Below, piece by piece: positions 1-64,000 of a DNA stretch of 64,000 nucleotides. The DNA comes from Amphirosellinia nigrospora. Its lineage: Eukaryota; Ascomycota; Sordariomycetes; Xylariales; Xylariaceae. The DNA lies in contig SCHM01000003.1 of the NCBI GenBank assembly GCA_004123355.1, positions 5,103,058 through 5,167,057 on the forward strand. Reading direction: 5' to 3'. A model generated the notes under the pieces. The model had not been told where the DNA came from and made no database searches. It saw only the letters and a list, made by a program, of their open reading frames with translations. The translations under genes and the position numbers were made by a program. The number at the start of each line of letters is the position of its first letter. Position 1 is the first letter of the stretch.

Positions 1-3000
1 TAATAATAAAAATATAATAATTTATAATAATAAGTTAATTTTTACGGATATATTTTATTTTATTAAACGTATTAATTTATTTTTAAAAAATAAAAATTAA
101 TAAAAACTAATAGCAAACAATTATTATTTATATTTTAAACGTTTTTATTAAAACTAACCGTTATATAATAAAATAATAAGCTAATAATTTAAAACAAACT
201 AATATACGTAAAAAAAATTAACCGCAATTATTAATAGCTTTATTAATAAATTTGCTATATAAGCTTTTTAAGCTATAAAATTGTTTAACTAATTATATTT
301 TAAGCTAAAATATTTTATTATAATAAAATAGCTATAATTATTTTTATTTAATAAAAATTATAATATATTTAAATAATAAAAGTTAAATAAAAATAACCGT
401 AATTAATATAATATTATAATTTTTATTTAAACTTATATAAATTTAAATATTAAATTTTTATTAATATTTAAATTTATTATAAAATTAATAAACTATATAT
501 TTTAAGTTATAAAAATAAAATTTTTTTAATAACCGCTCGTAAAAAATACTTTAAAAATAAACTATATTAAAAATATAATAAACTTAAGCGTAGTTTTAAA
601 TAAAATAACTAATTTAATAAACGTAAAAACAAAAAAATCGAAAACGTTAAATTGCTAGCTTAAAAAAAAAAAATTATAAACAAAATTTAATTATAACTAT
701 AAGTATAACTAAAAAAAAAAATATAAAAAAACACGCTAATTTTTTAAAAAAAAAAAAATAATATTAATTTTATTAATAAAAATAAAAATTTTTTTATACT
801 TGCTTATTCGATCTATAAATCGGAAAATAATAATAGTATATTTTATTAAATATATAATAATTTATAAATATTATAATAAAATATTTAATTTAATATATAT
901 ATAAAACCGGTATATTTATATATATAATATATAGCTAATTAAATAAATTATATTTTAATTTTTTACGTAAAAAAACAAATAAATATATTTATATTATACT
1001 TTTTATTTTTATTATAAAATATATTATTTTATTATTTCGAATTTTATAGGTTAAAAATTTTATATAGCTATTTAAACGAAATAATATATTTATAACGTAA
1101 AAAAATATATTTAAAAATAACTAAACTAAATTAACTTTAATTTTATAATAGTTATATAAACGCTTTTTAAGCTATATAAAATAAATAATAATATAAAAAA
1201 TCTTTTAATAATTATTTTTTATACTTAAAAATTAATATTTATACTTAATAAAATAATAAAAATATTATTATTTATTTTAATTTTAAAGCAAAACGTAATA
1301 TTATTATATAAGCTTTTAAATATTTAAAATATATTATTATATATTATAAAAATAAAATTAAAAACATTAAAAAAAAAAATACAATATAAATATTAAGCTA
1401 TATTTTTTATTATATTATAAAAAAAAACGCTAATAGTTTTTTTATTTTAATAATAATTATTAAATTTATATAAATATTTAAAAATAATATTAAGCTTAAA
1501 ATATTATTAAATAATAATTTTTTAGTTTATAAAAAACTATAATTAATTATAAAAGTTAGTAAATAATATTTGCCGGTATAAATAATTATAAATATTTTTT
1601 AAAATATATTTTTTTGCACTATATATATAAAATAATTTATTTAAAAATATATTATTTAAATTAAATATATTATTAAAGTATTAATTATTTATATATTTTT
1701 ACTATTTAATTAAAATTTTTTTTTAAACTTTTATATAAAAATAAAATAGCTATTATTATTAAATCTATTATATTATTAGTAGTAATTATAATTAACTTTT
1801 TGCTAAAAAAAAAAATAATATTAAAAAATATTTATATTAAATTTATTTTTAAATAAATTAATATTAATTTTAAATTATAATATAAAAAATTATTTAAAAA
1901 CTATAATAATAGTTATAGCTATAGCTATAGTTAAAAAATTAAGCTTAAATATAAGCGTTTTTTAATTAATAAGTATTAATTTCGCTAATAATAAAATCGT
2001 TAATATTAAAATATAAATTCTAGCTAATTTAAAAATGTTTATTATTTTAGCGTTAATAAAAGCTTTTTAATAATTTTATATTTAAAATAATTATTATTAG
2101 AATATATTTAACTATTTAAAAAAAAATATAATAGCGATTTTAATTAATATAGTTAATATTATTAATATATTAAAAAAATATAATATATTTTACGAAAAAA
2201 AAAGCATTTTTATATTAAATATAATTTATTTTATAGTTAAAAGTATAATATAAAATAAAGTTTTAAAAAAATATTTAATAATAAATAAAAATTTAAAATT
2301 TTTAATATTATTTCGATTTTTAATATTTATAAATTAATTAAAGTTAAAAAAATAGTTATATTTAATAAATAATCGATTTATATTAAAAATAATTTAAAAA
2401 TTACCGATATTTTTAAACTAATTAATAATATATTTAAAATTTAAACTAATTAAAAAATTATTAATATATTTATTAATAAATTAATAAAAATTTTTTAATA
2501 AATAATTAATAAAAAATAAAACTAAATAATTATTTATATTTATTATTTATTTATAATTAAAAAATAGTTAATATTATATTTAATAAACTATATAGTTAAA
2601 GTTATATAAATAAATTAATAGTTAATTTTTTTTATATATTTTATTTTTATTATATAAATTTAAAAAAAAAGTAATTTTATTTATAACTAGTAGTTAATTT
2701 ATATGTTTTAAATAAAATAGCAGTTTTAAATAATTATTCGCTTTTATTATAATCCGAAATTATTAAGTTTATTTATAGTAAACTTTATAAAATAATAATA
2801 ATATTATTTTTTTTTTTTATTAATTCGGCGTTTATCCGGACTATTATAATTATTTTATAATAATTAACTATTAAAAATTAAATAGTTAATAATTATTTTA
2901 ATAAGCTTTTATAATTCGCTAGTATTTAAATAATATTTTATAAATAAAAACTTTAATTTTTTAAAAAATTTTTATATATTTATTAATAATATTATTATTT

Positions 3001-5740
3001 TTTAGATATTATAAAAAGTATTTATTTTATTTATATATTATTTTTAAAATATTTTGTTTTTATTATATTTTATTATTTCCGAAAAAGTTTTTTTTTTATT
3101 TATTTTTTTATTAATTTATTAAGCTTTTAAATAAACATTTTTAGCTATTTAACTATTATTAAATAATTAGCTATTTTTTAAGATTTAAAATTTCCGAACT
3201 AGCTTAAAATTTAAAATAATATTTCAATAATAATAAATTTTTATATAACTTTTTTTTATATTATATATAATATAGAACTTTTATAGCGTTAAAAATAAAA
3301 TTATTTGCAGAAAAATATAAATTAAATTATATATTTATAAATAACTTTAAAAAATAATAAGCTTATTATTAATTTATTTATTATAAGCTAACTAAAAAAA
3401 AAAAGCTTTTATTTAAATATATAAAATTTAATTTATAATTATATTTTTTTTTATTATTACGATCTAGCTTAATAATTATTTATATAAATAAATAAATTTT
3501 TAAAAAAAAGCTTTAATATTATAGTTTTTTATTTAAATAAAAACTATTAATAAAATTTTAATATATTTTATCTTAAATATTTAAATATTATTAGTTATAT
3601 TTTTAAATTATTATTTTATAAATATTAAACTATATATAAACTTTTTAAATTAAAAGTTATATATATAATATAAATATATAAAAATTATATATTATAATTA
3701 AAGCTACGTAAAATTTATTATAATATTAACCAATTATTTTATAATTAAAAATATTTTAAATTAAACTAAGCTTAATATAACGTTTATTAATTAAGCTAAT
3801 AAGCGTTTTATTAATATTTTTATTTATTTATTTTAATATAAATTATAAATATATTATTTATTTAATAAATTAAATTTTATTTTTAATATATTAAATTTTT
3901 TATACTATATTTAATTAAATAAATAATAATAGTTAAATTAAATAATTAAATAAAAAATTATTTTAAACTAAATTTAATTAGCTAAATTTATTATAAAAAT
4001 AGTTTTTAAAGCTATATTTAATAAAATAATAAAAGCTAAAATTATTATTAATATAATAAAAACTTTAAATATTATTATATTATATACGTTATTTATAAAA
4101 ATAATAAAGTTATTAATAAAATATTTTCGTACTTTAGTTATTTATTTATAATTATTAAAATTTATTTTATAATATAAATAAAAAAATAAATATAAATTAT
4201 ATTTTTAATAAATAAATATATAAGTTTATATAAATAGTTTATAATAATAAGTATTATTTAATATATAATATATATTAAAAAATTAAAACTTTATATTATT
4301 TATTTAAAAACGTATAAAATAATAGTTTATATTAAATATTATAATAATTATAAAACGTACGCTATTAATTATAAAAAACTTTATAATAATTATTAGTTTA
4401 TTTGTTTTAAAAATATTAAACTTATAAAAACTATTTCGTTTAATTTTATTATTAGTTTATTTAAAGTTTTTTTAATAAATATATTTTAATAAATTAAAAG
4501 TTATAACTATTATAATATATTAATATTTATAATATATATTATTTTAAAAAAAACTTTATTTATTTTAAGCAATAAAAAATATACTATAAAAATTAAATAG
4601 CTATATTATTATATAATTATTATTAAATAATTAAAAATTATTTATTAATATTATTTTAAATTAAAATCGTAAATTTATTTTAAACTTTTAGAAAAGTTTA
4701 TAAAAAATATAAAAACTAAGCTTTTTATAATTATTATTTATTATTTTAAAAAAATAATTTTTTAATAAAAAACTAAACTATAAAAATTACTATTTAATAT
4801 TATAACTTTAAATATTTTAAAAATAATTAAATTAATTTGTTTTTATTTTTATAATAAAATTTAATAATATTTATTTAGATTTTATTAAATTTTTACTTTA
4901 TAAATAACTATTTAGTTTTTAATTTTTAAACTTAATAATATATTAATAAAATTAATATTATTAAATATAAAAACTTATATTTTATATATAAATATTTATA
5001 TAAAAATATTAAATTAGTTATAAATTTTATTTTATTAAAAGCTAAATAATATTATAATTAAAATATAAACTAATAAAATTTAAAAAAATAAATAAAGTAT
5101 ATTTATAGCTATATTATAATTATTATTTTTTAAATAAGTTTTTTAAAAAGTTTTTTTAATAATATATTAATTTTTAAAAAATTAAAAATTAAATTAAATA
5201 TTTTATTTATAAATTAAATTTTTTTAAAACTTTTAAAATATATTCCGTTATTTTTTTATTATTTATTATTTTTAAAAAAATAGTAAAATTTTTTTACTAA
5301 TAAATTTTTTTTTTAGTTTAATTTTTAATAATTAATATAATTTTAAAAAAAACAATAATTTTTTCAAAATAAAAATATTTTATAATATTAATTAAACTAT
5401 AATTATATTAGTTTTTAATATTTAATAAAATAAAAAAGCTATAGTTATAAAAATAACTAGTAAAAATCGAAATAATAATTAAAAAATTTTAAAAATTTAA
5501 TTAAAAAATATTAATTTTAAGCAAATAATAAACTTAAAATTAAAAAAAAAAAAAAAACTATAGTTATTATAGCTTAGCTTAATAAATAACCCTATAGTTA
5601 CTTTTAAAAATAAACTTTATTATAAAAGTAATTAAATTAAAATAATAAATTTATATTAATAATATTTTAATATTATATATTAGCTTAAATAATATTAAAT
5701 TATTAAAAATATAATAGTTTTTTTTTAAAGCTAGTATTTA
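1..5740. other. Unresolved decayed AT-rich DNA
   Basis: No gene, terminal repeat or readable protein motif was recognised on either strand by eye. Base composition and texture match the mutated transposons farther right, so decayed transposon sequence is the likely content, but no family can be assigned. Confidence 0.6.
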
Positions 5741-5953
5741 TTATATTTTAATAAAGGGGGTATTTTTATAAAAGGTTTTATTATAAAATAAAGCTTATTT
5801 TATTAATAAATAAAGTTTAGTTTTATAAATTAAATAAAAAAGCTAGTAAACTAAATAAATCTTTTATTTTTAGTAAAAGCTTTATTTAATATTTGTTTTT
5901 TTTTTTATTATTTAATATAAACTTAATATTATTTATTTTAATAAAGCTTATTA
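5741..5953 (+). repeat. RIP-mutated copy of 215 bp direct repeat
   Basis: This aligns base for base with the copy at 5,982-6,198 over about 210 positions. The differences are nearly all C to T or G to A in this copy, for example CCTCACTGCAAAGTGGAG there against TTTTATTATAAAATAAAG here. A run of G (about 5,756-5,760) and the closing stretch around AATATAAACTTAATA are shared. The two copies are separated by only about 28 bp. Confidence 0.85.
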
Positions 5954-5981
5954 ATAATAATTAAAATATTTATAATTATTG

Positions 5982-6198
5982 CTACACTTTAACAAAAGGG
6001 GTGACCTTTACAAGGGGTCCTCACTGCAAAGTGGAGCCTACTCCACTAATAAGTGGAGTTTAGTCCTGTAGATTAGATAAGGAAGCTAAGGACTAGGTAA
6101 GTCTTTTGCTTCCGGCAAGAGCTTTACTTAGTACTTGCTTCCTTTTTTATTACTCAATATAAACTTAATACTACATTATTTTTAGTAAAGCTTACTAA
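5982..6198 (+). repeat. Near-pristine copy of 215 bp direct repeat
   Basis: This is the unmutated partner of the copy at 5,741. It keeps normal GC content in the middle of heavily mutated DNA. It contains a 7 bp perfect hairpin at 6,030-6,047 (AGTGGAG, four-base loop, CTCCACT) and further copies of the GTGGAG motif just downstream. No coding capacity is seen. It may be a solo terminal repeat or a short non-autonomous element, and the exact ends are uncertain. Confidence 0.75.
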
Positions 6199-8497
6199 TT
6201 ATTATATTTAAAATATAAATTTTAAAAGTTTTTATTATTATTTTTAAATAATTATAAAAAAGTTTAACGTTTAAAAACTTATGTTTTACTTTTTATTTTA
6301 ATTTATAGTATATTTTATCGATTTTTTTTATATATTATTTAATATATCTTTTTTTTTAATAAATAAATACAATTAACGATTATTTCGGCCTATTAATTAT
6401 AAATATTTTCTATAATATTTATTAATTAAAATTATTTTAGGCTAAAATTTTATTTCTATAAATATATTATAATTTATATTAAACAAATTAAATAAATATA
6501 TTTTTTTTATACTATATTAAATAAAAAAAAATTGCTTTTAAAAAACTTTTTTATAGTTATTTTAAAGCATATTTTAAACCGTTTTTTTAGCTTTTTAAAT
6601 ACTAAGCTTAAGCTTATTTTCTACTAAATATAATAATTAATAAGCTTAATTTTATTATTTTACTATAAAAAGGTAAACTTATAAAAAAATAATTAAATAG
6701 CTTTAAAATTTAACTATTATTTAATAATTTATATTATCGAGCTTATATATAGCTTAAATATATTAAAAAATATATATATATTTATATAAATAATATTTTT
6801 TTTATTATAATAATTTTTTATTTTTTAAATTATTTTAATTAAAGTTTAAAACTTTAATATTTTTACGTTTAATTTTATAAATATTTTTTATTATAAATAT
6901 AAAAACAAAATCTTATAATAATACTATTTATTATTATAATTATAGCCGCTAAAGCTAGCTTTATTATTTAATAAATTTAAATTATTATTAAAATTATTTG
7001 CTTTTATTGCTATTTTTATTACTATTACTATTATTATTATTTGTTTTAATTAAAAAATATATTCTTATATTTTTTATATTATTTTTAAAGCAATAAAAAA
7101 AAAGCGGGGCGGGGTATTATTACGTTTATTATATTTAGAAATAAAAGCAAAAACATTATTATTATTTTTTTTTTATTTATAGCTATATTATTAAAGTTAA
7201 TTATTATACTGTAAAAAGTTTACTAATTTAATATAGTTAAAAATAAAACATTAATAAAAATATAATATCGATTTTTTTAAAACTTTATAAAAACGCTAAA
7301 ATTTTAATTTATTTATATAATAAAATTAAATTTATCGTTAATTTGCTTAATATTTTTTATAGCTTTTTTATATTTAATTTAATTCGATTTTATTTAAAAT
7401 TATTATTTTATTATTATTTTAAAAATATATTTATAGTTTTTATATTAAATCCTAAATATTAGTTTAGTTTTTTAAACAAAAACTTTATAAGTTTTTAATT
7501 TATTATCGTTAATTAAGCTTTATAATATTAATTTTAGCTTTAGTTATTTTTACGCTAATTTTATTTTTTTATTTTGTTTTAACTTTTTAAATTATATTAT
7601 TAAATAATTTATAAACGTTTTTAATAAAACTTATATTAATAATAATAATGTTTATTTTAATAATTATTACGCTAAAAATTAAAAAAAAAATAACTTTAAA
7701 TAAAAGTTCTTTAATAATAAATTTAACGTTTAATTTAATAATAATTAAATATATAAAAAAAACTATTATATATTAGTTTTATAATTCGTCGTTTTTATAT
7801 AACGTTATAAATAATAACTTAAAAATAAAATAAACTATATATAAATAAAATAAAATAAAATATATATAATTTATAACTATATTTTAATAATAAAACTAAT
7901 ATATTTATTAACTTTAATAATAAACTAAAACGTTTAAAAACTTTATAATAAAACTAGAACATTTAAAATAATTAATTAATAAAAATTTATAATATTTATA
8001 ACTTTATAATAATTTTAGCTACGCTTTAAAAACTAATATTTTAAAATATAAAAATACTTTATTAAGCTTTTTTTAAGGCTAAATAACTAGCTTATTTAAA
8101 AACTTCGTAAAAATATAAAAATAAAAATATAAAATAAATTAATACTAAAACGTAATACTTGCTTTAATTAATAAATATATATAAATTACGCGCTAATTAT
8201 TATAAAAAAATTTATATCTTTCGACTTTAAAAAATTTAAAATAAATAGTTTTTAATATAATTTAATATTTATAATAAAACTATATAATAAAGTATTATTT
8301 TAAAAAAATATTATAAATTATAAAATAAAACTTAATTAAAAAAAAAAATTTATTATTAAATCTACGCAATAAATCTAATAATAAATTCTTTGATTAATAA
8401 TATGCTAGCTGTTTATTTAGATATAAGTATTACTAAGTAGTTTCTTTTTACGCTCCGCGTAAAAAAACCACTAGTAATATAAACCTTTTAAAGGCTT
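6199..8497. other. Unresolved decayed AT-rich DNA
   Basis: AT-rich, with stops in all frames and no recognised motif. A short G-rich patch near 7,106 and simple ATT-type stretches near 7,010-7,040 are the only visible texture. Probably decayed transposon sequence. Confidence 0.55.
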
Positions 8498-8735
8498 TAT
8501 TAATTATATACGATAGTTAATTATTAATTATAATATTAATTGTTTATATAAAATTAGGCTAATATGTCCGCTTAATTTAGTTATATAATATACTATAGTA
8601 AAATTTTTTCGTATAAAAAATTTTTTATATAAAAGCTTAGTTTTTATACAAATAATTAAAAAAATAAATCGATATATATTAATATTTATTTTATTTATTA
8701 TTATATATAATATTATATTTTTTAGCTATTTAATA
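8498..8735 (+). repeat. Left LTR of the 8.5-15.7 kb element
   Basis: Aligns along its whole length with 15,508-15,746. Shared blocks include the stretch around GCTAATATGTCCGC and the run ATTTATTTTATTTATTATTA near the 3' end. This copy is the more mutated of the pair; for example its end reads CTATTTAATA where the other reads CTACTTAACA. Confidence 0.8.
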
Positions 8736-11700
8736 TTAATTAATATTTTTAGCTAAAAAATATAAATTAGTAAAAATAAAAATAAAATTTAAATTTAGTT
8801 ATATAAGCTATGTTTTTTATATTATATTTTAGTTTTTTTAATATTATATTAATAAAAAAAAAATTAATTATTTTAATATATTTTAATATATTTTTTTTAT
8901 ATAAAAGTTTTTAATAAATTTATTATATTATTTTTAATTATTATTATATAAACTATATAAAATTTATAATATAATTTAATAACTTTTTTATTTATAATAT
9001 TTTTAAATATAATAAAAAATAATAATTAATTATATAATAATTAATATAAATAAATATAAAAAATATTATATTTTTAAAAAAATAGCTAAAATAATTTTTT
9101 TTTTTTAGCTAATATTTTATATAATAATATAGCTAAAAAAATCGTTTAAAAACTAATATATTTTTAAATTTTATATAAAAACTATTAACTTTATATATAT
9201 AAAATATTTTATAAAACTTTAAAATAGTTATTATAAATAAATTAATATATAAATAGCGTATTTATATATAAATATAATTATATTTTATATAATTTAAAAA
9301 ATTTTTAAAAAATATTAATAAAAAACTTTAAAATAATAAAATTTAAAATATTTAATAGAATTAATATTTAGATTATTAAAAAAATTTATAATATTTTTAT
9401 ATAAAAAACGTTTTAAATTAAAAACTTATAAAACGGTTAAAAAAAACTATATTATAATTTATAAAAAATAAAATATATTTTAATATATAGATTTTAAATT
9501 TTTATATAATTATTTTAAATAATATTTATATTTTTTTACGCTAAGTTAATAATTTTAAAGTTAATAAAGTTTTTTATATAATAAATAATTTTACGATTTT
9601 TTTTTTAAATAAAAACAAATAAAAAAAAAACAAAAAAATAAATAAAAAAATAGCTACGAAATAACTTATATATATAATTAAAAGCTAGTTTTTTAATTTT
9701 AAATAATAAAATATTATATTAAAAATAAAATATTAAAAATAAAGTTCTAAGAACTTTTTTTAACTATTAAATATTATTTATTATTTATTTTAGTTAATAA
9801 TTTATTTTTTATATAAATAAAAAATATTATATTTTTAATATATATAAAATATTTAGTTTTTAAAAATTTTTAAATTTTAAAGCAATTTATTTATTATATA
9901 TATAAATATAAAAATATTTTATTTAAGATTTAAATTTTTTTACGTATAATATTTAAAATAAAGCTATTTTATTTATAAAATATTAAATTTTTTTAAAAAT
10001 TTTAATAAAAAAATTATATTAAAAAATTTATAATTTATTTTATAATAAAATATAATAGTTTATTAATTATTATTATAAGCTTAAAATTATAAAAAATTAG
10101 TTTTATATTATATTTTTTATAATATTAATTAATTATATAAAAAATTATTATATATATTATATTAGTTTTAATTATATATAAAAAAATATATAATATTATA
10201 AATATATATTTTAATATAATATAAATTATAACTAATATTAAACTAATTAAACTAATATTATTTTTATATAAATATATAAATAAAAAAAACCTATTTTTAT
10301 ATAAAATATTAAATTATAATTAAAAACTATTTAAAGCTTAAAAAATATTTAAAATAAAATATTTAAAAAAATTTATTTAAATATAATTATTATATATACG
10401 TATAAAAATATTTTAAAATTAAAATAGTATTTATTTTTTAAAAGTTTATATATAAAAAATTTTTTTTAGATTTTTTATTTATATTTTTAAATTAAAAAAA
10501 ATTAATAATTTAATATTTTATATAAAAAATAAAAATTTTTTATTATAAATTAATAATATAATTAAATTAACTATTATTTTATATAATATAAAAATATTAT
10601 ATAATATTTTAAAAATTTTTAAAAATAATATATTAGTTAAAATTATATAAATAGTTATTTTTAAAAAAATTTACGTACGAATAAAAAATATTTTATTTAT
10701 TAAAAAAAAATATTAATTAATTAACTATATTTTTTAAAAAAAGTTTTACGCGAAAAACTAATATTTTAATATATATAAAATAATATTTAAAAATAAATTA
10801 ACTTTTAAAGAATTTTTAACTTATTTAATTAAGTATAAAAGCTATTTAAATACGTACGATAAAAAAAAAAAAATTTAAATATATAAAATAAAATATTATA
10901 TAATATTATAAAATAATATTTATATATTATATAATAAAAAAAATATTTAATTAATAATTATAAATTAATTGTTTAATTTATTTATATTTAATAACTAATA
11001 TTATATAAAATATTAAAATATTATTTAAAATATAAAAGCTTTAAAATTTTTTATTATAAAAAAACTATAAATAAAAACTTACGTATAAAAAACTTAAAAA
11101 CTAAAATTTTTAAACTTTTAAAATAATTAAAATAAGCTTTAACAAAAGCTATATAATAACTTTAATTAATATAATAAAAATTAATAATTAGATTAACCGT
11201 AATATTTTATATTTTAAATATTTTTATTTTATTTTTTATTTTTTTAAAAAATATAAATTATTTAAAAATATATTTTAATAATATAAAAAATATTATTATA
11301 TAAAAAATAAAAATAATATTTTTATTATATATAATAAAGCTATTTATTTTTAATATTAGCTTGTATAAAGTAGCTAGTTATTTTATAAAAAATTAAATTA
11401 TATTATTTATATAAACGATTTAAATATTTTTATATAAAAATTATATAAAATATTATTTTATATAAAATATAAAGTCGAATAATTTATTTTAAAAAAAATT
11501 TAAAAATTTTATTATTATTACTAAATATATAATAAAGCTTTATAACGATTTAAATTTATAATTAAAAATAATTATAAATTTAATTATAAAATAATTATAA
11601 ATATTATATAAATAAGCAATTAAAATATATTATATATTATTAATACTATTATATTATTTAAGCGGTAATTTTTTTAAAATTAATATTTATAAAATATATA

Positions 11701-12827
11701 AAAAATATTATATAAATATTAAATTAATATTTATTAAAAACTTGTTAATAATTTATATATAACTTTAAAATAAATTTTTTATCGGATAAATTTAAAAAAT
11801 ATATAAAAATAATTAATATATAATATTAAAATATTTATTAAAATATAAAATAATAATAAAATAAAAATATATATAAGCTATTTAAATATATATATAATAT
11901 TTTTAAGAAAAAATTAATATATATATAAATAATAAATTAATTTTATAAATAAATAATAAAAGTATTAAATAATATTGCTAAATTTAATAGTTTTAATATT
12001 AATTTTTTATTTTTAAAGCTTATTTTATATAAAAAAGTTTTTTTTATTTTTTTTTATTATATAAAAATAATAGCTATTTAAAAAATAATAAAAATAATTC
12101 TATAAACTATATAAGGTTAAAATTAATTATATAATTAATAAATAAAATAAACTATTTTTATATAATATATTTATATTTTTTTTTAAAATAAATTTTAATA
12201 TAAAAAAAAAAATAAAATAAAAAATTTATATAAAATTAAAATAATTAAAAATTAAATATAATTATAGCTTTAATTAATAAATTAATATATTTTTAATATA
12301 TATAGATTAAGCTATATTATTATATAAAAATATTTAAATAAATAATTAAAACTAAAACGATATATAATTTATATAGCTTAATTATTAAAAAAAAAACATA
12401 ATTAGCTAAAAAAAAAAATTTAGCTTTTATTATTATATAATGTTTAAATATATTTATTATATAATATTTAAAATTAATAAATTTTTTTTAATAAAAAAAA
12501 AAATAAGCTTTAAAGTTAATAATTAAACTATATATAAATAAATTATTATAACTTTTAATAAACTATTAAAAAGTTAAATATAATAAAATTAATAAACTTA
12601 TTATATAAAATATTTTTAAATTTTTATATATATTTAAATATTTATAAAAAAAAATATATTTTTTAAGTTTTATTTTATATAAAAATTAAAAAAAAATTAT
12701 AAAATTATAACGAAAAATTTAAACTTATTATATAAAAATATAATAATATAAAAAAATATTATTTTAATTTAATTATTAACAATTTAATAAATAATTAATA
12801 GCTAATTTTAATATTTTTAGTTTTATT

Positions 12828-12890
12828 TTATATAAAATTTTAAAACTTTATATAAGCTTAAAAAATTTATTTAAGCTTATATTTAGTTAA
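12828..12890 (+). pseudogene. Possible decayed Copia reverse transcriptase segment
   Basis: The + strand codons at 12,828-12,863 read L-Y-K-I-L-K-T-L-Y-K-L-K. The Copia family usually has a C-K-L-x-K-A-L-Y-G-L-K type sequence here, and Cys to Tyr and Gly to Lys are changes expected from RIP. The segment is short, AT-rich DNA is Lys- and Leu-rich by chance, and the active-site box that should follow about 50 codons later is not clear. It is offered as a weak classifier of the element. Confidence 0.3.
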
Positions 12891-14869
12891 AAATAAACTA
12901 TTATATAATATTATATTATTTATTTTTAAAACTAAAAAAAAATACTTTTTAAAATTATTTTATATATTATATAACTTTATATAGTTTAATTAAATTTAAG
13001 CTATATTAATTTAAAATATATTATTAATATTATTAAAAAAAAACTTAAAATATAAATATTATTATAATTTATATTTATTAGTTATATATAATAGTTTAAA
13101 TATTTTAAAATAATTAAAATATATAACGGATAATATATTAAACTTTATTACGTTAGATTTTTTATTATACGAAAAAAAAAAATTTAAATAAATAAACTTT
13201 ATATAAAGCTTAAAAAGATTTATTTTTTAAATATTATTTAAATTTAATAGCAAAAAATTTTTTATACAAATAAAATATTATAATAATTTAAAAAAGCTAA
13301 ACTAAAAATTTAGCTAAAATTAACTTTTATATAAAAAATTTATTTAAGTTATATTTTTTAATAAATAAAAAAATATATATTAATAATATATATTAATTTA
13401 AAATATATATAATTTTATTATTATAGTTTAAATTATTAAGCTATAATTATATAATATTAAAATATTAAATAAACGGATTAAATAATAAAAAAATAATTTA
13501 TTAAAAAAGTTTATATTTTTTTTTTAATTTTATTATATATAAACTTTTTTTTTTATAAATAAATTATTTAAAATAATATAAATATAATTTATAGCTTAGA
13601 TTTATTATTATATTTATAGTTAAAATTTATAAAAATATAGCAAATTTAAATTTAAAATCGAAAATAATATTATATATTAAAATTTAAACAAATATAAAAA
13701 AGTTATATAAAATATTTTAATAATAATTATATAATATAATTAATAGTTTTAATAATATTATTATTTTTTATATAATATTTTAAAAAATTATAAAAATATT
13801 TAATTTATTTTTAATATTTATTATTTTATATTTAAATTTTAAATTATTATATAACTATTTAATTAAACTAAAAATAACTTAAAAAAAAAAATAATAATAA
13901 TATTATATTTTTTTAAAAATTATATAAAAAAAAAAATCTTTAAAATATAATAAATTAATAATAAAATAACCTAGCTAATATATTTATTAAGCGTACGTTA
14001 AACTAAATATTAAAACTTTAGTTTTTATAAATAAGCTATTTATATAAATCGAAATATTTATTAAAAAACTATAAAAAATATTATATAATAAATAGCTAAA
14101 TATATATAAAAAATATTATAAAAAATATTTAAAAAAATAATATTATATATAATAATAAAAAAGTTAGAAAATTATAATAAAAATAATAACTAAAATTTAT
14201 ATTTAAAAAATAATATATATAATTAATTTTTTATTTTTTTTTTTTTTTTTTTAAACTTAAACTATATAGTAAAAATAATAAATATTATACGATCGCTATA
14301 TATAAATATATAAGCGCTGCTTTAAAAACTAGTATTATATAATATTAATTAAACAAAACATTTTAATAATTAATATAACTATTATATAAACTTTTAATAT
14401 AAAATAATAATTTAGCTATAATTTTAAATAAAAATCGTATAAAAATATTTTTTTTAATATATAAATTTTATTTATATATTAGCGAAAATAATAATTAATA
14501 ATATTAGAAAATAATATTAATAAAAAACAAAATAATTATATTTTTTTTATTATTATATAATAAAAAATTAGTAAAATATATATTAAAAATTATTTATATA
14601 AAATAAATAAATAAATATATATATATTTATATATAATTAATATAAAAGCTTTATAAGCTTAACTATTAGTAAAAAAGCTATAAACTTTATAGCGCCGCTA
14701 TTTTTTAAGCGTATAAAGTTTTAAAACTATATAATACTATTAAAGGTAAAAGGCGTAAAATAGGCAAAAACCTTAATAGGTTAATAGGTTTAACAGTAGT
14801 TATTACTAATAATAATAATAATTTTACTTTAATTATTTATTAATATAATATTTAAAAAACTTAAAACTT

Positions 14870-14875
<6 letters not shown>

Positions 14876-14909
<34 letters not shown>
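14876..14909. repeat. (TAA)n microsatellite
   Basis: About eleven uninterrupted TAA units. They are followed by an imperfect series of ATTATTGTTAATATTACT-like units to about 14,970 that retain some G and C. Lies in the right interior part of the 8.5-15.7 kb element. Confidence 0.9.
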
Positions 14910-14910
<1 letters not shown>

Positions 14911-15035
14911 CTATTATTAATATTGTTAATATTACTAGTACTGCTAATATTATTGTTAATATTATTGCTAATATTACGTTTATTATATAATAATATTAGA
15001 TTTAATATTATATAAATCTACAAGATTAGTTAAAG

Positions 15036-15124
15036 TATATATATGAAGTATATATATATGTATATATATATATATAATATAAGTATAAGTATATGCGCGT
15101 AAAAAAAAAAAAAAAAAAAAAAAA
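15036..15124. repeat. TA-rich tract followed by A24 run
   Basis: An imperfect (TA)n stretch with TATATATGTATATATATA texture is followed by GCGCGT and an uninterrupted run of 24 A at 15,101-15,124. Simple-sequence DNA shortly before the right LTR. No gene is implied. Confidence 0.85.
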
Positions 15125-15507
15125 TAGAAAAGCAATATAAAAGCGACTTAATTTATATATAATAATAATAAATATAAAAGTAATATATTATTTAATCTTT
15201 TAAAATATTTAAACAAATTAAACAAAAAATTATATATAATAGTTATATATAAATTAGCTTTTTTATTTATATTTTAATTTTTTTTTTATATATAGTTATA
15301 TAAGCATTAAATACTTTAAAAAAACAGCAATTTAATATACTATTAAGCGTTTTTTTATTTATATTTATTATATAATATGTTTAATATTTTCTTTTAGTTA
15401 GATTTTTTATATTAAAAAGAATAATCGTACGAAAGCACGCTATAGCTAAAAAAAAAAAGCTAGTATTATAATTATAGTATTATTTATATATAGAATTAAT
15501 ATATTAG

Positions 15508-15746
15508 TATTAACTACGTATAATAGCTAATTATTAATTATAGTATTAGCTATTTATATAATAAGTTAAGCTAATATATCCGCCCGATTTAGTTATATAA
15601 TATGCCGCAGTAAAATTCTTTTTATATAAAAAATTCTTTGTATAAGGTTTAGTTTTTATATAAATAGTTAAAAAAATAGATTAATATATACTAGTATTTA
15701 TTTTATTTATTATTATGTACAATATTGTATTTTTAGCTACTTAACA
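15508..15746 (+). repeat. Right LTR of the 8.5-15.7 kb element
   Basis: Partner of 8,498-8,735, less mutated, retaining CCGCCCGATTTAG, ATGCCGCAG and the terminal CTACTTAACA. Its inverted ends (TATTAA from TGTTAA, and TTAACA) define the LTR limits. Confidence 0.82.
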
Positions 15747-16724
15747 ATTTTACTAATATAAAACTAATAAATATTTTTTTAAAAAAAATAATAAAATATA
15801 TAATAAATAAATTAAACGCTTGTATCGAAAATAAGTTTAAACTAAAAATAGTTTTTAAATATAATATTTAATTTTAATAAAATATTAAAAAAGTTTTACT
15901 AGTAAATTTTTATTTATAAAAAAAAACTTTAAAAAAATACTTTTAATTATAATTAAAATAAAATATAACTTTGTTATAAGCAAAATATTTTATAAAATTT
16001 ATAATATATTATTTAATTTTTAACGATATAATTATATTTTTTGCTAAAAATACTTTTTAATTATTCGGAAAACGCGTTTTTTTAGACTAATAAACCTAAA
16101 GCGTTTAAGCAATACTTTAAATATATAGTATTTAACGATTTAATAGCAAAAGTTTTAAAAAGCTATAAAAAATATATAATATTATATATTATAAACGCGA
16201 CTTTATTTTATAAGCTTATAATATTAAACGGACTTTTATTTTTAAATATATTTAATAAAACGTTATAAAAAAGTTAGCTAACGCTAATTTTTTTAGTATA
16301 ACTATTATATTTAAAAAGAAAATCTTTAAGCTAATAAAATAACTTATAAAATAACGCGTTATTTTTAAAAAATCCGATTTAATAATTATTATAATAAAAA
16401 ACTAGCTAAAATAAATTACTAATTAGTAGCTATTAAGGATATAAATTTTAATTTTTAAAACGCGCGTAAAATATTTTTTTTATAAAATTAGCGTAAAAAT
16501 ATAATAAATATAAGCTATATTAATTATAAAAAAACGCAATAAAATAATATATTAATTAATTATAAATATTATAATAATTAAAGTTATTTTATTTTTATAA
16601 TATATATTTTGCGAAAAATAATAGATTTATATTATAAATATATATAAAATCGATTTAATTATATAAAATAAATAAAAATTAAGCTTTTTTTTAAAAAAAA
16701 AAAAAAAAAAGCTAATTTATAAAG
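15747..16724. other. AT-rich segment, probably 5' part of a Gypsy element
   Basis: Lies between the right LTR of the previous element and the target duplication of the next. Because element III (16,730-24,286) is an insertion and Gypsy pol continues on its far side from 24,292, this segment is inferred to be the upstream portion of that Gypsy. Open stretches in the + strand such as K-L-A-K-I-N-Y near 16,405 are suggestive but could not be matched to a domain. Confidence 0.35.
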
Positions 16725-16729
16725 CATAA

Positions 16730-17171
16730 AGTTACGCTTCACATATTCGAAAAGATAGGGCTTTAGCATATGTGGTATATTTGCATATAAATCTATAGAT
16801 AAAGTAAGAAGAGAAGGTCTAAATTTATAGTATAGGCAGCTGCTTAAATACTTGCGTGGGGCAGCTATATTTGTGGCTCCAGGGTGGCGACTGGTAGAGC
16901 CCTGGCGGGCACTACAAGCTAGCCCCACCCTATAGCTATAAGTATTTAGCCTACTATAAAAACTAGACTTAGCTTTTTATTAATTAACTAATTTAATATA
17001 TTAAGACTTAATTTATATAGTTTAAACTATAATAATAAACTTTATAAGTTATTTAATATAAGTTAATAAGTATATATAAATAATTATTTATGTAGCTTTA
17101 TAGTTTTTATTTAAAACTAGTTATATAATTATAAATAACTTTATAGCTAACTAACCTATAAAAATTTAACT
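16730..17171 (+). repeat. Left LTR of element III
   Basis: The first about 205 bp (to 16,935) keep normal GC content; the rest is heavily mutated. The segment 16,872-17,000 aligns with 23,945-24,090, where GTGGCTCCAGGG here corresponds to ATAGCTTTAAAG there. The 3' limit near 17,171 rests on a weak match of AACCTATAAAAATTTAACT to the well-preserved end of the right LTR and is approximate. Confidence 0.7.
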
Positions 17172-19440
17172 TAGCGATTATATTAATTAAATATTTTATT
17201 AAAACTTATTTTAAAAAGTATATTTTATAATATTTATTTTATATAATAGCGAATTTTATAAAAGCTTATTTTAAAATAAAAAATAGCGGCTTTATAACGG
17301 ATATAAATAGCCTAGCGTTAAATAATTTAATAAATATTTTATTAGCTATAAATATAGCAAGCTATAATATTTATATTAACGTATTAATAATTAATATAGC
17401 TAAACAAATTAACTAATTAAAAATAAAAATAAACTTATAATTTAAAGCTATACTAACGAAAATAAAAAAGTTTTTAAAAACTAAGTTTATAAAATTAAAA
17501 TAGTAGTATTATAATTATACTAATAAATATAATAATAAATTAATAATAAACTTAATATTATTAGCTTTAGTAAATATACTAGTAAATATTATAGCCGACT
17601 TTTTATATATATTTATAAATATTAAAAAATAAATAAAATATATATAATAACTAACTAATATAATTAATTAAAAATAATTAAAAAACTTTTCGTTAAACTT
17701 ATAAAAATATAAAGCTTAAATTTTACTTAAACCCGATAAAAATAATATATTTAAGCTATTTTTTTAATATATTTTAGCGAATAATATTATTAAGCTAAAC
17801 AAATATAAAATAAAAATAAAATAATTATACTATTTAATTTATATTAATTCGAACTAATATATTATATTAAATAAATATATTAAATTTAAATATAATTAAT
17901 ATAAGCTTTAATATTTTACGAATTATAAACTAAAAAAGTTATGCTTAAATTAATAAGTAATTTTTAATAAATAGCGCTATTTATTAAAAATAATAATATA
18001 GTAGTTATTTAGATCGATTTTCTAAAAATAATAATTTAAATATTAAATATTTATAATATATTATATAGTTTTTTAATAATATTTATAAAACTATATTAGC
18101 TTAAAATAAAATATATATAAGCTATTTTTAAAATTATAAAAAGTTTTTTATTAATTATTAAAAAAATATTTAAAACATTTAATAAATATATAATGTTATA
18201 ATTAATAAGTTTATTATATATATTTTAAACATTTAGTTTAATATAAAACGTTTTAATAAAAATAAAATATAAGCTAAATTATAAAAAAACAGTATAAATA
18301 TTAAAAATAATTATTATAATTTTTATAGAACCGAAAATTTATAATATTTTTAAAATTGTTATATAATTTTAAAATATAATAATATTTTATTATAATTATA
18401 ATATTACTAGAAATATAATAAACAAATTTATTATAAGCTAGATTTAATTAGTCGATAATATAAAATAACCCCGAAAATATTAATATTTATTATTTTAAAC
18501 TTTATATTAATAGCTAGAAAATTAGCTATATTAAAGTTAATAATAATATAAAATAATAAACTTATAATAATAAATATATAGCAAAATAACAAATAATATA
18601 TATTTTAATTATAGTAAACCTAGCTATTAAGCTAAAAACTACTATAAAAAAATATAATAGTTTAAAATAACAAAACTATAAAGCTAGTTTAGCTAATTTA
18701 TTATAATTAGAAATATATTATATATAATAATTTAATTAATAAATTTAAAAAATTTAAAACTAAATATAAGTTTTTTAAAAATAAATTATAAAAACAAATA
18801 TATTTATAAAAATAACGATAAAAACTTTAAAAAATTTAAATAAAACGCTATAAAGCGCTTAAAAATAACCGGATTAACTAAAAACTAGAAAATTTATTTA
18901 ATAAAGCTTAAAATAGCTTTATTTACATAATTAAATTAAACAAAAATAATAAATAATTTTAAAAAAAAATAAATTAAAATATAATTATAATAACTGCTAT
19001 AATTTATTTTAAGCCCGATTAAATAATAATAATATATTTATAATATTTTAAAATTATAATTATTAAACTATTATATTTTGTAATTATTAGCTTTAAAGCT
19101 TTAGTTTTATAAATTATAAAAATAAAATATTATATATAATATTAAAAAAATTAAACTAATAGTTATAAAAAATTATAAAATTATAATATAATTTATAATA
19201 ATAAAAAGTATTATAGAATTTTAAACCGTAATTAAAAACGTTATATTAAATTATACGTTTTTTAGTAACGTAATTTTAAAAAAGCGTATTTTTTATAAAT
19301 AAAGTAGCGTTTTTAGCTATATAAAAATATTAAAATAATTAAGCTAACGAAATTTAACGGAGCATTTTTATTTAAACTTTTAAAACAATTATTAGTTAAT
19401 ATAGCTATAAAAATAATTTATAACGCAAAAAAAATAAAAA
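17172..19440 (+). pseudogene. Decayed gag region of element III
   Basis: The + strand at 18,601-18,642 reads Y-F-N-Y-S-K-P-S-Y-stop-A-K-N-Y. Undoing only G-to-A and C-to-T changes at the diagnostic positions fits a CCHC zinc knuckle (C-x2-C-x4-H-x4-C): Cys to Tyr three times, Gly to Ser twice, His to Tyr and Asp to Asn. Retroelement Gag proteins carry this knuckle to bind RNA. Nothing else in the region is readable because of stops in all frames; limits are approximate. Confidence 0.65.
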
Positions 19441-19454
19441 AATAAAAATAATTT

Positions 19455-21042
19455 AATATTAAAGGCTTTTTAATTTAGGGGCAAAAATGCTTGAGTTTTT
19501 AAAAACTACGTATTTAAGTTAATAAGTAAATTATAGTTGCTGGTTATGCTAATTTGCTCTTTTTTAATAAGTTATATATAATAAAACCTATTATTTTATT
19601 TTAATTTATTAATTGTAGTATTTTATTTTTTTATATAATTATATAACTATATTATAAAAATATTCGGCTATTTAATTAATAATAATAATAAATTTGCTTA
19701 TAAATATAAACGTCAATATATAGTATTTTTTATATATTTATTTTATTAATAGTAATAATATATGCTAAAGTTATATTATTGTTTTATAATTAAACTATAA
19801 TTTTAAACTATAAAGTAAAATTAAAAAGTTAAATATTACGGCGAATAATTAATTTTATTTTAAGTAAAAAAAACTTATTATAATATTAAAATTTTTAAAA
19901 CGATTTTTAACTTAAATAAAATTAAAAAAGTTTTCTAGTAAATATAAATTATTATTTTAAATTTTAAATATAATTATAAGCTATTTTTAATTTTAAGTAT
20001 AACTATAAACTTTATATTTAAATAATAATATTATTATAAAATATATTAATTTTATAATATATTAAATTTTTATTTTTTTAAAAAAGCTTAAATTTGCTAA
20101 TAAATTTAAAAAAAACTTTATAAGTTAGCTAAAACGTTTAAAAAAAAAAACTTTTCGAAAAAAGTTTAAACTTATTAATAAGTTTAAAAAAACTTTATAA
20201 ATTAGCTAAAACGTTTAAAAAAAAAAAACTTTTCAAAAAAAGCTTAAGCTTATTAATAAGTTTAAAAAAAATTTTATAAACTAGCTAAAACGTTTAAAAA
20301 AAAAAAACTCGAAAACTTAAAAAATACGTTTATTATAATTAATTTAAAGCCTTAAAGTTTTTAAAAACTTAAAAACCGCGTTTAAAATATTATAATAAAA
20401 AATAAAAAAACAAATAAAAAAATTATAAATAAATACTTTATAAAAATACCGCTATATTTATTCGCTAATATAATAGCTAATTTTATAATAATTATAATCT
20501 TTTTAAAAAATAGTTTAATAAAAGTTATATTTAAATAAAGTTTATAATAATAATATTAGTTTATAACCCGAAAATAATAAATATTTAAATTAATATTAAA
20601 TTAAAAAAATAGAAAATAAAATAACTATAAATATAATTAAACAAATAATATTAAATAATCGCGTTTAGTATAATATATAACTATTAAATAATTACGTTTA
20701 ATAAAACGTATAACTATTAAATAATTAAATTTAATATAAAATTAAATTTAGTATAATTTATAATAAAAAAAAAATCAAAAATAAAATTTTATAATTTATT
20801 TATATTATATTATTATTTTTAATATAAATATTTAATTTTAAATTATTTTATTAAATTTATAGTTATTTATATAATAAAAAATAAATACTAAAAACTAAGT
20901 ATATACGATAGTAAGTAAAAACAAAGGAGTTTTTAATTTAAGTAAAAGAATTTTTTATTTAGGATATAAAAAACAAAAAATTTTTTATCGATAAAAAAAC
21001 TTTTTTTTTACTTAGTTGTACCTTTTTTATAAAACTTAAGCA
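19455..21042 (+). mobile_element. Element B, copy 1 (inside element III)
   Basis: Aligns over about 1.58 kb with 25,275-26,855 on the same strand and, in divergent form, with an inverted copy split between 44,966-45,443 and 52,670-54,620. It opens GGGGCAAAAATGCTTGAG and closes AAAACTTAAGCAT. The motif ATGCTTGAGTTTT near the start and the reverse complement of the end (ATGCTTAAGTTTT) match, which suggests inverted repeats at or near the ends as in DNA transposons or their non-autonomous derivatives. It contains a 78 bp tandem repeat. No intact coding sequence remains. Confidence 0.7.
20080..20313 (+). repeat. 78 bp tandem repeat, three copies
   Basis: Three head-to-tail units spaced 78 bp apart (landmark GYTTAA at 20,086, 20,164 and 20,242). 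Each contains TTAGCTAAAACGTTTAAA or a close variant and an A-rich run. The equivalent array is at 25,900-26,130 in copy 2, so it is a property of element B. Confidence 0.85.
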
Positions 21043-23850
21043 TAAAAATACATTAAAAGATTTTTAAATAATAAATAAATAAATAAAACTAATAAAACGA
21101 TTTTTTAGCTTATTTAATTTAGCTAAATAACATATTAATATTATAATATATATAAAATATTATATTAATATTAAAAATAACTTACTAATAAAGCTACTAT
21201 TTATAAATATAGCTTTATATAAAAAAAGCTATAAAAAATTTATTAAAATATATTTAAATATTTATATTAAAAAAAATATAAGATTATAAAACGCGCCGGT
21301 ATTATTAACCCCGAAAAAGCGACCTAGCGAAACTATTAAACTTAATTTTAATAACTAAAAAAATATTATATAGCAATTTTATTATAATTATAAAAAACTA
21401 AATAAAATTATAAAAAGTAAGTTTATTTATTATTAAACGCTACGGACTAAATATAAAAAGCTATAAATTATAAATAATATTTTCGTAAATTTTAAAAATA
21501 AATATTAATATATAAAAATATATAACTTTTATTATAAAAAAATAATATTTATAATATTTTTTAAGATATATAAATAACTAGTTATATTTTTTAAACTTTA
21601 TATATACTAGCTATTTTTTAAGCTTTAATAAAAAAAATCGTAAAGTTTTTTAAAAAATAATTAATAAGCTTATTTAATAATATTTATTTTAAAAAAAAAA
21701 AAAAAACTATATTAATAGTATTATATATTATTCGAATAATTAACGTAATATAATATAATAATTAATTTTATAAAAACTTTAATATTTATTAACTAAAATA
21801 TATTTTTAAAATTTTATATATTTTAAAAAAAATTAAAACAAACTTAGTAAAAATAGCCGTAATAAAAAATAAACTAATACCAAAAATAATTATTAAAATA
21901 TATAAATTTATAAATATAATAAACTATTTTAAATATTTAATTAATAAATATTTATTAATTATAATATTATTTATAGTATTAATAAAAAAATTAAAAAACT
22001 AACTAGTTATACTAAACGTAAAAGTTTAAAAAGCTTAACAAACAATTAAAAATATAATAATTATAATATTAATAATTAAAATATTCGATTAAAAGTTATT
22101 TTTTATAATAAATATAATTTTAGCTAATTATACGTTAAAATATATTTAATATAGTTATATTTTACGGAAAAAAAATAATATTTTATTTAATAATATATTT
22201 TTTTAAAAACTAAATAACTATTAAACGCGTTATTTAATATAAAATAAAAGCTTTTAGTTATTATATTAATATTATAATATTAAAAATATTAAAAAAAAAA
22301 AAAAAATAATTATATATATTAATTATAAATTATTATTTATAATAAAAAATAAATTAAAATAGCTAGTACGAATAGTTCGATTTTAAATATTATTAAATAT
22401 TATAATATATAAATTAATATTATATAAGCAAATTAAACGTATTAGCTAATTAGTTATTAAAACTTTTTAAAATAATTTTTTTAATAATAAAATATAACTT
22501 TAAAATATAAATATTACTAAATATAAAAAATAGTTAGTTAAATTGCTATAATAGCTAAACTATATAAACTTATAAATTATATTTAAGTTTTTAAAATTTA
22601 ATAGTAAATTATTATTAAATTTAAAAGCTTAATAAATATTTAAATATTTTATTATATACGAAAAAAACTATATAAAATTACTTAATATTAATAAACTTTC
22701 GGAAATTTTTTATATTTTATAAAAATAATATATTAAATAATAACGCTTTTAAAAATTTCTAAAATATTAAAATTATTATAAAAATTAAAAATATATATAA
22801 TAACTTAAAATATATTATAGTTAATATTTTAATATATAAAATTAATAAATAATATTAATATTTAGAAATTATTTTAATAATATAATAAGCTATAATAAAT
22901 ATAAACAATATTAATTAATAAAACTATTATTAATAATATTATTAAATTTATAATTTATAATATATTATTTTACTAATATATTAAATAATAAATTATATAT
23001 TTATAATATATTAAAAATATTAATATATATAAATATTATAGTATAAATAAAAATAGTTATAATATTTAATATATTATTTTTAAATATAATATTATTAATT
23101 ATTAAAATCGGGAAGATTTTCGGGTATTTAAAAAAATAAATTAATAATAATAAAAGCACGTTCGTAAATAAAAAACAATTTAATAATATTAAAATAAAAA
23201 ATTATAATTAAGCTTATTATATTTAAAAAACCTAAAAATAATAATAAAATAAAAAAACAAACAAAAATTTTAAGCGAATTATATTATAAAAAATTATTAT
23301 AATATATATAATATTTTATATAATATTTTTATTATAAATAGCTATAAATTTTATAATTAAATATTAAAGCTAAATAGCTATAATAGTTATTTTTTTTTAT
23401 TTAATATTTAATTTTTTAATAGTAGTTATTTATTAAAGTTTTAAATACGTAAAAATTTAACCGAAAAAAAAAAAGTTAAATTTTAGCAAGTTTAATAAAA
23501 AATTATAAAATATTTATAATAAAAAACTATTTTAATAGTTTAAAAACTTTTAAAAATTAAATTAAAACTTATTTATAAAAAAAAAAAAATTAATCCGAAC
23601 TTATATACTTAAAAACTAAATATTATAAATATATTAATATAATAATAAAATAAAACTTTTTATAATAAATTATAAGCTATAATAAGTTATTATTATAATA
23701 ATATTTATAAGTTATAAAGTTTTAGCAAAATTTAACTATTAAATAAATATAATAAAACTAACTTATTTTTTATATATAGTAATAATAATTATTTTATATA
23801 AAATTTATAATATATTAGCTAAATAATGCTAAAAAATAATTAAAAACGTT
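21043..23850. other. Undeciphered interior of element III
   Basis: Expected by position to contain the pol region of element III. A few GC-retaining patches exist (21,290-21,340 with GCGCCGGT and CCCCGAAAAAGCG; 23,108-23,125), but no reverse transcriptase or integrase box was recognised in either direction. Confidence 0.4.
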
Positions 23851-24286
23851 TAAAAACAATAATAAATAGTTAAATTATAAATAGTTTTATTATAAAAATA
23901 CTAATTAAAATAAATAACTAAAATAATTATTTAAAAAAAAAATAATTATAGCTTTAAAGTAATAACTAATAAAGCTTTAATAAATACTATAAACTAGCCT
24001 TATTTTATAGTTATAAATATTTAGCCTATTAAAAAACTAAACTTAACTTTTTATTTAATTAACCAACCTAGTATATTAAGACCTGATTTATATAGCCCAA
24101 ACCGCAATAGTGAAAGCCCCGTAGGTTATTCAATATAGGTTGACAAGCACGCATATATTTACTGCCAGTGCCTGCCTTCATTCACTACAACTGCATTCAC
24201 TGCAAATAGCAGTTACTGCAAGTGGAGATTACGGGTGCTGTGGCTAGTGGTGGGGCATAGCCACCAGAGCCTGCAGATCCGTAACT
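23850..24286 (+). repeat. Right LTR of element III
   Basis: The mirror image of the left LTR in preservation: its 5' half is mutated almost beyond recognition, while 24,080-24,285 keeps full GC content, including CTGCCAGTGCCTGCCTTCA and TGGGGCATAGCCACCAGAG. The 3' end GATCCGTAACT is followed by the CATAA duplication. The 5' limit is approximate. Confidence 0.7.
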
Positions 24287-24291
24287 CATAA

Positions 24292-27200
24292 AAATAAATA
24301 TTTAAAAAATATTATTATTTATTTAGAACTTTTAATAAAGTAAACTTAAATATTTTATTATTAATCGACCGATAAATTATATATTAAGTTTATTTTTAAA
24401 AAAAGCTAAAATAACTTTTTAATAACTTGTTTTTATATATTTTTAAAAAAGCTAGAAATAATAAAAAAATATATAAAAAAACTTAAAAAAAAGATTTATC
24501 GAACTTAATAGTATATTTTTTATTTATTTATTTTTATTTATATTTAAAGCTAATAAAAGATTTAAATTTTATATAAATTATTATAAAATTAACGTATTAA
24601 TAAAAAAGATTAATATTTAATATTTTTAATTAAAAAAATATTAGCTTATATTATAAAAGCTAAAATTTTTATAAAAATTAATATTTAATAAACGTTTAAT
24701 AAAATTTATATATATTTAAATAACGAAAATTTTATTATATTTAAAACTAAATATAGATCGTATAAATATAAAGTTTTGTTTTTAGCTTGTTTAATAAATT
24801 AATAATATTTTAAAAATATATAAATAATATTTTAAAAAAATATTTAAATAATTTTTATAGCGCTTATATAAACAATATCTTAGTATTTTTAAATAACTTA
24901 AAAAACTATTAAATTTACGTTATAAAAGTATTAAAACGATTTAAAGCTATTAGCTTTTAAGCTAATATTAAGAAATATAAATTTTATATTATTAAAATAA
25001 AATATTTTAGCTTTATTATTAAAATAATAGCATTAAAGTTAATTTTAAAAAAATTATAATAAAAAATAAAAAAACTTTATTATAATAAAAATATATAATT
25101 ATTTATAAGATTTTATAATTTTTATCGATAATTTATTACGGAATATAGCTATGTAGCTAAGTTTTTATTTAACTTAATAAAAAAAAATATATTTTAAATA
25201 AATATAAAAATGCTAAAATATTTTTAATAAGCTAAAATATTTATTTATTTATATTTTTATTTTAATATATTATAACTAAAAGCCCTTTAATTTAAAGGCA
25301 AAAATGCTTAAGTTTTTAGGAACTACGTATTTAAGTTAATAAGTAAGTTATAGTTACTAGTTATATTAGTTTGCTTTTTTTTAATAAATTATATATAATA
25401 AAACCTGCTATTTTATTTTAATTTATTAATTATAATATTTTATTTTTTTATATAACTATGTAATTATATTATAAAAATATTTGGCCGTTTAGTTAATAGT
25501 AGTAATAGATTTGTTTATAAATATAAGTATTAATATATAGTATTTTTTATATATTTGTTTTATTAATAGTAGCAATATATGCTAAAATTATATTATTATT
25601 TTATAATTAAACTATAATTTTAAGCTATAAAGTAAGATTAAAAAGTTAGATATTACGGCGAATAATTAATTTTATTTTAAGTAAAAAAATTTATTATAAT
25701 ATTAAGATTTTTAAAACGATTTTTAACCTAAGTAAAATTAAAAAAGTTTTTTAATAAGTATAAATTATTATTTTAAATTTTAAATATAATTATAAGCTAT
25801 TTTAATTTTAAATATAATTACGAACTTTATATTTTAAATAATAGTATTATTATAAAATATATTAATTTTTATAATATATTAAATTTTTATTTTTTTCGAA
25901 AAAAGTTTAAGTTTATTAACGAATTTAAAAAAACTTTATAAATTAGCTAAAACGTTTAAAAAAAAAAAACTTTTTAAAAAAAGCTTAAGCTTATTAATAA
26001 ATTTAAAAAAACTTTATAAGTTAACTAAAACGTTTAAAAAAAAAAACTTTTTAAAAAAAGCTTAAGCTTATTAATAAATCCAAAAAAACTTTATAAGCTA
26101 GCTAAAACGTTTAAAAAAAAAAAACTCGAAAATTTAAAAAACATATTTATTATAATCGATTTAAAGCTTTAAAATTTTTAAAAATTTAAAAACTACGCTT
26201 AAAATATTATAATAAAAATAAAAAACAAACAAAAAGGTTATAAACGAATACTTTATAAAAAATACTGCTATATTTATTACGCTAATATAATAGCTAATTT
26301 TATAGCGATTATAGTTTTTTTAAAAAATAGTTTAATAAAATTATATTTAAGCAAAGTTTATAATAGCAATACTAGTTTATAACTTAAAAATAATAAATAT
26401 TTAAATTAATATTAAATTAAAAAACAAAAAAATAAAATAATTATAAATATAATTAAATAAATAATATTAAATAATTATATTTAATATAATATATAACTAT
26501 TAAATAATTACGTTTAATAAAATATATAATTATTAAATAATTAAATTTAATATAAAATTAAATTTAGTATAATTTATAATAAAAAAAATTAAAAAAAACT
26601 TTATAATTTATTTATATTATATTATTATTTTTAATATAAATATTTAATTTTAAATTATTTTATTAAATTTATAATTATCCGTATAATAAAAAATAAATAC
26701 TAAAAACTAAATATATACAATAATAAATAAAAATAAAAGGGTTTTTAATTCGGGTAAAAAAATTTCCTATTTAGGATATAAAAAATAAAAAATTTTTTTA
26801 TCGATAAAAAAACCTTCCTTTCACTTAGTCGTACCTTCTTTATAAAACTTAAGCATTACGAAAAAAAACTAAAGTTAAAATAAACGCTTTTAATAAAATA
26901 GCTGCTAAATGTTTGTTTTAAAAAAAGGAAAATAAAGAATAATATTTTATTATATTTTTTTTTAAATATTATATAACGCCAAACTAAACTATAAAATTTA
27001 TAATAAAAAAATATTAATAATAATAAAAGTATTAATATATTAAAAGCTAAAATTAGCTAATAATTAAACTAGTTAGCTTTTTACGGTTATTATTAATTAT
27101 AAAGCTTTTAAATATTTTAGTACTAAATAACGATTAAACTTATAATAAATAAAATAAGTAAAACTAATAGCCGATTATAATTTCGTTATTATATATTATT

Positions 27201-28450
27201 TTAGATCTAAAAACGTTATTATTAACGTTTTTATAAAAAAACAAAAAAATTTATAAACGTAAAAAAAATAAAATAAAAAGTTAAAAATATAATTATATTT
27301 TAATTAATTAATAAACTTAATATTTTTTTAAGTAAAAAAAACGCTATTATTTATATTTTTAACCTAAAAAAAATAATTAATATAATAGCTATTATATACA
27401 AATTTAAAATAAAAGCTATAATTAATATTTTAATTATTAAAGTTTTTTTAATAAATAATATTATAATAAAACTAATAGTTTTTAAACTTAAAAGTTTATT
27501 AAAAAAAAGTTTGCGCCGGCTTAAATAAAAATTAAATTTTAAATAAAAGTTTAATTATTTATAAAAAACGATTTATAATATTTAAAATAAATAATTTGCC
27601 TATTTATATTTTAAAAAAAATATATGGTTATATTACGACCGTTTATTTAAACGAAATAAAACTTATAGATTTATAGCGTTATAATATTAGTAGCTAAAAT
27701 TAGCAAAAAATTATAATTAATATATAAAGAACTGCTTAAAATATAAGCCTGCTAAAGTGCTTTATAATAAAATATTTAGATTATTATAGCTTATACTAAT
27801 TTTTTTAAAAATTTTTTAATATTTAATAATAAATTTTAAAAAAATAACAATTAATAAAAATAAAAAAAATTTTATATTTATAATAGTTAATTAATTAAAC
27901 AAGCTATTATAGTTAATATTTTACGATAAAATAATAATAATAGCTTAAGCTATTTATTTATATTATAAAATTTTTTTTTAGATTTTTAAATTATTAGAAA
28001 AAATTAATTCTAATAAAAAGTTTTAGTTTATATTAGTTTTTATTAACGAATTAACGAAGATTTTTAGTATTATATAAAAGCTATTATTTTTAAAATATTA
28101 TAAATTAGTAGGTTAAACTAAAATTATTATAAAATATTTTAATTAAAAGTTGCGTTTTTTTTAATTATTATTAAATATAATTAAAAAGTTTTATTTGCTA
28201 TAAATTTTATAGCGGCTTTTTTGCTATATAAATTTATAAAATTATAGCTTTATAAAATATTATTTAGATTTTTAATATTTAATTATTATAATTAGTTTAG
28301 CTATATAATAAATATAGCTAATATATTAATTAAAGAACGTATTATTTAAAAAAAAGTATAAAAATTAATAAAAATTATAAAAAAATACGTTAAAATTATA
28401 TAATAAATTTTAAAATAAACGTAGAATAAAACGATTTAAAAAAAAATTAT
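24292..28450 (+). pseudogene. Decayed Ty3/Gypsy pol (element V), interrupted by element B
   Basis: Reverse transcriptase motifs are readable on the + strand. 24,740-24,778 reads F-K-T-K-Y-R-S-Y-K-Y-K-V-L, matching the Gypsy block before P-F-G-L. 24,865-24,890 reads Y-I-N-N-I-L-V-F, the active-site Y-I-D-D-I-L-V-F with both catalytic Asp mutated to Asn. 25,102-25,190 reads L-F-I-R-F-Y-N-F-Y-R, the connection segment before RNase H. After element B (25,275-26,855) the integrase core follows: V-N-stop-L-N-K at 27,886-27,903 (V-D-R-L-S-K type), and at 28,108-28,161 V-G-stop-T-K-I-I-I, the D-G-Q-T-E region. The order RT, connection, integrase is that of Ty3/Gypsy. Substitutions fit RIP. It is non-functional. 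Confidence 0.88.
25275..26855 (+). mobile_element. Element B, copy 2 (inside Gypsy pol)
   Basis: Second + strand copy, lying between the connection segment and the integrase of Gypsy V, so it is an insertion. It begins near AAAGCCCTTTAATTTAAAGG and ends TATAAAACTTAAGCAT. Near the 3' end it keeps short normal patches such as CCTTCCTTTCACTTAGTC. The triplicated array (landmarks at 25,905, 25,983 and 26,060) is present. Confidence 0.72.
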
Positions 28451-29238
28451 TATTAAAAAAAACTAGATTTTAAAGTTAAAAACTAAATATTTATTATAAA
28501 AAAACGTTAATTATAAATAATTAACTAATTTTTAAATAAATTAAATTATTTTTTAACGCGTTAATATTATAAAATTATTAAAAAAACCGGACTAATAATA
28601 TTCTAATTAAAAATATTTTTAAATTAATATATTTTTAATTTATATTATATTAACCGGCTATAAAAATATTTAAATAATTTATTAAATTAAGCTATTAAAT
28701 AGTTTAAAAATAAAATAGTAGTTTTTAATAAAAAAAAACTTAAATAAAAATAAAGCGGATATAAATATTATAATTTTATTATAAAAGCTTTAATATTAAA
28801 TAAATTAAAAAAAATAAGATTTTAATAGTAAATAATATTTTATAAATAATTTTAAAAATTTGCTTAAGCTATTATTTAAATTTTATAAAAATAACTTTAA
28901 ATTAGTAAAACTATTAAAAAAACTTAAAAAGTAGCTAAAAGTTATAAAAAAAAATTCGAAAAAAATTATTTAAACGATAATATATTAAAAATTCGCGAAA
29001 TATTATATTATTCGCGAAAAAAAAATATAAAAAATTAAACGTAAATAAAAGCAATATTAAAGAACGATTATTTACCAAGTTATAAAAAAGCCCCGAAGCG
29101 CAACTATAAATAAAAGCTTATAGTATAATAGCTTAAAAATAAAACCTAAAGTAATCTTTTTTTTATTAAATAGCAATTTTTTAGCAAACGCGGGGTTCGA
29201 TTCGAATTTTATAACAAGATTTTTTTTAAAAGAAAATA
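28451..29238. other. 3' part of Gypsy V and untranslated tail
   Basis: Continues the Gypsy texture after the integrase motifs. No chromodomain or other domain was readable. Around 29,085-29,200 GC rises slightly (CCCCGAAGCGCAACT, CGCGGGGTTCGATTCG). The latter contains GGTTCGATTCG, resembling a tRNA T-arm or internal promoter box, but no cloverleaf was found around it. Confidence 0.4.
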
Positions 29239-29457
29239 GTTACGGGTAGCTAACTAAATATAATAAATATAATAAATATAATAAGTTTTTATAAAACTTA
29301 TTTAAAGTTATATAATTAGCCTTATTATATATATATATAAAATCTTTATAAATAAAATTAGCCGCTAGATCTTAAATCTAGCTTAATATTTCTTGATTAA
29401 TATATAAATAAGACCTTAACTAAAAGCTTTATTTTTATAAAGGACACCAATCGTGAC
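29239..29457. repeat. GTCACG-family repeat, RIP-mutated copy (possible 3' LTR of Gypsy V)
   Basis: Starts GTTACGGGTAGCTAAC and ends ACACCAATCGTGAC. It aligns with the first 220 bp of the pristine element at 31,844, sharing ATTAGCCGCTAGATC and AGGACACCAATCGT. Its position just after the integrase of Gypsy V makes it a candidate 3' LTR, but the matching left LTR was not found and the flanking bases do not give an exact duplication. Confidence 0.6.
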
Positions 29458-31836
29458 AAAAATAAAAATAATATTAATAATAATAATAAATATAATAATA
29501 GTTTATATAAAACTATTATTATTAAGCAAGCTATTATAATAATAAAAAAAAGTTTAAAATTAGTTTTATATTTATTAGGTTAGCAAAAAAAGCCCTAAAA
29601 AAACAAATATTTATATATAGCCGGTAATATAAATAATTTACCGAAATTAAAAATAATTATTTTTAGCCGCTATTATTATTAATTTTAAAGTTTTTAAAAT
29701 ATTTAAAATTTTAATATAATATTTCGATTATTATTCCTATTTTTATTATTATTAATTTTTTTTTTTAAAATTAATTTATTAAAATAAAAAAAATATTAAT
29801 TAAAAAAAGATTTTTTAAATTTATTTATATAAAAACGTTATATAATTATAGTTTTTAATATAATTAATTTTAATTATTATATTAATAAATATATAAAATA
29901 TAATTTAACGAATTTAAAAATAAAATATTAATTGTTATATATATATATTATATATTATTATTTTAATTAAACTATTTTTTATTTTATTTATATAAAAATT
30001 AAATCGGGTATTTATACTATTAAATAAATATTTACGTTTTTAATTACGTTAAAGCTTATAAAAAATAATAATTTTATATTTATTAATAGTTAAAAAATTG
30101 CCGATATTTTAAAATTATCGAAAATAATATTTATAACTATTTAATATTATATAAAGTTAAAATATTAAAAAAATAATATTTAATATATTAATCCATAAAA
30201 AAAATTTTTTTAAAAATAAATAGTTTTATTATAAATAGTTATATTATATATTTATTAATATTTATTATATTTATTATATATAATTAAAATTTAATATATT
30301 TTTTAATAAAATAATAGCTATAATATATAGCACTATATAATAAATATATAAATAAAAAAATAAAAAGTATTATTATATTTATAATATTATTATAACTTTT
30401 ATTAAAATTTAATATAGCTATAAATATAATTATATATTTACAATAATATAATAACTAATAATTCCTAAATAAAAAATAACTTATTATAAATATTATAAAC
30501 TATAATATTATTTTTTTTAATATTTATGTTATATATAAATTATAATCTTATTTTATAAATATTTGCTTTTTTGCTAAAAATTAATAATTTTTTTTTCCGA
30601 AATAAAAATCTTTTTTATAATTATTATTTTTAACTTTTTTATTATTATAATTAATTACGAATATTTTATTATAAATCGATACTATAAATAATATTATTAA
30701 TAAATAATAATAATATACGCTAAATATAGCTTAAATATTTTTAATTTATTAAATATTTTGTTTATTTTTTTAAAAAATAATATTATAACTATAAAAATAA
30801 TTTTTATAGTTTTTTTATTATATAAAAAAGTCCTATTATTATTATATCGGCTAAAAAACTTTTTATAATAATATTTTATTATAAAAAAATAAAAGCTATA
30901 TATAAAATACTTTTATTTGTTTTATTAAATATTTTTAAGCAATTATATACTGCTTAAAAAGCTAGCTATTTAAGCATAAAAAAGTAATAAAAACTATTTT
31001 TAAAGCTAAAAATAATTTATAATACTTTTAAAATACCGTTTTAAATAGTATAAAACTTTTAAAACTATTTAAATAATATAAAAATACGCTATTAATATAA
31101 ATTTATTAAATATAAATAATTTTTATATTTATTTTAGCTTAAAAATTATAAATATTGCTATTATTATTAAATTAAACTATTAATAGCTTTTTTAAAATAT
31201 AATATAAAATTATTTTTATTAAAAAACTATTTATAAAACGTAACTAATAATAAGTTTAGCTAATATATGTTTTTTAAAACAAGTTATATAAGCATTTTAT
31301 ATAATAGTTTTATAAAAATATAATATATTAATTTTTTTAAATAATATTATTAATAATATTATAAAATTTTTTAATTTATTAATATAAAGCTTTTTATTTT
31401 TAAAAATAAATATAAACTGCTAAAATTTATATATTAATTTATTTAAGCAATTTTTTAAGCAATATAATATATAAAAATACGTTTATAGTTTTAAAAATAG
31501 CTTTAAATATATAAAATATCGATTTTTATAATATTTATAAACTGTTTACTTTTTAGTTTAAATATTATAAAATACTTAAAAACATATATATATATTATAT
31601 TATTTATATTATTTTTTTAAAAATAAAAGTTAAATTTAATATTTAAATACGTAAAAATAATATTATTAAATAATTATTATATATATAAATCTTAATAATA
31701 ATATTATTAAAACTATTATAAATAATAAATAAATATATAAATCGCGTAAAAATAATATTATTAACGTTATTTATAATAGTTTTACTTTTTATAATAAATA
31801 TTTTTTTTTATTTTTATTTAATTTGCTATTTTAACT
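29458..31836. other. Unresolved decayed AT-rich DNA
   Basis: Heavily mutated, stops in all frames, no readable motif. It lies between the two GTCACG-family copies and could be the interior of an element bounded by them or unrelated decayed sequence. Confidence 0.45.
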
Positions 31837-31843
31837 AATAATA

Positions 31844-32363
31844 GTCACGGGTGGCTGACCAGATACAGTGGATACAGTGGATACAGTGGGTCCCTGCGGG
31901 ACCCACCTAGAGTCACATGATCAGCCCCACCGTGCACACACACAAAATCCCTATAGATAGAATTAGCCGCTAGATCCTAGATCTAGCTTAGTATCTCTCG
32001 ATCAATATACAAATGGGACCCCAACTAGGAGCTTTGCCTCTGTAAAGGACACCAATCGTAACAGGTAAAAGGCCCAGCCTTTTCCGGGTGCGTATATTGG
32101 TTACTTCCCCTAGCACACAGGTGCCCTATAGACGCCTCGACCTAGCAGCCCTACTTGACCGCCCTGTGGAGGGGGGGGAAGGGGGGGCTAGGGTCCAAGG
32201 GATTGAACCCTGTGTAAGGAGGGGGGAAGTTACAGTGAGTGCACACTGTACCGAACAGATCCCAATATAGCCACTAATAGAATGCCAAGCCTCCACCTTG
32301 GTATTCCACATCCCTTTTGGGGGTTAGCGCAACTGCGTAGTGGCCAGGAACGCCAATCGTGAC
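31844..32363. mobile_element. Near-pristine 520 bp GTCACG...CGTGAC element
   Basis: Normal GC content surrounded by extremely AT-rich DNA. It begins GTCACGGGTGGCTGACC and ends CGCCAATCGTGAC, with 6 bp perfect inverted ends, and is flanked by AATAATA on both sides (31,837-31,843 and 32,364-32,370), a probable target duplication though low in complexity. It contains three ATACAGTGG units near 31,865 and a G-rich stretch at 32,170-32,190. A second internal ACACCAATCGTAAC at 32,050-32,063 marks the end of the part shared with 29,239. Short open frames inside look like chance. It may be a solo LTR or a short non-autonomous element. Confidence 0.75.
32200..32209 (-). promoter_or_regulatory. Possible RNA polymerase III B box
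   Basis: The minus strand reads GGTTCAATCC, an exact fit to the B-box consensus GGTTCRANNCC used by tRNA genes and tRNA-derived SINEs. An A-box-like TGGCTATATTG lies about 60 bp upstream on the same strand but misses the consensus. No tRNA fold is evident, so this is only a hint that the 520 bp element includes tRNA-derived sequence. Confidence 0.3.
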
Positions 32364-32370
32364 AATAATA

Positions 32371-33480
32371 AGCTTTTTTTTAATCGAAATAACTAACGAT
32401 AATAATACTAAAATAATAATAATGCTAAAAATTAAATATAACGCTAAATATAAAAATAAAAACTATTAATATTAAAAATATTTTAAATTATATATAATTA
32501 AACTATAAATTTAAATTATATTTAACGTTTATTATTTTAAAGTATTTATATAGTGTTATTTTATTTATTAACTTTTTTTATATAAATACGTAAAAAAACG
32601 CTAAATTTATAATTATTAACGAATTCGCTATTTTTTTATTTATTATAATACTTTATATACGCTTTTAATATATTAAAAAAGCTTTAATAAAATTAAAATT
32701 AAATAAATATAAAAATAAATATTATAGCTTAATTTATATATTTTTAATTTATATATAATTATAAAGTAATAAAAACTAGCGTTATTTATTATAAAATTAA
32801 TTAAAGCTTAAAAATAAATTTATTAAAAATAATACTTTTTTCGAAATTAAATTTTAAAGCTTTTTACGTTAATTAAGCTTTAATTATAAACGTTGTTTTA
32901 TTTAATATATTATTTATAATAATTAAACAATATATTAAATCGGTTATTTTATTTTAATAGCTTCGAAATAAAAAAATATAATTTTTAAATACTTAGCTAT
33001 ATTAATAGTTTATATTTTTTTTTATTAATATTAAATTTATTAATAAACAAATATATTAGTAATAAAGCTTATAATTTAATAAATATAAAATAGCTATTTA
33101 TAAGGTTATATTTATTATTTTAATTTTTAGCTTTTTTATAACTAATTAACTTTTTTTAAATATTTAAATATTATAAAAATAAAAATATATATTATATTAA
33201 ATAGCTAAAAACTACTATTTTTAAAATATAAATTAAATAAATATTTAGCTTTTCGATTAATATTTTTATAGCTTATAAAAATAGCTTTATTATATTAAAT
33301 TAACTTTATAATTTCGAAAACTATTTAATATAGCTTTAAAATTATATTATTTTAATAATATTATATAGTTTTATATTATAACTAAACTAGTTATTAATTT
33401 TAATATTTAATTAGCTATTATTTATATTATTGCTAGTATTTATACATTAAAGTAGTATTAAATAAAGCTTTATTATTATT
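32371..33480. other. Unresolved decayed AT-rich DNA
   Basis: About 1.1 kb of mutated AT-rich sequence before the minisatellite. No gene or repeat end recognised. Confidence 0.5.
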
Positions 33481-33833
33481 TTAAGGGCTTCGAAAGCTTC
33501 GAGGCTTTAAGGGCAAAAAAACGCATGATCGAAGGCTTTAAAGGCTATAGAAGCTTCAAAGGCAAAAAAACGTTAATCTAAAGCTATTAACGTAAAAAAC
33601 GCTGTTTTAGGGCTATTAGCACATAAAACGTGTGTTTAAGGGCTACGGAGGCTTTAAGGGCGTAAAAATCGCTAATTCGAAGCTGTTAATATAGAAAACG
33701 CGTGTTCGAAAGCTATAAAAGCTAAAAAGCGTAAAAATCGCTAATTCGAGGCTATAAGCATAAAAAACGCTGTTTTAAAGCTAATAACGTAAAAAACGCT
33801 ATTTTTAAAGGCTATAAAAGCTATAAAAGCTTT
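33481..33833 (+). repeat. GCTTTAAGGGCGTAAAAA minisatellite, left part
   Basis: Degenerate tandem units of roughly 30-55 bp built from three modules: GGCTATAAAAGCTTTAAAGG, GCGTAAAAATCGCTAATTCG and AAGCTATTAACGTAAAAAAC. The array keeps more G and C than its surroundings. It is cut at 33,833 by Copia element I; the last five bases (GCTTT, 33,829-33,833) are the target duplication. Confidence 0.85.
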
Positions 33834-34031
33834 TATTAAATTTAGTGATATGTGTGTATTAATTATTTATATATTACTATTAAGCTTAATTAAAGCATTT
33901 TTAGTATAAATATTTAACGGGAGCACTAGCTACTAGTTAAGCCTTAGCGTACTATTATATATATTAAATAAATAACCTAATAATTTATTTAATATATATA
34001 GCTAAATTATTAATTAGTACGTAATTTAATA
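33834..34031 (-). repeat. Left LTR of Copia I (3' LTR by coding strand)
   Basis: 198 bp. Keeps TTTAGTGATATGTGTGTATT and AACGGGAGCACTAGC; the outer end is mutated (AATTTAATA for AATCCAACA). Flanked on the left by GCTTT. As pol is on the minus strand, this is the 3' LTR. Confidence 0.88.
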
Positions 34032-34576
34032 TACTTTTTAAAAAAAGTAAATTTAGTTATTTTTTTTAAGTTTTAGTTAATAAACGTATAATTTATATAA
34101 ATATAATAAATAAATCGTTTATTAATATATTATAATAATAAATACTTATAACTTATATTTAATATAAATATTATAAAACTAATTATTATTATATAATTAA
34201 ATAAATATAAATAATTATATAAATAATAATTAATTATTTATATAAGTATTAACTACTTTTTTTTTTTTTTTTTTTTATTTTTTAACTATTATAGTTTTAA
34301 AACTTATAAATAAATAATTATACGTATTTATATATATATTTTTTAAATAATAGCTAAATTAATATTAATTTATATATAGTTTAATTAAACAATTATAGTT
34401 TTTAGTATATATTTAATTATTTTTAATAATATATAATATTAATAATTATTAAGCTTAATATTAATATATATTTAATTATTAATATATATAATAAAACTTA
34501 TATTAATTATTATTTTTTTATAAATTTATTTATATTTATATAATTTATTGCTAAATAGCTTAATAGTTTATTTTTA

Positions 34577-34607
<31 letters not shown>

Positions 34608-37600
34608 TTAAGTAAAAAAAATATTTTTATTTATTGCTTTTTATTGCCTTTAGTTTGCTCCGGCCGGCCGATCTAGGTTATATTAAGCACGTAACGCTTA
34701 TAAGGCTTTGTTATTATTACTTTTTATACGCTAGCTCGCCGAGCTTTAGCTATTATTATATAATTACTATTTTTAAAATTATTAGCTTAATATTAAGCTT
34801 TTTAGTATTTTTATTAACTTAATTAAGCAAATAATTTAAATAATATTAGTTTTTATTTTAGTTTTATTAGAATATTCGCTTATTATTATATATTATTATT
34901 ATTATAGCTGCTTTTTTATTATTATTAATTAGCTTATTATTTATATAGTTATAAAATAATATAAGTATTATTACGTTATTTTTTATTTTAAATTAAAATA
35001 TTTATTAGTTCGCTATAAAACTTTATATTTTAATATATTAAAACGTTTTTATAAATTATTTTAATAATAACTATATAAAAATAATTAATAATAAATATAT
35101 TATTAGCGTTATATTTTTAAATACGTTTATAAAAAGTTATAAATAATTTTTTATTTTAATAATTAATAGTTCGTTTAATAATAATTAGCTTTAAAAATAT
35201 TAATAAGTTTTTTATACTTTATATAATATTTTAATTAAACGCGCTATTATTTTTGCTACTATTTTTATTATATGCTTTTTTACTAAGTTTATATGCTGGT
35301 TTGTATTTTATATACTATAGTATATATTTTATTAAAGCTTTTTAAATAAAAAAAAAAAAAAAAAAAAAAAAAATAAAATAAAAAATAAAAAAAAAGTAAG
35401 CCGGTTAAAATTAAGCTCTAGCTATTTAAAATAATTAAATTGCGAGCTTTTTAAATAGTTGGTTTTTTTTTTTTTTTTAAATTATATATAATAGCTTTTA
35501 AAGCTTTAAATAAAAATTAATTAATTTTTTTATTTATATTATAAACGTTTATAATTTAAATTTTAATATTTAATAAATAAAAAATAAAATATAATTAATT
35601 AATAGTTTATTTAGTTAATTTTTGCTTATTAATTAGTTTTCGATTTTTTTTAACGTAAATAATTAGCTTATTAATATTGCTAATTTAATAAATAATTTAG
35701 CTAGCTTTAGTTATTAAAAAAGTATTATTTATTATTAAATAAATAATATTTTAATAAAACTATTAGCGATTATTTTATTAATAAGCGTATATATATTATT
35801 ATTAAAGTTTTATTTTTAATTTTTAGCGTAATTAATAGTTTAAATATTAATATATTATAATTTAATATAAAAAAGCTAATTTTTTAATAATTAGCTTTAT
35901 AGTTTATTAATTATTATATTAAATTTAAATATATTATAAATATAAAGCTATATTAAGCTTAATAATAAGCTTATTAATATATAGTTTTTTAATAGCTTAA
36001 ACTAGCGCTAATAATTTAGCTTTTATAATAACGTTATAACTATTTTATTTATTAGTTTTTTAATTTATAGTTTTATTAAAAAGCTTTATAATATAAGTTT
36101 AAAAGTTTTTTTATTAATAATATTATTAATAAATAATATATTATTAGCTATTATAAAATTATTTTTATTATTAAATTATAATATAGTATTATATAAATAA
36201 TAAATATAAAAATATTTATTTATAGTTTTATAATGCTTAAAAAAAAGTTATAATTAAACTATAATAGCTTAAAAATAATAAACATTATATTTAAACATAT
36301 AATAATAATTATATATAAAATCAAACTTATTTTTATTAATATTATTATATATTTAAAAATAAAGCTATTTTTTATATAAAAATAGCTTATTTGTTTTTAT
36401 TAAAATAATAATATATTATAATGTTTATATTTTAAAGCTTAATAATTTTTTCGATATAAAAAGTTTAAAATAACTATAGTAATTATTTTTGCTTATTTTA
36501 AATTATTTTTATTTTTAAAAACTATTATAAATTTTTATTTTTAATTAATTTATACTAAGATTTTAATATAATAATTATTATATTAGTTATTTTAAAGCTT
36601 TTAAAAATATATATAATTATTATATTATTAATATAAACGAAAATATTTTATTTTTTAAAAAATAATAAATTTATAAAATATTAATTTAAAACTAATTTTG
36701 TTTAATAATTTCGAAAGCTTTTTTTACTAATAAAAAAAACTTTTATAAGTTATAAAAATTTATAATAGTTTAATTATAATATTTGTTTTTTATAGCTAAA
36801 AATATATATATATAAACTTTTTTAATAAATTTATATTAATAAAAATATTTATAATATTATATTATTTAATTTAAAATCGAATTTAATAATATTATTAAAG
36901 TTTTAAATAATTTTTTTATTAAAATATTTATATAAATATTTTTTTATTATAGTTTAGTTTTTAATTTTTATATATTATTAGCCGGGCTTTATTTATTATA
37001 ATATTTATATTTATTAAATTTATATATATATATTTATATATAATTAAAACTAGTTTGTTTAAAGTTAAATTTTTAATATTTTTTTTTAAGTTTTTATTTT
37101 TTAGTAGTTTTATAAATAAATATATTTTATTTATTTAAAATAATTTTTTAATAAATATAAATCGAGCTTTTTATTATTTCGGAAATAAAAATAGATTTTA
37201 ATAATATATATATTTTTTTAAAATAAATTTTTATAAATAACTTTAAAATAATATATTATTAGCTTAAAAATTTTTTTTATTTAGTTATAAGCTTTTATAA
37301 AGTATTTTTTTTTATTTCGTTTAAAGCTTTTTTAATATTTAATATTTATAATCGGGTAAATAATAAATAATAAACTTTTATAAAAATTTTTTTTTTTTAT
37401 TTTATTTAAAGTTTTTATTAATATTTAATATTTATAATCGGATAATAAATAATAACTTTTATAAAAATATTTTTTTTTTATTTTATTTAAATTTTATTAG
37501 TATTTAATATTTACGATTAAATAAATAATAAATTATAAACTTTTATAAAATTTTTTTATAAGTTAATATTATTTTTTTTTATATTTAATATTTAAACTTA

Positions 37601-38642
37601 AATATTATAATATTTAAAAAACTTTTTAATAGTTTAATTTTTTATATTTTAATAGTTATTTTTTATTTTAATAAATAATCCGTATAATTAAACTATATTA
37701 AAATATATAGCTTATAGTTTAATAAATTAATTTAAAATATAAACTTATTTTAATTTTAATATAAATAGCTAAATTAATTATAATTTATATTTAAATTAAT
37801 AAGTTTTAATTATATTATATTAAATTAAATAATATAATTTTTAGTAATTTTAATAATAAAATATATTAAAAAAAATTTTAAATTAATATATAAATAATTT
37901 TTAGCGTATAATTTTTTAAATTGTTTTTTATAAGCTTATTATCGTTTAGATTAGTTTTTTATTCGGTTTAATTTAATAGTTTAATAAAATTTTTAATAAT
38001 AAATTTTTTAGTTCGTTTTTTTTATTTATAAAAAATATTATTATTTTAGCTATATTTTAATAATTAATTTAGTTAATAAATTTTTTATAATTTTTCCGGT
38101 TTATTTTTAAAAAATTATTTTTAAATTTATTTTTATTATTATTAAAAACTTATTTTTATTAAAAATAATATTTTTTATAACAATTATTTATTTTTATATA
38201 ATTATTAAATTTAATAAATATTAAAAAATTAATATTTTATTAAATATTTTATTTAAGCTTTAAAGTCGAGCTTTTTATGTTTTTTTTTTTACGTTTATAA
38301 TAATAATTATAGCAAAAGCTATATATTTATATTATTAATTATAAAATATTTAAAATTTATTTAAAGCTTATATAGCTTTATAAATTATTAAAATATAAAT
38401 AAAACTTTTTATAAAAAACTTTTTAGTTATTAATATAGCAAAAAGTTCGGTTATATAAATAATTATATAATATAAACTATTTTAAGCTATAAAAAATAAA
38501 AAGCTTATATTTATTTTTTATTAAACTTGTTTATTATTTAATAATAGTTTTAATTTATTTTGCTTTTTTATTAAAATTTTAAATATATAATAAAAAAATC
38601 GCAAATTTAATATTATAAATATTTTATATAAGTTTTATTAAT
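34032..38642 (-). pseudogene. Decayed Copia interior of element I, with reverse transcriptase remnant
   Basis: On the minus strand, 36,605-36,638 reads V-Y-I-N-N-I-I-I-I-Y, the Copia active site Y-V-D-D with both Asp mutated to Asn. About 100 bp upstream on that strand, at 36,728-36,757, it reads F-Y-N-L-stop-K-F-F-L-L, matching the fungal Copia L-Y-G-L-R-x-S-P-L-L motif with Gly to Asn, Arg to stop, and Ser and Pro to Phe. Spacing and order are right for Ty1/Copia. The equivalent motifs in element II lie near 48,214 and 48,320. All frames carry many stops. A degraded A-rich run at 35,349-35,395 corresponds to the A47 run of element II. Confidence 0.82.
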
Positions 38643-38940
38643 AATTATACTTTATATATTCGAAAAATAAAGCTTTAATATATATAATATATTGTATATA
38701 AAATCTATAAATAAAGTAAAAAAAAGAAAGTTTAAATTTTTATAAATAGCTGTTTAAATACTCGCGTAAAATAGCTGCATTTATTATTAGTGCTTGCTTT
38801 TATTTATTATATTATATTTACTATAAATAGTAATTACGTATTTATTACAAGTAGTAATTATTATAAGTAAAAATTATAAGTGCTATAGCTAATAGTAAGG
38901 TATAGTTATTAAAGCTTATAGATTTATAACTATTTTTTTT
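38643..38940 (-). repeat. Left LTR of Gypsy IV
   Basis: Fully mutated LTR. Aligns with the right copy at 54,624-54,907, for example GCTTTAATATATATAATATA and the closing AAAGCTTATAGATTTATAAC against GAGCCTGCAGATCCATAAC. Almost all differences are transitions expected from RIP. Confidence 0.85.
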
Positions 38941-41900
38941 CGAAAAAAAATAATTTAACTAAAGTTAAAGTTATAACTGCTTTTTAGCAAAAAAAAAATT
39001 ATTTTAGGTTTTTATTAATATAATTTTTATAAAGTTTTTATACTATTAAATTATTATATTAGTTTTTTTATATTATTTAAAGTTTTTTTGCTTAATATAA
39101 TATTTAAATATATATATATTTATACGTTTTTTTTTTACGTTATTTTTTTTTTATACTATAGCTTTATTATTATTTAAATATAGTTTATTAAATTTGTTTT
39201 TTTATATTATTTTAGCTATATTTATAATTTTTAAAAGTCCAGCTAAATTAAAGTATTATAAAAATTTTTTAATGCTTTTATATTATTTTTAAAGTTTTTT
39301 ATTAAATATTATATATTATTAAAGTTTTAATTTTTTTAATTTATTTAATATTATAACTTTTAATAATAAAGTTAAAATATTTATATTTTTTCGATAATAA
39401 ACTTTTTTTTATTTTTAAGTTTTATTATTTTTTTTTTAAATTTTTATTTTTTAGCCTAATAATAAATTATTAAAGTATTTTTATAATTAATTTATATAAT
39501 AATAATTTAATATTTTTTAAATTATAAAAATATTTAATATAAAAATATTTTTATTTTTTTTATATATTTTAAACTTTTATTAAATTTAAAAAAGTTTAGC
39601 TTATTTAATAAATAGTTTATTTTTTAAAACTATTTTTTTTTTAAAGTTAATATATAATTTTTATATTAAAATTAAGTTTTTATTAATTTTTATTAGCTTA
39701 ATTAATTATACGTTTTTAAATATATTATAAGTTTTTTTTAGCTAATTTAACAAATTATATTATTTTTTTTATTTTTTTTATATATTTATTCGAATTTTTT
39801 TTTTTTTAAAAAGTTTTTATAGCTTTTTATTTACGGTCCGATTTTTTTAGTTAAAATTAAATAATATTAAAAAATTTATTTTAATTTTATAAAATAATAA
39901 TTTTATTAAAGCGTAAAAAATTAACGTTTAAACGTAATTTATAATAAATATACGTTTAAACTAATTATTTTAATAATAATTTATATATAGTTATAATTTT
40001 TAGTTAATTATTTATTTATAATTTTATTTGTTTTATAATTTTATAATATTTTATAATAGCTAGTATATATTTTATTTTATTAGTTTATATATTTATTTAT
40101 AAAAATAAAAATAAATTAAAGTTTATAGTTTAAAGTTATAATTATAAATATTCTAAAAATTTAAAAAGTTTTTTATAATATATTTTAATAATATTTTTAT
40201 AATTATTTTTATAATATAAAATATAGTTTTATTTATTTATTTAAACAGTTTATTATAATTAATATATTAATATATTTATATTTATTTTTTAATATTTGCT
40301 TAAAATTAATAATAAAATAACATTATATGCTTAAATATTAAAAAAAATATAAGTTTACTAAAAGTTTTATTTTTAAATATTTTAATAAGCTTATATTTTA
40401 TATAGTTTATTATATATAATTATAATTTTTATTTAATTTAAACTATTAATAATATTTATAATAAGTTTATATATTTTATTTTTATTAAAATATATAATAA
40501 ATATTTTATAATATGTTTTTTTAATAAAATATATTTTTAAATATAAAAAGTTAAAATAACTAAACGTTTATAAAATATAGTTAATTTATTTTTTAATTTT
40601 TATAAATTTTTTAGTTTATTATTTTTAGTTCGTTAATAATAAATTTTTATATTTATATTTTATAGTTTTTTTTAAAAATTTATTTAATTAATTATAATTT
40701 TATAAAAATATTTAATTCGTTATATATTTTAATAAAGCTTATTTAATATAACTTTATTTATATAAAAATTAATTATTATATTGTTTACTAGCTAAAATAT
40801 TATAAAATAACGTTATATTTTTTTTTAGCTTTTTATATGTTAAGTTTTTTATTTTTATAATAAACGTTAGTTAATATATTATTTTTATTAAAACAATATA
40901 ATATTAAAAAATTATATTTTAAAAAAAAATTAATTTATTTAGCTTATTTTAGGTTAAAATATTATTTTTCGCTAAAAAATTTTAATATTTAATTATTAAT
41001 AAATATTAAAAAAAACTTATTATAACCGCTAATTAATTTAAGTTTTTATTTTTTAAAATATAACGTAATTATTAATAATTTTTATTATAAATATTATAGT
41101 TTAATTTAATATTATAAAATATTTTCGAAAAATATATAAAATATTAAGTTTTATTATATAATTATAATAGTACGCCGGAATTTATACCGTTAAATATATC
41201 GGTTTTAATTTTTATTAATAAATTATAATTAAAATATTTTAATAAAAAAATTTTATTAAAGCTTTTTTAAACTAATAAAATAACTTTTTATTTTTTAATT
41301 TATTTAAAAATATACTTTTTTATATTAATCGGTTTAAAAGCGCTATAATATAATTTTAAATATTAATAAAGTTTTAATAAAATTATAAAATTTTAAAAAA
41401 AATTATATATTTTTAATTAACGTAAAAGTTTTTTATTTTAATATAGCGTTAATTTTAATAAAGTTTATTTAAATTTTTTAATATTAATAATATAGCTTAA
41501 AAATTTAGTTTTAATAACGTAAAATTTAAATTTTTTTAAGTTAATTTATAATTTTGCTTAAATTAATTATTTTAATATATAATATATATAAATAATATAT
41601 TTTTTATTTTTTAAATAAATAATAATATTATTAATATAAATATTATAAAAATTATTTAAAAAGTTAAATAATATATTATTAATATATATTAAAACGTCGA
41701 AAATTTATTAATAAAGTTAAACAATAGTACTAATAATTAATATATATATATTTTATATAAAACGTTATATAATTTTTTTTTTAAATAATATATAAATATA
41801 ATTAAATATTTATTATATATTAAATCGGGTAAAAATTTTTGCTTTAATAATATAAGCTAAAGTTTTTTTAATAAAAAAAAATAAATACTAGTTTTTTTTT

Positions 41901-44900
41901 ATAATTTTATTTAGCTTATAATAATTTATATAAAAGCAAAGCCTATTATTTGTTTTTTTTATAAATAAAATAAATATATTATATAAAATATTATTAAGCT
42001 TAATAAAACTTTTATATAAGTTTTAACTAAGAATTTTTATATAGCTTTTAATTCGTTTAATAATATTTTATATAAAAACTATATTTTAAATCGGCTTTAA
42101 ATTTATTTTAAAAAATTTTATTTTATAGTTTATTTATAAATAATATAATAATAATATATTAAAGTTTATTCGGCTAAAAATATATGCTAAATTTTAATAT
42201 TTTTTAAGTATTTTTTTTATTTTTGTTTTAACTTTTATTTTTATTTTTTAAGAAATTATTTTTATTTTTTTTTAATTTTTTAATTATTTTATCGATTTTA
42301 TTAATACTAATAATATAAACGTTTTTTATTCGGTTTTTTTTATTATTATATTAAAAATAATAATATTTAAACTAAATATTTTAGTTATTAGTTTTTTTTA
42401 TACTAATTAATATTATTTTATTTTATATAATATAAGCTTTTTTATTAAACTTTTAAATAAAAATTAAAGCTATATTTTTTAAATAAATTTTATATTTTTT
42501 AAAAATAAGTTTTAATAAAAACTAATTAAATATCGTTTATTTTATTTTATCGAAGTTTTTTTTTATAAAATTATTATATTTAAAATAAATATTTTTAGTT
42601 TTATATTTTTTAAATATTATTTTATTTTTTATTATTATTAATACTATATTTTTTTAATTTTAAATTATAGTTTTATTAATTAATATTAAATTAATAAGCT
42701 AAATATTATAGCTATATATTTATTTATTTATTATTAAATAATATTTTATATTATAATTAAAAAATAATTAAAATATATTAAATAGTTTTATTAATAATTT
42801 AGTAAAATATTATAATATTTAAATTATAATTTGCTTAAAATAATATTATAAATTAAATCGATAATAATTATAAGTTTATTATTAAAAGTTTTTTATATAT
42901 TTTTAATAATAATAAAAAAGCTTAATTAATATTTTTTTTATTTTACTATTATATTTTATAATTCTTTTAGCAAAAAAGTTATAATAATAATAAAATTAAA
43001 TAGTTTAATAATTTTTTTTATAAATTATTAGTTTATATTTATATATATATTTATTTTTATATTTTTAAAAAAATTATTTATAGTTAAAAAAATTTATTAT
43101 TATATAAAATATAAATATATAATAAAAGTTTTTTATTTAAATATTTTTTTATTAAATTTATTTTATAACTAATAGTATTTTTTAAAAATTTTTTTTTAAA
43201 AAAAAAGCTATTTTTTTAAAATTATTTTTTTTTCTATATTTATTATAAGTTTATTTTTTTATATATTAATTAGTTTAATATTTAATATATTATATATAGC
43301 TAAAATAATAATAATTTAAGCTTTTTTATTTATTAAAGTTTAATTTTTTAAAAAATATTTTTTTAAAATATATTTTTATTAATAATAATTAAAATATTTA
43401 TTAAAAATTATTTAAATAAAAATAAAAAAAAAAAAATAAAAATTATAGCAATAAATTTATATTTTTTTTTTACGAGTTTTATTCCGTTTATAATTAATTA
43501 TTATTAAATAATAAACTATTTAAAAATAATATTTTATATAAATATTAAAATTAATATTTTTTTTAAATATTTTAATATAGCTTTAATTATTAATCGAAAA
43601 AATAGTTTATTTTTAAACTTTTTTTTTTATTTAGTTTTATTAAATCTAGTTTTATTAATTATAAATAAAAATAGTTTAAAATTTAAAAAATTTAATTAAT
43701 ATATATTAATTAAAACTAAATAATTAAAAATTAGCTTTAGTTTTTTTATTATAGTTAATATTAATATAGATTTTTTTAAAATATTTTAAAATAGCTTTCG
43801 AATTAACTAATATATTAAAATAATTAAATAAAAAATAAAAAAAAAATTATTAGCTATATAATTTTTAATATAAGTTTTAATATTAGCTATTTTAGCTATA
43901 TTATTATAAAACTAATTAATATTAAATTTAAAACGATTTTATATAATTTAAATTTATATTTTAAATTTAAATTTATTTTTAATTATATTATTATAAAAAT
44001 AAATATTAATATTTTAATTATATTAATTATTTTTTTTTATTTAATAAAATAGAAATTATTTTATAATAATTTAATAAATTAATTATTTATTAATTCGAAA
44101 TATTTAAATTATTTTAAGCATAATTATATTATTTAGTTATTTTTATAGTTTATTTAATAATTAATTAATAGTTTATTAGTTAGTTTATTATTAACTAAAG
44201 TTATTTTTAATTATAAATTAAAAATATTAATAATATATATTAATATAATATATATTTATTATAAAAAATAATAATTTTATTTTATTTTTTTGTTTAATTA
44301 AATAAAACTTTATTTTATTTATTTAATTTTTTAGCAAATATATATAATTAATAACTAATAATAATAAACTATTATTAAAAAAATATATATTTTATTTTTT
44401 AAAAAATAACAATAAAGTTTTATATATATTATTTATATTAGTTTAGTTTATATTTTTATTAAAATTAAGCTAAATTATTTTATTATATTATATTAGTTTA
44501 AAATAAAAATTAAGCTTAGTTTTTTTTATTTATAATTTTATATAATTATTAACTAAATATTAAATTATATAATTAAAGCTAATAATATTTATATCGAATT
44601 TTTATTTTTTAAATATATAATTATTAATAATATTATAAAACTATTATATTAAATTAGTTAAAAATAATTAGCTTTTACGGCCCGCTATTATAATTTTTAT
44701 ATAGTTTAAAAGCTAAAATAAATATATTTTTTTATTATTTATTAAAGTTTTATTATAAAAAGCTTATTATTTCGAATATTCGAAACAAATAAATCCGAAA
44801 TATTAATAAAAGCTTTAGTATATACGGCCGTACGCGCTTATTATTTTAGTTTATTTTTAAAAAATATTTTAATATTTTTAAATTAAATTAATTATTTAGT

Positions 44901-44965
44901 TTAATTAAAAAATATTATAAAAATAGTTTTAATATTTTATAATATTATAAATAATTTATAAATAG
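38941..44965 (-). pseudogene. Decayed Ty3/Gypsy pol of element IV
   Basis: On the minus strand, 41,627-41,638 reads Y-I-N-N, preceded by N-I-L-F-N-F-L-N-N-F-Y and followed by I-I-I-Y-L-K-N-K-K. This is the Gypsy D-V-L-x-x-F-L-D-D-F ... Y-L-D-D-I-I-I-Y-S region with Asp to Asn changes. Further along, 41,186-41,203 reads T-D-I-F-N-G, the T-D-A-S-x-G start of the RNase H domain, preceded by L-K-K-A. Integrase should lie nearer 39-41 kb and gag above 42 kb; neither was read. The element is dead. Confidence 0.83.
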
Positions 44966-45443
44966 TTACGCTTTGCTTAAGTTTTATAAAAGAAGTACAA
45001 CTAAATAAAAAGAAGGTTTTTTTGTCGAAAAAAAAAAATTTTTAGCTTTATTTCCTAAAAAAAAATTCGGGTACTTTAATTAAGAACTTTTTACTTTTAG
45101 CTATTAATTTAATTTATTAATATATATATTATAATAATTTATATTATATTTATATTATATTTTTAGTTAATTTATATTTATTTTTTAGTTATTTATATTT
45201 TTTATTTATAAGCTAAAAGTTTTATTTATTTAATAACTAATGTTTTTATATTTATATAAAAAAAAGAATTCGGTTTACGATTTTATTTTAGCATTAAAGC
45301 TATTTTTAAAAATAATTATATAAAGTTTTTATTATTATTAAAAAAATATATTTTTAATTTATTAGTTTATTTTAGTTATAATTCTAATAAACTTATAGCT
45401 TTTTAAGAACTTTTAAATAATATTAGCTTTTTTAGCACGAAAT

Positions 45444-45640
45444 TGTTAGATTTAATGATATGTGTGTATTAATCTATCTATATATCGCTACTAAGCTTAA
45501 TTAAGGCATTTCTAGTATAAAGTACTTAATAAAAGTATTAGCTATTAGTTAAGCCCTAGTGTATTACTATATATATTAATAAATAACCAGGTAATCTATT
45601 TAATAATATATAAATAAATTACTAGTTAATACGTAATTTA
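45444..45640 (-). repeat. Left LTR of Copia II (3' LTR by coding strand)
   Basis: 197 bp, keeping the intact TGTTAGATT start. Aligns with 52,469-52,669 and with both LTRs of element I. Confidence 0.9.
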
Positions 45641-46957
45641 ATATACTTTTTTAAAAAAAATAGATTTAATTGCCCTTTTTAAGTTTTAGTTAGCAAGCAT
45701 ATAATCTATATAAATATAATAAATAAATCGTTTATTAATATATATAATAATAAATACTTTATAACTTATATTTAATATAAATATTATAAACTAATTATTA
45801 TTTATAACTAAATAAATATATAATTATATAAATAGTAATAATTAATCTATTTATATAAATATTAGCCGCTTTTTTTTTTTTTTTTTTTATTTTTTAGCTA
45901 CTATAATTTTAAAACTTATAAATAAATAATTACGCGTATTTATATACGCGTACTTTTTAAACAATAGCTAAAATTAATATTAATTTATATATAATTTAAT
46001 TAAATAATTATAAGCTTTTAATATATATTTAAATTATTTTAATTATATATAATATAATAGCTATTAAGCTCGGTATTAATATATATTTAGTTATTAATAT
46101 ATATAATAAAAACTTATATTATATTATTATTTTTTTTATAAATATTATTTATATATATTATTTATTGCTAAATAGCTTAGTAATTTATTTTTATTTTTGT
46201 TTTTATTTTTATTTTTGGGCGAAAAAAATATCCTTGCTCGCTACTTTTTTTATTTTTAGTTTGCCTAGCTAGCTAATCTAGGTCATATTAAACATATAGC
46301 GCTTATAAAGCTTTACTGCTATTATTTTTTATATACTAGTTTATTAAGCTTTAGCTACTACTATTATAATTATTATTTTTAAAATTACTAGCTTAATATT
46401 AAGCTTTTTTAATATTTTTATTAATTTAGCTAAATAAATAATCTAAATAATATTAGTTTTTATCCCGGTTTTACTAAAATATTCGTTTATTATTATTATT
46501 ATTATTATATAGCCGCTTTTTTTATTACTACTAGCTTAGCTTATTATTTAATAATTATAAAAATAATATAAATTATTATTATATTATTTTCCGCTTTTAG
46601 CTAAAACGTTTATTAGTTCGTTATAAAACTTTATATTTTTAATATATTAAAAACACTTTTATAAATCGCTTTTAATAACTATATAAAATAATTAATAATA
46701 AAATATATTATTAACGTTATATTTTTAAATACGTTTATAAAAAACTATAAATAATTTTTTATTTTAATAATTAATAGCTTATTTAATAATAATTAGTTTT
46801 AAAAATATTAAATAAGCTTTTTACGTTTTATATAATACTTTAATTAAACATACTACTATTATTACTGCCGTTTTTTATATATTTTCCCGCTAAGCTTATA
46901 TGCCGGCTTATTGCTTTGCGTACTATAGTGCGTACTTTATTAAAGTTTTCCGGAGTA

Positions 46958-46958
<1 letters not shown>

Positions 46959-47005
<47 letters not shown>
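46959..47005. repeat. A47 homopolymer run inside Copia II
   Basis: An uninterrupted run of 47 A following CGGAGTAC and followed by GTGCCGG. The homologous place in element I (35,349-35,395) is a shorter, interrupted A-rich tract. Flanking bases retain G and C. Confidence 0.95.
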
Positions 47006-47007
<2 letters not shown>

Positions 47008-50000
47008 GCCGGTTAAGATTAAGCTCCGGCTACTTAAGTAATAAAATCGCGGTTTTTAAACAGTTGTTTTTTTTTTTTTTTTAAATTATATATAATAGCT
47101 TTTAAAGCTTTAAATAAAATTAATTAATTTTTTTATTATATTATAAACGTTTATAATTTAAATCCTAATATTTAATAAATAAAAAATAAAATATATTAAT
47201 TATAGTTTATTCGGCTAATTTTCCGCTTATTAATTAGTTTTCGATTTTTTTTAACATAAATAATTAGTTTATTAATATTACTAGTTTAATAAATAGTTTA
47301 ACTAGCTTTAATTATTAAAAAAATATTATTTATTATTAAATAAATAAAGCTTTAATAAAATTATTAGCGATTATTTTGCTAATAAACGTATATTATTATT
47401 AAAGTTTTATTTTTAACTTTTTAGCATAATTAATAGTTATAAATATTAATATATTATAGCTTAATATATAAAAAAGCTAATTTTTTAATAACTAGTTTTA
47501 TAGTTTACTAATTATTATATTAAATTTAAATATATTATAAATATAAGTTATATTAAGCTTAATAATAATTATTAATATATATAGCTTTTTTAATAGCTTA
47601 AACTAGCGCTAATAATTTAGCTTTTATAATAAACGTTATAATTATATTTTATTTATTAGTTTTTTAGCTTATAGTTTTATTAAAAAGCTTTATAATATAA
47701 GCTTAAAAGCTTTTTTTATTAATATATTATTAATATAATATATTACTAGTTATTATAAAGTTATTTTTATTATTAAATTATAATATAATATTATATAAAT
47801 AATAAATATAAAAATATTTTATTTATAGCTTTATAATATTTAAAAAAAAAGTTATAATTAAATTATAATAGCTTAAAATAATAAATATTATATTTAACGT
47901 ATAATAATAGCTATATATAAAATCGAACCTATTTTTTTAATATTATTATATATTTAAAAATAAACTATTTTTTTATATAAAAATAGTTTAGCTTTTATTA
48001 ATAATATATATTATAAATTTATATTTTAAAGCTTAATGATTTTTTCGATATAAAAAGCTTAAAATAATTATAATAGTTATTTTTGTTTATTTTAAATTAT
48101 TTTTATTTAAAAACTACTATAAGTTTTTGCTTTTAATTAATTTATACCGGGATTTTAATATAATAATTGTTATATTAACTAATTTAAAGCTTTTAAGTAT
48201 ATATAACTATTATATTATTAATAAATAAAAATAAATATTTTATTTTTTAAAAATAATAAAGTTTATAAAATATTAATTTAAAACTAATTTTATTTAATAA
48301 TTTCGAAAGCTTTTTTTATTATAATAAAAAAAATTTTATAAGCTATAAAAAGCTTATAATAGTTTAATTATAATATTTTTTTTTATAGCTAAAAAATATA
48401 TATATATAAATTTTTTAATAAGTTTTACGTTAATAAAATATTATAATATTATATTTTTAAATTTAAATTAAATTTATAATAATTATTATTAAAGTTTTAA
48501 ACGATTTTTTTACTAAAATATTTATATAAATATTTTTTTATTATAGTTTATTTTTAATTTTATATATTATTAGCTAAGCTTTATATTTATTATAATATTT
48601 ATATTTATTAAATTTATATATATATATTTATATATAATCGAAAACTAGTTTATTTAAAGTTAAGTTTTAAGTATTTTTTTTAAGTTTTTATTTTTTAGTA
48701 GTTTTATAAATAAATATATTTTGTTATTTAAAATAATTTTTTAATAAATATAAATCGAGCTTTTTATATTATTTTAAAAATAAAAACAAATTTTAATAAT
48801 ATATATGTTTTTTTAAAATAATAGTTTTTATAAATAAGCTTTAAAATAGTTTATTATTAATTTAAAATTTTTTTATTTAGTTTATAAGCTTTTATAAAAA
48901 TATTTTTTTTTTATTTTATTTAAAGCTTTTATTAATATTTAATATTTACGATTAAATAAATAATAAATAATAATTTTATAAAAATATTTTTTTTTTTTTT
49001 ATTTAAAGCTTTTATTAATATTTAATATTTATAATTAAATAAATAATAAATAATAAGCTTTTATAAAAATATTTTTTTTTCGTTTTTAAAGCTTTTATTA
49101 ATATTTAATATTTACGATAATAAATAATAAATCGTAAGTTTTTATAAAAGTATTTTTTTATAAATTAATATTATTTTTTTTATATTTAATATTTAAACTT
49201 AAATATTATAATATTTAAAAAACTTTTTAATAGTTTATTTTATACTTTAATAGTTATTTTTTTATTTATAATAAATAATTTATATAATAACTATATTAAA
49301 ATATATAATTTATAGTTTAATAAATTAATTTAAAAATATAAATTTATTTTAATTTTAATATAAATAATTAAATTAATATATTTATATTTAAATTAATAAG
49401 TTTTAGTTATATTATAAGCTAAGTTAAATAATATAGCTTTTAATAATTTTAATAATATAAATATCTTAAAAAAAAATTTAAATTAATATATAAATAATTT
49501 TTCGGTATATAATTTTTTAAATTGTTTTTTATAAGTTTATTATCGTTTAAATTAACTTTTTATTTAGTTTAATTTAATAGTTTAATAAAGTTTTTTAATA
49601 ATAAATTTTTTAGTTTATTATTTTTTTATTTATAAAAAACGTTAGTTATTATTTTAGCTATATTTTAATAATTAATTTAATTAATAAGTTTTTTATAATT
49701 TTTTCGGTTTATTTTTAAAAAATTATTTTTAAATTTTTTTATTATTATTAAAAAACTTATTTTTATTAAAAATAATATTTTTATAATAATTATTTTATTT
49801 TTACGTAATAATTAAATTTAATAAATATTAAAAAACTAATATTTTATTAAATATTTTATTTAACTTTAAAGTTAAACTTTTTATATTTTTTTTTTTATGT
49901 TTTATAATAATATTATAATAAAAGCTATATATTTATATATTATTAAATATAAAATATTTAAAGTTTATTTAAATTATATAGCTTTATAAATTATTAAAAT

Positions 50001-52468
50001 ATATAAAAAACTTTTTATAAAAAGTTTTTTAGCTATTAATATAATAAAAAGTTCGGTTATATAAAATATTATAATATAAACTATTTTAAGCTATAAAAAA
50101 ATAAAAAGCTTATATTTTTTTTTATTAAGCTTATTTTTATATAATAGTTTTAATTTATTTTGTTTTTTTATTAAAATTTTAAATATATATAAAAAAATCG
50201 CGAATTTAATACTATAAATATTTTATATAATTTTAATTAAATAGTTTTATTTATAATATTTATTATTTGCTATTATATTTTATTATAATTATATTATTTT
50301 TATAATAAAGCTAAATATAATATATATAATTTTTAAAAACTATTTATATAATATTAACGCGTTATTATTAATATAATAATTTTATATTATTTTAAATATT
50401 TATTAATAATTAATATTATTTTTTATAAACGATTATTTTTTATATTAAAGTTATTAAATTCGTAAAAATTAATTATTAACTAAATATTATTAAAAACTTT
50501 AAATTAAGCTTTTTATATTATTTTCTAATAAGCTTTTATAAAACTAATTAATATATTTTATAGTTTTAATTTTATTATTTTTTTAAAAAATAATTATTTT
50601 TTTTTAATATATATTAATAATTATTTTAATATTTAAAACTTATATATTTTAAACGTTAATATTATTTATATATATTAGCTTATAATTAAAAACGTTTTAT
50701 ATAAAAGTTTAAAAAGTTTTTTTAAATATAAAAAGTATATTTTATTAACGTACTAAAAATATTTTATAATAAATTATTTATATATTCGGGTTAATAAATA
50801 TAAAAGCTTTTTTTATTATATTTTAAAAAATCTAAATTAAGTTTATTTTTTAATAAATACTTTTATAATTAAAAACTTATAATAAAATAAAATTAATAGC
50901 TATATTAAAACAAAAAGCTATATTATAAAGCTTATAAACTATAAGTTTTTTTAATCTTATATTTTAATATTAATTTTTTATAGCTATATATTTTAATCGT
51001 TATTATTAGCTAATATTATATTTTTTAAGTTAATATTTTTAAATTTAAAAAATAATTTATTTAATTAAAATATATATATTAATTAAAGTTTATTATAATA
51101 TAATTATATAATATATATAATTAGTAAGCTTTTTATTAATTAAAAAAAGTTATAATATATATTATTAATAGCTATATAAGTTAATTTTTATATTAATTTA
51201 TAAATTAATCGTTAAATTTAACGCGTTTTTTTTTTTGCTAGTTTTTAATATGTTTTATTTTTTTTAACGCTATTTTTATATTATTTATATATAAATAATA
51301 TATTTAAAATAAATATTAGTTTTAAAGTTTTTAAAATAAAGCTTTAAAAAATAAACTAATAGCTTATAATTAAATATTTTTTATAATAACTATATAGTTT
51401 ATTATATTAAGGTTTTTTTTTTAGCTTTAGTTTATATATTTGTTTTAAAGCGTTTTATAAAAATATTTAAAGAATTTTTTTAAAATTATTATATTAGCTA
51501 TTTAATTAGTTTTAAGCTATTTAAAAATATATTTTCGTTTTTAATAAGTTTACTTAGGTTAATTTTTATTAAAATAAGCTAAATAATTTTTATATTTTTT
51601 TTGCTTATTAGTTTTATAAATAATAAAAGTTTTTTTTTAACAATTTTTATAAATATTTATATTATATTTAATATAAAAGCTTTATATTAAAGCTTAATAA
51701 TTATTATTTAATAATTTAAAATATTATTTAAAATTTTATTATTATAAGTTTTTTTTAATAATATAGCTTAAAATAAATTAATATTATATAAAGCTTTTTT
51801 TAAGTTAATTATAAGTTTAAATAATTTAATAATATTTAATTTTTTAATATTTATTTTAATAATTTTATTTAGCTATTTATTAGTTTATTTAGCAAGGTTT
51901 TTAATAAGTTTTTTTATTATAAAACTAATAAACGTTTTATATTATTATAATATTTATATTTAAAAACTTAGCTTATTATTTCGTTAAGTTTTTTTAAATT
52001 ATTATATTATTAATTAAAAGTTTAATAAGTTTTATATAAATTAATTTATAGTTTAAATTTATTATTTTTATATTTATTTAAAAAATTTAATAATTTTGTT
52101 TTAATAAATATTATATTATTTTAAAACAATATTATAGCGTTATTAAGCATTAATATATAAAATTTATCTATTTATTATTAGATTTATTAATATAATAATC
52201 GCTAGATCGATATTTATAAATATAAAAAAATTAAATACGTTTAATACGCTTAGTTTTATAAGCTAAAAAGATTATATTTTTCTTAATTATAAATATTTTT
52301 AAAAATTTTTAAAATTATAAACGTTATAAAGTTTTATTTTTATAATAAAAAGTTTTTAATAAATTAAAAGTTATAACAATTAATATAAATATAATAATAA
52401 TCTTTTAGTACGTATTTTTATAGCTTTATTTTTCGATAAAATATAAAAATTATAATAAAACTTTTAAT

Positions 52469-52669
52469 TATTAGATTTAATAATATATATATATTAATTT
52501 ATTTATATATCGCTATTAAGCTTAATTAAGGTATTTTTAGTATAAAATACTTAACGGGAGCACTAGCCACTAATTAAGCCCCGGCGCACTGCTATATATA
52601 TTAAGTAAACAACCGGGTAATCTATTTAGTAATATATAAATAGATCACTAGTTAGTGCATAATCCAACA
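52469..52669 (-). repeat. Right LTR of Copia II (5' LTR by coding strand)
   Basis: The best preserved LTR of this family, retaining GGGAGCACTAGCCACTA, CCCCGGCGCACTGC and the intact end AATCCAACA. Followed directly by the GAAAT duplication. By coding strand it is the promoter-bearing LTR. Confidence 0.9.
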
Positions 52670-54136
52670 GAAATTTTTCTACTTAAATAAATATATATAT
52701 TTAGATCTTATTATAATTATAGTTTTTATTTAGCATTTAGCGTTATATATAGTTCGTAAAAATCTAATGTTATTTTTTATTTTATAAAGCATTAAAATAA
52801 TTAATTATTAATATTTAATTATATAATAATAACTATTTATTTAGTTTAATATTATAAAATAAGTTTTTATAATAATAGCTATTTTAAATTTTATTAAGTA
52901 CGTTATAAAACATAGCTATAGTTTTAGCATATATAAATAATAAAAACAAAAATAGCTTTTTTTTAAATAAGACGTAATTTATATTTATTATACTTTTAGT
53001 TAGCTTTTATATAGATTTAATTTTATATTTATAATTTTTACTAAAAATCGCTAAATAATAATAATTTATATTTTTTTAAACGTAAAATATTTTAAAAAAA
53101 AAAAACCTAATTATAAAATATTAACTAACTAATACGTTTAAAAACTTTTTATTACAATTAAATAATAATTTAAATATTTATTTATTAGTTTAAATTTATA
53201 AATATATAGTTTTAAAAAATCTTTTAATTATAAATATAATAACAATATTAATTTTATTATTTTTTAACACGTATATATTTAAATAAATATATTTTATTAA
53301 ATAAAAACTAATATATACTATTAAAGTAGCTAATTAAAGCTTGAAATTTTTTAATTAGGCAAAAAATATTTATTTTTTTTAAATTTATTTCTAAAAAGTT
53401 TTACAAAAAAATCTACTAGCTATATAATTTATATTATAAGCAAATCTAAACTAAAAACCGCCCTATTAAATATTATAAAAAGCGCTTATAACGTAAATTA
53501 ATAGCTATATATTTATTTTAAAGCTATTATAATATTATAATATTTTATTTTAAGTTTATATTATTTAGATTTATAGTTAAAATAAAATATTAGCCGGCTT
53601 TAAAAAAGCTTTTATAAATAATTTTACTTTAAAAACTATTTTTAAGCTTATTATTTAATAGTTTAAAAATTGCTTATTTTACTAGGGCCTAATTTAATAG
53701 TACTTAATTCTTGCTATATTTTAAAAGCTTAAATATTAAAGTTTTTTTTTATATAATAATAATAGCTTATTTAAATTTTTTAATATTTATTAAACTATTT
53801 TTTAAAATAACTTTTTTTAGCAAATTAAGCTATAATATTAATACCGCTAATATTATATAGCTAAATTTATTAAATAATCGAAAATAAATATATAATAGTT
53901 CTAAATTAATTATAATAAACGCGGTTTTTAAATTTATAAAGTTTTTTTTTTTAAACGTTTAAACTATTTTAAAGTTTCGCTTAAACGCGTTAGCAAAATT
54001 AAGCTTTTATCGAAAAAAGCTTAAAATATTATAAAAATTAATATATTTTACGAAAAAGTTTACAAACTTTTTCTATAAAAAATCTTTTATTTTTTTTTAA
54101 ATAAAAATAAATAATTAGCAAAAACATAATAGCATT

Positions 54137-54240
54137 ATTAACTAACACTTAAAAAAAGCGTACTTTCGCTATTAACTAACACTTAAAAAAAGCATACTTT
54201 CGCTACTAATTAATACTTAAAAAAAGCATACCTTTACGCT
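54137..54240. repeat. 34 bp tandem repeat, three copies
   Basis: Landmark ACTTAAAAAAAGC at 54,147, 54,181 and 54,215 gives a 34 bp period. Units contain ATACTTTCGCTA. It lies inside the inverted element B copy, in about the place where copies 1 and 2 carry the 78 bp array, but the unit is different. Confidence 0.85.
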
Positions 54241-54623
54241 TTATTTTATTATAGCTAACAAAAAACTATAATTTTAACTTTTAGCTCGAAGTTATAGTTT
54301 AACTATAAAACAATATTATAACTTTATTTTATATAGCTACTATTAATATAACAAACAAATAATATAAATATAAAATTAATTATAATAATTAAATTATAAT
54401 ATATAAATATATTTCATATTTTAACCTAATTATAAAATAAAAAAAGCTATTACAATTAATAATAAATTAAAATAAAATAACAGGTTTAACTATACATAAA
54501 TTATTCGGAAAAACCGAGCTAATATAACTAGCAACTATAATTTATTTACTATATACTTATTAAAATAAATACGTAAATCCTAAAAACTTAAGTATTTTTG
54601 CCCTTAAATTAAAGGGCCTCTAG

Positions 54624-54907
54624 TATATATTTAAAAAAACAAAGCTTTAATATATATAGTATATTATATATAAAATCTATAAATAAATAAAAATAAAAAA
54701 AAGTTTAAATCTATAGTATAAGCAGCTGCTTAAATACTTATATAGGGCAGCTGTATTTACTGCCAGTGCCTGCTTTCATTTACTGCACTGCATTCACTGC
54801 GAATGGCAGTCACGCATTCACTACAAGTGGCAGTTACTGCAAGTGGAAATTACAGGTGCTGTGGCTAGTGGTGGGGCACAGCCACCAGAGCCTGCAGATC
54901 CATAACT
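54624..54907 (-). repeat. Right LTR of Gypsy IV (5' LTR by coding strand)
   Basis: The first half is mutated, the second half (54,730-54,905) retains normal GC, with CTGCCAGTGCCTGCTTTC and GTGGTGGGGCACAGCCACC. It joins the GGCAGCTG of the family's left section directly to the TTTACTGCCAGTGCC of its right section, so it lacks the about 200 bp middle part found in the LTRs of element III. Confidence 0.85.
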
Positions 54908-57164
54908 TTAATTAAATAATTTCGTTTATAATATTTATTAGCTTATTATTATATTTTATTATAATTATATTTTTATAATAAAACTAAATATAATATATAT
55001 AGTTTTTAAAAACTATTTATATAATATTAATATATTTATTATTAACGTAATAATTTTATATATATTTTAAATATTTATTAGTAATTAATATTATTTTTTA
55101 TAAACGATTATTTTTTATATTAAAGTTATTAAATTTATAAAATCGATTATTAGCTAAGTATTAGTTTTAAAAACTTTAAATTAAGCTTTTTATATTATTT
55201 TTTAATAAGTTTTTATAAAATTATATTTAATATATTTTATAGTTTTAATTTTATTATTTTTCGATAAATAATCGTAATTTTTTTAATATATATTAATAAT
55301 TATTTTAATAGTTTAAGATTTATATATTTTAAATATTAATATTATTTATATATATTAGCTTATAATTAAAAATTTTTATATAAAAGTTTAAAAAGTTTTT
55401 TTAAATATAAAAAATATATTTTTATAAGTATACTAAAAAGTATTTATAATAAAATTATTTATATATTTAAATTAATAAGTATAAAAGCTTTTTTTATTAA
55501 TATTTTAAAAAATCCGAATTAAGTTTATTTTTTTAATAAATATTTTTACAATTAAAAATTTATAACAAAATAAAATTAATAGCTATATTAAAATAAAAAG
55601 CTATATTATAAAGCTTATAAACTATAAATTTTTTTAGTTTTTATGTTTTAATATCGATTTTTTATAGCTATATATTTTAATTATATTATTATTAGCTAAT
55701 ATTATATTTTTAGGTTAATATTTTTAAAGTTTAAAAAACGATTTATTTAGTTAAATATATATATTAAATTTAAAATTTATTATAATATAATTATATAATA
55801 TATAATTTAGCAAGTTTTTATTAATTATAAAAAAGCTTATATATATACTATTAATAGCTATATAAATTAATTTTTATATTAATTTATAAATTAATCTTTA
55901 AATTTAACGCGTTTTTTTTTTTTAGTTTTTAATACGTTTTATTGCTTTTTTAACGTTATTTTTAATAATTATTTATATATAAATAATACGTTTAAAATAA
56001 ATACTAGTTTTAAAGTTTTTAAAATAAAGCTTTAAAAAAATAAACTAATAATTCGTAATTAAATATTTTTATAATAAAATTACGTAGTTTATTATATTAA
56101 AGTTTTTTTTTTTAGCTTTAGTTTATATATTTATTTTAAAGCGCTTTATAAAAATATTTAAAAAATTTTTTTTAAAATTATTATATTAGCTATTTAATTA
56201 GTTTTAAATTATTTAAAAATATATTTTTCGCTTTTAATAAGTTTATTTAAATTAATTTTTATCGGAATAAACTAAATAATTTTTATGTTTTTTTTGCTTA
56301 TTAGTTTTATAAATAATAAAAGCTTTTTTTTTAATAATTTTTATAAATATTTATATTATACTTAATATAAAAACTTTATATTAAAGCTTAATAACTATTG
56401 TTTAATAATTTAAAATATTATTTAAAATTTTATTATTATAAATTTTTTTAATAATATAGCTTAAAATAAATTAATATTATATAAAGCTTTTTTTAAGTTA
56501 ATTATAAGCTTAAATAATTTAATAATATTTAATTTTTTAATATTTGCTTTAATAATTTTATTTAGCTATTTATTAGTTTATTTAGCAAAGTTTTTAATAG
56601 GTTTTTTTGCTATAAAACTAATAAATATTTTATATTTGCTTTAATATTTATATTTAAAAATTTAGCTTATTATTTTACTAAGCTTTTTTAAATTATTATA
56701 CTATTAATTAAAAGTTTAATAAGCTTTTATATAAATTAATTTATAGTTTAAATTTATTATTTTTATATTTATTTAAAAAGCTTAATAATTTTGCTTTAAT
56801 AAATATTATATTATTTTAAAATAATATAATAACGTTATTAAATATTAATATATAAAGTTCGTCCGTTTATTATTAAATTTATTAATATAATAATCGTTAA
56901 ATTAATATTTATAAATATAAAAAATTAAATATATTTAGTACGCTTAGTTTTATAAGCTAAAAAGATCGCGTTTTTTTTAATTATAAGTATTTTTAAAAAT
57001 TTTTTAAAATTATAAACGTTATAAAATCCTATTTTTATAATAAAAAGTTTTCTAATAAATTAAAAATTATAGTAATTAATATAAATATAATAATAATTTT
57101 TCGGTACGTATTTTTATAGCTTTATTTTTTAATAAAATATAAAAATTATAATAAAACTTTTAAT
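54908..57164 (-). pseudogene. Decayed interior of Copia I, 5' section
   Basis: Resumes element I after Gypsy IV. Collinear with 50,235-52,468 of element II throughout, for instance AATTTAACGCGTTTTTTTTT at 55,902 and 51,219. By the minus coding strand this should include gag and the start of pol, but no motif was read. Confidence 0.8.
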
Positions 57165-57363
57165 TATTAAATTTAATAATATATATATTAATTTATTTAT
57201 ATATTGCTATTAAGCTTAATTAAAGCATTTTTAATATAAAGTATTTAATAAAAGTATTAGCTATTAATTAAGCTCCGGCGTACTGCTATATATATTAAAT
57301 AAACAACCTAGTAATTTATTTAGTAATATATAGCTAGATTACTAGTTAGTGCGTAATCTAACA
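57165..57363 (-). repeat. Right LTR of Copia I (5' LTR by coding strand)
   Basis: 199 bp, ends AATCTAACA, followed by the GCTTT duplication (57,364-57,368). Retains CTCCGGCGTACTGC. Confidence 0.9.
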
Positions 57364-57777
57364 GCTTTAAAGGCGTAAAAATCGCTAATTTAAAGCTATT
57401 AACGTAAAAAACGTTGTTTTTAAAGGCTATAAAAGCTTAAAAAGTATAAAAAACGCGTATTCGAGGCTATTAGCGTAAAAAACGCTATTTTAAAGCTAAT
57501 AACGCAAAAAACGTTATTTTTAAGGTTTATAAAGGCTTTAAAGGCGTAAAAATCGTTAATTTAAGGCTATTAGCACAAAAAACGCGTATTTAAAGGCTAT
57601 AAAAGCTTCGAAAGCATAAAAATCGCTATTTTAAGGCTAATAACGTAAAAAACGCTATTTTAAAGCTAATAATACTAAAAACGCTATTTTCGAGGTTTAC
57701 AAAAGCTTTAAATATAAAAAAATCGCTATTTCTAGTAAAAAATCGTATTTTTAAATAATTAAATGCTAATTATAGTA
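57364..57777 (+). repeat. GCTTTAAGGGCGTAAAAA minisatellite, right part
   Basis: The continuation of the array at 33,481-33,833, same modules (GCGTAAAAATCGCTAATT, AAGCTATTAACGTAAAAAAC). The two parts were contiguous before Copia I inserted. It decays into AT-rich non-repetitive sequence by about 57,730 and ends at the composition border. Confidence 0.87.
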
Positions 57778-57780
57778 GTT

Positions 57781-58432
57781 TATAGGTAAAAAAATGCTAT
57801 TGTCGACGTGTTTCCTAAAAACGGGGGGAACTTGTGTGTGAAGGATGGGTGGGGCGCGACATTTCGATTCGAAACTAGTGTACGAAGCACATTAGCTAGG
57901 TAACTGATGGCGCCAAAGCCAGGGTCCTTGCAAGATCCGGCCTTAAGTCCGCTGGACGGTAGACCTAAGTATGCGTATATGATAGTTTCACGGGTTGGCG
58001 ATAAGGTCATATACTATGTAGACAGCTGGCGCGCCCTTTGTGTGACATTGGCTATATGGGCCCTGCGGGGTGTGTCGTACTTATTGAGTTTTTGGATACC
58101 CTAGCACGGCATTTTTAGCACTATAGGCGGGGAAATCAGGCCAGCTACGTTCTGGGACTCAAGCTACCCAGGAGCTCGGGAATTTCAACGACTACGGGCT
58201 TGGCTTACGGTTATGGCTGCATCTGTTGAAATAATGGATTTTTGTTCTTGATTTAATAACTACCTATTAAAAGAGTGTAGCTGGTATATGATATATGATC
58301 TTGATCCCATATCCGTAACAATGCACTGCTCAATCTCGGAGGCCAAGTTCTTACAAGTCCCAACACCAGCAACGCCCGGTCTAAACCAATCGATTAATCT
58401 TATTGTTACACTGAGCCAATGACTTTGTTTGA
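57781..58432. other. Normal-composition intergenic DNA next to the AT-rich block
   Basis: Base composition changes abruptly here from AT-rich to ordinary. Two overlapping open frames of 65-76 codons on opposite strands (57,780-58,104) have no recognisable features and look like chance. No repeat or RNA gene seen. Confidence 0.6.
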
Positions 58433-59313
58433 TCACATTCGATAGGCCTTATACGACTGGTTCGCATCCGGGCGGTGATACTCCGACAAGCCCTTGTTCC
58501 AGCGAACCAATTTGTCAGTCGAGGTGTAGCCCTCGGGCCTGCCGGTCTCGAACATCTCGTCCAGCTTGTTGGTATCCTCGTCGGCACCATGCCTCCTCTT
58601 CCTCCAAATTCTATGAAGGACAAAAAGAGTAGAGACGATCAGTACTGCACCGCCTACGCCTCCGGCTATGCCAGCTATGGCAGCGGTAGACAGACCGCCA
58701 CCACTATGGTTGCCCGAGTTCTGGTTCTGAGTAATCAGGTTCCCGTTTCCGTCCGTGACGGCTGCGGCCGTCGTTCCGGCTGGAAGCGGAGTCGACACAG
58801 GAGTTGATGTCGTTGTTTCAGGTGCAGGTGCAGGAATGAGCGATGATGTGCTAACTGCTGAAGTGACTGAACTAATTAAACTTGAAGTCGAACTCGATAG
58901 TCCCAAGCTAGTAGCGATACTCTCAGTGAGAGAGCTTGATGAAGAGCTTGATGAGAGAATGGATGTAACAAGTGTGGTTTGAGATGTCGATTGACCTCCT
59001 ACTACGAAGGTTGTGCTTGGTGAGGGCGTTGCGGATGTTTCAGGAGCTTGACTACTTGATGTGCGCTCTGTCGAACTTGTGGTTTCCGGTGCCGCATCAG
59101 GAGGCCGCGTCGAAGAAGACTCGGCGACACTTGTTGTCTTGGCCGTGCTCGTGGTGACATCTGAAGCTGATGTCGAAGTAGCATCTGCGCTTTTAGTCTC
59201 TGTCGGTAGAGAAGAGTTGGGTGCTGTTGTTGTCGGCTCGTCTTTCCGCCGCCGAGACCCAAGCCCGCAGTCAACCCCAAAGTATCCCCGAGGTCGTTCA
59301 GAAGGCCCGCCAT
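58433..59313 (-). CDS. Ser/Thr-rich single-pass membrane protein, apparent frame break near N-terminus
   Basis: The minus-strand frame ending at 58,433 is open from 59,314 (about 293 codons). It encodes a long Ser/Thr/Pro-rich stretch, an eight-Ser run, then a hydrophobic segment A-I-A-G-I-A-G-G-V-G-G-A-V-L-I-V-S-T-L-F followed by basic H-R-I-W-R-K-R-R-H (stop-transfer), and a 50-residue hydrophilic tail ending K-A-Y-R-M. This layout is like fungal Mid2/Wsc-type surface sensors: glycosylated outside, short cytoplasmic tail. No WSC or other cysteine domain is seen. No good ATG lies in that frame upstream. An ATG at 59,313 opens a Gly/Leu-rich start (M-A-G-L-L-N-D-L) one frame off, and the frames would join at the GGCGGCGG run near 59,248. 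Either a one-base indel or an unseen upstream exon (a T-rich tract ending GTTAG precedes the ATG) explains this. The function is not known. Confidence 0.6.
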
Positions 59314-59317
59314 CTTA

Positions 59318-60370
59318 GACTAACAAAAAAAAAAATATAAGAGAACACCAGGTTCAACGAAGAGAAGGGATTGAATGAGAAATTTAGTGGATTATTTAGA
59401 CTATTCCATTTGGAGTTTTGAGGAATATGTTCCAATTCTCCAAAGTGTGCCAGGCGGCTGTATTTAGGTCGACGTCAAGCGTTGGTGGTACCAAAAACAA
59501 ACCGGACCTTGATCTTCAGGGGGCAGAAGGGTTTTAAAAGGACTGGCTAGCATCTTCCCACTGAGGCCATGGACCGAGTTTGAGGGATGGGGCAAGTTTC
59601 GTGTCCCTACCTCAAACCAGCTTGGCCTGTGTCTCTTGGCCGGCGAGGGTTGTGATCCGCTATGATCCGCACATAAGACGCAAGCGCCGCCGTCATGGCG
59701 CACAACTAATTCGGGTGATCAAACCAGTCTCTATTTCCGGATTCATCGAGACTGGTGCTTCGCGGTCCACGAGCTGCCGCTGTCCGATGGAAACAAGCTC
59801 CTAGGTGAAACAGTGCCCCTGCAGATCGGTCCTCGTTTGAGATGTCTGACGGCTAGCTCCTCCTCGGGCTGCGATAAGTGCATACCAAGACCGACCAGGT
59901 GTAGGTTACCTACTAAGGAACGGAATAGGCCGTTTTCGGCTAATCGCTCATAAACATGTTTCATTTGCTAAGCGTGGAATTTCAACAATGTGTTGACGCG
60001 AGACACCCGGCAAGATCAGCTACCCACGCCTACCAAAACAGTACCTTAAATCCGATAGTTACATAATTCTTGAGATCGCACGACGAGTTACCGTCCCTCG
60101 TACCATTAGTGTACAGCTTCAGAGCCAAAACGAACCAAGAGTGTTCTGGCACTCAGCAACCTCCCGGGCCGTTATTTGTCCTCTAATTTCTCCCCACGAG
60201 ACACAGTAATCTTGTTTGCAGCGCTCCCAACTCTGCACTACACTTCATTGTAGTAACAGAAGCACAATCAGATGCCACGACGACCCGAGGTGGGCCCGTA
60301 CCTTTTGACCATTCAGTAGTCTCTGAACCATGTAGGAAAATGCACAGGCGCGAACAAGCTGGCCAATGAT
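59318..60370. other. Intergenic DNA, no supported gene
   Basis: Ordinary composition. Short open frames on both strands (for example 59,464-59,703 minus, 59,743-59,964 minus) lack recognisable domains and were not accepted. It could hold an upstream exon or promoter of the 58,433 gene (minus strand), since a T-rich tract followed by GTTAG lies at about 59,318-59,335. Confidence 0.5.
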
Positions 60371-61067
60371 TTACACTTCAATACCACATAGTCTCGTGAA
60401 CTCCTCGGCCGATGTGTCAAAGTCCATTACTGCTGCCTCTCTGGCAGCATCTTTCGTTTCTCGCACCAGAGCAGATGCTTGTTTGATGCCACTACCAGAT
60501 GGGATCAGCCAAAAAGACACCTCGGTTCCCAATCGGGCCAGTCTGTCAATGATGCCGTGTAGTTCTTCCCACAGATCCCGATTAGCAACCTGTCTCGCCT
60601 TGCGGGTCTTCCACCGCCGCTTAGCCCAGGACGCTAGCCATCTTGTCGCTCCGAAGACGACGTACTCGAGATCTGTGGCAACAACGATCCGATTCCAGCC
60701 CTCTTCTTGCCATTCTCGAACTCGAGCGCTGCAATCACAGCCCGGAGCTTGACGCGATTGCTGCTGGCGACGTGATACTCGCCCCCGGGCCTGTTTGCTC
60801 CAGTGGGAATCCAACCGTGCCGCCTTCAAGCTGATCTATGGCAGAGAAAGGGAAAGTGGTGGTTGTACCCAACCTTCCCGCGCCCTTGTAGGCGAAGCTA
60901 CAGCCGCCCATTGATGGCTGTGAAATGCTACCGTTGTTGATACAGCTACCGTCAACCACAAGGAGGATCTCACGGCTATCGTAGCGATTCACGAAGCGAG
61001 GTTGAGATGTACGAGTAAATACAGTCTGCAAGGGAAAATGTTCCTCTGGGGTTGCGTCTGGGCTCAT
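60371..61067 (-). pseudogene. RNase H-like gene, broken by two frame changes
   Basis: RNase H-fold proteins cleave RNA in RNA-DNA hybrids, using a D-E-D-D set of metal-binding residues. Reading from a Met at 61,067 (M-S-P-D-A-T), the first frame gives I-L-L-V-V-D-G-S-C-I-N-N-G (first Asp) and G-G-C-S-F-A-Y-K-G. Around 60,759-60,725 the family's T-S-N-R-x-E-L-R-A-V-I-A-A-L helix is present only in a different frame as N-R-V-K-L-R-A-V-I-A-A-L, so the catalytic Glu is Lys (GAG to AAG). The third frame continues R-E-W-Q-E-E-G-W-N-R-I-V-V-A-T-D-L-E-Y-V-V (second Asp) to the stop at 60,371, including W-K-T-R and N-R-D-L-W-E. Two frame changes plus a lost catalytic residue indicate a pseudogene. An open frame extends upstream to 61,217 but looks less protein-like. 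It does not look like retroelement RNase H, since no RT is adjacent. Confidence 0.82.
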
Positions 61068-62811
61068 TGGTATGAAGATGGTGGCCGTGCTGACTCGGGA
61101 CCGGCGAGTCAGCCGTCTTCGGACTCTTCTAGGCTGTCGTGATTCTGGTAGAAGACCGATGGTACCGGATTGTGAGTGCATGGGGCACCCCGCACCATTT
61201 TCAGCCACGAGTAACATGATCGATCTCCCCTAAGCAGTCGCGGCGGAAAGCTTTACTGAGTGATCGGACAAGAAGGGTATAGCATGAAGCTGAGGAGTGA
61301 ATAACTCTCCGATACAACTTAGGAAATGTAGGTTCTTCAAGTGGTACGGCTGACGGTGAGGTCCGTTTGCTGGTCCGTGTGTTGGGGGATACCCGGCTGC
61401 ACGTATGGTTTTGAGTTTGACCTGCCTCTTGTTCACTGTCTTAGGCAGCACTTAGATACTACCCAGTATGTCGTCACGTCGACGTCGCCCAGTCACAAGA
61501 ATCGTTCAACAGAGCCTGAAAAGGAGGGAAGACGAGCAGGATCCTAGCGCCTAAAGGAAATTTGAAGGCTTATGGATTGAATATCCAGAGCTACTTTCAG
61601 AGCATGCGGCACCAACGATTATATGACGTAGGAGCAGTGTAACTAAGGTAGATCAGGACAAAAGATGAGCCGATGAGATTAGGTCCGATGTTCATGACTG
61701 TTGCTGTAGAACAGATTTTTCATGAGGAACTGGCGTTTGACGACAGGACCTCATCTTCCCTCGGTGTCAGGGTCTGCCAGGGGGTACTAAGTTCATAGGT
61801 AAATTGCCATTCAGGGATCTAGGCTGGAATACCATGTAACAGAGCAGCTGCGTCCTCGAATTAGTTAGCTCTAATGATAGGTTTATACATAGCGGCACGT
61901 CAGAGCCCAAATAAGCTAGTGTGACAGTTGTGGGTGTATTATTACATGGATCCTGGCTGGGTGCGCAATACAGTGCCACACAGGGACCCACACGGAGTTC
62001 GCTAGATACTACCTTACGAAGCTGAGGCAGTCGTACGAGGTTATCGTGAGTCTCAGAAGCAGATACCGAGCTGAACTTGAACACCGAGACACTCGCTTCT
62101 CCGGCTACACAGGTGTCTAGATAGGTTGGCGGAGGTTCTCGAAGGAGAGGAGAATTCTGAACATACAAAGGGCTCGAATCCTCCTTTCGAGGGAAAAGGG
62201 AACTTAGATCTATATGGCCTCTTTGGCACCACAGTTGCTTATTATTCAATTTGAACCTATTCCAAGCCCTCAATCAGAGCCCTTGTGACACTTATCCACG
62301 TAAATACCTAGGTACTCTTGTAGACAGTTAGCTACGATGTCGACCACCAACACTTCCACAACTCAATTTACAGACCAGGAATAGAGGCATCTAGCTATGA
62401 GCAGCTAGTGATTCAGGAAGTTTAAACGGCGACAAACCTAAGAAGGGCGTGTAGTATGTTGATGGTTCTCGACATAGACCACAATGATTGGCATCTGCAG
62501 AGAAGGCCTGCAATCAGAGTCCGGTAGAAATAGGGGTTAGACTGTAGGCTGAAGCACAAGTGGTTGTGAATTGTTCACACGAATCGTTCATATTGCGCGA
62601 CCTGCAGCCAACTTCATACAACCAGTACACTGTCAAAGGAGGCGAGACAAGCAAATTCTATTTGGAGAGGTTTAGATCTTATGCCATGCAATTTGGAGTT
62701 CACTCTGAAACCCTTCGAAAGCCATGACGGGATCGGGAGTCTTGATATAATAGAAGATTATGGTGACGATGAATTTCTTTCAAATCTCTTAACATAAATC
62801 CACATTGCAGT
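61068..62811. other. Intergenic DNA, no supported gene
   Basis: About 1.7 kb of normal composition. Open frames at 61,230-61,451 and 61,767-62,273 (both minus) show no signal peptide, membrane segment or known motif and have the irregular composition of non-coding DNA. Part of it downstream of 62,812 (lower coordinates) would be the 3' untranslated region of the esterase gene. Confidence 0.5.
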
Positions 62812-63944
62812 TTATATATTGGGACCGGCGGTCAACAGATCCGCAACTTCCTTTGCGACGACCTCGTGAATCGCAGAAGTTGGGTGCAAGTTGTTGAGCC
62901 AGAAGTATTGGTTGACCGGAACACCACAGCTGGCATCGAGAGTATCTTGTGCAGGAGTTCCACTACGCTTGTCAGCTATCATACGATAAAGGATATTCAC
63001 AACTTTAAATATGGTAGTCGACTTACTTCTGATACGCTGCGCAGAAATCAGTAGTATTCTTCAGTCCAGAAGTCTCGGGGTGAGAAGTTGGGTCATCGAT
63101 GACCTCCCCGAAGCTCTTGTTTGAGTCATAGACCCAGACACTAGTATCGCCCTTGGCCTTCAGAGTAGTGGCGAAATCAACCACCTTCTGGTTCCATGCC
63201 GCCACGTCTGCCTTGGAAAGCGATACCGCGGAGTCGCCTTGAGGTATGATCAAGGGCGTCCTATCGAGAGGTGGCACGTTAATGAAAACATAGTTTCGGC
63301 CGCCGGCATCGTAGATTTGGTCTACAAGGCCCGAAATAACGTCGAAGATCTTGGCGTTGAGGGCGTCAGTTGAGTCGGCGCCATTCCAATAGCTATTTCC
63401 GATGTCGTTGATTCCGATCCAGACCGCAAAGATCGAATCATCCCCAGTCCAGCTCGTTTTAGGCGAGCTACCGGTGTATCCTGGAATAAACTCCGACTGG
63501 ACCTGATCCTTCAGTGATTTCACGGTTGGTTCATATGGAGTGACCAGGGCGGCTACAGAAACACTAAGGGTCAGTCTTGTTCTGAACTTAACAATATGCC
63601 CTGGTTATGTAGTCTCGCTGCTAAATTTGTATGCACTCACAATCCACCGTCGCGCCTCCATAGGCCAGGTTATAGGTCAGTAAAGCCGAGGCGTTATACT
63701 TGTATGTGAGGTAACTAATAAGAGGTTAGCGATCCTTACTCAAAATAAAGGCTAGAGCTACTCCAGGACACGGAGCATTGGCAAGTATGACGGGGCTTGC
63801 ACTAGTATAGGTAAGGGCATAGCAAAGGTAAATTCTAAAGGACTAACCCGACCCAGTTTGGCCCGTTTGATGATGTCCACCCGGGATACGGTGGGTTCCC
63901 GAAAGGGTTTGCCGCGGATGGTTGAACCTGGGTATAATCGAAGC
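62812..63944 (-). CDS. GDSL/SGNH-family esterase, 5' partial, four exons visible
   Basis: A fungal acylhydrolase of the GDSL/SGNH class (carbohydrate esterase 16-like), expected to be secreted and to cut ester bonds on plant polysaccharides or lipids. Exons on the minus strand: 63,944-63,848, 63,714-63,641, 63,552-63,027, 62,962-62,812; they join in frame to about 281 residues. Introns begin GTTAGT, GTGAGT and GTAAGT, end in AG, and have branch-like GCTAACC, CTGACC and GCTGAC. Order of motifs: [22 protein letters not shown] (block II Gly), [10 protein letters not shown] (block III G-x-N-D), [10 protein letters not shown], and [10 protein letters not shown] (block V His). The catalytic Ser of G-D-S and the signal peptide should be in an exon beyond 64,000, since an AG acceptor precedes 63,944. 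The position three before the His is Asn, not the usual Asp. No stops or frame breaks are present, so the gene looks intact. Confidence 0.9.
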
Positions 63945-64000
63945 CTGCTTTGTCTTAGCAAAACCTGCTCAAATGAGATTCATAGCACAAATTGTTGCCT

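Follow-up and report, generated by a model that had tools for sequence, protein, structure and literature searches.

A four-level transposon nest in AT-rich DNA of Amphirosellinia nigrospora, ordered by containment and paralogous empty sites

A stretch of contig C5 of the ascomycete Amphirosellinia nigrospora raises the question whether several transposable elements lie one within another and whether the order of their insertion can still be read from strongly altered DNA. The window, that is, the whole stretch of 64,000 nucleotides that was analysed (contig C5, positions 5103058-5167057), belongs to a genome of 48.1 Mb in 11 contigs. The GC content per 2-kb step ranges from 5 to 23% across the first 57 kb of the window and reaches about 47-52% in the last 5-6 kb. 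Relative to base composition, the dinucleotides CpA and TpG are depleted in the AT-rich part, and GpC and CpG are enriched. The comparison of a Copia-like copy from elsewhere in the genome (L020) with element II of the window yielded 559 changes from C/G to T/A, 187 reverse changes and 59 transversions, and CpA was the most changed 3' context in all six comparisons between Copia copies. The features by which RIP is recognised, an excess of C-to-T changes in repeats with a preference for CpA, are present between the Copia copies, and DNA methylase matches were found at three places in the genome, the match not giving the methylase type. The mutation pattern of the AT-rich part therefore looks like RIP in an ascomycete. 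All layers of the nest are degraded by C-to-T change of this type, presumably by RIP as a process, and their GC contents are 0.097 (I), 0.089 (IV), 0.139 (B) and 0.107 (II).

Architecture of the nest and labels of its LTR elements

The original prediction described a minisatellite interrupted by a Copia element (I), which is interrupted by a Gypsy element (IV) carrying an inverted element B that is in turn interrupted by a second Copia element (II). This four-level nest is present: the insertions and their boundaries hold against uninterrupted genomic copies, and the interval 33829-57368 corresponds exactly to the outer duplication of I (Table 1). A self-comparison of the window placed II at about 45444-52669 and revealed that I matches II in two pieces, between which lies IV carrying B carrying II. 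The first piece (33836-38641) aligns with 45446-50240 at 88% and the second (54902-57364) with 50227-52670 at 90%, which bears out the use of II as an uninterrupted template for I. The predicted inversion of B likewise stood, since B is oriented opposite to two B-like copies of the window (19456-21043 and 25275-26856). With the inserts removed, the elements measure 7,260 bp (I), 6,616 bp (IV), 2,418 bp (B) and 7,226 bp (II).

Table 1. Components of the nest in window coordinates, in order along the window
Feature	Position	Strand	Boundary features and basis
Minisatellite, left part	33490..33833	+	Ends in duplication GCTTT (33829-33833); uninterrupted array in L039, L040
Copia-like I, first part	33834..38642	-	Last five bases are duplication TTAAT (38638-38642); comparison with II, domain match in sister copy L020
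Gypsy-like IV, first part	38643..44974	-	LTR 38643-38931 (AATTATAC...ATAACT), internal region and first 11 bp of the other LTR (AGTTACGCTTT, 44964-44974)
Element B (HINE-like), 5' part	44975..45443	+	Terminus GCTTAAGTTTT; last five bases are duplication GAAAT (45439-45443)
Copia-like II, complete	45444..52669	-	TGTTAG...CCAACA, 7226 bp, LTRs of about 200 bp
Element B (HINE-like), 3' part	52670..54623	+	Opens with duplication GAAAT (52670-52674); subterminal repeat AAAACTTAAG (54583-54592), short inverted repeat (54600-54617), CTCTAG end at 54623
Gypsy-like IV, remainder of the LTR split by B	54624..54907	-	Ends in ATAACT
Copia-like I, second part	54908..57363	-	Opens with duplication TTAAT (54908-54912); LTR end CTAACA at 57363
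Minisatellite, right part	57364..57760	+	Opens with duplication GCTTT (57364-57368)

Elements I and II carry direct LTRs, TG...CA ends and 5-bp duplications, as is characteristic of LTR retrotransposons. Element II has intact termini between two GAAAT copies, and I is flanked by GCTTT on both sides, with its first bases altered by G-to-A change (TATTAA). The label "Copia-like" of both elements is suggested by a single domain match in the sister copy L020, SH3_retrovirus (PF25597) on the minus strand, with an E-value of 5.8e-5 and 23.4 bits, below the cut-off of 27; the plus strand of L020 gave no match. The coding strand of I would be the minus strand as well. The 16 genome rows for RVT_2 included none at a Copia copy among the matches listed, and no domains were found in the three minus-strand frames of II or in three frames each of L019 and L015, the coding signal being almost gone.

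Element IV is termed "Gypsy-like" on the basis of RT_RNaseH_2-type RNase H matches in several sister copies, located mid-element as in Ty3/Gypsy elements. The IV copy L029 gave an E-value of 0.0093 and 16.4 bits, below the cut-off of 29.8, and at least four of the 44 RT_RNaseH_2 rows of the genome occupy the corresponding position in IV copies: two above the cut-off, with an IV LTR about 3.8 kb away (C10:478208 and C4:4546630), and two below it that adjoin the piece around 41300 (C4:3860624 and C6:352178). By arithmetic from L029, the RNase H of the IV copy in the nest would lie at about 41050-41290. None of the 32 RVT_1 rows of the genome was placeable in an IV copy. The LTR of IV reads AGTTAC...GTAACT in place of the canonical TG...CA ends, and its limits are fixed by TTAAT in the nest and by TTAAA/TTAAG, differing by one transition, in L029.

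Empty sites and target-site duplications

When each element was excised in silico, the flanks rejoined into sequence that is uninterrupted elsewhere in the same genome, as expected from the predicted nest. For each insertion, a short flank from either side was fused to the other, retaining a single copy of the duplication (one T in the case of B), and the product was aligned to uninterrupted copies; a join was counted as gapless if no gap occurred within 12 bases of it, and joins shifted by 1, 2, 3, 5 or 10 bases either way served as controls. Excision of IV from I was gapless at the join in 13 of 18 copies, the other five having one to four gapped positions. These copies comprise element II and 17 of the 20 Copia stretches taken, with the omission of L009, which stops short of the site, of L014, in which letters next to the site were unavailable, and of L016, which carries an insertion exactly there. 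Excision of B from IV was gapless in four of seven copies (all six IV copies taken and a part in L022), the remaining three having one gapped position each near the join, and excision of II from B in all three B stretches taken. For IV, B and II, the mean score of the shifted joins was lower every time, and no copy was gapless except one of 18 at two of the IV shifts. With respect to I and the minisatellite, L039 was gapless at the junction and scored best unshifted, and the best matches of the left and right flanks overlapped by exactly 5 bp in both L039 and L040, as read from the BLAST rows. The window's own, more diverged minisatellite units do not separate the shifts, with scores of 235 unshifted against 237 at +3 on the right and of 154 at both 0 and -2 on the left.

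Short target-site duplications of 5 bp are the product of staggered cuts made by integrases. The three duplications GCTTT, TTAAT and GAAAT are exact, letter for letter. Random pairs of 5-mers agree at a rate of 0.0149 in the AT-rich part and of 0.0125 within the minisatellite, so that each duplication taken alone is only modest evidence, and the empty-site tests are the stronger evidence. The proposal that the nest is resolved by its duplications applies to three of the four levels (I, IV and II) and fails for B, which has none. Moreover, the survival of exact duplications in heavily mutated DNA, to which the original prediction had drawn attention, is unremarkable, since seven of ten other Copia copies keep exact duplications and the remaining three differ by one transition. 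This recount used the best pair among ends fitting the terminal motif in ten of the 20 Copia stretches, hand-picked for having both ends; L013 and L024 might also qualify.

An assembly artefact produced from similar repeats has an extremely small probability as the origin of this arrangement. The sequence is highly repetitive and the check rests on the assembly rather than on reads, but every junction coincides with the end of an element and shows either the duplication anticipated there or a T on both sides, and a misjoin is not expected to yield three exact duplications together with four clean empty sites.

The target of IV reads TTAAT in nine of the 18 copies, CTAAT in six, and TTAGT, CTAGC and CTAGT in one each. 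In view of this spread, TTAAT on both sides of IV is probably a mutated state, which may predate the arrival of IV or may have arisen twice. TTAAT contains no C or G that could still mutate.

Additionally, a Copia copy on contig C4 (L053/L016) is interrupted at the same place as I, by an LTR element of a second family, V, which also occurs in the window at 24288-29431. The junctions read ...TTTTACTAGT followed by the LTR start AGTTACGGG and, on the other side, ...CGTAATA followed by CTAGTTAAATAG; the LTRs of V and IV both start with AGTTACG. The cut in L053/L016 can be placed up to two bases leftward, TACTAGT being common to both sides; judging from how V ends in the window (...CGTGACA), the more likely target is CTAGT, the five bases at which IV inserted. 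Based on a rough reading of about seven interrupted Copia copies, seven insertions spread uniformly over 7.2 kb would include two at a shared base with a probability of approximately 0.3%, an estimate made after the fact. One reading of this coincidence, a doubtful one, is that IV and V share a target preference, precise enough for them to have struck identical five-base-pair sites in Copia copies that lie on different contigs; chance and the derivation of both families from a common ancestor within a single ancestral Copia copy are open alternatives. If the preference is real, host transposons may contain a fixed position to which LTR elements of the IV/V type, with their non-TG starts, are directed.

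Boundaries and class of element B

Element B is bordered by a T on each side and has no target duplication; its insertion point is 11 bp into one of the LTRs of IV. A query covering 53500-54908 splits near its position 1125, with one side matched by B copies and the other by copies of the IV LTR. Only the match in the nest itself covers the whole B/LTR junction; seven B rows reach 19-89 bases past it and then stop. The distance from the piece around 41300 to the IV LTR is 3.7-3.8 kb in six paired copies, as opposed to about 6.1 kb (by arithmetic) in the nest without II. The probability that B belongs to the regular internal region of IV, with no insertion having taken place, is virtually nil and this possibility is ruled out by the empty sites: B abuts the IV LTR, and the inverted copies at 19-29 kb of the window are roughly collinear with IV, but six IV copies and one further partial copy run from the base equivalent to 44974 directly to that equivalent to 54624, and B copies also occur without an IV LTR and at other sites, for example in L035 inside another IV-type internal region. 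By these sequence comparisons, B is a repeat family separate from IV.

The T that precedes the 5' start of B (GCTTAAGTTTT) may belong to B or to the target. The 3' end consists of CTTAAG(T/C)ATTTTT, the short inverted repeat GCCCTT...AAGGGC and finally CTCTAG. The inverted repeats of B are asymmetric, the 5' one being terminal and the 3' one, AAAACTTAAG(C/T), located 31 bp before the end. A T precedes eight of eight 5' ends that continue like B; these were kept from a loose pattern that matches many unrelated AT-rich places, and a match in L027 preceded by C was dropped. A T also follows 18 of 19 distinct 3' ends, a count that includes a one-base shift in L036 and derives from 21 rows after removal of two repeats (L006 of L035 and L051 of L027). 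In the sole exception, L041, the start of an IV LTR directly follows the end of B. With up to three mismatches allowed, the pattern of the 3' end has 138 occurrences genome-wide, relatives of B included, and none when reversed.

Two sets of features by which Helitron2/HINE elements are recognised, insertion between Ts without duplication and asymmetric terminal inverted repeats, are thus found in B. Together with the CTAG end, they make B look like a non-autonomous Helitron2/Helentron element (HINE), and by its ends this is the probable class. The 3' hairpin GCCCTT/AAGGGC folds weakly: for five copies, 15, 39, 71, 82 and 125 of 200 shuffled sequences gave a fold no worse than the original. The Helitron_like_N profile had no match in the genome and none in the controls, PIF1 had three matches in the genome, and no Pfam domains were detected in the six frames of the B copy L036.

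According to the accessible part of PMC4067079, HINE/DINE-1 elements share with B the asymmetric subterminal inverted repeats near both ends, a 3' palindrome, insertion at TT and the lack of coding capacity. The mite HINEs have repeats of 12-15 bp, the 3' one lying 38-60 bp from the end, and a palindrome 8-35 bp from the end, whereas B has an 11-bp repeat 31 bp from the end, a weakly folding palindrome 6 bp from the end and a CTAG end. These spacings outside the mite ranges can also be taken to indicate a MITE or another DNA transposon that is not of the Helitron type, as can the weak hairpin, the assignment of the class from the ends without a protein match and a one-base T overlap readable as a tiny duplication. 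This alternative is nevertheless unlikely in the light of the asymmetric repeats, the CTAG end, the insertion between Ts with a duplication of at most one T, and the agreement of B with the general HINE layout in the same part of PMC4067079. As a probable HINE, B also resembles FoHeli of Fusarium oxysporum, a fungal family of the Helitron2 type with asymmetric terminal inverted repeats and non-autonomous forms of 830 and 1929 bp, as far as the accessible part of PMC5148889 describes it. The 3' ends differ (ATTTT or CTCCTGT in FoHeli, CTCTAG in B), as do the insertion sites: FoHeli1 and 2 favour positions that follow TNAT, whereas B enters between Ts (same part of PMC5148889).

Order of insertion and relation to known nests

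The predicted order of minisatellite, I, IV, B and II was upheld; it follows from containment and is supported by the empty sites, not by the duplications as such. Four successive transposition events are very probably the best explanation of the nest. The Copia-like LTR retrotransposon I would have integrated into the minisatellite, and the Gypsy-like LTR retrotransposon IV into I. Subsequently, the non-autonomous Helitron2/Helentron-type element B would have entered the LTR of IV between two Ts, leaving its target unduplicated, and finally II, a member of the same Copia-like family as I, would have integrated into B. The LTR elements would have left the 5-bp duplications, and B, a rolling-circle type by its ends, none; the enzymes and the rolling-circle movement are those presumed for these types, and each element would have transposed separately, not as part of a composite formed beforehand.

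Containment alone is compatible with a composite in which II had entered B before B entered IV, so that B moved with II already inside, and Helitrons can carry foreign DNA. This sequence of events is highly improbable, as the full B/II junction occurs only in the nest among 40 scored of 103 candidates and three B copies are uninterrupted through the site of II. One other row extends 33 bases past the II/B junction (query 1-164 at 83%), which is taken as chance.

Two further sources of relative age were tried alongside the successive insertions and rejected. The LTR pairs contain too few transversions for a clock (1/195 in I, 0/196 in II and 5/289 in IV); the higher value of IV relative to I runs against the order but is not significant (Fisher p 0.41). 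The GC contents of the layers likewise give no order. Elsewhere in the genome, in L022, a Copia copy lies inside an IV LTR with the duplication ATAGC, which indicates that the arrival of IV elements was both preceded and followed by activity of the Copia family.

Nests of this kind are already known in fungi. In the accessible part of PMC4522978, 78 nested clusters are reported from Mycosphaerella graminicola, which span 7.5-63 kb and in some cases have multiple levels. As described there, they share with the present nest the insertion of LTR retrotransposons into LTR retrotransposons, the GC-poor blocks and the RIP-like change; 5-bp duplications were verified for the base elements of those clusters and are exact at I, IV and II in this nest. 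Compared with the clusters in that part of PMC4522978, the present nest differs in having one level probably of the Helitron type and a paralogous empty site for each level. Nothing in the accessible parts of the literature on nested LTR elements and RIP, on Helitrons and RIP, and on ages from nesting was recognised as this case, which does not prove its absence. The nest is ordinary apart from its probable Helitron-type third layer.

The understanding of nests is unchanged, and what deserves to be retained is the layer of probable Helitron type together with the insertion site common to IV and V. The locus provides a worked case in which the order of insertions in mutated AT-rich DNA is recovered via paralogous empty sites where LTR dating fails, and it adds to the genome of A. 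nigrospora a probable HINE family, the recognisable 3' ends of which, those of relatives of B included, number 138.

Termini and insertion sites of the LTR families

Both LTRs of the Gypsy-like element IV begin with AGTTAC and end with GTAACT instead of TG...CA; in the nest of the window these ends are partly mutated. The nesting of IV in a Copia-like element is reversed in L022, a stretch from elsewhere in the genome, in which a Copia copy lies within an IV LTR and is flanked by the duplication ATAGC.

Family V, a distinct LTR family (LTR start AGTTACGGG), was found inserted in another Copia copy, that of L053/L016, at the same five bases that IV struck in Copia-like element I (L053:3110-3200 and L016:5420-5510 compared with window 38600-38660 and 54895-54950). 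The duplication at this V insertion is most likely CTAGT.

Further insertions of B-type elements

Elements resembling B, a probable non-autonomous Helitron2/Helentron-type element, recur in the window and in L036. The IV-family copy of a second nest is flanked on either side by the exact duplication CATAA, and L016 is uninterrupted where a B-like element splits the family V stretch of the window. The GC-rich end of the window contains the RNase H and GDSL lipase fragments.

Features of the window and of two stretches from the same genome
Feature	Position	Strand	Remarks
IV LTR	window 38643-38931
IV LTR	window 44964-44974 + 54624-54907
IV-family copy, second nest	window 16730-24286		starts AGTTACG, ends GTAACT
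B-like element in this copy	window 19456-21043
Family V stretch	window 24288-29431		broken by B-like element 25275-26856
Two B-type elements, head to tail	L036:2271-4694		single T common to both at junction
Copia copy within IV LTR	L022:521-7659
RNase H fragment, PF00075	window 60371-60829	minus	E 7.1e-8
GDSL lipase fragment, PF00657	window 63023-63523	minus	E 6.1e-5

Sequence context of the C-to-T changes

Element II of the window and five sister Copia copies were each compared with L020. In these six comparisons GpC was spared by C-to-T change, with fractions of 0.32-0.43 changed versus 0.66-0.79 at TpC, and the many remaining AGCT sites are consistent with this sparing.
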